Origin: Zygnema cylindricum
Taxonomy: Eukaryota; Streptophyta; Zygnematophyceae; Zygnematales; Zygnemataceae
DNA: 64,000 nucleotides
NCBI GenBank assembly: GCA_037447655.1
Contig: JBBHKE010000480.1
Coordinates: 108,498 to 172,497 of the forward strand
Direction of reading: 5' to 3'
The translations under genes were made by a program, and so were the position numbers. Under the pieces are notes generated by a model that saw only the letters and a program-made list of their open reading frames with translations, had not been told where the DNA came from and made no database searches. Below are positions 1 to 64,000 of the stretch, piece after piece; the first letter of the stretch is position 1, and the number at the start of each line of letters is the position of its first letter.

Positions 1-203
1 TCCATACACACTTGTAAAATCTTCAATTTGACACCGCCATTTAGAAGCTGAGAATTTTACCTTTCAATCGCAACCATTTTACCTTTCAATCGCAACCATC
101 AGATCCACAATCTGACATGTGTGTACGGAGAAAAGATGTGCGTACGGAGAAAAGATGTTTTAACAGACGAAAAAAAAATAAACACTAATAGCGATTCACG
201 GTG
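1..203. mobile_element. Truncated TA-flanked MITE (Tc1/mariner-like)
   Basis: The right terminal inverted repeat ends CGATTCACGGTG next to TA at 204-205. The left end lies off the window. The internal sequence (a motif like GTGTACGGAGAAAAGATG, and CAATCGCAACC) matches the complete copy at 13155-13357. Two short internal tandem duplications are visible near 54-97 and 119-155. No coding capacity. Confidence 0.7.
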
Positions 204-205
204 TA

Positions 206-822
206 GTTTCATGGAAAAAGGGCGATGCTTGAACAAAAATTGTTCCTTTACACCTGAGCATGGAAAAAAATATGAGAAAGTATGACTCTCAAACAAATAG
301 AGCATGAATAGTATACCAAAAAAGAAGAAACTCAAGAATGTCAATGCCCTATTATTCTCCTGTATTGTCGACCGTTAAAAGTATAGAGTTCATTTAGCTC
401 TAGTGTTAAATCTAATTGTCACTAAACCGCTGTAGTTGTAACTCTTAACCCTAAATCTAACACTTATTATAAACTACCTCGTTCCATTTTGCTTAAGATT
501 TGTACAATCACCGTACATTATTTAAGAAAACAAAAAATTGCCACACAACGAAACCAAATTGAAAAGCACTTTCTCATTTTCTCAAGATAAGTGAGAATGG
601 TCCATCTAGTCCTCCCAAACAAGCTTACTGAAAAGATTTGCAGAGTCTGAAGATCGAGGTGGAAGATTTAAGTTTAAGGGGAAAAGTGAGTCGGCCAAGG
701 CTCAAAGCTAAAACCTCTGAAAAGAGCCTTCTGCACGCTAACCGCTGTGCCACCAGCCCGGATATAGGTACCTGCGGGTCCAAAACGTGATGTATTAAGT
801 GTGGGTTATTGTTTTAAAAGAC
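206..822. other. No gene seen
   Basis: AT-rich sequence between two MITEs. I see no splice-compatible coding stretch, RNA gene or strong repeat in it. Confidence 0.5.
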
Positions 823-825
823 TTA

Positions 826-1594
826 GGGTATGTCTCCATGTGCCAAAGTAAGGGTTTTTTTTTTCTGTCGTTTTCCTCTAAAACTTAGCGCCGTATCGTG
901 TAAGTTTCAACCGTACAAAAAAATTGAAAAAATTATAAGTACATTTTGCGTCATCGTCAAATTTAAAATATACAACATGTTGTCGTCTTGTGTTCTTCGA
1001 CCCGCGGCTACACCAAAAAACGTCATCTTCAAACTTTTCTTTAAAACACATGAGCGATGTGTTTTAAAACAAAGTATTTTCGCTAAACAAATAGGACCAC
1101 GTTTTTGCAAGTGTATAAATTTTTCGAAAATTTCAAACGAATTCAATCGACAATGAAAAGTACACTATTCGTTATGTTTTGTCAGTTTGAGTTCAATACG
1201 ACGATGAAAAGTACATAATTTGTTTTATTTTGTCCGTTTGAGTCCGTTACGGATTTTTTTTTTTGAAGGGGTCTCAAGATTTCCATGCCATTTCACGCCG
1301 ATCGGACAGGAGACGGAAAAGCAAAGCGCATCTCCTTCAACAATGAAACACAGGCTGAAGGCTACAATGTCACGGAAAGTCATGCGACGTCTGAAGCAGT
1401 TACGAAAAATAACGGGCGTCATCACAGATTGTAGACGCTGACAGCCGTCACGGGAATTGTCAGCGTATACAATCGTCACACCCTTAAGTAACAATTTCGT
1501 TGTTACACATATGGACCCTTGAAATTCGGGTCCGCCGTATCTGCCCTAAAAAACAGAGTAAGTTTGCTAAGTTTGAATACATGGAGACATACCC
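826..1594 (+). mobile_element. PIF/Harbinger-like non-autonomous element, copy 1
   Basis: Inverted ends GGGTATGTCTCCATGT and ACATGGAGACATACCC are flanked by direct TTA duplications (823-825 and 1595-1597). A TTA/TAA duplication with a GGG start is the PIF/Harbinger (Tourist-like) pattern. The 769 bp length and internal blocks (CAGATTGTAGACG, ACAATCGTCAC) are shared with the inverted copy at 29848-30626. No transposase frame is seen. Confidence 0.75.
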
Positions 1595-1681
1595 TTAGTT
1601 TAGTGCACACGTGTTTAAGTGTAACTGTATAATACGCTTTGAGACGTATGAAATTTGGGGGAGTAAACGATTCACGGTTAA

Positions 1682-2384
1682 GGGTGGCCTTCCATTAGGC
1701 ACTTCAGTAATTGTACTGAAAATTTTACTAAAGGGCGTGCTTCCATTAGGTCGCGTCAGTAAACCACTTTTTACTTGCGTGGCTCATTCTGGTTGGTAGC
1801 ACGTAGGTTAATATTCGATGCTTGAAATCTTAAAAGAATTTTCGAATGCAACGTTTGAACGCAATATTTGTACGAGCGAAGGTAATATCTGTACTAGCGG
1901 AAAAAATATGTGTACCGGCGGAGGTAGTTAATGACTCGTACATAGGGCATTAAATGTAATACCCAAAATTTCAAAACGCAACGACAAAGAGGCGGCAGCA
2001 AACTTCGATGGTGGGAGCGTGACGTGATAATTTCGGCGGCTTGGCAATCACCTGGCGGAAGGCACATGGCCCATGCGACGTGTACGCACATAGGCGCACG
2101 GTCATCGTGGATTTTATATGCCTTTTCCACACGGCCCATTTTTACACGTTCAGTCTCCGAGAATTGTCCTCCCTGTGCAAGGTCTTAACAAACTGTAAGG
2201 TTAGTGATATGGCGTCACGATTAAAAAGTGTAATACCATCCGACGGCTCGAATTTATGCCTATAACCTTGGACATATTTCTGTAATGATGTTTTCCTTCA
2301 ATTTGTTTTTTTTGGTACGGACCTGTACGAAATGATATGGCCCTCGGTAAAAAACCCCACTTTTTCGCTAATGGAAGGCCACCC
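1682..2384. mobile_element. TIR element flanked by TTAA
   Basis: A 17-bp perfect inverted repeat, GGGTGGCCTTCCATTAG, opens and closes this 703 bp segment, and TTAA sits directly outside both ends (1678-1681, 2385-2388). TTAA duplication is typical of piggyBac, but a TTA-type Harbinger insertion beside an A/T would look the same. A diverged GGGCGTGCTTCCATTAG copy of the terminus lies inside at about 1733. No transposase is recognised. Confidence 0.65.
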
Positions 2385-2586
2385 TTAATTGATTTCGATA
2401 CAGATACAATTGGAGGATTGCTTCGGAAAAAGCGATCCCGATATAAACACGTGGCGCAAGTTAAATCCCACAATATCGCGACATTTATTACAGCACCACA
2501 AAAGTATGATAAAGTACGTAGCGGATGCCGGATGGTTTCTTCAAAAAGATTCAATATAAAAGATTCCTTAGTCGTCGGCAATACTA

Positions 2587-3144
2587 CACCGCCAATCGCT
2601 GTTAGCGTAATGTATATTAATTCCACCCCGTTTTTTTTTCAAATTCTCAAATAGCATAACTTATTCTGTTTTTTTCTTTACGACATTTGGGGTTTTTTTC
2701 CAAGTACCGTACAAAACGAAAGTACGTTGTCTTTTAAATAGTGTAGTGTACGGTCAGTGTCAGACCGTACAAAATCGTACCTTTTTAAGTGAAAAAGTAT
2801 AATTAATGAGTTTTAGTAACCGCGGACGCATGAGAATATGCGCTCTAAAAAGGGGATGAAATCAGGCTGTCAAATATCATGTTCGCACATATTCGTCCAA
2901 CAACCACGTTTCGACTGTGTGAACGTACGATTTGTGTACGATTTGTCAGATTTTGTACAAGTACCTATATTAGTGTAAGCATGTTTGCGACCGACATATA
3001 TTTTTTTCAAAGACCCAAATTAGCATTAGTAAACAATTAGAATGTATGTTTTTTTTGAAAATTTTCAAATTCCTAATTACCGTAAATCACTGTAATTATT
3101 CCTATACGCTAAAGAAACCTGTACGCTAATAGCGATTGGCCGTG
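2587..3144. mobile_element. TA-flanked MITE, 558 bp subfamily
   Basis: Left end CACCGCCAATCGCTGTTAG and right end CTAATAGCGATTGGCCGTG form inverted repeats bounded by TA (2585-2586, 3145-3146). The interior resembles the partial copy starting at 15341, including the block ACGGTC..GTCAGACCGTAC. Non-coding. Confidence 0.75.
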
Positions 3145-3679
3145 TACTGTAGCTTTAGTAATGTGGCCTGAAGACAATCGTCAAGTGGTCCACCAAATGA
3201 CAACATGGGTGAACCCCACATCCCGACTATTAAGTGGCACATCTTGCCTATATCAACAATTACATGGTTTCAATAACACAATTATTCAATTATTCTTTTT
3301 AATAACTACCAAATTATTTTTATGAAAATATATTTATGTTCTATAAAGGGACTTCTTATTCAAACTAGTTAGGATTAATTTAATCTTGCAATAACTATTC
3401 TATTGCACATAATTACGGTGATTATTAGTTCATGCAAGTCATCTTCCTTCAACAACGATTCTACCTCGCTATTTATTATATGTATGCTTTTGTTTGGGCG
3501 TTCATGAATGAAATCAATATAATACATGGGATTTTATATTGAAATTTCTAAGCTCCCACATAAATGATTGACATTGTTGTACTTGCAAAATTGTGTTAAA
3601 CTTCACGAGAACTGTACAGTGCATTTAGAATCATGCTAATTGGACAAAATTTCCACCAATTCAGAGTGACCATAGATTC

Positions 3680-4437
3680 AACGACTCTTCCTTTTTGGTG
3701 AAACGCAAGTCTCCAAAACAAGAGATTCCTGCTTTGATACTTCCGCATTTACAAGCTTCGTTAGGGTTTGCCGCTTTAGAAAAACTGAATGTAACCGTGC
3801 ACTTCAAATCATTTGAGAGTAATGACTGGATAATCTACGGATCTTTTCCAAAAATCACTAACCTTGCCTTCTGTTAAGGATGATGATGACAAGCATGAAA
3901 TCCATATAGCTTTAATGGTTTCCTAAGTCTGTTTCTCAACCTTCTTCCTTTGACGTTGAAAGCCGATTTCGTTCTTGATTCTCATTTATTAAAGCGTTTA
4001 AAAAGATAAATTCACCGTCTCTCATCCGACTGCTTTTTTTTTTTTTCTTACGAGCTTGCGTTCATGATTTGACAATATACTGTCTAAATCTCACAGCTCT
4101 CAGTATACCACCTGTCCTTTCTGGAGTTTTTACCACGAAACAGAGATTTTCGGCAACTCGAGTACAAAAATCTAAACAGTCTTCTAAAGGCGAAATAAAG
4201 GCAAAATTAGAAATTAAGAGGGAGGAATTTGTTGCAGATGACAAATCGGCTCATCTGTATTCTACTTCGGATCCGGCTTTTCTGGATTCTCCTCATTTTT
4301 GGCACATTATTGCTTGTTCTAAAAGGATGAACTCTCTTTCTGTTCCTGCTTCCAGATTGGTTCCCTTTGATGAGACTTTACAAAGCCAAAGAAATAGGAA
4401 ACTTTCCTCAATTTTTAGAAATTCAATATGTTGAGAG
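3680..4437 (+). other. Two unrecognised open stretches, possible exons
   Basis: A 60-codon frame (about 3680-3877) and a 121-codon frame (4069-4434) lie close together on the plus strand. Their mixed amino-acid composition looks more protein-like than the surrounding AT-rich DNA. I recognise no domain, and no convincing splice pair links them. They may be a decayed gene or chance frames. Confidence 0.15.
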
Positions 4438-4521
4438 TTATGAGGTCGACATCAAGCTAAGTATAGAGTTGCATGAATGGCTTGGAGATTGTCTTTGGTT
4501 CAAAAATCTTGATTTTATTGT

Positions 4522-4568
4522 GGGTACATGAATGGGGTACAGGAATGGGGTACAAGAATGGGGTACAG
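4522..4568. repeat. 13-bp minisatellite
   Basis: GGGGTAC followed by a variable 6-bp spacer (ATGAAT, AGGAAT, AAGAAT) is repeated about 3.5 times in tandem. Confidence 0.8.
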
Positions 4569-5598
4569 GTTTAGGTCAAACTTTAACTCTACTTCTCCCA
4601 GTTTTTCTATTGTACTCAAAATGAATGCGTTGACAGGTACACCATGAATCCTTATTAGTGGTTCTAACACTAATTTGGTGCAGGTTGTTTTGGCCCTTGC
4701 ACATAAATTAGCATTTATTACACTAACGGTTTCTTTCTCGACACTAATTTAGTAAGTGGTTAAACATGGTCTATGTTGCTCGGACCAAAATTAGAGTTAA
4801 TAGCATTAAAATAAGTACCACACTATACATCTCTCCATGCTTATAGCTATGCGTGGTCTATGCAGAGAGCATATGAAAAACAAGGGATGAAGACATCAAC
4901 CCTATTTTTCTGAAGCGACGGATGACAGGTTTTTTTGTTTGCTTTGAGAATTGGAGATCTTTATGACGTCATCATGGCCCTCCATGTTTATGACGAGTTT
5001 CCAGGTAGCTGATGAGGTTAGATTTGCAGTAGAAGGAAAATAAGTGTTTTTTTTTTTTTTAATCAATCATATGCTGTAAGGTGGTACCTTTATGATTAAA
5101 TCATTACCACTTCAAACCCTAAAATATCTTTCGATAGTACTTTTTCATACCATCTTTGTATAGTATGCATACTCATTGTTTTGTTGTGGCCAAGACTTGC
5201 AGATGCCATTTTCAACTCTTTATCGTGTTTGCTGTTTGTAAGTAAGTTGAAATGATTTCCTTTTAGTTTGAATGAAGAAGCGAATTGGAGGCAGTCGAAT
5301 CTTCCTCTTCCTCTCCCTTTTCTTCTCCCTCTTTGGCTTGCATTAAATCTGTTGTTATCTTTTACATGGCTGGCTTATCTTTTGTAGTTCTGCTTCAGCT
5401 GGAATACTTTAGAACTTGGAACGCTTCAGTGGCAACTTCTCACTAAAACTCAGGCAATCTTTGAAAATATCCAATGCGATGTACACAGACAGGTTACACT
5501 CCTGTACGGACAAGTACACAATATAAACTCTTTGCATCAACTATTTTATATACCGATGTCTAAAGTTTACAGTAACCGATATAGTGTTAAATCTAGTA

Positions 5599-5817
5599 TG
5601 CCGTGTATGGCTATTAGTGTTATTAACTTTTTTTGCCGCTTAAAACATTTTTTTCTCCGTACACGCTTGTCAGATTTTGGATCTGACAACTGAGATTGAA
5701 AGCCAAGACTCTCACCTTCCCATCGGCGGTCTCCATATGAAAATAGGACAAGTGCGTACGGAAAAAAGATGTTTTAAGTGGCGAAAAAATTATTAACACT
5801 AATAGCGATACATGGTG
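5599..5817. mobile_element. TA-flanked MITE, about 220 bp subfamily
   Basis: Terminal blocks GGCTATTAGTG and CACTAATAGCGATACATGGTG are inverted. Inside them, mirrored TTAAAACAT..CTCCGTAC and GTACGG..ATGTTTTAA blocks extend the inverted repeat, so the copy could fold almost end to end. Flanked by TA on both sides. Same subfamily as 13155-13357. Confidence 0.7.
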
Positions 5818-6146
5818 TACTGTTAAACTATGAAGTGCGACGAGAATGACTGTGTAAAAGACTATGGAAAGTTTCAACCACGTGACTTGTGATATGAGAA
5901 CGATATAGTGAGAATTTGCGACAGGAAGAGGTTCTATATAGTGTGTTTGGGGATGACTTTGATACTTAAAAATGTTGAGTAGGGAGCATTGCAGTGGTAG
6001 TTCCCAGTGGAATTTTGCTTCGCTAATATTAAATCGATGATTTTAATGTTTTTTCATTTTTATTTGGTATTTTGTTTCAATCTTTTCTAAAGACGTCCTT
6101 CTGAAATTCAATGTTTCTGGACAATGATAATTTCCTTTCTTTCCAG

Positions 6147-6508
6147 CCATTTTAGTTTATACATCAAATATCGAATCCATATAAAGCTTCGTTTGTCAAA
6201 ATTTGCAAAACTTGCCAAGATACATGTTGTTTAGCGTCAAACCACCCTACACAACTTTCACCAAGAGATCTCAGTTTTTAGCTACATATCTTGAGTGGAT
6301 GAGAAATGAAACTGGAGTGACCAGACTGCCCCATCAAGTTCATGAGATAATAACATGCAAGAATCGCCCCATCTTTGGTCCAAAAAAAACAATGCCTGCC
6401 ATGAGTGCACAAGGACGTAGGCTGTATGTCAGCCTTAACTGTTTTCTGGTTGTAGTTCCTGAGACGCACGGCATACAACATGTAATGTTCACAGGGAACA
6501 CACTCAGG
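6147..6508 (+). other. Possible exon, function unrecognised
   Basis: A pyrimidine-rich acceptor (CTTTCTTTCCAG, ending 6146) precedes an open stretch that runs from a stop at 6182 to a strong donor, CTCAG|GTAAGAGG, at 6508/6509. The encoded stretch of about 108 residues contains several Pro, Cys and basic residues. I cannot assign it to a family. The upstream stop means only the part after 6185 could be in this frame. Confidence 0.2.
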
Positions 6509-6511
6509 TAA

Positions 6512-7253
6512 GAGGAGTTGGCTGTTTCCATTCTACTTCGTTCCATGTGTGATAACTCTTCCATCGCTGATTAAGTATCCTAATCCTTTATGCCTCCCAA
6601 AATCACCATATACAATGTTATCCAATGTTCGGTTGTTCGTTGCAATATTGTGATCGAATAGTAAGAACCTGACTTCTCAGTTGGTAATTTGTGAACCGAA
6701 AATATCTGACGGCAATTTCCGAAGGAACAAGTCAACTTTAATAATGGTAAAAGGAGTTTGAAACCTACAACCACGAGGCCTCAAAAAAATTGCAACTAAT
6801 TTTCCAGTCCATAATCAGAGCAACATGAAACGTTACCCAAAAACTTGCTTAAATGCTGAAAATATATAGCTTCTCCAAGTCATCAATCCTTCATAAAAAA
6901 ATGGAGATAACTAAACCTCAACTTTCAATTTCTACCTGCTATTCCAGATTATCAACCAATGCTGAGTAATTTCCAAGCTGCAAATTAGCAAAATAATTTA
7001 AACCAAGACAAGAAAAAAGGCAGAAATTAAATTCCGCAAATAAAAATTACAAACACATTTCAAACCTACAACCCTTCCCGTAGACAAATCCAGGCTTGAA
7101 AAAAGGCCATCTATTTTTCTGGAAACTCTTAACCCAGCCTTTGAATAAAATAAGGAGACCGCTTTCAAAAGAGTAGTCTCCATTTCCTTGTCCACTTTTC
7201 TGGAAAGGTTACGCCACTTGTCACGCCATGCCATAAACAAATCTTGCTGGAAG
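6512..7253. other. No gene seen; 3' flank of the CAP gene
   Basis: AT-rich sequence. On the minus strand it lies directly downstream of the CAP gene stop codon, so it would contain that gene's 3' untranslated region. No other coding signal is supported. Confidence 0.4.
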
Positions 7254-10200
7254 CTAGTAAGGAAATTCGCCAACCCAATTTCCAGGAGGGTTGTAATCAC
7301 AAGCCCAAATTGTCCAACCGTTGGCACATAAGGAACTCGCACAACCGACTTCAAGACTGTCTCTCCAAACCACCTGCATTGGGCCATTAATCCTCAAAAT
7401 TAGGCAAAAGCACATTTGTATTGCTGTCCAAAAACCTCAAAATGATTTATTGTGAAGGCATGTCTCATTTCTAACCAAATCACATTGCACCATTTAAAAT
7501 TTAGAAATTTTGAATTGCTTTATTAGTGCACAAAAACTTCATTCTCGAGAAAGACCGCTTTAGCTATGGGAATACGGTGTCTTCATTTCAACATGCGATG
7601 TTGAAAAAAAATTATGTCGATTGACACGCCATGGTCAACTCATGGAAAGATCCCTCACGTGCAGTTCTTTTTGCACTTTCTAAGGTTTTTTTTGGGATTA
7701 AGTTAGGGGAATAATCTATCAGCCATGTGAAAACCTCGATACCGACCATCCAAATCTAAGGGAGCTATGCAATAGGCCAAAACATGGCAGAGTAGCTACA
7801 TAAAAGCGTATTTAATGATAAACTCACAAAGTTCATTAAAAACGAATCATTGCGTACAGTTTGTTGCTCAAACGGTACAGGAAGCCAGGTGTCAAATATA
7901 CATGAAGATTTAAAAAGCATCCCGTGTGTGCAATATGGACGCTAACACAAAAAAAATAAAAGAAATCTACAAAATAAAATTGAAAGAGGCCTGTGCATTA
8001 TTCCCCTTAGTTTAATGGCGCAATTCAAAATTAGGTGCTTCTTACCTGTGTGTAGTGACCGCATATTTTCCCGGTAGCGCAAGAATTATTGGAATAAGTG
8101 TAAAATTGTAACTCATTCACCCATCCTGTAACGGCATTGGCACACGTCGGCACAAAACCATAACCTTTGTACAAATTTTGGCCGTACGGACTGCCGGTTG
8201 GGTGATAAAAAGCACAACTTGCGTCGCGTAGAGTATCGGCCCAAGCTTGAGCCGCATCTACCACTGCCCCAAATCATAACCAGAAGCTAATGTTAAACAA
8301 TAGGAGTGTAAAGCAAATCAAATCGCAAAAGTACCAAATTGGTATTAAAACAGAAAATCGGGATTATGTTTTAATTTGGGTGGAAAAAACATAAGAGGTA
8401 TACTACCTATGTGACATTGTACAGGTCATTTTTCACATAACCCTGTCTTTTCCGCCCCAAACATGCCGGTATCCAGGTTACATAGTTTTTCTTGGGGTTT
8501 CTTTATTGACTTACAGCATGGAACTTGATGGTTAAGTCACGAAGCTTAATCCTCAAGTAAAAATTAAGCCGCAAAAGGCGCAACAAAATTTAAAAATAAA
8601 ATCAAGCAACAAAACGATATGATAATTTCATAAAAGATGATACTGATGTATTGTACGAAATTCGGTTGCAAGAATTGCGTCCGAGCTTAGAGGGTTCGTT
8701 ATAAGATTGTGGAAAGATAGATACGGATTCGTAAACATGAACAAAATGCAACATAAAAGTTTTCACCATCAACATTAATTATAGGGAAGTTTGACGACAA
8801 GTACCACATAAGCAAATCAGAGCTTAGGCACTTTTCCATTCTCCAAAATGGGAAATAATGTCATGACTAACAAAAACCTTACGCAACACAGAAATTTAAG
8901 CGGATAATTTAAGAAGTGCTTGATGGGATGTTTGATTAAACCGATGCAATATTCAAACAATCCCATAGTTGAGAGACAAAACTCACATGTTTGACTCCAA
9001 ACAAGTCCTGAAACTCCAACGGCAGCTCGGGCTTCATTGTGGGGGGCGAGACAAACAGCCGCTTTAAAATTTGAAAACATAAACTCAAATTAGTTGATAA
9101 CCTCTGAAAAGGGTTTTTGAGAGAAACAAAATAACATCAATGCATATCAATCATTCGACTCAAGTTAAGAAAGAATTGAGTTGTTATCATGGGTCGACAT
9201 AACCCTCAAGTAGCGTCCTGGAATTTAATAAATGTTGATGAAAAGTAAAATTGATGTGAGGAAGGATTCCTGTGAGAGAAGGAAATGAATGTTTGGAATC
9301 AGGGGACAGAAAGCCAATAAATGGAGCGGAATGGAGATGAATGGTGGGGGGAGGATGGAGACGGAGGGGGTGGAAGGTGGAGAGGTGGGGGAGGAGAGGG
9401 AGAGGGTGGAGGACTCGGAGGAGGTGGAGAGGGTGGAGGAGATGGTGGTGGGGGAGAGGGAGGTGGAGGAGAGAGTGGTGGAGAGGGTGGTGGAGATGGT
9501 GGAGGCGAGGGAGGAGGAGATCGAGGTGATGGAGGAGGTGGAGGCTTTCTTGGTGGTGGGGGAGGAGGTCTTGGTGGTGGCGGTGGTCTTGGTGGTGGTG
9601 GAGGAGGTGATGGAGGAGTTAGTTGAGGAAGATGGAGGGAGGAAGGGGAAAGGAAGAAATGTAATGGAGGATGGAATGGAAGAGGATGGAAGTAGTGGAA
9701 GAAGAATGGAATGAATCGTAGCTTTGAATTCTGAACATGATTGGACTTTCAGATTTGAGTTACTTCACCATTTAACTCAGTCAAACTTAATTCAAAATAA
9801 CATATTGTGGTGATTAAATCTTGAATCATTGTTTTAGCCTTGAAGACTTTTGAGCCTCGTTTTACATTCTTTCTGTACATTCAATCTTAAAAAACTACAT
9901 GTTTTTCTAGACCGTACACGTGATTCCGTCCACTTAGACCACACAGAAAACAGCAAATAGAGTATTCAAAAAAGTTTTGCTTAGAGTGACTACCAAGTAA
10001 GGTACAAGAGCAATTGCACTTACAACACCAAAGACAAATATGATCTTCATTTTACATTCTAAAATTCGTTTTAGAAGGTGAATTACTACCATTGGATTTG
10101 GGATGTCTTTTAAATCCTACATTTATCACATACGAAGAAGTGAAATTTCATTGATTTAAATTTTGTTTTTTAGGCAAGGATTTTCTTGTCAAATTTGATC

Positions 10201-12287
10201 GAGGTTTGAAAGTTATAAACAACATTTGAAAAAACAAAATCTCAATGGTTTACGAATAAGCATGATTAAACATTCATCATTTGACATCAACATCCAAAAA
10301 TGTTGTGGGCCTAAAGACCTAATCCGAGGTACTTTGTTCATAACAATGTATTTCAAATTAGCCGAATGTAAATAAATGTACTTCACAAGAAAAGTCAAAG
10401 CTGTACAATGTCCATTTTCAACCTTAAATGCACACAATAAGCTGTACGAATTTCAGCATCATTTTCTTTTTAACCATTGAAAGATTTCATTATATAGTGC
10501 GGAGAGTGAGTCCACCTGGAAAAGGCTGGCATCTATATGAGAAGAATTTTCCCGCATACGACGTCCTGAAACACAAAATATTAATAAAGGTGAGAAGCAT
10601 GTGACATAGGAGCCTGTAGAGCAATCAAATAAAACACTTGATAATTCTTCATAAGCGAGCACGTTTCCAAACTCTAATAAAAACCTTGTAAAAAAAATAG
10701 TCTTAACCTTCCTTTTTTATGTGATTCCTTCAGCACAATGAGCGAATTTCTGTCCTCAGCTCTTGTTGAATGGTACAATATCTAACAATCTTTGGTCAGC
10801 ACCAAAAATGTTAACAGCATTAAGTTTCAGTACAGAAAATAGTGAGGATAATTATTGACGGCAAACATATGAATGTCAGTAGAATTCACACGATTGGCTC
10901 TAAGAGTTGGCCACGCTTGGCCTAAAATAAAATCCCCAAAAGAAACTTTGGAAAAATAAATTTAAAACAACAATGTCAAAAATCATCAATTGAATAAAAA
11001 ACATGGCTTTGCCATGTGCATAGTCACGATAAAAAAATGGTAACAGTTTTAGAATCGAATGCCAACTATCCTCTTAAATCAATCCAATGTTAGAAAATAT
11101 GACCTATTGATGTTTCATCTTACAAATAAGCTAAAAAAATATCAACTAATAGAAAATCGGTATCGATTTGCGATTTCTTAAGTCTGGCATATATATCATC
11201 TATATGTTTATCACGTGATATATGATTAATAATGTGATATGTGATTAATAAATGTGATCTACGATTACTAATGTGATATATTTGGGTTTTGAGTTTGCTT
11301 CTTACAAAGTTGATTTTCGGTAATCGTATTTTGACGTATTGGCCATCGCCGCTCCGCCGGGAATCTCGAGTGTGACATTTGTCCCGGAGCATTGACGCGC
11401 ACTAAAAAAGAAGACTTTAGTACAAACGATGTGGTTGGGATTTGAATCTTGTACATTCCACAAGACCGATACCGAACCCGATCCGTTTACGAAGGAACCT
11501 CCGGGAGTATAACAAGGACCCGGCGGTGCGTACGCAGATAAAATGGCTCCCCTGCCAAATTCTTGGGAATAGATCCATAGTTTTGTACCCATAACTAGTG
11601 TGGTTTGGGCATTTACAAATGTGGCTGCCGAACAAAAAAAACAAAAAAAAAACAAAAAAAACATAAGGAAAAGTGGGGAGGAAGAGAGGAGACAGGAAAA
11701 AGAAAAAAGGTGTAATTTGGAACAAGATAAGGAACGAATAAAAAGGAAAAGTAAATCGGCTTTCTAATTTGTACTTGTTTTTGGTATTTAACATTCGAAT
11801 TAAGAATAACATACAAAATTGGCATTGAAACTAAGAGCAAAAACTTGATGAAAAAAGAAAACAACACTGAGAGTGACATTGATGCGGAAAAGTAAAACTT
11901 TTTTTTTTTCAAATTGGTTTAAATCGACTAGGAATTCAAAAAACACGAAAACAAGCATGATCATTGATAAACCTTTATAAGAAATTAAACTTGCCAACAT
12001 GAAAATCACATCAATTTGATTGGATAGATGAGACAATAAAAAATAATAAGCACAGTAAATGATGTTCGTGTTCTATATATAAGAAAGAAAACCAATTGAC
12101 CCAATTGTCAAGTTGAGGAAAAATCAAAGTAAATACAATACAAGAATGTTCACATCTCTTAATGTTTTAAGTACTTCATTCTTTTCGGAATCGAAAAATC
12201 ACCTGGGATTGCAAAAATATGCCACGTGGCAAACACCACAAGCATATAGGCAGAGACGAGGGAAGGAACTCCATAGTGCCCCGCCAT
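7254..12287 (-). CDS. Secreted PR-1/CAP-superfamily protein with a novel N-terminal domain (six exons)
   Basis: Predicted exons, minus strand: 12287-12203, 11624-11306, 10565-10516, 9061-8987, 8263-8046, 7373-7254. Every intron is GT-AG and the phases (1,2,1,1,0) keep one frame of about 288 residues. Exon 1 (ATG at 12287, context CAATGG) encodes a hydrophobic signal peptide, with likely cleavage after Val-Asn-Ala early in exon 2. Exons 2-3 encode about 115 residues with four cysteines and a QCSGTN block. Order and spacing (aromatic strand, Cys-Ser-Gly, then G-K-x-F-x-x-x-Cys) resemble MiAMP1 antimicrobial beta-barrels, but this is tentative. Exons 4-6 are a CAP domain: HNEARAAVGV, WADTL, WVNE, the CAP1 signature GHYTQVVWRDS and the CAP2 signature WACDYNPPGN. 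The usual GENL is GQNL, so one cavity acidic residue is lost. PR-1 proteins are apoplastic defence proteins that bind sterols. The exon 4 acceptor (TTTTAAAG) is weak, so two separate genes remain possible. Confidence 0.7.
9330..9720. repeat. Purine-rich GGA/GGT low-complexity tract in an intron
   Basis: About 390 bases of GGA, GGT and GAG triplets on the plus strand, so pyrimidine-rich on the strand of the CAP gene. It lies in the intron between predicted exons 3 and 4. Apparent Gly- and Glu-rich frames are products of composition. Confidence 0.85.
11306..11624 (-). other. Exon 2: N-terminal extracellular domain, MiAMP1-like by pattern
   Basis: The acceptor has a long pyrimidine run ending CGGCAG (11625-11626) and the donor is TT|GTAAGA. 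The encoded domain starts after the signal peptide with LVMGTKLWIYS, includes PPGPCYTPGG and ends at KYDYRKST. Exon 3 adds YAGKFFSYRC. MiAMP1/beta-gamma-crystallin-like plant antimicrobial peptides share a Greek-key barrel with a central aromatic strand followed by CSG and a closing G-x-K-x-[IF]-x-x-x-C. I infer similarity from spacing only; other small beta-barrels are possible. Confidence 0.35.
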
Positions 12288-12936
12288 TGCACGGATCTAA
12301 AGCGATTTTTTTTTCTCCTCCAGTATTGAAAAAAATGAAGTGTGGCAACGGCGCCTTAGTGATTTTGAGTTCCATACGAGATAAAATAGAGCATATACGT
12401 CGCAATCTGGATGTCGGCGCTAACAAACAAATAATTTGACGAGAAAATGAAATCTTGTACAATTTCGTACGATTCAGCTTACCAAGTGCCGGGTTCGGAC
12501 GGTATTAAATTGTCCAATGATTGAAAAGGTATCATGATTTGTCCGCTTTTGAGCCCTGATTGGCGGAAGCCCTCTGGGACCATAGTTCAAATGTGCGGAA
12601 ATGTTTGGAAAAACTGCATGTAGTCACTTCGTACTAAAAGCGTATTATAAATTTATAAGGTATAATACGCAATGTCGGGGGAAAACAGCCACATATAGCG
12701 TTTCCAAAAGTTTTCGAACATTTGAAGTTTGCATGGTAAGGGCTTCCTATATTTCGTACGGACGTACGTAGTGCTGTGCCTTAAAATTTCGGACATCCAA
12801 AATTAGCGTTGGCGAACGTGGACTCTGTTAATAGCGTGTCTTTATTGTCGTGACAGTTGTACTGTACTTTTCATACCGTACTGAAATGGCTTCACCCGCC
12901 AAACCCGGAATTCAAAAATTACAGTACTGTACAGTA

Positions 12937-13127
12937 CACCGCCAATCGCTACTAGAGTATACCAATTCGGTGCCCTTTTTTCAAAAAAAATACCTGAAAT
13001 ACAATTAATAGCGCTATTTAAGTACGTGGACCATAATCTGCCACGTCTCAGGTTCTAAATTAGAATCAATAACGCTAATTGTTTTTTGACGCTATTTAAT
13101 CCTTGACTCTAATAGCGATTGGCGGTG
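12937..13127. mobile_element. Complete TA-flanked MITE, 191 bp
   Basis: Inverted ends CACCGCCAATCGCTACTAG and CTAATAGCGATTGGCGGTG, with TA at 12935-12936 and 13128-13129. Non-coding. Confidence 0.8.
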
Positions 13128-13154
13128 TAGTGTACTTCCATAGGAGGACAGCTA

Positions 13155-13357
13155 CACCGTGAATCGCTATTAGCGTCAATGTTTTTTTTGCCACTTAAAA
13201 CATCTTTTCTCCGTGCACACTTGTCGGATTTTCAATTTGAGACCGCCAATCGGAAGTTGAGAATCATGTATTTCAATCGCAACCGTCAGATTCACAATCC
13301 GACATGTGTACGGAGAAGTGGCGAAAAAAACATTGACGCTAATAGAGATTCACCGTG
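13155..13357. mobile_element. TA-flanked MITE, about 203 bp, nearly complete
   Basis: The left end CACCGTGAATCGCTATTAG follows TA (13153-13154). The right end TAATAGAGATTCACCGTG mirrors it, but the outer TA has mutated to GC. It lies only 25 bp from the preceding MITE. Confidence 0.75.
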
Positions 13358-13650
13358 GCACTGTACATGTGAAACAACAATCCCATCTGACGTTGTTCGA
13401 GTGACAGACGCAATAATATCTTTCGTACATGTACGTAGAGTCCATGTTAAGCCATGGGGCGGGGCTGGGGTCAGGCCTGTGATGACAGCTGGATTGACCT
13501 ACATTTTTGTCGTTTTGGGCATATGACGCGACCGCGATTTCTTGCTTGCCAGGCTGGATATTTCTGTCCGAAAGACTGCAGCCACTTCCTCCGTACAGCT
13601 CGAATCAAGTCCAGTTTGCGATCATAAAAATCGGTTTTTTTTGTACTGTA

Positions 13651-13712
13651 TACCGCCAATCGTTATTAGCGTGTAAGTTTTTTTAGAGTATACGAATAAT
13701 TAGCGTGGTTTT
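13651..13712. mobile_element. MITE end fragment
   Basis: A single TA-flanked terminus (TACCGCCAATCGTTATTAG) without a recognisable partner: a relic of the same TA-type family. Confidence 0.45.
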
Positions 13713-14564
13713 GCGCTGGTAGGGATTTGAGGTACCGAGAATCGTCCATTCTGGTGTATGGGAACGATGCGAATTGGCGAGACGGAACGAAGGCCAGGCA
13801 GGGGCCGGCATTTTACCAAAACAAAATTACGCCATAAAATTTCCATCCTCACTATCCCACTTTCAATATGCCAATAAGAATGCTTATATGTTTTGTCGAT
13901 TAATGTGTCGATCAGATTTTTTACTTGGAATGGCGGCGCGCCACGTGCTTGAGTATTCAACTAACTAAACGACAAATCATGCCCGCAATTCTGGTCGTGA
14001 GCATCACCAGTCGAAATATCTTGCTGATGAATTTGTCGTTTCCTCTTAAACTACATTAATTGAACACGTGTATGAGTTAAAATCGTGATCCCATGCATGC
14101 GGGTCAGATCCGCATGTCGGATGGACAAATTTATCTCTTACGTGTAATGTACGGTCTCAGGATTTGTGCGCATTTGCCCAAAGCATACGTATCTGTCTTT
14201 TTCCTAAAATGTTGAATGCCTTACCAAGAAAAGTTTATTCGTACGAATCGATTACAGCAACTGGAAATTACAAATTTACGTCATCCTGAACCTACTGTGT
14301 CCTTCAGTTTGGCGTCTTTTCTGTTTTTAGCTACTGCCACGTCATTCCAACTCATCTTCAAACCCTAAAAAAAACGTGAACCACTTTTCAAGCCGGTTTA
14401 AAGCAGAATTGACCGAAGAATAGGAAACTCCTTCGCAAGTATCGCACGATTTGAAACTTTTATTTGCACGTGGGAGAGTAGACGCTATTTGTTTTTTGGT
14501 CGCGTGTATGTACGTAAAAAAATCCGCTAAGGGTCTCGGATCTCCGCTTTCATTCACGACAAGT

Positions 14565-14700
14565 TTATGCCGTCGCCAATCGGAAGCTGAGAATCTAAAC
14601 TTTCAAACACAACCGTCAGATCTAGAATAGGACAAGTGTGTACGAAGAAAGGATGTTTAAGTGGCGAAAAAATTGTCAACACTAATAGAAATACACCGTG
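14565..14700. mobile_element. 5'-truncated TA-flanked MITE
   Basis: The CCAATCGGAAGCTGAGAAT block and the right end ACACCGTG followed by TA (14701-14702) match the 203-220 bp subfamily. The left terminus is missing. Confidence 0.6.
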
Positions 14701-15340
14701 TAGCGTCTAAAAATGTCATGACTATTAAGTGAGGACTTTTGTTTCGGACATTGAAACACCATGCAAACTAGTACGGAGAATCTTCACTAAATGACAAAAT
14801 TTACCCGCTTAGTACACGTGCGCTACAATACAGTACCCCACGCTCCAAATATGGTGTTTACTATCCAAATACCATTGGAGCTTATTATCCCGCTACAGTC
14901 CAATTCTAATGCGTCCACCCACCGGGAAATCGAATCTGGTCATAAAATCGACAATGCCTTTCAATTGGATGAGTTTTGTCCCATTGCGCAGGCACACGTC
15001 GCACATGATTATTTCATATTGATGGGTACAAATACGGTTGGGCATATTAAATTATGGGATTTGCTAATCGCAGAGACGATTTTTTGCTGCGCGCAGATAG
15101 TTGTCAGAAATTGTACATTTTAAGTACAGTTTCGTACAAACTACGTACCTTTAAGTTCAGATTTGACGGTCAACCCGTCCAACAGATTTTACTAGCGAAA
15201 TATTGTAACGGCTGTTAAAAAATTGTCGCGCTTGCGAACGTCGACCGTCATAAAAAAAATAACAATTCACACGGCCGGCGCAAGTTTAATGTAACAAAAC
15301 TGTGGCTGTCACATATAAATAAAATGGTTGCGCGCAGGTA

Positions 15341-15750
15341 CACCGCGAATCGTTATTAGTGTCAAGGTCACTAATTTGGGTTCTCAAAATTTTGATTTTT
15401 TTTCGCAATTAGTATACGCTATTTTAATTTTTCCTTGACGTTAATTGATGTACCGTACAAAATAGCGTGAAATCAGAAAGTACAGCAATATATAATTAGT
15501 GTGGTGTACGGTCCATGTCAGACCGTACATAAATGAACCTTTATAGCTGAAATTTAAAAAATTAAATTTTAAATCATACGAGCATGCATACAAACGTGCG
15601 CTAAAAAAAGGGATGAATATAATCGACAAAAACCACGTTCGAACACATTCCCCTACAATCTCCTCGTCTGAAGTGTGAATATAAAATGAGTTCGCATGTG
15701 GGAGGTCACAAAATTTCAGTTAAATCATTGAACTGTGTGTAGTTACACGC
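15341..15750. mobile_element. Diverged copy of the 558 bp TA-type MITE
   Basis: Starts after TA with CACCGCGAATCGTTATTAG and shares blocks with 2587-3144, such as GTGTACGGTC..GTCAGACCGTAC, GTGCGCTAAAAA and AACCACGTT. No clear right terminus, so it is 3'-truncated or eroded. Confidence 0.55.
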
Positions 15751-16394
15751 CCACATATAACGTCTTGAAATTGCGAACAACACTAGTACTTGCTAGTAAT
15801 AATAATATTATCTTTTTTTAAACTTATTTTTCATATTTTCCTTTTTAAAGTTAATAATTCTCACAAGAGATTATCAACTTAATAAATTTAAGTTACTTAA
15901 TGTGATTTTTCGCTGATCCGTTTATATAAACACTATAATATGTATTGTGTCCAATTAACGTCAATGTGTATCCTGTTACGGTGGAAACGAACGAATTTAT
16001 TGTAAATGCTTATTGTAATATGGTATTTACTATGAATTAGAATTGATGTATACCTCAATAAAGGGTCAAAGTGACAAAAGGTCCACAAATTACAGTTAAT
16101 GGAAAAATAAATAGAATAAAAATACAACATTTGGCGTTGGTGATATTTGGGACAAAGTTACACCAAATGCGGACTATCCACAGAAAAATGGATCCCTTTT
16201 TGGACGAATCACATCCAACCAAGCATTTCGTTTTTTTTTTGGGATTTGACGCTGCGCCGTCACTATGGCAAACAAAAAAAAATCTTTCGTTTCATGAAGA
16301 AGCAGGCGAAACTGCCGCCGCCATTCTCATTTCGCTTCCATGGATTTGTGTGTGGCGGCTCCTGCTTCCGCGCCATATCTGGCGTCCCTCTGTT

Positions 16395-17520
16395 TCCCTT
16401 TTTATTGACTCCGCCCCCCTTCCCTCTCCCTTTCCCTCTCCGTCTCTCTTTCTCTTTCCCTTTTCCTCTCCTCTTCCCTGTCCCTCTCTTTCTCTCTCTC
16501 CCCCTCCCTCTCTTTCTCTCTCTCCCCCTCCCTCTCCTTCTCACCCTCTCAATCTGCCGCACTATCTCTCTCCCCCTCTTCCTCTCCCACTACCCAATTC
16601 GTCATCTGCCGCTATCTCTCCCTTTCCATTTTTTTTTGTCAAACTATCTTCAGTTTACAAGTATTTTTATGTCATTTAACTGTCATTTTCATTTTGTGTG
16701 GCTCTCTCTCCCTTATGGTACTCAGTGACAAGAGTGCATCCTCGCTGAATGATTTTTTTTTTTTCATGTAAGGACTTGACGAGACTGTCTTGGTGCTGAA
16801 AGGCATGTTTCCTTCTCCTATATCTCCCTCTTACCCTCTTGATCAGTTGCTCTCTCTCCTTCCCCCTCTATCTCTCCCTCACCCTCTCAATCTACCGCTA
16901 TCTCTCCCTATCCCTCTCCCTTACCCTTTTCCTCTCACCCTCTAGGTTTGCCACACTATTTTCATCCCTCTCTCTCTCCCCCTCCCCCTCCTTTAATATG
17001 TCGCTATCTCTCCCTCCCCCTTTCCCTCTCCTTTCCCCTCTCCCTCTCTCTCTCACCCTCACAATATGCCGCATTTTTTCCCATTATCTCATATTCTCCC
17101 TCTCCTTTACCCTCTCAATCTGTCGCTATCTCTCCCTCTCCCTTACCCTCTTGATCTGCCGCTATCTCTCCCTATCCCTCTCCGTTACCGTTTCCCTCTC
17201 AAATTGCCGCATTATTTTCATCCCTCTCTCTCTCTCCCTCCCCCCCTCCCTTGATGTGTCGCTATCTCTCCCCCCCCTTTTTCCCTCTCCCTTCCCCACT
17301 CTTTCTAGCTCTCCCTTTCCCTCTCCCTCTCACTCTAGTCGTTTGCCTCACTATCTTCCTCCCCATCTCCCTCTCGCTTTCCCTCTCCCTCTACCTCTTC
17401 CCACTCCCGTTTTAATTGTCGTCAGCTCGAAATGTCGATCTCCCTCATCCTCTCCCGTTTCCTTTTCCTTTTCTCAAAATTGTGCAATTTTTCCTTCCCT
17501 TTCTCTCTTTCTCATTTACT
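16395..17520. repeat. Polypyrimidine (CCCTCT)n tract, about 1.1 kb
   Basis: Almost continuous C/T on the plus strand, built from CCCTCTC units with a recurring longer module of the type ATCTGCCGCTATCTCTCCCT. The module recurs around 16550, 16610, 16890, 17000, 17060, 17120, 17155 and 17250. Pro-, Ser- and Leu-rich frames here are composition artefacts. Tracts like this can form triplex (H-) DNA. Confidence 0.85.
16721..16805. repeat. Short hairpin repeats, left pair
   Basis: Two diverged copies of a motif close to GACGAGACTGTATCGTCGCTGAATG, whose core GACGA..TCGTC is self-complementary. It lies inside the polypyrimidine region and is preceded by CTCTCTCCCTTATGGTACTCA, nearly the same as the block upstream of the pair at 18154-18245. 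Confidence 0.5.
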
Positions 17521-18153
17521 CAACCACTAAAATTACACGTTAATGTCATTCAAGTTTTTAACAAACTCCATTGTTGTATTTTTTTCTTTGATGTAGCCAC
17601 GGGATTCACTGAGTTGAATGTGATGGAGGAACACACATATGGATTGTGGGAAAATCATCGAGATTTTTTAACTTCATTTAATATTAGGACTTCCACACAG
17701 ATTTGAACAAGAGTTAGAGAAGGTTAATAGGATATTATCTGTTACAATGGAGATTTTTTATGGACGATGTTGTTTTCGTTCATGTAGAATGATATTTTAT
17801 TTACGTTTGAAAAATAGCTTTTTTGTTTGACATATTGTTGTTTTATTGCAGTGAACCTCTTTGTGATACTTAGATGAAAAACATTGAATTGATTTCTAAG
17901 TGTATTATTATAATACTCTATAATTGTAATTCATTTTGATGTTGTTACAATCACGGTTGCTCTGATTTTATTGATCCATGTTTTATAAATGTTAAGCAAT
18001 TAAGGTGATGGATTGTGTTTGCATTGTTAAAAATTTTGCTTGTTGTACACTGGATTGTTTTCTCTTTCTCTATATTTTTGTTCTTTTCACCTTGTTTTAA
18101 CTTTTGTTTTTATTTTATTTCAGTCAATCTCACTTTCAGTCTCTCTCCCTTAT

Positions 18154-18245
18154 CATACTCATCGACGAGACTGTATCGTCGCTGAATGTTATGTTGTTCT
18201 ATCTTGCCAGTCAGCGACGAGAATGTCTCGTAACTGAATGGCATT
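18154..18245. repeat. Short hairpin repeats, right pair
   Basis: Two better-preserved copies (CGACGAGACTGTATCGTCG and CAGCGACGAGAATGTCTCG), each followed by CTGAATG. With the pair at 16721-16805 they bracket about 1.4 kb that includes most of the polypyrimidine tract. Confidence 0.55.
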
Positions 18246-18274
18246 TTTAGTTTTTCACCATTCAGCACCGATAT

Positions 18275-18795
18275 TGAAAAGTAAGCTTTAGTAAGTCTTA
18301 GAAATTTGAGTCTAGAATTTAGAATAATTTTGGAATACAAACTGTTCAATATTGACCAAATTTAGTGTAGATTTTTTATAGTATTTACACGAATAGTTAT
18401 CTTTAAGTAAATTAGTGTGTAGGGCCGCCAATGAATGTAGACATGATAAGAATCACCCGGATTTTTAGGGTATAGATATTATTAGTGGACAATTATGGTC
18501 CAAACACTTAGATTTTTGTCAGTAGGCTGTGTGGTGAACCCTGTACATACGTTTTATATATTTTCTACATATTTTTAGTATTTAGTTCAATTAGGATTGA
18601 TCAATTCTACACAAAATGTACATTCTACAAAGAGTTTAAAGAAATGAGAGCACTAAGTGCAGTTTAAGGTGTTTTGTGCTCTATTGTCTTTGATTTGCTT
18701 GTAGTACATGTTTGTTTGGTTGAAAGACCTCTTTCATTTGTAGTTACATAACTTACAGTATTGATCTAGTCTGATAGGTATTCCTCTTTGGGTTT
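18275..18795 (+). mobile_element. LTR and leader of Copia element E
   Basis: Begins TGAAAAGTAAGC and is repeated at 46475 with the same start point, which supports a true element boundary. No second LTR is present in this copy because its 3' part is lost. I could not place the LTR end or a primer-binding site. Confidence 0.6.
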
Positions 18796-18807
18796 GCTTT
18801 CGCTAAC

Positions 18808-20478
18808 ATGTCTGATAATGGCTCAGCTCTTGCTGCAAGTGCTCCTATTAGCCCTAGTGCTCCACCTGCTCCTCCAAAGACGAATATCCCAGCTGGTGCA
18901 AGTGTGACTCCTAATGGGAGTGGATCACAACAAAATCTAAATGCCCTTGCCCACCGCCCAAATTACCTATCTTTGACGGATCGGACTACTTGTACTGGGA
19001 AGATATGTTGAGCTCTTATTTTGATGAGAGGGACTTTTCATCCATTGTGGATGGGACTGTTGATGAGACTACACTGGATTGGAGAAAGAAGAATCTCCAA
19101 TGCCTCAATGTCTTGAAGCAGTTTATGACAAAGGAGTTGGTAATGTCTTATCTTGATATGAAAAAGGCTTCTCATATCTGGTTTAGTGTACATGCTATGT
19201 ATGTTCAGCTTGATGTCACTGTTCAGACTAATATAGCAACAGAAATCTTTGAATTTAAGTATTCTGGAGGTAGTATGTCAGATCATTATCATGCTATGAA
19301 AAGGTTGTTCCTTCAGAGTACTAGTGCAGGTGGGGATTTTTCACCACCGCAGCAAGCTATGTTATTGATGAGAACTCTGCCCGAAGAATATAAGGGAGCC
19401 ATGGATATGCTTAGGGGTCTTCCACAACGTCAATGGAATATTGCGTTAGCAATTGAGTTTATTATAAGCGAAGAAGCTAACCAGATTTCAAAAAGAGGTA
19501 GTAGTAAGTCCGTGCACGCACTAGCTAACCAGTTTTCAGACTCTAAGAATGGCAATGGTAGTGGTAGAGGTAGTGGTCCTAGAAGGTCACCATTAACCTG
19601 CTATTATTGTGATGAAAAAAGGCATGTGTTCAGAATGTGTCATGCATACAAGAGAGCGAAAGCCACAAGAAATTTTCGCTCTGGTTGGGACAAAAGTCGG
19701 GTTTCTTCTCAATCAGGTGGACGACCAACTGCTCTTTTCAACGAACTTAAGGAGGAGGATGTGAGCAGCTTTCCCGACAACAGTGAAAAGAAATACTTTG
19801 CGATGGCACAAGCAACGGAAGGCGTGGAGGAAGACGAATGGATTATGGACTCCGGTGCATTTGCCCACATGTGCCGCAATCGCCATCTATTTGAGAGTAT
19901 TCAATCTATTTCACCCATCAAAATTTATTTTAGTGATGATACCTTTGTTAAGTCAAAAGCAAAAGGTTTGGTGTTGCTTATGTTGAACGTAAAAGGAAAA
20001 CCTGTGAAAAGGGTTTTGAAAGATGTGTTGCATGTCCCAGCTTTTAAAAAAAACTTTTTCTCTACGTCAGTGGTAGAAAAAAAAGGTTTTAACACTATAC
20101 TTGAGAATAGAAAGAAAACAGTGAGTAAGAATGGGAAAATAGTTGCAGAGGGATTTGCTGGAGGAAACAATTTGCATCGGTTGAGTCTTGCAAATGATAA
20201 TGACAATAATGTTATGTACTAAAGGGTAATTAGTGATTGTGATTTATGGCATAAATGTTTAGGACATGTGAATTATGATAGATTAGAAAGTTGGTAAATC
20301 AAAAAATGGTGGAAGGTGTAAACATTAGTCAAAAACCAGCATGAAATGTATGTGATGGTTGTGCAATGGGAAAAATTCATAAGTTGCCTTTCCCTTCGCA
20401 AACTGATCAGAGAAGTAACAGGGTGCTAGAAATTATTTTTTCTGATGTATTGGGGCCATCTAGGTATCCATTTGGTAG
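18808..20478 (+). pseudogene. Copia element E: gag, protease and start of integrase (truncated)
   Basis: Starts with a Pro/Ser/Ala-rich N-terminus at 18808 and shifts frame near 18960. A 410-codon frame (18990-20222) then carries a UBN2-type capsid region and a zinc knuckle CYYCDEKRHVFRMC (CX2CX4HX4C). The Ty1/Copia aspartic protease start WIMDSGAFAHMC follows, with downstream protease strands. After a stop at 20222, weak GAG-pre-integrase similarity (LWHKCLGHVNYDRL) is visible to about 20470. There the sequence runs abruptly into the LTR of another Copia family. RT and RNase H are absent, so it cannot move by itself. Confidence 0.85.
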
Positions 20479-20480
20479 CG

Positions 20481-20912
20481 AGAATTCTGAGGAACCTATG
20501 GACGAGTAAAAAGAAGGCACGCGTCCACGTAATAGCCTTGTCGTACATTTGTCGTACAAAAGGTACACCGGTAGTAGTACTTTTTGGTACGGTACAACAA
20601 TATAATTCGTCCGTACTTCAGTAGATAGAAGTTATTAAAGAGAATCAAGACTTAGTTCTTTTTTTGGTCACCTCTCCCCTTGAGGGTTTGTATAAAATAG
20701 GCATCTTTGCCACGCCATAATTTATCGCGTGGTTGGGTGTTTTCAGAGATTCTTTTTCCTACGGAATCAAGGGATTCCACTTTGCACAGGTTTGCAGTCA
20801 GATTATTTGTTTTTTTGCGTGGGTTGAAGTTGTTGCCATTGGAAGTTGGTTAGTTAATATCTATTTAGAGGCTTATAGAATTCTATGGTCCAATAGAGGA
20901 CACAAAATTGCA
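20481..20912 (+). mobile_element. Copia family D, copy A: 3' part of an LTR
   Basis: Matches the second half of the LTRs at 39362-40411 and 44750-45773, starting at the GAATTC/TGAGGAA..GGACGAGT block and ending ..AAAATTGCA. The 5' half is missing; the sequence joins Copia E directly. Confidence 0.75.
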
Positions 20913-21093
20913 CGTTATGGGCCCACCCTCTAGGGCGCCCATCTTCAATGGACCTGGGTTTATCTATTGGGAAGCCATGATAACAGGGGCTTTGTGTGAA
21001 AAACGATACTGGGGTATTGGTAGTGGACAAATGAAACGACCACCTCAGGGAACACCACCCGGATTTGGTGGAATAAGGTTTTCCGTAGCAACA
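20913..21093 (+). pseudogene. Copy A: primer site and gag start, cut by copy B
   Basis: The primer site CGTTATGGGCCCACC (20913-20927) directly follows the LTR. A conserved leader/gag start follows (the same GALCEKRYWGI stretch as in other copies) until the next element inserts at 21094. CAACA (21089-21093) would be the 5-bp target site of copy B. Confidence 0.7.
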
Positions 21094-22095
21094 TGTAGAA
21101 ATAAAAGGTTATTTTAGTATTTTCTAGGTTTTGTAAAATGCAGAAAAAAAGCGGAGGCAGTCTGCCTCTAACTCCTCTCTCTAGCTCCCACACTTGTCGC
21201 AGTCACTGAAAGTTGGAGAGGGAGATAGAGCCATAGCCGCCAGTGCTATCTCTACGGGGGCAGATATTAGGTTTGTAGATTTTACCAAAATGAGATTGGC
21301 GGACCCAAGATTTGAACCTGGTGCCTACCGTCCGTCAAGAGAGCCGGTAGCCGGTAGCCTTAACCATCTAGTCTAAACTGGAGATACATGATATAGGGTT
21401 TAATATTAATTTACATCTTAAAATTTAGACTGTTTCATTCAACAGGATATTTCGACATAGATACAGTTTGTAATGTACAACGTACGGTAGTTCCGATACA
21501 AATATCGCGCATTTTGTTTCGAAGGTGAAAAAATATTGCGCAAGTATTTATGACAGCCACGAAGTATGCCGAGATCGCGGAATGGGGTTTTCGGCCGTTT
21601 GCGGAAGACGTCCCATCAATCGCCACGTGGTACAATTTCATTTGATTACGACATCTACGAGGATTCCAAAAACGATTCTTAAAATGACATGTGTCTGCTT
21701 ATTGGCAATGTCATACAATGGCCGTACATAAAGAACACCGACATCTGTACCTTTATGTACGATACACTTTTATGATTGGTGCCGTACCTTAGTAGATAGA
21801 GTTTTAGAGAGAGATAAGACTTAGAAAATTTTATAGATTGGACCCTCTCTCCCAGTGAGCTTCTATACAAAAGCTTAACTTTGACCCTTCATAACTTACT
21901 GCTCAGGGGAGTAAATTCAGAGATTCTTTTTGCGATCAACTCAAGGGAGTCTTTCTTTCACAGAGGTGAAAATAGTTAAAGTTTTTGTCTGCCGAGTGGT
22001 AGTTATTCTTCCTGAAACACAAAAGGGATAGTGTTTTCTTAGAGGCTTCGTGTGAGCTGCCTACTCTGAGGTCCTATGGTGGTCTCAGAGTTGCA
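21094..22095 (+). mobile_element. 5' LTR of Copia family D, copy B
   Basis: TG..CA ends (TGTAGAAATAAAAGG to CAGAGTTGCA), 1002 bp, homologous end to end with the LTRs of copy D at 39362 and 44750. The first 300 bp hold a tRNA-like stretch in antisense. The second half carries the conserved block around TCTATACAAAAG. Confidence 0.85.
21297..21380 (-). repeat. tRNA-like sequence inside the LTR
   Basis: Read on the minus strand it has an A-box-like TAGACTAGATGGTTAAGGC and a B box GGTTCAAATC at tRNA-like spacing. It does not fold as a credible functional tRNA (no paired acceptor stem, no CCA end), so it looks like a SINE- or tRNA-derived module. The same module recurs near 31850, 37708, 39565 and 44965. 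Confidence 0.65.
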
Positions 22096-22110
22096 GGTTA
22101 TGGGCCCACC
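22096..22110 (+). promoter_or_regulatory. Primer-binding site for an internal (half) initiator tRNA-Met
   Basis: GGTTATGGGCCCACC abuts the LTR end and is the exact complement of GGTGGGCCCATAACC, the anticodon-arm sequence of plant initiator tRNA-Met. Drosophila copia and yeast Ty5 use this kind of internal tRNA-Met fragment as primer, rather than the usual 3' CCA end. Confidence 0.8.
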
Positions 22111-24151
22111 ATCTAGGGTGCTCATATTCAATAGAGATGGCTTCATATACGGTGAAAATATGATGACAGGAGCTTTATGTGAGAAACGATCTTGGGGAAT
22201 ATTGGGTGGACAGGTGAGGCGTCCATCTAGTCTTGGGATACCTCCTGGGTTTACAAGAGGCAGATTCCCTAGAGATGCAGACCCATCTTCAACGGAGGAG
22301 ACAAAGGAAAAAGAGGTTGTGGACAAAAGAAAGGAGAAGGAGACGACCACACCAATAGCAACTGGTTCGGCATTCATGTCACCTATTTCGAGGAACGAGA
22401 AGAATGATACTGAAACCTGGGACTTCAACAATATGGCGGCAAAGCACTTCATCCTACGCCATCTCACTCAAGTCCTCATTTGCAGGTAGAAAGGGCATCC
22501 GATCTTAGGATGGCTCTCATAGAGATGTACCGAAGTGGTACGATTCAGCAACAACAGTTGGCTGATCAGAAAGTTAAGGAGTATGTATATAAAGGGGGAA
22601 ATATGTTGGATTTTTGCAATGAGCTTGCTACACTCTTCATGGAGCTACACAGTGCGGGAAAAGATTTTAGTGAAAAAGAAAAGGTTAACTGTTTACTGAT
22701 GAAGTTACCTGATGAGTTCGTGAACATAGTTTACCGTGTGCAGGACTTGCCTGACTCAAGGTGGATATGGAATTCAGTGGTAGGGATGATTCTCGTTCGG
22801 GAGAATACAATTGAGATTCAAAGGGGAGGAAAGATTGGGCAAGCTTTGGCAGCTACGACCGATTGAAGAAACAATGATTCCAAGAAACAGGTAGGAAATT
22901 ATCGAGGGGAGGGGCAAAAAAATCAGACCGAGGAGTTCGGACCAAGGACTTCTAAGGGTTTGTGCCATTTTTGTAAAAAACATGGGCACTATATGGCTAA
23001 ATGCACTAAGTTAACCGAGCTGCGGTTAAAGGAGGGGCAGATTGGTGGACCCCCGAGAGGAAAGAAAAAGGCCTTTGTGACACAGGTACATGAGGCGGAA
23101 TCTGAGGATGAGGACGATGAACTCCTATTGGATGAGGAGTTGGAAGTGAAAAATGAGGTCGAAATTTCACGAAAGCAGAAATGTGATTTCGGTTTATTGA
23201 AAGGTGAAGCAGGCTAGATTGTAGATTCAGGTGCATCCATGCACATGTATAAAGATAAACACCTGTTCACTAAAATAAGAAAGATTCTCACCGTAGAGAT
23301 AGAGTACGAGGATGGGAGAATAGTCACTACTACTTTTGTAGGATCGGTAGATCTAAAACTGTTAGTAGAAGGAAAGACATCCATAGTTACATTCTCCGAT
23401 GTATTGTTTATTCCGGAGCTGAACAAAAACCTCATCTCTACGTCTGTATTAGATGATAAAGGTTTTGATACTAGCACTAGGAAAGGAGTCTTTACTGCTA
23501 GTTTTGAGGAGGAAGTTTATTTCACGGCTGAAAAAGGTAGCCAAGGGATGTATAGGCTGATTTTAAGCAATGAAAAGAAGAAACTTTATTATGTTGGTGT
23601 TCATGATATAATGTTGTGTTATAAGAGGCTTGGGCATGTGAATCTAGATAAGTTAAGAGAGATGAAAAAGATGGGAGTAATGGAATGGATTCAATTTGGT
23701 GAAAGTGAGAATCTAAATGATTGTAGTGGATGTGCTCTTGGTAAAGCACACAGGTTACCCTTCCCAAAAATTGCCACCTATAAGGGAGAAAAGATTGTAG
23801 ATTTAGTACACGTAGATATTTGGGGGCCGGCAAGAGTGCCATCACCCAGGGGGAAGAGATTTATGATGACTATCACCGATGATTGGTCTCGGTATTCCAG
23901 GGTGTATTTTTTGAAATATAAGTCAAAAGCTCAGGAATGTTTTAAACAATATAAAGCATGGAGTGAAAAACTTCATGAAACCTCAATCAAGAAAAGAAGA
24001 TGTGACAATGGTGGAGAGTATACCTCTAACCAATTTGAGGATTTTTTGAGAGAAGATGGAGTGCAACACCAAAAGATAGTTCCTGAAAATCTTGAGCAGA
24101 ATGGTGTAGCTGAAAGATTAAATAGAAGACTGAGTGATAGTGCTACGAGTA
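22111..24151 (+). pseudogene. Copia copy B: gag, protease, integrase (interrupted)
   Basis: Gag starts near the primer site and contains the conserved stretches MAAKHFILRHLTQ and KLPDEFVNIVYRVQDLP. A zinc knuckle CHFCKKHGHYMAKC lies at 22963-23004. The protease start VDSGASMHM (23224 on) directly follows a stop. A 330-codon frame (23239 on) covers the rest of protease, the GAG-pre-integrase motif (YKRLGHVNLDKL..C..C) and the integrase core with DIWGP, RCDNGGEY and NGVAERLN. Stops at 22487, 22864 and 23215 make it a pseudogene. At 24152 a Gypsy LTR interrupts it. Its RT/RNase H and 3' LTR are not found next to the far end of the Gypsy element. Confidence 0.85.
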
Positions 24152-25350
24152 TGTCAAGCTCATGTGCTTCACGAGCACCCCTTTTAACTTACCAAGGATT
24201 CACGGGGCTTTTTCCTCTGTACAGTCATTAAAGTACGGGGAAAGGAGCAAACTCAGCAGAACCAGATTCTTCTATTTTCCTAACTGAACGGAACGCACTT
24301 TATTTCGCGCCTAACAGAGGCCGGACGACAAAGTTACTCCGTTCCAAAGATTACCATCCTGTTACATGTGACTTGTTGCCAACTGTCCCGTTGGGGGCTA
24401 CATTTTGGAACTCCACGTAACTTTTGGGATAGTCTTGTAGATTGTGCTGGTGGCTAGCAGTAAGATGTTAGTTCAGGTCCACCAGCCGGGTAGAGCATTT
24501 ATTAATGAGAGTCAAAGTTAGGCGTTTCACATGAATTTCGAACTTTGTTGCTCAGGATTCTGTCATAGAAAACCACGTGGCTTCTAATCTAGCCGGAGAT
24601 AGTCGCCTAACTTTTTGCCCTGAGTGTAATACATTATGTTTTGTCTTATGTCCGTACGATAACAATTCCTGGCCGGTGATTGGCTCCTGGCATTGCTTTG
24701 ACTTTTGTACTATCGATAGGACAAACTTTGTTTGTATAAGGCACTTGGGGCCGAGGGAGACATGTTGCTGTTTCAGTACTGTCTCTTGAGAAAAACCCTA
24801 GAAATTCCAGCAAACTTTCTTGTGGAGAACTTTTGTTTTGCTTGTGATTGTGACCCTATTGCCATCTTGGTTTGTATCCGTCCTTTGTGGAAATCGTAGT
24901 CCGGTTGGGTGGTTGGCACCATCTTTCCTGTTTTGGGCGGTTTGCGGACTGGTGTTTGTTGGAAACCAAGAAGGGTCTTGCCAGTTCCGGGTCGCGGAAA
25001 CCGAGGAGTTAAGGAGGCCTTACCTGTTCCGGGGTTTTCAGGGGGGAGATTTCGTCTCTTTTTGGTTGTCCACGTTACGTTTTGGGGGTAGGTTGAGCTC
25101 GCTTGCTATTATTCCATATTCTAACTTTATATCTCTTTTCTTTTCTAAGGGCAAAGTGATATTGTTAATTTTGAGACTGCATTTTTATATTTTTATCCTT
25201 TCATTTTTCTGAGTGGAAGCATCTGGGTTCTCTCTTTGGTAGTTTTTTTTGGGGCTGTGGTTGGGTTTCTTTCGAGGTCTATTACCATAATCTTTTGTAC
25301 CAGAATAGCGGATTTTGAGAGGATTTTTGTTAGGCTTCCAACAGATAGTC
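24152..25350 (+). mobile_element. Gypsy terminal repeat block X, 5' copy
   Basis: Starts TGTCAAGCTCATG and matches 36221-37416 over about 1.2 kb with roughly 90-95% identity by eye. A TATA-like TTTGTATAAGGC lies near 24735. It ends at ..CAGATAGTC, after which this copy runs into leader sequence while the 3' copy runs into block Y'. Open frames inside it are not supported as genes. Confidence 0.85.
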
Positions 25351-26075
25351 ACAGTACTCAAACAACAACCTGTCTATTTAGGTTAAAGAGGATATGTGCT
25401 CAGATCGGAGTGCTTTTTTTTTAAGGGATTTAGATCTTCTTCTCCAGTTTGTTATGGGGGGAAGAGAAGTCCAGGATAAGGATCTTCCGGGTGTCAAATC
25501 GAACGAGCAGGAGAGGTAAGAAGCGGTGGCCTAGGAGGAAGAGTCACAGGTGCCCGAGGGAGCACCCCCCTTTGGCTCACCTGTTCACATAGAGCGGTTT
25601 CTTAAGGGAGAAATGCCCGGGGGGTTGCGGTCAACACTCCTCCTACGCACCCAGAGGGGAGACCCTCTCCTCCACGTCCACCTGTCTTTTCCTCGAGAAT
25701 TTCAACGTTGTCCAGTCGCCAGGCTAGGGTTCGGGTGAAGGCGCTATCCCCAAAAGCGTAGGGGTTGGCCTGAAGCGGTCCCTGGTACCTTAAAATTAAA
25801 TTCGCTCTAGATCTAAAGCAGATAGAAATGTCATGGATCTAAGATCTGGATCTGTCGTAGGATGAAAATCTGGACCCCATGATCTCCATGGGTTGAAGGT
25901 TAAGAATGAGTTGGTGCGGTGGTGGCAGTCAGATGGGCAGTGTGCAGGTGGGAAGGTAGTGGAGATACTAGGATTATCAGAGGCGGCTCCTGACCTGGGG
26001 GGCAATGGAGGATCATCAGCTTCCCACCCGCAACCCGCCCCATGTCGAACCTTGCATGACTAGTAGAGGCTCACG
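25351..26075 (+). other. Gypsy leader region
   Basis: Sequence between the terminal repeat and the first gag-type frames. It has several short Pro/Arg-rich frames broken by stops, probably a decayed 5' leader or gag N-terminus. I could not identify a primer site matching a tRNA 3' end. Confidence 0.4.
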
Positions 26076-27412
26076 GTGATCCCTCAGACACGGGACGGAG
26101 AACGGACCAGCAAGTGGGGGCTACCCGAGCCAAAAAAGGGGTACAGGTTCGATCATCGGGACCGCAAGGGCACGTTCGCTCCCCGACCTAAAGCGGAACC
26201 GTTCTTCCCTTCCGATTCCACCTCTCTTAGCTCAAAGTCTCCTTCTGCTCCGACGGTTTGACCCTCAAAGGGGTTGTGGCAACCTAGACCCACCGATCCC
26301 GAGGTAATGGGTTTGGGGATTGCGGATCTCTCAGGGGTGGTGAGCAGTACAAAAAAACTGATTAACATCTTGCGATCCCAGAGTCAGGCTACGGCGGGGG
26401 CTGGACCCGTCACTATCGACTGGGAAGCTCTTGAAGAAGAGAGGAAGAGGGCCCTCGAACAGGAATTGCTCGTTATAAGGAAAGGCGAATATCCCGGGAG
26501 GATGCGGGTGGGCAGGTAGCTCCTACAGAAACTAGTCGGTTGGGGGAGCAACCAATTGCAAGCAACCTGGAGATACCAGCTCGAGTTCTTGAACAGAGCC
26601 GGTCTCGTCTTAAGGGGGGAAACAACAGGACCTAACAAACAGGGGATGGGTGCAGATTTACCGGATTACGTTGCAGCCGCCTTCACTGAGCATCCTACTG
26701 TTGTCTCAGTGGCTGGGTCTTCAACTGCGGAGGCCGTGGTATTATTACAACCTGACCAGAGACAACACATTTCCCTTGGGCTTTCCACTCCTCCTCCATC
26801 TCCACCTCAGGCATCCTCTCCTTCGCCTTCTGTTACTCCGGCCGCTGCAGACTGTGGGTCACCGGGACCACCCGTCTTACCCTACAAGTACGACGTTCCT
26901 GCCTACTCAACTCCTCACCGACGTTCTCCTGATTCCAGCGAAGGAAATCCTCCACCAGAAATCTCCAGAAGGTGTAAACGGAGACATACACCTTTCCCTC
27001 GTAGTCCTCGGTCATCTCCATTCCCTTCTCCACCAATCCCTCAAGGACCACCGGTGACTAAACCTATTCTCCACATTCCCTCGGTGGAAACAGTTTGCCG
27101 GGAGGAACGGGCCTCTCTGTGTATAGAGGAGCAGGACTTCGGGCAGCTTTTCCCAAGGATATAAGCTCTTCGTTTCCCAAGGGCCAACTCCAGAGAGATA
27201 CAGGTCATCTCACTATCCCACCAGTAACTGTAACTTCCTCAGTGGGGAAGAGTGCCATCTCTCGTCAGACTGCTCCCTCTACCGGAGCAGGAGGCGGGCC
27301 CGAGCCAGACAACGCAGATCCAGGGGTAATTTCACCGGTTCAGTTTGTTAGCCCAACCGGACCATCCTCTTCACCAACCTTGCAGAGGAGGAAAAAGAAA
27401 TGGGGGACGTAA
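26076..27412 (+). pseudogene. Gypsy gag, N-terminal Pro/Ser-rich part
   Basis: Several frames (26076-26261, 26274-26519, 26556-27164, 27095-27412) together encode low-complexity Pro/Ser/Arg-rich protein in shifting frames. The position between leader and capsid fits a gag N-terminus. At least three frameshifts or stops separate the pieces, so no intact product is made. Confidence 0.55.
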
Positions 27413-27487
27413 GGATCTTTACAAGAGATAGCTCGGGAATCGCTTTCTCTGATTTCGAATTGCTGTGGAAGTCGTTCTGGGGGCGCT

Positions 27488-28090
27488 TTGGTAAACTACA
27501 AGGTGCGACAACCTCTTCTGATGGCTCCCAGTATCCAAATATCAGACCCTATCCTTGATGAGGCAGTCTTGCAGGCGGAAGCAGACTTCGCCGCCGCTGC
27601 AGCTGCTCCTGTCACCGCCCTCTTCACAGAGTACATGAAATTGCAGGCACAAGGACCAGCCTATGTCGCTCAACTTCAGGCCATCCACGAGGCATTGGCA
27701 GCCACTCGGATGGTTGCATACCCAACCCCTTGTACCACTCTTTTGAATGCCTGGAAACTCCTTTACACTGAGAGGAATGAATATGCTATCAAGGAATTTA
27801 CGGAATTCCATTGCCAAAAGAGTGAAACACCACAGACTCTTTTTAACAGATTGTCCAGGCTCTGTCAAAAGACCAAACTCTCAACCATTGATCTTCTGGC
27901 CATGACAACCAAGTATTTCATCGCCGTCCGAAATTCGTTCGGACCGACAGGGCACGCCGCCCTCGATAATTTGACTGCGGGACAGGCCATCCACAACGTC
28001 AATCCAACTGCCAAGGAAATCTCTCAGGCTGCAATGAAGCTTTATGATCACTTTGTCCACCGAGAGGCTCAGGAAAAAACGGTAACCTGA
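27488..28090 (+). pseudogene. Gypsy gag capsid region
   Basis: A 200-codon frame with the retrotransposon capsid pattern: helical, Ala/Leu-rich, and a central segment of the type KEFTEFHCQKSETPQTLFNR, reminiscent of the Retrotrans_gag motif. It ends at a stop at 28090 before the nucleocapsid frame. Capsid assembles the virus-like particle. Confidence 0.7.
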
Positions 28091-28126
28091 AAAACCCGAG
28101 GGAACTTTGCAGGATTTGCCGGAGAT

Positions 28127-28539
28127 ATGCCTCCCAAAAATGAAGAGTCAGCCGAGCTCTTGGCCTTGCGGAAGATCAAGGGGAATCGGGTGGTGGATAG
28201 CGGATCCGAACCTGCCATGGGGGCCGATGACCGTGTCTTCCTCTATAACTGTTTAAACTGTCAACAAACAGGTCATAGATGGAAGCGATGCCCCCGGAAG
28301 CTCAAACCGGAATTAGCTCTTAAGCCGAAGGAATGGGAGAAGGAGAGAGATGAAAGGACAAAGAGGCAGCAAGAAAGGAAGCAAGGAGGAGGGTCAGACG
28401 ATAAAACCCCAGTGAACAAAGACCTTTACCGGCCGACGCCACGATCTAAGACTGCAAAGATGTCGCAAGCCCAGTTGCGACAAATAAAACTTCCAAAATT
28501 TGATGACGCGCAAATCTCCAATAAATTGAGGGGCAAATA
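28127..28539 (+). pseudogene. Gypsy nucleocapsid with zinc knuckle
   Basis: The frame contains CLNCQQTGHRWKRC (CX2CX4HX4C), the RNA-binding knuckle of gag, followed by a Lys/Arg/Glu-rich segment. It stays open to the assembly gap at 28540. The expected protease and first methyltransferase motifs would lie just downstream but are missing here. Confidence 0.8.
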
Positions 28540-28549
28540 NNNNNNNNNN
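28540..28549. other. Assembly gap (10 N)
   Basis: Ten undetermined bases inside the Gypsy coding region. The sequences on either side are unrelated (nucleocapsid, then non-coding DNA and a Copia LTR), so the true gap may be large or the join wrong. Confidence 1.
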
Positions 28550-28739
28550 AGATATGCGTTTTCATATCAACGGCCACATGAAATACATGCTTGTAACATG
28601 CTGTACCGGGTTTACAGCTGTGTACAGTATAGGCCTAAGCCACGGTGCTAGAGACCTCTAAGGTGCTATGTTACATTACAGCGGTGCGCAGTAGGTTACA
28701 CCGCTACCGGTGTTTTGCGGCTTTAGAAGAAGGCGCTAG

Positions 28740-29490
28740 AGCCGCGATTAAAGCCGGCAGGCTAATCTTAGATTAAGTTAGCATCGGCTCATTTAACTGT
28801 AACTGTTTACGGTATACATAGATCCGGTAATGTATAAGTACGGAATTTTGTACATGCACGAAATCAATACCGCGCATTTATTTCGTAAGTGAAACAAATA
28901 CCCCGCATGTATTTATTACGGCTACGATTGAATTAGATTCTAATCGGACGGCCGAAATTAGCGCCGAGATCGCGGAAGAAGATTTCGGCGTTTTGTGGCC
29001 ATCGCCACATTGGATGACGCGTGGCGACATTACATTGTATCGTGGAATCTCCAGAGATCGTGGCACCGAATCCGGATATGACATGTGTCGACATTTGGGC
29101 CATGTCGTACAATGTTCGTACATAAAGTACACCGGCAACTATACTTTTGCGTATAGAACTGTATTCTGATTGGTTCTGTACATCAGTAGATAGAGTCTGT
29201 GAGAGAGATAGGACTTCGAAAAATTAGGAGATAGGACCCTCTCTCCCAGAGAGCTTCTATACAAAAGGTCAACTTTGACCCTCCATAACTTACTGCTCAG
29301 GGGAGCAAATTCAAAGATTCTTTTTGCTATCGACTCACGAGAGTCTTTCTTTCACAACGGTGCAGGTGGTCAGAGTTTTTGTCTGCCTGGGTGGTAGTTG
29401 TTTTTGCTGAAACACAAAGGGGTGAGGATTATCCTAGAGGCTTCTTGGAAGCTGTCCACTCTGAGGACTTATGGAGGTTTCAGAGTTTCA
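28740..29490 (+). mobile_element. Copia family D LTR, copy C (5'-truncated)
   Basis: Matches LTR B (21094-22095) from about its tRNA-like module onward, roughly 85% by eye, including CTCTCTCCCAGAGAGCTTCTATACAA-type blocks. It ends ..CAGAGTTTCA, where B has CAGAGTTGCA. No primer site follows; the next bases are a CAT repeat. It could be a 3' or solo LTR. Confidence 0.75.
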
Positions 29491-29587
29491 TCATCATCAG
29501 CATCATCATCGTCATCATCATTGTCATCATCATCATCGTCAACAACATCATCATGATCATCATCTTTATTATCATCATCATCACCTT
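29489..29587. repeat. (CAT)n microsatellite
   Basis: About 100 bases of CAT/CATCGT/CATTGT triplets starting exactly at the end of LTR copy C. Confidence 0.9.
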
Positions 29588-29847
29588 TGAAGATGCGTTC
29601 AAACGCCTACAATTTTCAGTGAGGACATGCCTCTTCTACATTAGCGTACGGTCGGGTACACAATTACAAATACAAGATGCATAGGAACGAATATAATACG
29701 AAATTTTTTGTTTGGAAGAGCTTTTTTTTGCTTTGCCCTTTTTCTAAAAGAGAAAAGTATTGTAGTCGCCTGCGTCTTTGGTGACAACGAGAATTGACCG
29801 TCGATGTTTTTTGTGTAAGATCTTGAGCCGTTGAGGGTTTTGAGTTA

Positions 29848-30626
29848 GGGTATGTCCCCATGTACTTGTAACTTAGCGAACTTACTTTGTATTTGAGCGC
29901 GGATCCGTCGGACCTGGTTTTCAAGTGTCATTATGCCTCTAAGGAGGAAATCGCAACTTATGCTTGTGACGATTGTATACTTCCACAATACCTGTGACAG
30001 TTGTCAACGTCTACAATCTGTGGTCCCACGTTACTTTATGGAACTGCTTTGTGACGTCGCATGTCTTACCGTGACGTTGTAGACGTACCGCATTCCAGCC
30101 TGGCAGTTTCACGGTTGAAGAAGATGCACTTTGCCCTTCGCGTCGCCTGTCCGCTCGAGGTGAAATGGCATCAGAATTTGAAGACCCCTGCAAATAAAAA
30201 ATCCATACTGGACTAAAACGGACAAAATCAACCAAACTGTGTACTTCTTTTCGTCTTATTGTAACGCAAACGGACAGAACATAGCGAACTATGTACTTTT
30301 CTTTCTCCTTGGAAATCGTATAAATTTTTTCGAAATCTAAGGCAAGTGCGAAAAAATGTTCCTATTTGTCAATCGAAAAAACCAAATTTTAAATCACATC
30401 GCGCATGTGTTTTAAACAAAGGTTTGAAGATGACGTTTTTTGTCGTAGAAGTGGGTGGAAAAGCACAAGACGACAAGTTTTCGAACATCCTAAGTTCAAG
30501 GATGTCGCAAATTGTTCTCTACAAATTTGCTATTCTTTCGTACGGTTGCAACTTAGGCAGTACGGCGCTAAGTTTCACGGAAAACGACAGAAAAAAACCC
30601 TTACTTATGCACATGGGGACACACCC
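29848..30626 (-). mobile_element. PIF/Harbinger-like non-autonomous element, copy 2 (inverted)
   Basis: Ends GGGTATGTCCCCATGT and ACATGGGGACACACCC with TTA duplications at 29845-29847 and 30627-30629. 779 bp, homologous in opposite orientation to 826-1594, e.g. shared CTGTCGTTTTCC..AACTTAGCGCCGTA. No transposase. Confidence 0.8.
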
Positions 30627-31089
30627 TTAGCCGCGGGATCCCTCGCTCGCCTGGCCAGGTCTGGTGTTGTACCATTCGAAGAAGAATCGACACGCGTGAA
30701 ATTTGTTCCGTATGTACGATCGCGTCGAAGACTGCAAAATGTTCTCTATTTTTTGTCGGTGGTCACATATTTATGACGAAGGTGGTTGTAAGGTATTTAT
30801 TTCATTATTTGTCAATTCCTCAGGATCGGATAGATATGAGATATGACCACGGTCAGAGGTCGCAAAAGTCAAAAAAAATCATACCCGAAACCGACCGTTT
30901 TTTTTTTTCAAAATCTGAGTAACCGACGCCCGACCGAGTTTTGTCACGCTCCAAAATTGTTAACCGTTAACCGACCGTGTCGTGATATCAATACAGCTAT
31001 AGTAACGTATAGTATCGCACTATTAATTTTGGCGCGTGCGATCTCGTCACATCACGCCACGTTGTCGTGTTCTCAATATTTGTAAACTA

Positions 31090-31740
31090 CACAGCGAATC
31101 GTAATTAGAGTAAATAACGCTAATTCGGTCGCCTTAAATTTCGACTCTATCACATTAAATAGAGTAAATGATTCGAATATTTTCATTATATAATTTAAGG
31201 TAAAGTTTAATTAGCGTAAAAAATCCTATATAAGCTCGTTTTAAATAACGTGGAGTATGGACAACGTCTGACTTTGCAAAATTGTAATTTTATAAGTAAA
31301 AAGGTACAAATAATAATTTAATAGAATCGTGCTCGCATGTGAAATTGCACTAAACAAAAAAAATAAATCGCATCGAGAAAAACCCGTTTGCATAGCTCCG
31401 TCCGTCGACAACATTCTTGCCTGTGTGAACATTTACATGAATTTACATGTGAAAATTTTGTAGTTAAACGACAAGAGTATGAGTTGAGACAAAAAGTATA
31501 TATCTATGAGACAAATAGTACTAACATCATAATGAAGTCAAAATATACGGGCTGACGGTTTTCGTATGTCTAAAAAATTTAGTGTTTATAATTACAGCAT
31601 AGAAATTTATTGCCGACATAAGCTAATATAGAGTACTTAAATAAAGTAGAATGAATTTCCTCTGTGAAAAGGTTCTACCACAATAATTAGTGTTTACAAC
31701 TCTAATTGTTTTTTCTTTGTTTTTTTGCTCGTACTTTTAC
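31090..31740 (-). mobile_element. TA-flanked MITE, about 615 bp subfamily, inverted copy
   Basis: The left edge (CACAGCGAATCGTAATTAGAG after TA) and the interior (GATAGAGTCGAAAT read in reverse, GTTGTCGACGGACG) match the complete copies at 47703-48317 and 55434-56049. The right terminus is eroded and merges into a Copia LTR fragment. Confidence 0.7.
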
Positions 31741-32128
31741 ACTACCATATCTATGTATCCCGTTAACTGTTATAGTTAAATGATTTATCCAACGGTTACA
31801 TGTATAAATAATTATCGTACTACATATTATGTAGCAGTACTTCTAGACTTAACGGCTAAGGCTACCGGCTATCAACTATCTGTCGGTCGGCAGGTACCAG
31901 GATCAAATTCTGCCGCCGGCACATACCTTTTAGTAATTAATCCCTAGACTAATATAAATTTCCCGTAAACCTGAGGATAGCCTAGGTAGCCATGGCTCTT
32001 GCTTCCTCTCAAATTTCTCAGTGACTGCGACAAGTTTGAGAGTTGGAGAGAGAAGTTAGAGGTAGATTGCCTCGGCTTCTTTGTTTCTATTCAGACCTAG
32101 AAAATACTTAAAACCATTAATTTCTACA
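31741..32128 (-). mobile_element. Copia family D LTR fragment, inverted (5' part)
   Basis: Read on the minus strand it begins at 32128 with TGTAGAAATTAATGG, the LTR start of this family, then AGTATTTTCTAGG, the SINE/tRNA-like region (B box GGATCAAATTC near 31899-31910) and the ATTTAACT..ATACATAGATAT block. It sits directly against Gypsy coding sequence at 32129, so it marks an insertion into the Gypsy element. Confidence 0.75.
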
Positions 32129-32633
32129 TCTGTCAGTCCTGAACAAGCTCTTACAGAACCACAAAACAGATCCCCAGATTTCCCTGCAACAAATCTTAAG
32201 GACAGGGCGGATGGCTACTCCCGTAACTAAGGCAGATCGTCCTCTGTTCTTCCAGTGCAACCAACTGGGAGCACCACGGAGAGCACTGCCATCATTGGTT
32301 TCCTTCCCGAATAGCCATGCGTATCGAAAGGGAGCGGCAGGAATGATATTTGACTGCAAAAGTGGAGTTTGGACAACGCCAACGGTGGAAGAACGAGAAC
32401 AAGCCATGGGATTCCAACCAGCCAGTACGGCGGCACCAGGTATATTAGACCTCCAGAGGTGCAGCCTCCTCGGACAAAGCATGGATCTAAATGCAATAAC
32501 ATGGGTGATAAAACATTCTCTGGCCTTCTCTAGCCTACAGTCTCCGCAATTGAGGCTTCGTTACCTTCAAGCTCCAAAGTTGTTAGCGGTGCAGGCCCAC
32601 TTGCAGCTTGAGGGGGGGAGGGAAGCAAGATAG
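32129..32633 (+). pseudogene. Gypsy-encoded C5-cytosine methyltransferase-like domain (C-terminal part)
   Basis: One open frame continues from the edge of the inverted LTR to a stop at 32633. It contains TLV/SLVSFPNSHAYRKG-type target-recognition sequence. A motif IX-like stretch (WTTPTVEEREQAMGFQ, compare R-x-LT-x-x-E-x-x-x-L-x-GFP) and a motif X-like stretch (LLGQSMDLNAITWVIKH, compare LGNS-x-x-V-x-V) follow. C5 DNA methyltransferases end this way. The catalytic Pro-Cys and ENV motifs should lie upstream and are absent here, because the inserted LTR and the gap replace them. Its position upstream of RT in a Ty3/Gypsy polyprotein agrees with methyltransferase-bearing Gypsy elements reported from the charophyte Klebsormidium. 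This copy cannot be active. Confidence 0.65.
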
Positions 32634-32693
32634 CAATTTTTATCATCAAAATTTTCCAGTCCCAGCATTTTACCGAAATTAAGGGATTCCTCA

Positions 32694-34739
32694 GTGGGGG
32701 GGAGCGGAGGCTCGGAAAGGGATAACTTAGCGGAAGTTGTTAGCAGCAGCATTCTAACGGGAGGAGATGAGGTAGACCCGCAGGTAGAGATGGAATTCGA
32801 TATCTCCCGCTGGGGTAGACCCCCGGAGGCCTGGGTAGCGGTGGAACCCGGAAAGATGGATTGGACCTTAGGGGAGCTGTTAGACCCTCAGCAAAAGTCC
32901 TAGCTCTCCGACCTGTTGGAGAAGAACAAACAAGTGTTCTCCTGGTCAGATATTGACGTAGGCATCTACAAAGGAACCCCTTTCCGAATCGATTTAATAG
33001 ACGAGACGTCTACTGTTTGGCAAAAACAGTACCCTCTCAGTTTTAAGGAAAAGGAGTTCATCACGGCAAAGGTACAAACTCTGGTAGAAACAGGATTGGT
33101 TCAAGAAAGTACCGGACTCCATGGATTTGCGTCTCCAACTGTTCTCCCACCCAAGAAGGACTCATCTGGGAAAACGGTAGACTTTCGGATGTGTGGAGAT
33201 TACCGGATGCTTAATACGGCAACTGTACCTGACCGATACCCAATGCCTACCCCGGAAGAGATTTTTGACTCGTTGGCCGGGGCCACTATTTACTCCACAC
33301 TAGACATGAAGAATGGGTTTCACCAGATAGCGATGGAGCCAAAGCACTGGGAAAGGACAACTTTTTGGGCAGGGTTTAGGTTGTATGAATGGCTCTACAT
33401 GCCATTCGGGCTGAAGAATGCGCCAGCCAAATTCCAACGTGCCATGGACGAGGCACTCCGGGGAATTGACTGTGCACGGTGCTATATAGACGATGTGATT
33501 ATCTTCTCAAAGACCTTCGAGGAACACCTGGAGCACATACAGATTGTACTCCGAGCTCTCCAAGCAGCGGGCTTGAAATGTCACCCGGGTAAGGGAATTT
33601 TTGGGGTGCAAAAAATTATTTACATGGGACACGAAGTTACACCTGGGACAGTGGGTCCCCATATGGTCAAAGTTACGGCCCTTGATGCCCTACCCCCTCC
33701 TCAAGATGTCTCTGCAATGTGCACATTTTTAGGCCTGGCTAACTATTATCGGAGATTCATCCCTGAATTTAGCAGCCACGCTCAGCCTCTGAACCAGTTG
33801 CTGCGGAAAGACCAGGAGTGGCAGTGGACGAAGGAGCAACAGATTGCCTTCCAGTTCCTCAAGTATTCCCTGAAGCAACGCCCAGTGCTCCGAATGCCTG
33901 ACCACCAAAGACCCTTCCTCCTTTACACTGATTGGAGCCGGTTTGAATTGGGAGCTGTTTTAGCCCAACTGGATGATGCTGGTGCCGAATATGTGGTAGC
34001 TTACGCCAGTAGGAGTAATAACCGAGCGGAGGGGAATTACAGCAGCTATCACGGGGAATTACTGGCGGCGGTATGGGCCATCCAACATTTCAGACCATAC
34101 CTATACGGAGTCCATTTCACTCTGATCACGGATCACCAGCCTCTTAAGTGGATTATGGAAAACAGCAAGCTCACTGGCAAGCTCGCCAGGTGGGTGTTAA
34201 TACTGCAGGAATATGACTTTGACATAATCCACCGGGCCGGAGAGATTCATGGGAATGCCGACGGACTTAGCAGAAATCCTGACCCTTCCACTAGAGATTC
34301 CACCGGGGCCCGCCATGATGAGGATCCTGAAATCAGTTTGGGACTCATTCGAGCTTCATCTGCCTTTATTTGGCTTCCTCAATCTGGGGGGGAAATGTCT
34401 ACTTTCTCTGCAGACGTGGAGGGGCAAGCGCTTATAGGAGCCGGACGGAAAGATATTTGGAACGATCCCAATGCACTCCAATCTGTCCAACAAGGTTTCC
34501 CTCTTCCGCATTTGATAGGAGTGCAGTTATCTCGGGTGCAAACACGAATGGCGGCATACGAGTGGGAAAGGGGCATCTTAATCCGGAAGTGGGCATATGG
34601 GACGAGAAAAGTGGTTCCTCCCCCGGCCGACAGAGAGACTCTTATTTTTAACCTTCACCAGGAGTGTGGCCATTTTGGGCAGAAACGGACCACCTCCTTG
34701 GTCGCACGATCGTACTGGTGGCACGGGTTGCGGACCTAA
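32694..34739 (+). pseudogene. Ty3/Gypsy reverse transcriptase and RNase H
   Basis: After a linker frame (32694-32903, stop at 32901-32903), a 607-codon frame (32916-34739) encodes a full RT: SWSDIDVG, MCGDYRMLN, YSTLDMKNGFHQI, PFGLKNAPAKFQR and the catalytic box YIDD (33483-33494). The connection and RNase H follow, with LLYTDWSRFELGAVLAQ (usual TDAS is TDWS), a catalytic Glu in YHGELLA and ITDHQPLKW. It ends with the start of the integrase zinc finger (HQECGHFGQ). RT and RNase H make the DNA copy of the element RNA. This is the best-preserved part of the element, but flanking stops and shifts disable the polyprotein. Confidence 0.95.
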
Positions 34740-35929
34740 GTCAACCGGATTATGCAGACGTGTTCCTCCTGTGACCGAGTCAAAGCAACTTTCGACAAAA
34801 AGGGAGGTGCTCAGCTTCATTCCCTTCCCATCAGGGGGATGTTTTATCGGTGGTCTCTGGATCTGCTGGGTCCTCTCCCCACAAGCAGACGAGGGAACCG
34901 CTTTGTGTTGGTAATGATAGAGCATTTTTCCAAGTGGATCGAATTGGTGGTCTTACCCCGGAAGGAGTCCAAGGCTATTGCGGACGCATTCTTGCAGAGA
35001 GTGCTTTCCCAATTTGGGGCCCTAGCCAAGTCCTGACCGACCAGGGCTCCGAATTTGCGGGAGAATTCTCCAACTTGTTGGAATTGTGTCTCATCGACCA
35101 CTGGTTGACCAGCCGAGACCACCAACAAGCCGACGGTTTGGTCGAAAGGTGCGTGTAGACAGTGAAGCGGTCACTACGTAAATATGCCGTGGAAGAGGAT
35201 CTAGGAGAGTAGGATAGAAAGGTGCCTTTGATCGCCATGGGGTACCGATTCAGCCGGCAAGCATCCCTCCACTCCTACAGTCCATATTTCATTTTGTTCG
35301 GACGGCATCCCATCCTCCCCGGTGTTTCCTCGGCCCAAGTAGTGGTCCTTACGGAGATGGACAGCAAAGGAACGGTCGAAAAATTGATTGCAGACAGAGC
35401 CAAGGTATTTCACCGGGAAATGCCTTTGGCCATGGGGAATTTACAAGCAGCTCAGCACCGAGATCAACTTTGGTATTCCCAACGCCGGGGCGGGAATTTT
35501 GTCCCGCGGCAACGGCGATTTCTACCCGTGGATTTCGTGTATCGGATGCAACAGAAAAAGGACACTCTGGACATTTCAGCGGGGAGGGTGATTTTGAAGG
35601 TAGTGGAAGTCTCCAATAAGGGGGTCTTGACACTTGAAGGGAAGGATGGGCGGAGGATCAAAGAAAATCAGATCAATGTGGCTCCTTGTCACCTCCGGGG
35701 ATTGGAAGACGAACCTACTTTCCACCTTACCTATTTTGCTGATCCCCCTTTGTGCTCCTCTGAATGCCTCTCATCTCCCTCCCAGAATTCTGTACTGGTT
35801 TGTGATCGATGCGACCAGTGTTGGCATCAATCTTGTCTCCCCTCCTCTTGGGACCCTCGTCCTAAACCCATCTGCTCTCTGGTTGTGCAGGAACTGCGAA
35901 TTGGGGGGGTAATTATTCAACAGTCTTAG
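34740..35929 (+). pseudogene. Ty3/Gypsy integrase, with a C-terminal PHD-like extension
   Basis: Completes the HHCC finger (CSSCDRVK), then the DDE core: WSLDLLGPL, LTDQGSEF (after a frameshift near 35030) and QQADGLVER. Stops occur at 34737, 35156 and 35212. From 35222 a 235-codon frame continues through the integrase C-terminal beta-barrel (GRVILKVVEVSNKGVLTLEG) and ends in a Cys/His-rich tail. No chromodomain is seen where many plant Gypsy elements carry one. Confidence 0.9.
35745..35917 (+). pseudogene. Degenerate PHD-type zinc finger at the Gypsy C-terminus
   Basis: Frame 1 gives CSSEC, then LVCDRCDQCWHQSCL; the adjacent frame gives LWLCRNCELGG before a stop. Together they show the Cys4-His-Cys3 order with the diagnostic Trp just before the last Cys pair. 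One frameshift lies between the sixth and seventh ligand. PHD fingers usually read histone H3 tails, so the domain could have guided integration. Function is inferred from the family. Confidence 0.55.
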
Positions 35930-35951
35930 TCAAAGTTGACTAAGAGGGGGG

Positions 35952-36218
35952 GAAATCAAGAACCCGGCTCCACCTCTAAGGATTCCCTACCTTCCCCCGG
36001 CCAGGAGGGGAAAGGAGAGGGGGGGAGGGGATATCTTTCTCCCTCCCCAAGCACTCATCCCCACCTTTGCATGCATACTCACAAGTACAAGATGGGCAGC
36101 ATTAAACACAAGCATGGTTGTGGGGAGCATTCGCATTCTGGGGAAGGGTGTTTGCAGGACTCCAATGCCAATTACCCGGGCAGTGGGCCCTCCTCTGATG
36201 TTTCCGGCACGCTCGACA
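35952..36218 (+). repeat. Gypsy terminal block Y, internal copy
   Basis: Directly follows a purine tract (AAGAGGGGGGG, about 35942-35952) that could be the polypurine primer. It ends GCTCGACA, then GC, then block X (TGTCAAG). It is repeated at 37417-37707. Confidence 0.8.
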
Positions 36219-36220
36219 GC

Positions 36221-37416
36221 TGTCAAGCTCATGTGCTTCACAAGCACCCCTTTTATCTTACCAAGGATTCCCGGGCCCTTTTTCCTCTGTACGGTCCTTA
36301 AAGTACGGGGAAAGGAGCGCACTCAGCCGAACCAGATTCTTCTATTTTCCTAACTGAACGGAACGCACTTTATTTCGCGCCTAACGGAGGCCGGACAACA
36401 AAGTTACTCCGTTCCAAAGATTACCATCCTGTTACATGTGACCAGTTGCCAAATGTCCCATTGGGGGCTACATTGTTGAACGCCACGTAACTTTTGGGAT
36501 AGTCTGGTAGATTTTGCCGTTGGCTATCAGTAGGACGATAGTTCAGGCCCACCAGCCGAATAGAGCATTTATTATTGTGAGTCAAAGTTAGGCGTTTCAC
36601 GTCCTTTTAGAACTTTGTTGCTCAAGATTGTGTCATAGAAAAACACGTGGCTTCTAATCTAGCTGGAGATAGTCGCCTAAATTTTTGCCCTGAGTGTAGT
36701 ACAACCTGTTTTGTCTTATGTCCGTACGATAACAATTCTTGGTCGGTGATTGGCTCCTGGTATTGCTTTGACTTTGGTACTATCGGTAGGACAAACTTTG
36801 CTTGTATAAGGCACTTGGGGCCGAGGGAGACAGGTTGCTGTTTCAGTACTGTCTCCTGAGAAAAACCCTAGAAATTCCAGCAAACTTTCTTGTGGAGAAC
36901 TTTTGTTTTGCTTCTGCTTGTGACCCTATTGCCATCTTTGTTTGCATCCGTCCTTTGTGGAAATCATAGTCTGGTTCGGTGGTTGGCACCGTCTTTCCTG
37001 TTTTGGGCGGTTTGGGGACAAGTGTTGGTTGGAAACCAAGAAGGGTCTTGCCGGTTCCGGGTCGCGGAAACCGAGGAGTTAAGGAGGCCTTACCTGTTCC
37101 GGGGTTTTCAGGGGGAGATTTCGTCTCTTTTTGGTTGTCCACGTTACGTTTTGGGGGTAGGTTGAGCTCGCTTGTTATTATTCCACATTCTAACTTTATA
37201 TCTCTATTTTCTAAGGGCAAGGTGATATTGTTAATTCTGAGACAGCATTTTTATATTTCTATCCTTTCATTTTTTTTTGAGTGGAAGCATCTGGGTTCTC
37301 TCTTTGGTAGTCCTTTTTGGGCTCTGGTTGGGTTTCTTCCGGGGTAGATTACCAGAATCTTTTGTACCAGAATAGTGGATTTTAAGAGGATTTTGTTAGG
37401 CTTCCAACAGATAGTC
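36221..37416 (+). mobile_element. Gypsy terminal block X, 3' copy
   Basis: Homologous to 24152-25350 along its whole length, with the same start and the same end (CAGATAGTC). The junction with the preceding block reads GACAGCTGTC, a perfect palindrome, as if two element ends were joined. Confidence 0.85.
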
Positions 37417-37707
37417 GAAATCAAGGACCCGACTCCACCTCTAAGGATTCCCACCCTTTCCCCCCCCCCCCCCTCCCCCCTCGTGACAGGAGGGGAAAGG
37501 AGAGGCGCGGGGGAGGGGATATCTTTCGCCCTCCCCAAGCACTCATCCCCACCTTTGCATGCATGCTCACAGGAACAAGGCGGGCAGCATTGAGCACAAG
37601 CATGGTTGTGGGGAGCATTCGCATTTTGGGGAAAGGTGTTTGCAGGACTCTTATGCCAATTACCCGGGGCAGTGGGCCCTCCTCTAATGTTTCCGGCACG
37701 CTCGACA
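37417..37707 (+). repeat. Gypsy terminal block Y', terminal copy
   Basis: Repeats block Y (35952-36218), including GATATCTTTC, CCCCACCTTTGCATGCAT and the end GCTCGACA. It contains a C homopolymer near 37460-37480. Blocks X plus Y' together have TGTC..GACA ends, as expected for one complete LTR of about 1.49 kb. Confidence 0.75.
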
Positions 37708-37974
37708 CGGTTAGAGCTAACGGCTACGCCATGCTCTGCCGGTTGGGGGTTCGAGTCTTGCCGGACTCAACCTTTTTTTGAGAGTGACTTAGGTCACTCT
37801 TTAGTCCTGCACAAGTGGAGCTGAGGCAGCCATGGCTCCACTACTCTCTCTCTCTCTCTCCCTTTCAATGACAACAACAAGAATATGGGATGGAGAGAGA
37901 GAGGTAGAGACAGACTATTTGCGCTCTCTTCACTTTTTATCTAATTTAGACCAAGAAAATACTTATTTTCAACA
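37708..37974 (-). mobile_element. Inverted Copia LTR/SINE-like fragment with tRNA-like module
   Basis: Read on the plus strand it opens with GGTTAGAGC (end of an A box) and GGGGGTTCGAGTC (perfect B box), then GGCAGCCATGGCTCC, a CT repeat and CAAGAAAATACTTATTTTCAACA. That is the inverted first 300 bp of the family D LTR. It starts immediately after the Gypsy end. Confidence 0.65.
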
Positions 37975-38047
37975 ACAAATCTGTCCTAAGAGCAGATCAA
38001 GATATTTTTTGATGTATAGATCAGAATCGAGCGGGCAACCTAACACA

Positions 38048-39019
38048 CTAATTCTTTCGGATAGAGGGGGGAGTCTGAAAAATAGGAGGGGGAGTGAATG
38101 AAGAAGGAAATGCACGGGGAGACCTTACAACACACTTAGTGAGTTGGACAAAAATATTGAGCTCGACCAAACGATCTTTGAAAAAAGTATAGGCTGGTAA
38201 AACTTGGTCTAAAGGACCTATAATGTGTAAGTCGTATGCAACTAAAGGGAAGAGGCAAGATGGAAAAGCGGCCGCAGAAGCTGGGAGGGCTCCGTAATGA
38301 GCAAAGGCAAACAAACGCCCCCCAAGAGAATTGCCCTGACGAGTGCCAGTCGTGGAAAAAAGGGGGACCAAATCACCATCAGTGGAAAAGGAGAGGCTCC
38401 TGCTCAAAGAATAAAAGGGAGGGGACAGTGAGAGGGACAATGTCACAACAATATAATAAAAAACTAGAAAAAACATATCAAAACCCCGGGCACCTAATTT
38501 CGGAGGCTAAACGTTGCAAAATAACTCATAAATTGTGCCCGATGGACCCCTTGATGAAAGATGTGGAGAAGTCGTAAGGGCTTTAATAAAAGCGTCTCGA
38601 TCTAGGATAAAACACTTTGATGGCTTAAAGGTGTGAATAGAGGGGGATTGAAGGGTGGGAGCTAGTGGATAGAGAGCTATGAGAATCTCGATAGTCTTAG
38701 TAGACCGAGGAGCAAGATTAAACAGCTGGAGGGCCCGAACCGCTCGAGAGAGCTCACCAACCCGGCCAAAATGAACCGCACGATGATAAGAGGATGGTAC
38801 ATCTGAAGTTCTAGATCTTCCACGTGGTATGAAAGAAGCACTCGCAACTCGATCCTCAAGCTCGGCATGAAAGGCCTTCCAGTCACCTCGAAGGAATCGT
38901 CGGCATCGAGCCATAGATTCTCGAGCCCCGCTACCACCTCCACGGCGTGGTAAGACTGGACTCAAAGAGAAAACATGAAAAAGAAGTGCCAAGGTCAAAC
39001 ATTTGTGGGATAAGAACAA
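38048..39019 (-). pseudogene. LINE-type (non-LTR) reverse transcriptase relic
   Basis: On the minus strand, 39019-38507 encodes the N-terminal RT region (SKCFILDRDAFIKAL, SSRGPSGTIYELF). After a frameshift, 38476-38048 encodes palm motifs (STTGTRQGNSLGGRLFAFAH, then VAYDLHIIGP). The last should be a YADD-type catalytic box, but one essential Asp is replaced, so it is dead even if frames were ignored. No endonuclease or poly(A) tail is recognised. Confidence 0.75.
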
Positions 39020-39356
39020 ATATAGGTCAAAAGGGAGGTGGAGGGCGTCTTATACTATAATCAACACAGCCATGGGGATCCGCGTGAATAATCCTGGACG
39101 GGGGGATCCCAAATCATATACTCCAAGCACGTCTAATTCGCATACAAATACCCAATCTTCGCTTGTAGGTCCGGACGGGAGTGCTTGGAAAGAAGGGTAC
39201 TAGAGGATGGGCCGCCTTCGGCCAAGAATCATCCACAACTCTTTGTATGCCGGGTAATTCCGGCACCCGGCGCGAAACGGTTATGGCACCTTGTACATTC
39301 TATCCGTGTTGAGGCTTTTTTGCGGGGTTTAGGTGGAGGAGGTGAGAGAGAGAGAG
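39020..39356. other. No gene seen; (GA)n just before Copia D
   Basis: Unremarkable sequence ending in a GA repeat (about 39341-39361) that served as the target of the Copia D insertion. Confidence 0.5.
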
Positions 39357-39361
39357 AGAGA

Positions 39362-40411
39362 TGTTGAAATTAATAGATTTTTAGAGTATTTTCTAGGTTT
39401 AAATTTGTTAGGATAAAAGAAAAAAAAAGGCGGGCAGCCTGCCTCCACCTCCCCTCTCTAGCCCCCATACTTGTTGTAGTCACTGAAAGATAGAGAGGGT
39501 GGTTCATCCATGGCTGCCTTAGTTCAACAGGCAGTTATTTTTAGTAGGTTACTAAAAATATCCCTGACGGACACGGGATTTGATCCCGGTACCTGCGGAT
39601 CGTCAAGTTGGCCGATAGCGGTCAGCTTTATCCTATTAGACTAGGACCAATGCTAAATGCTATAGTATGTGATAGATATATATATATATATATATATATA
39701 TTTAGGGAGGAACAAATCCATTTAACTAAAATTATATACGGCATGCATAGATATAGTTTTATGAAAGTATGAAGTACGATTCTATTTCAAAACGGATATC
39801 ACGCATTTTGTTTCGATAGTGAAACAAATATCGCACAAGTATTTATAAAGGCTAAGATTATGTCTCGCTAAAGATCCAACGGCGCACATCATCGCCGAAA
39901 TCTCAAAATTGTCACTTTGGCGTTTTATGACGTGGCATGACCTGGAGCCACGTGGAGAGATGACATTCGGTCATGGGAATTCCGAGGAATGTACGGACGA
40001 GTGAAATGTAGACACGCGTCCACTTAATAGCCTTGTCGTACATAGGTCGTACAAAAGGTACACCGGCAGTAGTACTTTTTGGTAGTGTACAGTAATCTGA
40101 TTGGTCCGTACTTCAATAGATAGAAGTTATTAGAGGGAATCAAGACTTAGAAAATTTTGGTAGGGAGTCACCTCTCCCTTTGAGAGTTTGTACAAATTGG
40201 TATTTTTACTGCCTCATAACTTATCGGCTGGTTGGCCATTTTCAGTGATTTTTTTTGCTACGAACTCAGAGGAGTCCAAGCTGCATAGGGGTGCAGTCAA
40301 ACTGTCATTTTGCCTTCCTGGACAGCAGTGGTTGTGGCTTGAAGTGGGTTAGTTAAATACTATCTAGAAGTTTCCTGTATTCTGTGGTCCAATGGAGGAC
40401 ACATAATTGCA
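39362..40411 (+). mobile_element. 5' LTR of Copia element D
   Basis: TGTTGAAATTAATAG to ACATAATTGCA, 1050 bp, preceded by the target duplication AGAGA (39357-39361). Contains an antisense tRNA-like module (39565-39650), a (TA)n run near 39680 that makes it longer than its partner, and then the promoter/R-U5 half. It differs from the 3' LTR at roughly 5% of positions by eye, so the insertion is not recent. Confidence 0.95.
39565..39650 (-). repeat. tRNA-like Pol III promoter module in the 5' LTR
   Basis: On the minus strand: A-box-like TAGTCTAATAGG and B-box-like GGGATCAAATCCC at tRNA spacing. Transcription from it would run toward the LTR 5' end. Present in both LTRs. Confidence 0.65.
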
Positions 40412-40426
40412 GGCTATGGGCCCACC
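40412..40426 (+). promoter_or_regulatory. Half-tRNA-Met primer-binding site of Copia D
   Basis: GGCTATGGGCCCACC abuts the LTR and differs by one base from the exact match in copy B. The position right after ..TTGCA fixes the LTR boundary. Confidence 0.8.
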
Positions 40427-43400
40427 CTTTTGGGTGCCCACCTTCAATGGATCTGGGTTCATCTATTAGGAAGCTAATGATGATGGGAGCTTTGTACGAA
40501 AAACGATACTGGGGTATCGTCAGTGGACAAGTGAAACGTCCACCTTCGGGAACACCAGGATTTGGAGGAGTAAGGTGTCCTGCAACAACGGCTAACTCAG
40601 CGGAGGAGGCTGATGATGGGGACAGCAGTGTGTCCAAAAAGGGAAAAGGGAAGGAGACACCCCTTACTCCTATTGCCACAGTACAGGGAGCGGAGACCGT
40701 GAAGACCACGGAGAACGATACTCAAATGTGGGAGGATGTAAACATGGCTGCCAAAAACTTTATTCTCAGGCACCTCACTCAAGCTTTGGCCACTCCTCAT
40801 CTTCACATTTACAAGGCCGAGGAGTTGTGGGTGAGTTTGGTAGAGATTTATTGAGCTGGAACTATTCAGGAGCTCCAGTTGGCTGAGCAAAAGCTAATGA
40901 GTTACAATTACAAAGGAGGAAAGATGTTAGATTACTGTAATGATCTTTCTTGTTTGTATATAGAGATGGAAAGTGTCGCGTGGACAGAAACAATGAAAAT
41001 GAAAGTTTACACTCTTATCATGAAGTTACCAGATGAGTTCGAGAACATAGTGTATCGAGTACCGGAAATGCCTAATTGTTCATGGAAATGGAACACAGTG
41101 GTCAGGATGATACTTGTGCAGGAAAACACAATGGAGATTAGGAGAGGAGGAAAGAGCATTCAAGCTCTAGCAGCAGGAGGGGACCGATGGGGGAAGGACA
41201 CGAAGAAACTGTACAAAGGGGAAAGAGATCATTCTGGAGGACCGAGGCCCCCAAAGGGTCTTTGTCATTTTTGCAAAAAGCCGGGACACTTCATCGCAGA
41301 TTGTGTTAAGCTGTCGGAGCTGAGGCTCGAAGAGAACCGTGGAGGGGGTTCTTCCGGAGGGAAGAAAAAGGCACTTGTGGTTACAATAGTGACAAGAGAA
41401 ACCGAGGATGAGTCCTCTGAGGAGGATATGGAGCTTCTTCTTGACTAGAGTCTGGAGGAGAAGGAGATCCCTCAGAGACAAAAGTGTGCCCTTGAATCAA
41501 ATCGGGAAGCTCCACAGGATGGATGGATTATCGACTCAGGTGCATCCATGCATATGTGTCATGATAAAGAACTCTTCACTAAGCTAAGGAAAATCCCTAC
41601 TGTAGATATAGAGTATGGGGATGGGATAATATTTACTACAGATCTAGTGGGATCAGTAGATCTGAAAATCTTAGTGGAGGGTAAGACTTCTATACTTACA
41701 TTCTCAGATGTACTCTACATTCTTCAGCTGAGTAAAAATCTTGTCTTTACGTCTGTGTTAGATGACAAAGAGTTTGATACCTTCACTCGAAAGGGAGTCT
41801 TTACAATTAAGTATGGGGATGAAGTTTACTTCACGGCAGATTAGGGTAGCCAAGGAATGTTTAGGCTTAACTTGAGTAATGAAAAGAATAATGCTTACTA
41901 TGTTGGTGTTCCTAAGTTGATGATTTGGCATAAGCGGTTGGGGCATGTGCATTTTGATAGGTTGAGGGAAATGAAAAAGCTTGGGGTAGTAGAAGCCATT
42001 CAGTTTGGGGATAATGAAATGATGGATGATTGTAGTGGTTATGCTCAAGGTAAGGCTCACAGACTTCTCTTTCCCAAAGCCGCCACATATAGAGGTGAGA
42101 AAGTGTTAGATTTGGTCCACAGAGATATTTGGGGACCTGCAAAAGTACCTTCGGTGGGAGGAAAAAGGTTTTTGATGACAATAACGGATGAGTGGTCTAG
42201 ATAATCTAGAGAATACTTTCTAAAAACAAAGTCTGAAGCATCAACTTACTTCAAAGAATATAAAGCCTGGAGTGAGAAGTTGTGTGAAACCCCATTAAGA
42301 GGATAAGGAGTGATAATGGGGGGGAATATACCTCTAACCGGTTTGAGGAATATCTAAGAGATGAGGGAGTGAAGCACCAGAAAACTGTACCATATAACCT
42401 GGAACAAAATGAGGTAGCTGAGAGGTTAAATCTAACCCGAGGAGATAGTGCATGCAGTATGTTAGCAGACAAGAAAATAGGAAAGAGATTTTGGGCAGAA
42501 GCAATAAACTGTGCCAACTACATTAAGAATAGAGTCCTTACCTCAGCTGTAAAGGGAGTGACACCTTATGAGAGATGGGTTGGAAGGAAACCAGATATCT
42601 CACACCTGAAATTATTCGGTAGCCAAGTTTACAGTCTTCACACAGATAGGAAGAAGTGGAAACTAGATGCTACGGGAAAACATGGATACTTTGTGGGATA
42701 TGATGAGGATGTTAAGGGATATAGAGTCTATGACTTAGCAAAGAAAGATATAATTCTGGTCAAACACTTAGTTGTCATGATGAAAGGAAGTCATTTGACC
42801 CCTTGAAATATAGAAAGAAGATAAGAATCACATTTGAGTCCAACAGTGAGGAGAACTCGGTCGTTCCCGAAAGGGACATGAGTGAAACCGTGATTGCAGA
42901 TTCAGGGGAGATCCGAGATACACGAGACTCACCGGAAACCTCACATACTCCTATGGATTTCGAGGACATAGAAGAAGTGGGACCACAACCGGCTTCCATG
43001 GACAAGGAGCCGATGAGAGAGTGAGAAGAAACCCAAGACTTCCATCCATTCCAGCTTCGGAGTTTGAGGGAGGAAGGAGGAGCAGCAAAAGGATACAAGA
43101 AAAAACAGGTCGTTCATAAGTTAACTAAGCTATCTCACCCAGATGAGCCTCAGTCTTACTCGGAGGCAGCGAATAGTCCAGAGAAAAAAAGATGGATTAG
43201 AGCCATAAATGATGAGATGGCCTCTATCATGGAAGCAAATACTTGGGAAATAGCGCATTGTCCTCCAGACAGAAAAACCTATTGGGTGTAAATGGGTATT
43301 TAAACTAAAATTAAACCCAAATAATACCATTGAGAGATATAAGGCTCGATTGGTAACAAAGTGGTTCACTCAAAAGGAGAGGATTGACTATGAGGAGACC

Positions 43401-44685
43401 TTTGGTCTAGTTGTTCGGTTCCCCTCAGTAAGGATTCTCCTCAGTCTGGCAGCAGCAGAAGACATGGAAACCCACCAGATGGACATTAAGACATTTTTCT
43501 TAATGGTGAGTTAGAGGAAGTAATTTTCATGAGGCAACCCGAGGGATTCGTGGAAGAAGGAGAAGAGAGCAAAGTTTGCAGGCTCATAAAATCCTTATAT
43601 GGAGTGAAGCATGCTCCCCGACAGTGGAATAAGAAACTAGATGAGTTTCTCACCAATCTGGGATATATTTGTATCACCTCTGACCATTCTATCTATATGT
43701 TTGAAGATGAGAATGGTGTCATATTTATTGCAATTTATGTGGATGATCTGCTTTTGTTGAGTAAGTCTTTAGGGAAGATCAATAAGCTAAAGAAAGAACT
43801 TAGGGGCAGATTTGATATGAAGGATTTAGGGGAGGCAAAATATATTTTGGGGATCAAATGGAGAGAGATAGAGGGAAGAAGATTATTAGACTTACTCAAA
43901 AAGAAACAATAGGAAATATGCTTGAGAAATTCCAGATGGAAAATGCTAACAGTTGTACCACTCCCATGGACTTGAAAAAAGTAAGTGATGGGAGTGTAGA
44001 AGGAGGAGTGATGATCTTAGACAATCAGATGAGTCCAGAGGAGAGAGAGTTCATGAAGTCTATCCCTTATAGACAAGTCGTAGGAAGCTTAATCTATTTT
44101 ATGAATTGTACCAGGCCGGACATAGCGGCGGCAGTTGGTGTACTCAGTAGGAGTCTTAATGATCCTAGGAAGAGGGATTGGGAGGCAGCCAAGAGAGTCA
44201 TGAGATATCTGGTTGGAACCAGAGAATTATGGTTGCATTTGAGAGGGGAGCACACTGATATCACCACTTGGAGTGATGCCAGTTATGGGGATGCACCTAT
44301 GAGAAGATGCACTTCTGGATATGTTTTGTATGTGGGGGAAGGTGCTTGCTGTTGGAGCAGTAAGCAACAAAAGGTGGTTTCTCAGTCTAGTATGGAGGTT
44401 GAGTATATGGCGTCTTGTTCTACTGTAAAAGAACTAATGTGGGTGAAGTCATTGTTTCAAGAACAGGGATGTATGAAGAAGGGAGTGCATGAAATATTTT
44501 GCGATAATCAAGCTGTAATCGCAATTGCAGCCAATCCAAAACACCATTTCAAAGCAAAACATATGGACATAAGATTAAGTTTCGTAAGGGAAAAAGTTGA
44601 AAATAAAATTTTAAATCTTGTGTATAGATCTGATGAAGAAATGGTGGCTGACATGATAACCAAACTTGTGCCCTCTCATAAATAA
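40427..44685 (+). pseudogene. Copia element D gag-pol (gag, protease, integrase, RT, RNase H), inactivated
   Basis: Order typical of Ty1/Copia. Gag has NMAAKNFILRHLTQ and the zinc knuckle CHFCKKPGHFIADC at 41273-41314. Protease has WIIDSGASMHMC near 41525. Integrase has WHKRLGHVHFDRL, DIWGP, SDNGGEYTSNRF and the GKR/KFW-type block, then GYDEDVKGYRVYD. RT has KWVFKLKLNPN, QMDIKTFF, LYGVKHAPRQWNKKL and the catalytic YVDDLLL near 43736. RNase H has TTWSDASYGD, SSMEVEYMA and KHMDIRLSFVREKV. Stops at about 40852, 41446, 41842, 42202 and 43022, and frameshifts near 42300, 42790, 43290 and 43905, prevent translation. The polyprotein ends at 44685, 64 bp before the 3' LTR. Confidence 0.95.
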
Positions 44686-44737
44686 AAATATTGTCAGGAA
44701 AAGTGCGGGTTGAAAGAAAAATTAAAATTAGACTAGA

Positions 44738-44749
44738 AAATAAAGGGAG
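44738..44749 (+). promoter_or_regulatory. Polypurine tract of Copia D
   Basis: A purine-rich run ending AAAGGGAG directly before the 3' LTR TG (44750). It would prime plus-strand DNA synthesis. Confidence 0.7.
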
Positions 44750-45773
44750 TGTTGAAATTAATAGATTTCTAGAGTATTTTCTAGGTTTAAATTTGTTAGG
44801 ATAAAAGAAAACGACGGGCAGCATGCCTCCACTTCCTCTCTCTAGCCCCCATACTTGTTGTATTCACTGAAGGATAGAGAGGGTGGTCGATCCATAGCTG
44901 CCTTAGTTCAACAGGCAGTTATTTTTAGTAGGTTACTAAAAAATATCCTTGACGAAAACACGGGATTTGATCCCGTTACCTGCGGTTCGTCAAGTTGGCC
45001 AATAGCGGTCAGCTTTATCCTATTAGACTAGGACCAATGCTAAATGCTATAGTATGTGATAGATATATATATATTTAGGGAGGAACAAATCCATTTAACT
45101 AAAAGTGTATACGGCATGCATAGATACAGTTTTATGAAAGTACGAAGTACGATTCTATTTCAAAACGGATATCACGCATTTTGGTTCGATAGTGAAACAA
45201 ATATCCCGCAAGTATATATAACGACTAAGATTTTGTCTCGCTGAAAATCCAACGACGCACATCATCGCTGAAATACCGGAATTGTCACTTTGGCGTTTTG
45301 TGACGTGGCATGGCCTGGAGCCACGTGGAGAGATGACATTTGGTCATGGGAATTTCGAGGAATGTACGGACGAGTGAAATGCAAACACGCGTCCACTTAA
45401 TAGCCTTGTCGTACATAGGCCGTACAAAAGGTACACCGGCAGTAGTACTTTTTGGTACGGTACAGTAATATTATTGGCCCGTACTTCAGTAGATAGAAGT
45501 TATTAGAGGGAATCAGGACTTAGAAAATTTTGGTAGGTAGTCATCTCTCCCTTTGAGAGTTTGTACAAATTGGCATTTTTAGTGTCTCATAACTTATCGG
45601 CTGGTTGGCCATTTTCAGTGATTCTTTTTGCTACCGCTCAGGGGAGTCCAAGCTGCATAGGGGTGCAGTCAAACTGTCATTTGGCCTTTCTGGACAGCAA
45701 TGGTTGTGGGGTTAGTTAAATACTATCTAGAGGCTTCTTGTATTCTGTGGTCCAATTGAGACACAGAATTGCA
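44750..45773 (+). mobile_element. 3' LTR of Copia element D
   Basis: 1024 bp, TGTTGAAATTAATAG to CAGAATTGCA, followed by the target duplication AGAGA (45774-45778), which matches 39357-39361. The antisense tRNA-like module is at about 44955-45040. The (TA)n run is much shorter than in the 5' LTR. Confidence 0.95.
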
Positions 45774-45819
45774 AGAGAGGGGGCGAGGATGCTTGGCCGG
45801 AGATAGTTATTGAATGAGA

Positions 45820-45970
45820 GGGCGATGCATGTGTGTGTGTGTGTTTGTGTGTGTGTTTAAGTATCGGTTTTTGGGTGTGTAAGCGGTACATGGGGGGGGG
45901 GGTGAGGGGTGGGGGGAGGGGGGGGGAGGAAAAACGTCAGAATATTGTTTTTTTTTTTTTTTTTTCGAAA
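45820..45970. repeat. (TG)n, poly-G and poly-T low-complexity cluster
   Basis: A TG/GTGTTT repeat at about 45829-45857, G-rich runs at 45890-45930 and a T homopolymer of about 20 at 45945-45965. No coding value. Confidence 0.85.
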
Positions 45971-45973
45971 TTG

Positions 45974-46281
45974 AAGGGGAGGGGAGGTGGGGGGGTTTAA
46001 GACGCACGTTAGATCGATTATATAGAAGTCAAACGTAGTCAACAGAATAAGCAGTCTACTTGTACCAGTTTGTACGAACTGAATATATGATGACGTAAGC
46101 CTTCCGCAAGAGTCAATTCGACGGCAATTTGTACGAACCTGGTATAAATTAACGCGTCAGATCGATTTTTTAGAATTCGAATGTTATCAACAAATTTGTC
46201 GTCATCTAGAACCTTTTTGTCCGTACGGAGTATTTAATGCCGCCGTTTTTTGTACGGAGTAAAACTCGTTCGTCCGAAAAC
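45974..46281. other. No gene seen
   Basis: AT-rich sequence with several GTAC-containing short repeats; nothing codable is recognised. Confidence 0.5.
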
Positions 46282-46283
46282 TA

Positions 46284-47478
46284 CACCGCGAATGGTAATA
46301 AGAGTAATGAAAAAATTGGAGTACAAAAACTAAAAAAAAAACAATTAGAGTAATGAATGCTAATTTATGTGATATAGTTGTTTCAACTATGAAGTTTACT
46401 CTAATTAATTTAAGTACTCTAATTTGGCACGTTAATATCCTCTACTGCAAATAAGGTATTTGTACAAAATTTATTGAAAAGTAAGCTTTAGTAAGTCTTA
46501 CAAACTAGAGTATAGGACTTAAAATATCTTTATAATACCAACTACTCAATATTGACGAAATTTAGTGTGGAATTTTTGTAGTATCTACACGAATAGTTAT
46601 CTTTAACTAAATTAGTGTGTAGGGCCGCCAATGAATGTGGACGTGATAAGAATCACCCGGATTTTTAAGGTATAGATATTGTTAGTGGACAATTCTGGTC
46701 CAAACACTTAGATTTTTGTTAGTAGGTTGTCTGGTGAACCCTGTACATACGTTTTAGATGTTTTCTATATCTTTTGAGTATTTAGTTCAATTAGGATTGA
46801 TCAACTCGATACAGAATGTACATTCTACACAGAGTTTAAGGAAATGAGAGCACTAAGTGCAGTTTAAGGTGTTTTGTGCTCTATTGTCTTTGATTTGCTT
46901 GTAGTACATGTTTGTTTGGTTGAAAGACCTCTTTCATTTGTAGTTACATATCTTACAGTATTGATCTAGTCTGATAGGCATTCCTCTTTGGGTTTGCTTC
47001 CGCTAACATGTTTGATAATGGCTCAGCTCTTGTTGGAAGTGCTCATATTAGCCCTAGTGCTCCACCTGCTTCTCCAGGGACGAATATCCCAGCTGGTGCA
47101 AGTGTGACTCCTAGTGGGAGTGGATCACAGCCGAGTCTAAATGCCCATGACCTTCAACAGAATTTGGCAAAACGTACAGTTTATCGTCACTATGAGGTTT
47201 GCACTACGCGGTTTGTTAAAACGCAGTTACATGATAACGAGATGTATTAAATCATTATTTGTACTTTTTTACTTAATAAAGTTCAATTTTGCACGGTTGG
47301 AGGTCGTCCGTACTCCACACTATTTAAAACGAACCTATATTAGAATTAAAAACGCTAATTAAACTTTGCCTTAAATAGAATAATTAAAAAATTAGAATTA
47401 TTTACTCTATTTCATATGATAGAGTCGAAATTCGAGATACCGAATTAGAGTAATTTGCTCTAATTACGATTCGCGGTG
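46284..47478. mobile_element. 615 bp-type TA MITE split by a Copia fragment
   Basis: Left arm 46284-46474 (CACCGCGAATGGTAATAAG start after TA) and right arm from about 47159 to 47478 (ending CGATTCGCGGTG before TA) correspond to the two halves of the intact copy at 47703-48317. The Copia E-type segment between them inserted near GTACAAAATTT. Confidence 0.7.
46475..47158 (+). mobile_element. Copia E-type fragment: LTR, leader and gag start
   Basis: Same start (TGAAAAGTAAGC) and strong similarity to 18275-18955, including the gag opening at 47008 with the Pro/Ser/Ala-rich N-terminus. Similarity stops at AATGCCCA, and the frame then runs into MITE sequence. A truncated, non-coding relic. Confidence 0.8.
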
Positions 47479-47702
47479 TATTTCCCCTTTGAAAATACTT
47501 TGTCGCGACTTATTACATCCTGTGCGGAATATCCCTACAGGTCATGCCGGTCCAGTGTGAACGCTAACATGTGACTTATTATTCTAGTTTTTCAATGACT
47601 TCACCTTTGTGGAAGCTACACGGATTTCAAGAGAGACTGTTCTTAATTCCATTGATTTAGTGTGGATTTGTCGTACTGATTAATCTCATGCCATGTGCAC
47701 TA

Positions 47703-48317
47703 CACCGAGAATCGTAATTAAGGTAGTGAAAAAATTATAGCAAAAAAACAAAAAAAAACAATTAGAGTAATGAACTCTAATTTATGTTATAAAACCTTTT
47801 CACAATGGAAGTTTACTCTAATTTATTTAAGTACTCTATATTCGGTTATGTCGGCAATAATTATCCGCTCTGAAATTATGAACACTAAAATACGTAGACG
47901 TACAAAATTTGTCAGTCTGTATAGTTTTGACGTCATTTTGACGTTAGTATTATTTGTCGCGCTGAATGTAAGTTAATGTTCACACTGACGACGATGTTGT
48001 CGACGGACGAGAGGTATGCAAACGGCTTTTTTCGATATATTTGATTTTTCGTTTAGTGCGATTTTCACGGTGCGAGCGCGATTCTATTAAATCATTATTT
48101 GTACCTTTTTACTTAAAAAGTACAATTTTGTACGGTCGAACGTCATCCGTACTCGACACTATTTAAAACTAACCTATATTACAATTTTTTACGCTAATTA
48201 AACTTACCTAAATTAGAATAATGAAAAAAATAGAATCATTTACTCTATTTGATGTTATAGAGTCGAAATATCAAGCGACCGAATTAGAGTAATTTACTCT
48301 AATTACGATTCGCGGTG
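47703..48317. mobile_element. Complete TA-flanked MITE, 615 bp subfamily
   Basis: Left CACCGAGAATCGTAATTA, right TAATTACGATTCGCGGTG, TA on both sides (47701-47702, 48318-48319). A short frame inside (47770-47976) is not supported as a gene. Confidence 0.8.
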
Positions 48318-48373
48318 TAGTACAGTTCTGAAGTTGCTGACGTGGATATTTAGATAAACATCCATAAGGTTTA

Positions 48374-48432
48374 GGGTACGTCCCCATGTAATCGGTACTT
48401 TAATAAAGTATTTTGGACTGTAGTGAAGATTT
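48374..48432 (+). mobile_element. Left arm of PIF/Harbinger-like element 3, copy 1
   Basis: TTA (48371-48373) then GGGTACGTCCCCATGT, identical to 56106 on. In this copy the right arm is absent because the block ends at the LTR element. Confidence 0.65.
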
Positions 48433-49035
48433 TGTTGGTTTTTGACGATCTTTGGCAACACATCGATTCTGACAGAAGTACCGATTTGCATATGTGCAAC
48501 GTGACGTGACGTGACGAATCAAAATGTACGGAATTGAACCGAACGACAACATGTTTGATTAAATGCTTTGTGTACGGAATTGTATACAGACGTGCGGCGA
48601 TTCCCGGTGGACAATCAATATGTAAATAGATTTAGATTGAACCATACTTTAATGACTTATTTAGTGTAGGCTTTTTCTTTGCATAGAAAAGACAGAACAG
48701 AGCAGACAGAAAGATAACTCTTCATAAATCAATTTCACAGAGCAAGTTAGACATACAGAGACTAAGACAAAGGAGAATAGATTTGCCTTTATTATAAAGT
48801 CTTTGTAACAAATTGTCCTAAAATGACCATAATTGAAAACTACGGCTATTCCTGAGATCCTATCTTGTCTATTCTGTCTATTTTCTAAATATCTCTCCCT
48901 ACTCTACATCATTCCTATCTCTATTTTTTCTGTGACTCTCTAAGCCCCTTTTGCGTGTTTGATCCGCGGCCGGTCCATTTCGTTTGTGGTTACGGGAATC
49001 CTTCCTGTTAGCTCGGATGACCAAGCAGGTGAGAG
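48433..49035 (+). mobile_element. Element F 5' LTR, copy 1
   Basis: Direct repeat of 52791-53386 beginning TGTTGGTTTTTGACG. The end is placed near 49035 by alignment with the 3' repeats, which end in ACA. Includes AGACAGAACAGAGCAGACAG and TCCATTTCGTTTGTGGTTAC blocks. No tRNA 3'-end primer site is obvious after it. Confidence 0.7.
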
Positions 49036-50809
49036 GGTAGAGACAAAACAAACATGTCACAACCCAGATCACAAAGACTCTGTCTGCAATTCGAGCATTC
49101 AGATCAATGAAGACCATAGCGGAGAGGAGTGCAATTCGAGCATTCAGATCAAAGAAGAGCACAGCGGAGAGGAGACAGGCAAAGCTACTGACAATCGAAG
49201 AGAGAAAGCTGGAAACAAAAAGATCTCTAACGAATTCATTGCAGGCCAAACTCTAAACAGCGACACGGTCTCACACGTGTACCTCTTTTTGAAAGCAGAT
49301 GCTACAGAAAGGGAAGGTCTGCCGGGAGGGCAGATAGAAGGGGAAGAAGAACTCACCATTTCAGAGAAGCAATCAGAGGAGATCCACCATCAGCCGAGAG
49401 CATGTGGCTGTATCTCTGTCCGCAATCTTCCGAGGGAGCCGCCAAATCAAATGGTTGAGGGCTCCGTCCTTCAACCTACACATCCCAAAGTCAGAAGCAT
49501 CATTGGATGGGACTCCATTCAGCCGACGAGAAAGGAGTCAAGCAAGAAAGACACAAACAGAGTTCTAACCCTGCATAGAAAAAATACATGCAGCAAACAG
49601 AAAGGTTGCACATTTAACTCTGCAGATGTTGCTGCGACAACGAATGGAAAGATGGAATACGGCTCAGACAAGTCAACAACCATAATCAGCCCCAAGTGGA
49701 GTCAAGAGAATCGAGATCCTAAGATTAAGGGTCACCCATCTCAAGAGGAGACGGGAAGGAGATCTTACCTCAAAAAGGTCTGAGATCTGGTGTCTCAGAA
49801 CGACGCCACGCTTAACCGCATTGCCTCAGAATGGCTAAAGTTCACACAGGGCGACGAAGAAATCTGCCTAGCAGGCATACAGAATGCACAAAGTCGACTC
49901 AGTGCGCCATTCTCAATTTTCAAAAAGGACCAACGAAGTGTCTTGCACAGTGAATCAGAATGCCAGTCTGCGAAGCAAATCAATACTGAGATGAAAGGAG
50001 GAAGCAAAGGTGGCACACGCATGATTGCAACAACGCATCAAAAAAAATTCATCGAAAGTCAGAACGCACCAAACTTTGCAACAGACTTTGCAACAGAGAA
50101 AACCGCCAATCCTCAATCGGAGACAACAAATGCAAGCATTGACAAAATCAGGTCAGGCAGTAAGACATTTGATTCAAAGAAAAAATCAAAGAGGATCAAC
50201 GAAAAGGGTCATAGTTCCACTCACCAAATAGAAGATGTTTTGAACAAGGAGATCGAGCGAGCTTCGGAGATCATCGGTAGCCGAGTGGCTACATGCGGTC
50301 CCATGAGCACAGATCTGCGTCATGTCGATCAAGGCAGTATGAGTAAGGACAGCGATCTGCAAAATAGAAGGAAAAATATTAATGTGTTGGTAAACGGACA
50401 TGGAGAGGAGGGGAACAAGCAAGGAGTAGGAGGCAAATGGAGGGAGCACAAGGACAACCAAGAAGTGGGAGGCAATCAGCGAGCATCACTCATCAAATCA
50501 GACAACAAGGTCATCCGCTTTAAAGTATACAAGAAAAATGGGAGCAAAGGTAACAAAGACGACAACTCACCATCGGAAAAGGGATTCGAATCCAAACGTT
50601 CCTCCAGTCAAGTCCGCTTCAGCACCAAATCCAAAGGAGGCATGGTATCCTCCACCTCCACTTTTCCAATCTATAGCGGACCATCACAAAGAGGGTGCAA
50701 AGTCATCACAGGCGATGAAGCGCTCTGCCAAACAGGTGAAATGCATGTCAGTAACTCCACCAGAAAAAGAGAAGATTCATGCATCACATTTACTCACACC
50801 AAAAATTGA
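48959..50809 (+). CDS. Element F, long unrecognised frame broken by one TGA, copy 1
   Basis: The frame opens in the end of the LTR and runs 274 codons to TGA at 49781-49783. It then continues in the same frame for about 340 codons to a stop at 50809. The product is hydrophilic (Lys, Ser, Glu, Asn, Thr), with a tandem 15-residue repeat CNSSIQINEDHSGEE near 49087-49176. No zinc knuckle, protease, RT or signal peptide is seen. By position it could be a gag-like or captured protein. The in-frame TGA may be a mutation or a readthrough site. Also found unchanged at 56691-58541. Confidence 0.4.
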
Positions 50810-51149
50810 TTATTGGAAAGTGAGGAAGGAAGCTCAAATGAGGAGTAAGCTAATTTTTGACAAAGTTGCAGCTAAGATAAAGGCAAATACAGGAAAGGAG
50901 GTCGTGAGGAACCCAATCCTACCGTTAATTTATTCAACTGGGGAGAGAGAAGATTTGGCAAGGACAAAGACACGCGTCCTCTCGAAGAAAGACACCTTAA
51001 GGGAAGGAAATCCACCTATAGAAGGAGCAATTGTCATCGAGGCCGCCGGTAAGGAATTTGCAAGCAGTGGAGGAGCAAGTACGTTTTGCATCAAAAAAAA
51101 TAAGACTAGTGAACGAAAGAAGAAAAACAAGAAAAAAAAACGTAAGTAA
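50538..51149 (+). CDS. Element F, overlapping 203-codon frame, copy 1
   Basis: Overlaps the previous frame by 271 bp in another register. The second half, after 50809, has mixed sequence such as KIDYWKVRKEAQMRSKLIFD and ends in a Lys-rich tail. The switch suggests either programmed frameshifting or one indel joining it to the upstream frame. Function unknown. Confidence 0.3.
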   Translation: MGAKVTKTTTHHRKRDSNPNVPPVKSASAPNPKEAWYPPPPLFQSIADHHKEGAKSSQAMKRSAKQVKCMSVTPPEKEKIHASHLLTPKIDYWKVRKEAQMRSKLIFDKVAAKIKANTGKEVVRNPILPLIYSTGEREDLARTKTRVLSKKDTLREGNPPIEGAIVIEAAGKEFASSGGASTFCIKKNKTSERKKKNKKKKRK

Positions 51150-52221
51150 AAATTATTTTGATGTCCTTTTATGCTCTTGCCACATGATAGTGAAAACGGA
51201 AAAGAGTGCAAAAGACAGACAGCAGCAAAGGAAGTTGGAACTCACCAGAGAGGAGCAGAGATTCCGAAGAAAGTGGGAGAAGCCTCAAAGGAGCTCTCCA
51301 CTTGTCACCCCATGGAGCCGGTCAAAAGGGAATCTGGCCAAGTAAGTAACAGGTTAGTTAACTTGGCAGAAGAGGGACCGAAGCTAAAAATTTGGGAAAG
51401 AAAAACTTTCAAAGAAGCATTCTTGACCGAAATTGATTTAATTGAGAAATAAGACATGAGGGGATTAATAGAGAAAGACTCATCTTACCTTTTTGTGACC
51501 AAGGTTCTTCCGAATCCACCATCTATAAGGGTTCTAAATACGGCCACGGTTCAGTCGGCCACAATTTCGAGAGGAGAACATCCGCAAAGCACAGCGGAAG
51601 ACGTGATGGGAAAAGTCTAAGGTGTTAGTTTCCAATCCATGTTATCCCAGATTAGGTCAAGTGCAAATGCTATGAAATCTAAGAGTCAAAAAGCAAATAA
51701 AGGAAAGATTGGAAAGACATCTAGTAGGATTTAGGAGCTGGAAACATTTAAAGATGTAAATGAATTAAAAGAATTCAGCCATAAAGACTCAATAGCAGCT
51801 GCACGAAAGAAAAGGGGAGATAGATCTCTTAACTTGATAGTTGCCAAAAAGGAGTCTAGAGGGAATCCTGACAAATGCATTGAAACAAGGCTTGAGGGTA
51901 GAAAGGAAAGCTTACCTCACCGAATTCATGACAAAGAAAAATATCTTGGACAGGCGCAGATTAGAAGGTCCCACACCCGAGCACGATCTGGAAGCCGTGG
52001 CTGGGGAGAAGGAAAGAAGAAACCTAAACGCCATCGAGGAAAGCCTAAGCCTTAGTATTCTAGAATACGTGCTAAACGATGACAGTCTGAGGAGAAAAGA
52101 TAATGACTTTGATGACGAGACTCTAAGTGAAACCCTAAAGAAGAAAGGTTTCAGACAGGAAAATTCCAAAGGACATAATGAACCTGTATTTCAAAGTACT
52201 AACTATTTTATGAATGAATAA
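51150..52221 (+). pseudogene. Element F, decayed middle coding region, copy 1
   Basis: Frames 51171-51452 and 51841-52221 with charged, helix-prone composition (Glu/Lys/Leu-rich). They are separated by stops around 51452, 51620 and 51735. No family recognised; no RT motif in any frame. Confidence 0.35.
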
Positions 52222-52867
52222 AGTACAGGACGTACCTTTGTGAACGTGCGACGAAGGCGCAAAGTACCTATTGAGTCGTACATTGGGAATTGTCGAAGTT
52301 TCATCGCCGCCGCGAACGGAAAAATCGAACGGACGAAATTAATCAGGTCGTTGGAACAACAATTGGAAAATTCTACGACGAAACACACGGTACCGATTAA
52401 CATTGGAAATCCACGGTCGAAACGAAACCAAACATTATTCTCCTTGTACAACGAGGATAAAAGGCACATCAGGTGGTCCCCAAATTAATCCGTTGGCACG
52501 TGCAGAAAGCGCCAGCAACGCAGTGTCCTTAGGCGCCATACGCGCCCCAATTGGTCATACTTTGACGAAAGGTCATCTTTGGACCACATGTGGTCCCCAC
52601 GGGGTCATATTCTAAATAGATCCAAAATCAGTACACGTCAACGGAGCGAAAGAACATATCGGCTCCAAACCGCCTCGAGTGTACGGCTACCAGTTTTTAT
52701 ATCAAGAAAAATCCCCCGAGTTTTTTATTCTGACGGAAATTATCAGCGACGACATTATATCGGATGTATCGCGCAAAGCTCGAGTGGGAGTGTTGGTTTT
52801 TGACGATCTTTGGCAAAACATCGATTCTGACAAAAGTACCGATTTGCATATGTGCAACGTGACGTGA
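52222..52867 (+). pseudogene. Element F, 3' coding region running into the LTR, copy 1
   Basis: Three consecutive pieces: from about 52225 (VPIESYIGNCRSFIAAANGK), a shift near 52480 (GAIRAPIGHTLTKGHLWT), then a stop at 52613-52615, and 52616-52867 (SPEFFILTEIISDDI, VLVFDDLWQNIDSDKSTD). The last 25 codons lie inside the 3' LTR. Hydrophobic and acidic spacing makes it look like real protein, but I cannot name a family. Confidence 0.4.
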
Positions 52868-53386
52868 CGTGACGAATCGAAATGTACGGAATTGAACCGA
52901 ACGACAACATGTTTGAATGAATGCTTTGTGTACGGAATTGTGTACAGATGTGCGCCAATTCCCAGTGGACAATCAATGTGTAAATAGATTTAGATTGGAC
53001 CACACTTTAGTGACTTATTTAGTGTAGGCTTTTTGTTTGCATAGAAAAGACAGAACAGAGCAGACAGAAAAGACACCCTTACCCTTTATCCATCAATTTC
53101 ACAGTGCAAGTTAGACATACATAGAGTAAGACAAAGTAAGATAGATTTGGCTTTATTATAAAGTCTTTGTAACAAATTGTCCTAAAAGGACCATAATTGA
53201 AAGCTACTGCTATTCCTGAGATCCTATCTTGTATATCCTGTCTTCCCTACTCTACATCATTCCAATCTCTATTTAGTTTCTGTGACTCCCTAAGCCCTTT
53301 GTGCGTGTTTGATCTGCTACCGGTCCATTTCGTTTGTGGTTACGGGAGATCCTCCCGTTAGCTCGAATGAACGACCCGGCGTTACA
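52791..53386 (+). mobile_element. Element F 3' LTR, copy 1
   Basis: Starts TGTTGG right after the purine run GAGTGGGAG, a plausible polypurine tract, and ends ..GCGTTACA at the edge of the LRR relic. It carries the same blocks as the 5' repeat, with several percent divergence. Confidence 0.7.
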
Positions 53387-53539
53387 AAAGCAACTAAATT
53401 TATTTTTTTCTTTAATTCTCGAAATTATAATCTCCTTTTTGCCATTTCTCTTATTTTGCTCATTTGACTTATTTTGACCTATTTCACACATCTTCCCGAG
53501 TAACCCAATCTATGCATTTTACCCATTTACCAATTTTAA

Positions 53540-54525
53540 CCAATTTTGTTTAACGTACTTGTAAACGGAACCGAAACCACCGACCCCGAGAAGATTCTTT
53601 TTCGATCAATTGTCGGCCGCCTTTATTAATCTCTATAAATGAGAGAAAATGGTAATTTGTGGTACAAAACAAGCTCTCCATTATCGGGCCCATATCTCCT
53701 TAATCGACGGAAAACCAATAATCCCAATAAAACCAAAATAGTTGAAACAAGTGTGACAGAAACTGAAATACCGACTACGACCCCATTTTTACACCTTTTG
53801 GAGAAATACATTGTTGAAGAGGAGCTCCGCAAAGATTCGAGTTAATGGAAAAATAAGAGGGATCACAAATACTGAGATTTCCAATGGAGATTTCTCCTTC
53901 TAATAAATTACTTGAAAAATTTAGTATTACAGAAGAGGGAAACCCGGAAAGGACTCCGGGAATTGAACCATTGAGGGAATTTGAAGAGAGGTCGAGAAGG
54001 AGAAGAGAGGAGAGATTTCCGAGACTTGAAGGATTTTTTCCCGATAATTGATTTCCAGAAATTTGAAGTTTGGTCAGCATGTTTAAGTTTCCTAAAGATG
54101 TGGGAATTTCTCTGGAAAGGAAATTTTTGTCCAAATAAAGTTGGTTAAGGTAGGTTAGGTTTCCAAGCTCCTCCGGGATGCCACCTGTCAAACTATTGTT
54201 GGACAAGAGGAGCTGAGTGAGAGAGGTAATTTTTCCTAGAGGTAATTTTTCCTATGCTTTCTGGAATATTTCCTGAAATCCCATTATTTGTCAATTTTAA
54301 AACTACTAGTTTACACACGTTCCCTATTTCCGCGGGAATCGAGGAGATACGATTGTTTGAAAGAAGGAGAGTATTAATTGGACTAATAGTTGTCGAATTT
54401 GAAGGAAGAGAAATATTGGAATTTTCATTATATGTGAGATCGACAACAATGAGATTTGTGTATGTGACAAAAAAAAGGCAAAGTTCCATTAAGACTATTA
54501 TGGGACATATTTAGAGCAAAAAGTC
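53540..54525 (-). pseudogene. LRR receptor-like kinase gene relic
   Basis: On the minus strand, 54525-53785 encodes about eight plant-type leucine-rich repeats (e.g. [33 protein letters not shown]) and a C-terminal cap (LCGAPLQQC). A frameshift leads to a transmembrane segment ([20 protein letters not shown], near 53720-53780) and basic RRLRR. Two more shifts precede the kinase glycine-rich loop LLGVGGFGSVYK (about 53553-53590). A 16-bp tandem duplication near 54220-54252 also breaks the frame. The N-terminus is cut at 54526 by the duplicated block. The kinase domain beyond the loop is missing, with element F 150 bp further on. Such receptors perceive peptides at the plasma membrane. Confidence 0.85.
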
Positions 54526-54889
54526 GATTGATCAACTCGATACAGAATGTACATTCTACACAGAGTTTAAGGAAATAAGAGCACTAAGTGCAGTTTAAGG
54601 TGTTTTGTGCTCTATTGTCTTTGATTTGCTTGTAGTACATGTTTGTTTGGTTGAAAGACCTCTTTCATTTGTAGTTACATATCTTACAGTATTGATCTAG
54701 TCTGATAGGCATTCCTCTTGGGTTTGCTTCCCGCTAACATGTTTGATAATGGCTCAGCTCTTGTTGGAAGTGCTCATATTAGCCCTAGTGCTCCACCTGC
54801 TTCTCCAGGGACGAATATCCCAGCTGGTGCAAGTGTGACTCCTAGTGGGAGTGGATCACAGCCGAGTCTAAATGCCCATGACCTTCAAC
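54526..54889 (+). mobile_element. Copia E-type fragment, 5'-truncated copy
   Basis: LTR 3' part and gag start (54739 on), equal to 46795-47158 with three or four differences (e.g. one T fewer and one C more around 54718-54732). Confidence 0.8.
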
Positions 54890-55209
54890 AGAATTTGGCA
54901 AAACGTACAGTTTATCGTCACTATGAGGTTTGCACTACGCGGTTTGTTAAAACGCAGTTACATGATAACGAGATGTATTAAATCATTATTTGTACTTTTT
55001 TACTTAATAAAGTTCAATTTTGCACGGTTGGAGGTCGTCCGTACTCCACACTATTTAAAACGAACCTATATTAGAATTAAAAACGCTAATTAAACTTTGC
55101 CTTAAATAGAATAATTAAAAAATTAGAATTATTTACTCTATTTCATATGATAGAGTCGAAATTCGAGATACCGAATTAGAGTAATTTGCTCTAATTACGA
55201 TTCGCGGTG
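54890..55209. mobile_element. MITE right arm, copy 2
   Basis: Corresponds to 47159-47478. The left arm is missing here because the block begins inside the Copia fragment. Confidence 0.7.
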
Positions 55210-55433
55210 TATTTCCCCTTTGAAAATACTTTGTCGCGACTTATTACATCCTGTGCGGAATATCCCTACAGGTCATGCCGGTCCAGTGTGAACGCTAACA
55301 TGTGACTTATTATTCTAGTTTTTCAATGACTTCACCTTTGTGGAAGCTACACGGATTTCAAGAGAGACTGTTCTTAATTCCATTGATTTAGTGTGGATTT
55401 GTCGTACTGATTAATCTCATGCCATGTGCACTA

Positions 55434-56049
55434 CACCGAGAATCGTAATTAAGGTAGTGAAAAAATTATAGCAAAAAAACAAAAAAAAAACAATTAGAGT
55501 AATGAACTCTAATTTATGTTATAAAACCTTTTCACAATGGAAGTTTACTCTAATTTATTTAAGTACTCTATATTCGGTTATGTCGGCAATAATTATCCGC
55601 TCTGAAATTATGAACACTAAAATACGTAGACGTACAAAATTTGTCAGTCTGTATAGTTTTGACGTCATTTTGACGTTAGTATTATTTGTCGCGCTGAATG
55701 TAAGTTAATGTTCACACTGACGACGATGTTGTCGACGGACGAGAGGTATGCAAACGGCTTTTTTCGATATATTTGATTTTTCGTTTAGTGCGATTTTCAC
55801 GGTGCGAGCGCGATTCTATTAAATCATTATTTGTACCTTTTTACTTAAAAAGTACAATTTTGTACGGTCGAACGTCATCCGTACTCGACACTATTTAAAA
55901 CTAACCTATATTACAATTTTTTACGCTAATTAAACTTACCTAAATTAGAATAATGAAAAAAATAGAATCATTTACTCTATTTGATGTTATAGAGTCGAAA
56001 TATCAAGCGACCGAATTAGAGTAATTTACTCTAATTACGATTCGCGGTG
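55434..56049. mobile_element. Complete TA-flanked MITE, 615 bp subfamily, copy 2
   Basis: Same as 47703-48317 plus one extra A in an A-run; TA at both borders. Confidence 0.8.
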
Positions 56050-56164
56050 TAGTACAGTTCTGAAGTTGCTGACGTGGATATTTAGATAAACATCCATAAG
56101 GTTTAGGGTACGTCCCCATGTAATCGGTACTTTAATAAAGTATTTTGGACTGTAGTGAAGATTT

Positions 56165-56767
56165 TGTTGGTTTTTGACGATCTTTGGCAACACATCGATT
56201 CTGACAGAAGTACCGATTTGCATATGTGCAACGTGACGTGACGTGACGAATCAAAATGTACGGAATTGAACCGAACGACAACATGTTTGATTAAATGCTT
56301 TGTGTACGGAATTGTATACAGACGTGCGGCGATTCCCGGTGGACAATCAATATGTAAATAGATTTAGATTGAACCATACTTTAATGACTTATTTAGTGTA
56401 GGCTTTTTCTTTGCATAGAAAAGACAGAACAGAGCAGACAGAAAGATAACTCTTCATAAATCAATTTCACAGAGCAAGTTAGACATACAGAGACTAAGAC
56501 AAAGGAGAATAGATTTGCCTTTATTATAAAGTCTTTGTAACAAATTGTCCTAAAATGACCATAATTGAAAACTACGGCTATTCCTGAGATCCTATCTTGT
56601 CTATTCTGTCTATTTTCTAAATATCTCTCCCTACTCTACATCATTCCTATCTCTATTTTTTCTGTGACTCTCTAAGCCCCTTTTGCGTGTTTGATCCGCG
56701 GCCGGTCCATTTCGTTTGTGGTTACGGGAATCCTTCCTGTTAGCTCGGATGACCAAGCAGGTGAGAG
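56165..56767 (+). mobile_element. Element F 5' LTR, copy 2
   Basis: Identical by eye to 48433-49035. Preceded by GATTT (56160-56164), which nearly matches GATTC after the 3' LTR (61111-61115), a probable 5-bp target duplication. Confidence 0.7.
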
Positions 56768-58541
56768 GGTAGAGACAAAACAAACATGTCACAACCCAGA
56801 TCACAAAGACTCTGTCTGCAATTCGAGCATTCAGATCAATGAAGACCATAGCGGAGAGGAGTGCAATTCGAGCATTCAGATCAAAGAAGAGCACAGCGGA
56901 GAGGAGACAGGCAAAGCTACTGACAATCGAAGAGAGAAAGCTGGAAACAAAAAGATCTCTAACGAATTCATTGCAGGCCAAACTCTAAACAGCGACACGG
57001 TCTCACACGTGTACCTCTTTTTGAAAGCAGATGCTACAGAAAGGGAAGGTCTGCCGGGAGGGCAGATAGAAGGGGAAGAAGAACTCACCATTTCAGAGAA
57101 GCAATCAGAGGAGATCCACCATCAGCCGAGAGCATGTGGCTGTATCTCTGTCCGCAATCTTCCGAGGGAGCCGCCAAATCAAATGGTTGAGGGCTCCGTC
57201 CTTCAACCTACACATCCCAAAGTCAGAAGCATCATTGGATGGGACTCCATTCAGCCGACGAGAAAGGAGTCAAGCAAGAAAGACACAAACAGAGTTCTAA
57301 CCCTGCATAGAAAAAATACATGCAGCAAACAGAAAGGTTGCACATTTAACTCTGCAGATGTTGCTGCGACAACGAATGGAAAGATGGAATACGGCTCAGA
57401 CAAGTCAACAACCATAATCAGCCCCAAGTGGAGTCAAGAGAATCGAGATCCTAAGATTAAGGGTCACCCATCTCAAGAGGAGACGGGAAGGAGATCTTAC
57501 CTCAAAAAGGTCTGAGATCTGGTGTCTCAGAACGACGCCACGCTTAACCGCATTGCCTCAGAATGGCTAAAGTTCACACAGGGCGACGAAGAAATCTGCC
57601 TAGCAGGCATACAGAATGCACAAAGTCGACTCAGTGCGCCATTCTCAATTTTCAAAAAGGACCAACGAAGTGTCTTGCACAGTGAATCAGAATGCCAGTC
57701 TGCGAAGCAAATCAATACTGAGATGAAAGGAGGAAGCAAAGGTGGCACACGCATGATTGCAACAACGCATCAAAAAAAATTCATCGAAAGTCAGAACGCA
57801 CCAAACTTTGCAACAGACTTTGCAACAGAGAAAACCGCCAATCCTCAATCGGAGACAACAAATGCAAGCATTGACAAAATCAGGTCAGGCAGTAAGACAT
57901 TTGATTCAAAGAAAAAATCAAAGAGGATCAACGAAAAGGGTCATAGTTCCACTCACCAAATAGAAGATGTTTTGAACAAGGAGATCGAGCGAGCTTCGGA
58001 GATCATCGGTAGCCGAGTGGCTACATGCGGTCCCATGAGCACAGATCTGCGTCATGTCGATCAAGGCAGTATGAGTAAGGACAGCGATCTGCAAAATAGA
58101 AGGAAAAATATTAATGTGTTGGTAAACGGACATGGAGAGGAGGGGAACAAGCAAGGAGTAGGAGGCAAATGGAGGGAGCACAAGGACAACCAAGAAGTGG
58201 GAGGCAATCAGCGAGCATCACTCATCAAATCAGACAACAAGGTCATCCGCTTTAAAGTATACAAGAAAAATGGGAGCAAAGGTAACAAAGACGACAACTC
58301 ACCATCGGAAAAGGGATTCGAATCCAAACGTTCCTCCAGTCAAGTCCGCTTCAGCACCAAATCCAAAGGAGGCATGGTATCCTCCACCTCCACTTTTCCA
58401 ATCTATAGCGGACCATCACAAAGAGGGTGCAAAGTCATCACAGGCGATGAAGCGCTCTGCCAAACAGGTGAAATGCATGTCAGTAACTCCACCAGAAAAA
58501 GAGAAGATTCATGCATCACATTTACTCACACCAAAAATTGA
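56691..58541 (+). CDS. Element F, long unrecognised frame broken by one TGA, copy 2
   Basis: Encodes the same residues as 48959-50809 with no difference, including the in-frame TGA at 57513-57515 and the tandem 15-residue repeat. Unknown function. Confidence 0.4.
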
Positions 58542-58881
58542 TTATTGGAAAGTGAGGAAGGAAGCTCAAATGAGGAGTAAGCTAATTTTTGACAAAGTTG
58601 CAGCTAAGATAAAGGCAAATACAGGAAAGGAGGTCGTGAGGAACCCAATCCTACCGTTAATTTATTCAACTGGGGAGAGAGAAGATTTGGCAAGGACAAA
58701 GACACGCGTCCTCTCGAAGAAAGACACCTTAAGGGAAGGAAATCCACCTATAGAAGGAGCAATTGTCATCGAGGCCGCCGGTAAGGAATTTGCAAGCAGT
58801 GGAGGAGCAAGTACGTTTTGCATCAAAAAAAATAAGACTAGTGAACGAAAGAAGAAAAACAAGAAAAAAAAACGTAAGTAA
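58270..58881 (+). CDS. Element F, overlapping 203-codon frame, copy 2
   Basis: Identical to 50538-51149. It overlaps the preceding frame in a different register and ends in a Lys-rich tail. Unknown function. Confidence 0.3.
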   Translation: MGAKVTKTTTHHRKRDSNPNVPPVKSASAPNPKEAWYPPPPLFQSIADHHKEGAKSSQAMKRSAKQVKCMSVTPPEKEKIHASHLLTPKIDYWKVRKEAQMRSKLIFDKVAAKIKANTGKEVVRNPILPLIYSTGEREDLARTKTRVLSKKDTLREGNPPIEGAIVIEAAGKEFASSGGASTFCIKKNKTSERKKKNKKKKRK

Positions 58882-59953
58882 AAATTATTTTGATGTCCTT
58901 TTATGCTCTTGCCACATGATAGTGAAAACGGAAAAGAGTGCAAAAGACAGACAGCAGCAAAGGAAGTTGGAACTCACCAGAGAGGAGCAGAGATTCCGAA
59001 GAAAGTGGGAGAAGCCTCAAAGGAGCTCTCCACTTGTCACCCCATGGAGCCGGTCAAAAGGGAATCTGGCCAAGTAAGTAACAGGTTAGTTAACTTGGCA
59101 GAAGAGGGACCGAAGCTAAAAATTTGGGAAAGAAAAACTTTCAAAGAAGCATTCTTGACCGAAATTGATTTAATTGAGAAATAAGACATGAGGGGATTAA
59201 TAGAGAAAGACTCATCTTACCTTTTTGTGACCAAGGTTCTTCCGAATCCACCATCTATAAGGGTTCTAAATACGGCCACGGTTCAGTCGGCCACAATTTC
59301 GAGAGGAGAACATCCGCAAAGCACAGCGGAAGACGTGATGGGAAAAGTCTAAGGTGTTAGTTTCCAATCCATGTTATCCCAGATTAGGTCAAGTGCAAAT
59401 GCTATGAAATCTAAGAGTCAAAAAGCAAATAAAGGAAAGATTGGAAAGACATCTAGTAGGATTTAGGAGCTGGAAACATTTAAAGATGTAAATGAATTAA
59501 AAGAATTCAGCCATAAAGACTCAATAGCAGCTGCACGAAAGAAAAGGGGAGATAGATCTCTTAACTTGATAGTTGCCAAAAAGGAGTCTAGAGGGAATCC
59601 TGACAAATGCATTGAAACAAGGCTTGAGGGTAGAAAGGAAAGCTTACCTCACCGAATTCATGACAAAGAAAAATATCTTGGACAGGCGCAGATTAGAAGG
59701 TCCCACACCCGAGCACGATCTGGAAGCCGTGGCTGGGGAGAAGGAAAGAAGAAACCTAAACGCCATCGAGGAAAGCCTAAGCCTTAGTATTCTAGAATAC
59801 GTGCTAAACGATGACAGTCTGAGGAGAAAAGATAAGGACTTTGATGACGAGACTCTAAGTGAAACCCTAAAGAAGAAAGGTTTCAGACAGGGAAATTCCA
59901 AAGGACAGAATGAACCTGTATTTCAAAGTACTAACTATTTTATGAATGAATAA
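58882..59953 (+). pseudogene. Element F, decayed middle coding region, copy 2
   Basis: Same frames as 51150-52221. The last frame (59573-59953) differs at three residues, which marks where the two blocks start to diverge. Confidence 0.35.
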
Positions 59954-60599
59954 AGTACAGGACGTACCTTTGTGAACGTGCGACGAAGGCGCAAAGTACC
60001 TATTGAGTCGTACATTGGGAATTGTCGAAGTTTCATCGTCGCCGCGAATGGAAAAATCGAACGGACGAAATTAATCAGGTCGTTGGAACAACAATTGGAA
60101 AATTCTACGACGAAACACACGGTACCGATTAACATTGGAAATCCACGGTCGAGACGAAACGAAACATTATTCTCCTCGTACAACGAGGATAAAAGACACA
60201 TCAGGTGGTCCCCAAATTAATCCTTTGGCACGTGCAGAAAGCGCCAGCAACGCAGTGACCTTAGGCGCCATACGCGCCCCAATTGGTCATACTTTGACGA
60301 AAGGTCATCTTTGGACCACATGTGGTCCCCACGGGGTCATATTCTAAATGGATCCAAAATCAGTTCACGTCAACGGAGCGAAAGAACATATCGGCTCCAA
60401 ACCGCCTCGAGTGTACGGCTACCAGTTTTTATATCAAGAAAAATCCCCCGAGTTTTTTATTCTGACGGAAATTATCAGCGACGACATTATATCGGATGTA
60501 TCGCGCAAAGCTCGAGTGGGAGTGTTGGTTTTTGACGATCTTTGGCAAAACATCGATTCTGACAAAAGTACCGATTTGCATATGTGCAACGTGACGTGA
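59954..60599 (+). pseudogene. Element F, 3' coding region running into the LTR, copy 2
   Basis: Counterpart of 52222-52867 with the same shift and stop, but several substitutions (e.g. IAAANGK to IVAANGK). A start at 60348 opens an 83-codon frame whose last 25 codons are within the LTR. Confidence 0.4.
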
Positions 60600-61110
60600 C
60601 GTGACGAATCGAAATGTACGGAATTGAACCGAACGACAACATGTTTGAATGAATGCTTTGTGTACGGAATTGTGTACAGATGTGCGCCAATTCCCAGTGG
60701 ACAATCAATGTGTAAATAGATTTAGATTGGACCACACTTTAGTGACTTATTTAGTGCAGGCTTTTTGTTTGCATAGAAAAGACAGAACAGAGCAGACAGA
60801 AAGATAACTCTTCATCCATCAATTTCACAAAGCAAGTTAGACATACAGAGAGTAAGACAAAGCTACTATAAAGTCTTTGTAACAAATTGTCCTAAAATGA
60901 CCATAATTGAAAGCTACAGGTATTCCTGAGATCCTATCTTGTCTATTCTGTCTATTTGCTAAATATCTCTCCCTACTCTACATCATTCCTATCTCTATTG
61001 TTTTTTCGACTCCCTAAGCCCCTTTTGCGTGTTTGATCTGCGGCCGGTCCATTTCGTCTGTGGTTACGGAAATACTTCCCGTTAGCTCGGTTGACCGACG
61101 AGGCGCGACA
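60523..61110 (+). mobile_element. Element F 3' LTR, copy 2
   Basis: TGTTGG start after GAGTGGGAG, end ..GCGCGACA. It differs from 52791-53386 by several percent and small indels, although the upstream block is nearly identical. Confidence 0.7.
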
Positions 61111-62002
61111 GATTCCCCGTACTACTTTGAAGAGCGTTCTAATGTGCGAAAATGAAATCGGAACTTTGACATGTGACTTTTGTAGATGTAGGTACAACTT
61201 GTGACGATTGAAGCCGACTACGAAACTTCCGACGATTTGTGACGCCAACAAAAACAGCGACAGTGGTTGACATCTAGAATTTTGTAAAATTGTAGATGTT
61301 TAGGGTTTGGTGAAATTGTGACGTCGCGCTCACTTGTGACAATGTTGACGTCACTGATTCAAGAACTTTATGCCATGGTTTCCCGATTTCATTTTTTCTA
61401 CTTTTCTCATTCGACTTGCCATTAAAAAAAAACCTAAAAATTGTCAAAACAAATATTTTTCAAAGATCTTACATTTTATATCAATATTGTCGTGTCTCAT
61501 TCTAAAAAGTGTGAGATAAAAGCGATGGTTTGAGAGGGAGAGGGGAGAGGCGACGACGGCGAAAAATCATCCAAAGGACCCATGAATGAAAGTGGAGGTC
61601 CGAGACCCCTGCAAACTTTTTCCGTACATGCGCGTGACGGCCGCGGAGAAAAATAGCGAGGACTCTCCCCATTCCAAAAAAAATGCTCTTGTGTGGCGCG
61701 TGCGTGGGTCGGTTTTCATTCGCTGTTTGGGCGGTACTTTAACTAAAATCACCCCCTCGAGGTGATTTTGGATGAAGTTTTTTCTGGGTTGGATTCTCTT
61801 GCCCGGGGGTCGAAAAGGGGAAAACACCAAAATGCGTTCACATGACGACAAACAGGCCGTACATCCAATGTATGAATTTACGTTCACTGTACTTTGGTAA
61901 ACATGATTTTATCGTATGGCTAAAGTTTTTGTCAGTTCCCTGAGTTTTAGGGCAAAAAGACAGAGAAAAGTAGATACTTTAACACATGGGGACGTACCCT
62001 TA

Positions 62003-63875
62003 GGCTTTTCGCCTACACGTAAGTACGGTACTTTTTTGATTCCCGCCCAATCACAAACTCCATTAAAAACTAAAAAAAAAAAAAACTACTCATATTGACT
62101 GCAAATGTCCATTGTAACGGAGAGCCGTACGTTTGGCTGTCGTTTGTAATAAAGGTAGGGCTTTTAGGTTTTTTTAGGGTTTGTATTTGTAATGAAAAAA
62201 TAACCTTATTGGTCGACTGCGGGTAAAATCGCTTGAATGTCCGCGAACTTTCCACGCTAAGGGCGGGCTCTATGTTACAACGGACACTTCTCCGTTTGAT
62301 GTGCCGCATTTGCTAGCGCCAACATTGTCCAGCGTGGAGGTGACGTGGCAGCTACAAATATTGGACAGATTTTTCTCGAAGATATTGAATCCAGACATGT
62401 TCTCTGTTGTATTTCTGACATCTGACACCGTATGTACCTGTACTATTCACGAAATAGCCTCCTCCGTACTAGAATCTTACCAGCTTCAGATTTGGGTGTC
62501 CGTACAGATGGCTTCTTCCAACAGATTTTTATGTCACGCTATAATAGCTTTTCTGTCAGTAGATTCGTTGTAAATTACACGTGTACTCGGCGCTTGTCAG
62601 CCTCATTTTGCAGTGTAAAACGTGCGTGAAGGACAAAACTCGGGAACAGGACCAATAAATTTATGGAAGTTGGGAGAAGTACAGTAAACGTACGGTAGGG
62701 TACTTTCAAAATCATTTGGAATATCTGTGGACACGCGCAATTGACGTTATTTTGGTCAATCGAAATAATTGTCTACAAAAAGTGTCACTCAACTGCCGAA
62801 ATGCGATATTCTCCTGTACGGTAGAAACGTATCATGACTTTTTAGATTTATAAAATACGCTATTTGGCAGCCGTTGGATTAACCCGAGCATATGGTTAGG
62901 GCTGGGGGCTGTCGGACCAATACACGTGTCAAAAAACGAACCGCAAGTATAGATTGGTGTAGCCGAATCAGGCGGACCTTTCAAATTTTTTATTTCGCGT
63001 ATAATTTACGGAGAATATTAAAAAAAAACGAAAAGACACTAAAATTGCACCTAAATTTTTGAGAAACTTTTTTGTCTACGGAAATAGGAAAGTGATTCGC
63101 CCAGATTTACGGAATTACAAAACAAAAAAAACAAAATAACTACACATAATTATGTTCATCCCGGAGTTTTTTTTTTACTTTGTTTGTAATGACTACAGCG
63201 CGATTCGTGACTGGCCAAACATCAAATTTTATATTAATGTTGAATATAATTGTTTGAATTACATGTTGGATATAGGTGGTGATTTTTTTTTTTTTAAGGT
63301 ATATTGAGTTTCAATGATTCACACATTAATTGTAACTCTGTAGAGAAAATAATTAAAAATAATAATAATATCAATAAGATCATGTGAGTTTTAGTGTGCA
63401 CGAGGTATTTTTGAATTTGGCACAGGTTTTCTAATTTAAAACACATTCAAACTAATCAAAGAAACGGTTTTTCATTAAAACGATCGTTGAAACGTTTGTC
63501 CTTTTACAAAGTGTTGTTTAAATCCAACAATGATCCCGTTACTCCATTTTTATTTGCGTTGTAGATTAAATGAATAATGAATTACAACCAAAAAATAGCT
63601 TGTAAATGGTTTTATTGTAAAAACAGATGCATGACACTTAAAAAGTTTAAAATCACAAAAAAATAAAAAAGTTAGCTGCAGTACAGTTAGACCTAAAACA
63701 TACGACGTCGTGCGAACAGTCGCATGGCACGATTAGGGTTCCGATTCGACAAAATCACTATCGCATCAAGTCGCACCGCATTTCAAGCGACAGCTTCCTT
63801 TGCCGACGCCACGTCAGTCGCGTCACATCAGACCACGTCGCATTGCTGTCAGATACTGTAGAGTCGCACTCGCTA
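62003..63875. other. No gene seen
   Basis: AT-rich intergenic sequence with homopolymer runs. A 90-codon frame at 62301-62573 shows no recognisable motif or splice context and is not called. Confidence 0.5.
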
Positions 63876-64000
63876 CACCGCGCATCGTTATTAGTGTCAA
63901 AGTTTAAATAGTGTGTAAGTAAATATACCGTCATTGACTCTAATTAAGAATTTGAATTTTTGAAAAAAAAAGGTTTATTCTAATTTCGGCGTTAACGCTA
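63876..64000. mobile_element. TA-flanked MITE running off the window
   Basis: Left terminus CACCGCGCATCGTTATTAG after TA (63874-63875), followed by AGTGTCAAAGTTTAAATAG. The right end is beyond the window. Confidence 0.6.

Follow-up and report, generated by a model that had tools for sequence, protein, structure and literature searches.

A decayed Gypsy-type retrotransposon in Zygnema retains the C-terminal part of a DNMT3-type cytosine methyltransferase

What is encoded by the short open frame that lies directly upstream of the reverse transcriptase (RT) of a Gypsy-type element in Zygnema cylindricum, and to what kind of element does it belong? The locus lies in a 64,000-nucleotide stretch of contig JBBHKE010000480.1, which was analysed as a whole and is called the window below. 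A preliminary description had assigned motifs IX and X of C5 cytosine methyltransferases (MTs) to this frame and placed it in a Gypsy element. Our analysis suggests, with a probability of roughly 0.7, that the window holds a dead Ty3-type Gypsy copy from a family that carries a DNMT3-type MT between protease and RT, and a PHD finger past the integrase. The features are collected in Table 1.

Table 1 Features of the element and its surroundings, in window coordinates.
Feature	Position	Strand	Basis
Decayed Gypsy-type element, A1 - internal - B1 - A2 - B2, TGTC start, GACA end	24152-37707	+	repeat alignments; ends read
Repeat A1	24152-25349	+	92.3% identical to 36221-37415
Gag-like region	27413-28540	+	position and zinc knuckle
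In-frame TGA within gag-like region	28088-28090	+	frame reading
Zinc knuckle CX2CX4HX4C	28250-28291	+	sequence
Assembly gap, 10 N	28540-28549		read directly
Dispersed repeats, foreign to the element	28550-32120 (end approximate)		65-84% matches elsewhere in window
Open frame holding the MT tail	32121-32633	+	stop-to-stop reading
MT C-terminal part, DNMT3-type: target-recognition region and motifs IX, X	32133-32537	+	profile 139.8 bits; BLASTP; model against DNMT3 structures
Motif IX, EREQAMGF	32391-32414	+	in frame 32121-32633
Motif X, RCSLLGQSMDLNAITW	32457-32504	+	in frame 32121-32633
In-frame TAG then CAATTT, MT/RT boundary, proposed leaky stop	32631-32633	+	L020 has TAG CAATCA there
Second in-frame TAG, taken as decay	32901-32903	+	L020 ORF2 without stop at matching place
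RT-RNase H-integrase-start frame	32904-34739	+	Pfam above cut-offs
RVT_1	33150-33638	+	Pfam above cut-off
RNase H	33900-34214	+	Pfam above cut-off
Integrase H2C2	34617-34733	+	Pfam above cut-off
Remaining integrase, broken frames	34740-35840	+	tblastn of L020 ORF2, 44-49%
PHD-like finger past integrase	35762-35863	+	PF00628 19.0 bits, below cut-off 24
Purine run AAGAGGGGGGG, candidate polypurine tract, directly before B1	35942-35952	+	sequence
Repeat B1	35952-36218	+	84.9% identical to 37417-37707
Palindrome GACAGCTGTC, B1/A2 junction	36215-36224		once in window, expected 0.01
Repeat A2	36221-37415	+	alignment to A1
Repeat B2	37417-37707	+	alignment to B1

Searches with the fragment by itself were silent. 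Neither PF00145, the search proposed in the preliminary description, nor any other Pfam family matched it at E ≤ 10, and NCBIfam gave no match. A protein-database search among proteins of similar length, with full polyproteins excluded by the length limits, returned nothing, a single-sequence search of the PDB gave one unrelated chain (E 0.63), and viral contigs gave no useful match. This silence is misleading, since only the last part of the domain is left in the fragment: its alignment starts directly past motif VIII, and in the alignment with relatives motifs I, IV, VI and VIII are absent from the assembled sequence. It took relatives with a larger share of the MT domain to make the match visible.

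These relatives were collected in two rounds. With the RT-RNase H-integrase frame as query, 4275 proteins were found at E ≤ 0.001, and among the best 120 of them PF00145 and RVT_1 occur together, according to precomputed domains, in three: P0041 (Marchantia Mp_2g26090), P0055 and P0056. When the fragment was compared with these 120 by BLASTP, P0056 matched with 38% identity over 141 residues (E 3.4e-30), and P0044, P0045, P0055, P0100 and P0041 all had E values no higher than 8e-11. Residues 1-310 of P0056, used as a second query, brought in 17 further proteins among 18 matches, and in the resulting set of 137 the fragment matched P0130 (42%, E 1.9e-30) as well as P0056, P0126, P0127, P0129, P0131 and more. 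When eight proteins were scanned, PF00145 exceeded its curated cut-off in P0041, P0045, P0055 and P0056, stayed below it in P0117 and was not found in P0044, P0100 or P0001; it was also above the cut-off in P0126, P0129, P0130, P0132 and the first open reading frame (ORF1) of contig L020, introduced below. The relatives also give the order of domains: protease-MT in P0126 (protease 24.8 bits, just above the cut-off of 24.3), MT-RT-RNase H-integrase in P0129, and zinc knuckle-protease-like-MT in P0132.

A profile built from 15 relatives, with the window excluded, gave the fragment 139.8 bits, with residues 5-139 of the frame homologous to the MT family. The runner-up among the 1270 six-frame fragments of the window (stop-to-stop, at least 30 residues) had 2.5 bits and, of 10,000 shuffled versions of the fragment, the highest-scoring reached 10.6 bits; many of the 15 relatives had been chosen as matches to the fragment, and the shuffles control the score, not that choice. 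The table of this profile search reported 7398 sequences.

Which type of MT is it? A profile of 13 relatives, searched against the PDB, had DNMT3A at the top (E 2e-18), followed by DNMT3C and DNMT3B, with plant DRM-type chains (1e-8 to 3e-7) and HhaI (6e-7) far weaker. The alignment to DNMT3A consisted of three collinear pieces, of which the first was very weak (4.5 bits) and the last, at 16.3 bits, was the motif IX-X region kept in the window. When a structure model of the fragment (mean pLDDT 78.9) was searched with Foldseek, 139 entries matched at E ≤ 10 but not one reached E ≤ 0.001; DNMT3 entries made up all of the best 50, with a best E of 0.032 and TM scores of 0.31-0.39 by query length. 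For the model of P0127 (mean pLDDT 76.1) the DNMT3 matches reached E 2e-17, and the best of them had TM scores of about 0.8 when normalised by target length. The product of frame 32121-32633 is thus part of a DNMT3-type C5 MT, comprising its target-recognition region with motifs IX and X. The C5-MT reading of the preliminary description therefore stands and is narrowed to the DNMT3 type, its two motif assignments were correct, and its placing of the domain directly upstream of a Gypsy RT is supported by sequence and structure at the level of the family. The PF00145 search of the fragment itself failed, where relatives pass the cut-off.

The closest view of a more complete element came from a scan of genome contigs with the MT profile, which gave 37 loci. 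Among them was L020, a 9285-base contig in which 73% identity extends over residues 4-430 of a query 455 residues long. The contig is binned as a Synechococcales (cyanobacterial) metagenome-assembled genome (MAG), but we consider it eukaryotic contamination, since the proteins it encodes belong to the MT-bearing Gypsy family. The two contig ends share an overlap of 127 bases, as in a circular or collapsed-repeat assembly. The order along L020 is gag-like region, protease-like match, MT, UAG, RT, RNase H, integrase and PHD finger. ORF1 is open at the left contig end and includes the protease-like match (20.5 bits against a cut-off of 24.3) and PF00145 (45.9 bits), and ORF2 holds RT, RNase H, the rve integrase core and PHD (39.9 bits). 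L020 is 42% identical to the window in the MT and 48% in the RT, and otherwise looks intact. P0127, with the same kind of MT, is named from an Obscuribacterales MAG; together with L020 it illustrates eukaryotic contamination of bacterial MAGs. The other 36 of the 37 loci (24-49% identity), and 19 loci in viral contigs found with the MT profile (24-42%), were set aside as ordinary bacterial or phage MTs on the basis of identity and titles. Viral contigs searched with the RT ORF gave nothing.

The internal order of the window element, RT then RNase H then integrase, is that required of Ty3/Gypsy. No tyrosine recombinase was found by Pfam in the six element frames, nor in ORF1 or ORF2 of L020; integrase domains were present instead. 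The gag-like region had no gag match in Pfam and only a weak one to L020 ORF1 (27% over 45 residues, E 0.003). The PHD assignment gains from relatives, in which PF00628 exceeds its cut-off (25.5 bits in P0001, in addition to L020). In place of two whole long terminal repeats (LTRs) with a target-site duplication, the element has split repeats in the plan A - internal - B-A-B. Rfam gave nothing at gathering scores in the whole window.

The window copy is dead. Protease and MT motifs I-VIII are absent from it as assembled, where the gap is followed by repeats of lower G+C (28550 to about 32120). Within these, 28790-29345 matches at 66-67% the repeats that flank a Copia-type element at about 39.7-45.6 kb. 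The suggestion that an inserted LTR, together with an assembly gap, accounts for the missing catalytic half is thus reasonable, given the N run and repeats that include a piece resembling a Copia LTR. Reading 28550-32120 as an intron was set aside, as its pieces recur in the window as repeats. With protease and motifs I-VIII absent and the integrase broken, this copy is incapable of the cycle proposed below for its family.

Several neighbouring features were seen in passing. The Copia-type element (39686-45648) has flanking repeats that are 92% alike, and a related Copia fragment ends at 24151, abutting the left end of the Gypsy element. Directly past the right end, 37708-37770 is a tRNA-like stretch that by eye has the look of a SINE head. 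Farther along, 48944-51149 and 56676-58881 hold the same three long frames, 7732 bases apart and with identical translations, within repeats 98-100% identical at this spacing that begin at about 46.8 kb and 54.5 kb; these are either a recent duplication or an assembly artefact.

How widespread is the combination of MT and Gypsy RT? The RT tree had 108 rows, comprising the window and 107 of 123 proteins with an RT match, and was built by a quick method with SH-aLRT support only. Thirteen proteins have both MT and RT; ten of them were included, P0117, P0122 and P0131 having been dropped by the RT-overlap filter. All ten MT-bearing rows fall into one 70-row group (support 99), and none among the other 38 rows; the group includes rows from Klebsormidium, Closterium, Calypogeia and Marchantia, with three frog rows outside. 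The window RT groups with two PHD-bearing rows (support 100) and more loosely falls in an 11-row group with three Klebsormidium rows (SH-aLRT 91, not starred). In the listed proteins of these Klebsormidium rows no MT was detected. The MT rows carry the source names Marchantia, Calypogeia, Sphagnum magellanicum, several Closterium and one bacterial MAG (P0127). In the MT tree (26 rows, those of 100 residues or fewer left out) the window fragment lies outside any starred group, and given this weak placement we claim no agreement between the MT and RT trees. An older, wider clade of MT-bearing Gypsy elements across algae and bryophytes is moderately supported by these sequence comparisons. Because support is weak at many forks and the sampled rows were gathered around the window's own RT (the best 120 of the 4275 matches and the 17 proteins from the MT search), one ancient capture is favoured rather than demonstrated, and transfer between hosts is possible.

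Elements of this kind have precedents. KnitGypsy-Dnmt3 of Klebsormidium nitens combines Gypsy domains with DIRS-like repeats, has its DNMT in the Pol ORF and was interpreted as having gained it independently within the K. nitens lineage (de Mendoza 2018, PMC5890265); the DIRS plan is given there as A - internal - B-A-B. The window element resembles it in its Gypsy RT, upstream Dnmt3-type domain and DIRS-like repeats, and as KnitGypsy-Dnmt3 has the A and B-A-B repeat plan, the kind is already known. The link to Klebsormidium drawn in the preliminary description is thus real, and is matched by the loose grouping in the RT tree. The two may differ in the PHD-like finger, as the main text on KnitGypsy-Dnmt3 does not use the word PHD, and in the in-frame UAG that parts MT from RT in the window and L020, as the DNMT of KnitGypsy-Dnmt3 is placed in Pol. 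SymbioDIRS-Dnmt3 of Symbiodinium (PMC5890265) shares the Dnmt3 domain and the A - coding - B-A-B repeats, but has a tyrosine recombinase and no DDE integrase, whereas the window has an integrase zinc-binding domain and integrase-like sequence. Some DNMT3 members inside retrotransposons, called LTR Copia and DIRS, are reported from streptophytes and dinoflagellates (PMC12344493), and excerpts of PMC6453930 and PMC11540031 hold no statement of such kind for or against.

Bryophytes are land plants, though not tracheophytes. Among them, Marchantia P0041 likewise joins PF00145 to a following RVT_1 and RNase H in one protein; unlike the window, it is without motifs IX-X in the alignment and so looks like a damaged copy too. 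In the open-licence literature we found no description of bryophyte copies, of UAG-CAA or of a PHD finger in an MT-bearing Gypsy family. Apparently new are the single 70-row RT group with all ten MT rows, the UAG-CAA and the shared GACAGCTGTC junction.

The boundary between MT and RT bears on how the MT would be made. In the window the two lie in one frame; in L020, ORF1 and ORF2 also share a frame and are separated by a single TAG followed by CAATCA. CARYYA has been named as important for readthrough (excerpt of PMC3441728); CAATCA fits it, and CAATTT of the window fits in five of six letters. As the MT closes L020 ORF1 before the in-frame UAG, it may belong to the Gag precursor and not to Pol, and P0126 and P0127 end near the end of L020 ORF1. 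From these two DNA sequences, UAG-CAA is probably a leaky stop that places the MT in Gag. The stop at 32631 could alternatively be ordinary decay like that at 32901, with the MT a part of Pol as in Klebsormidium, which we regard as a substantial possibility, though short of an even chance. The window copy is decayed and has that second in-frame stop, MT runs into RT without a stop in P0055, P0056 and P0129 (so that the UAG is not general), and the DNMT of KnitGypsy-Dnmt3 is placed in the Pol ORF (PMC5890265). Yet L020, otherwise intact, has the same codon and the same next codon at the same boundary, and CAAYY stands next to only 3 of the 840 plus-strand TAGs of the window, although on both strands together TAGCAAYY shows no enrichment across the window (3 observed, 7.4 expected).

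Other readings concern the domain and the repeats. That the MT likeness is due to chance, or that the segment is a protease or gag part, were outcomes that the preliminary description had named as fatal to it. PF00145, NCBIfam and the PDB did lack direct fragment matches, but the profile score of 139.8 bits against 10.6 for the best shuffle refutes this, the BLASTP, PDB profile and Foldseek results speak against it, and relatives have PF00145 beside a Gypsy RT; we give it almost no credence. A DNMT3-derived domain that does not methylate DNA, and instead acts on RNA or, within the particle, binds DNA or plays a structural role, is a weightier proposition, if an unlikely one. Motif IV was recognised by its pattern in 20 of the 28 MT rows scanned, which were those of 27 proteins and L020. 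It reads PCQ, as is usual for C5 MTs, in 9, ECQ in 10 (P0045, P0056, P0121-P0125, P0129, P0131 and P0136) and ESQ in 1. In motif VI, EH replaces EN in several Closterium rows and P0055. On sequence grounds, ECQ or ESQ may mean altered or no methylation activity. Against a general loss, the catalytic Cys of motif IV is kept in 19 of the 20 rows and EN in many, the K. nitens copies are reported to have kept their key residues and to evolve under purifying selection, and de novo CG methylation has been reported for retrotransposon DNMTs (PMC5890265). Finally, the A - internal - B-A-B arrangement could stem from nested insertions or misassembly, which we hold to be still less probable. The ends have no exact target-site duplication of 4-12 bases (4 of 6 letters at best), the flanks are unlike each other (Copia-like on the left, not on the right) and there is an internal assembly gap. 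On the other side, the inner B/A junction reads GACA-GC-TGTC, whose halves match exactly the TGTC start and GACA end of the element, and GACAGCTGTC also occurs once in L020, at 7051-7060 (expected 0.02); DIRS-like repeats are moreover reported for KnitGypsy-Dnmt3 (PMC5890265). A shared B/A junction site is thus suggested by the DNA of the window and L020.

If UAG-CAA is leaky, ribosomes would mostly make a Gag-protease-MT product, and occasional readthrough of the UAG would give a longer one that adds RT, RNase H, integrase and PHD. The MT would then be packed into the particle at Gag-like amounts, where it could methylate newly made cDNA, and the PHD finger might help to steer insertion to marked chromatin. 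Taken together, we tentatively picture a single ancient capture of a DNMT3 that founded a lasting Gypsy clade of charophytes and bryophytes. Many of its members would make a Gag-MT by a leaky UAG, with many MT copies per particle marking their own cDNA, and would insert, with a DDE integrase and a PHD reader and on a DIRS-like plan, from a TGTC...GACA-ended form cut at GACA-GC-TGTC. That this picture is right in all its parts is rather doubtful.

Hosts silence such elements by methylation, so the long retention of a de novo MT by the elements themselves is puzzling. The rows from Marchantia, Calypogeia and Sphagnum put the MT domain in bryophytes, and the RT tree fits one older clade. If the MT is made with Gag, the particle would be the place to look for self-methylation.
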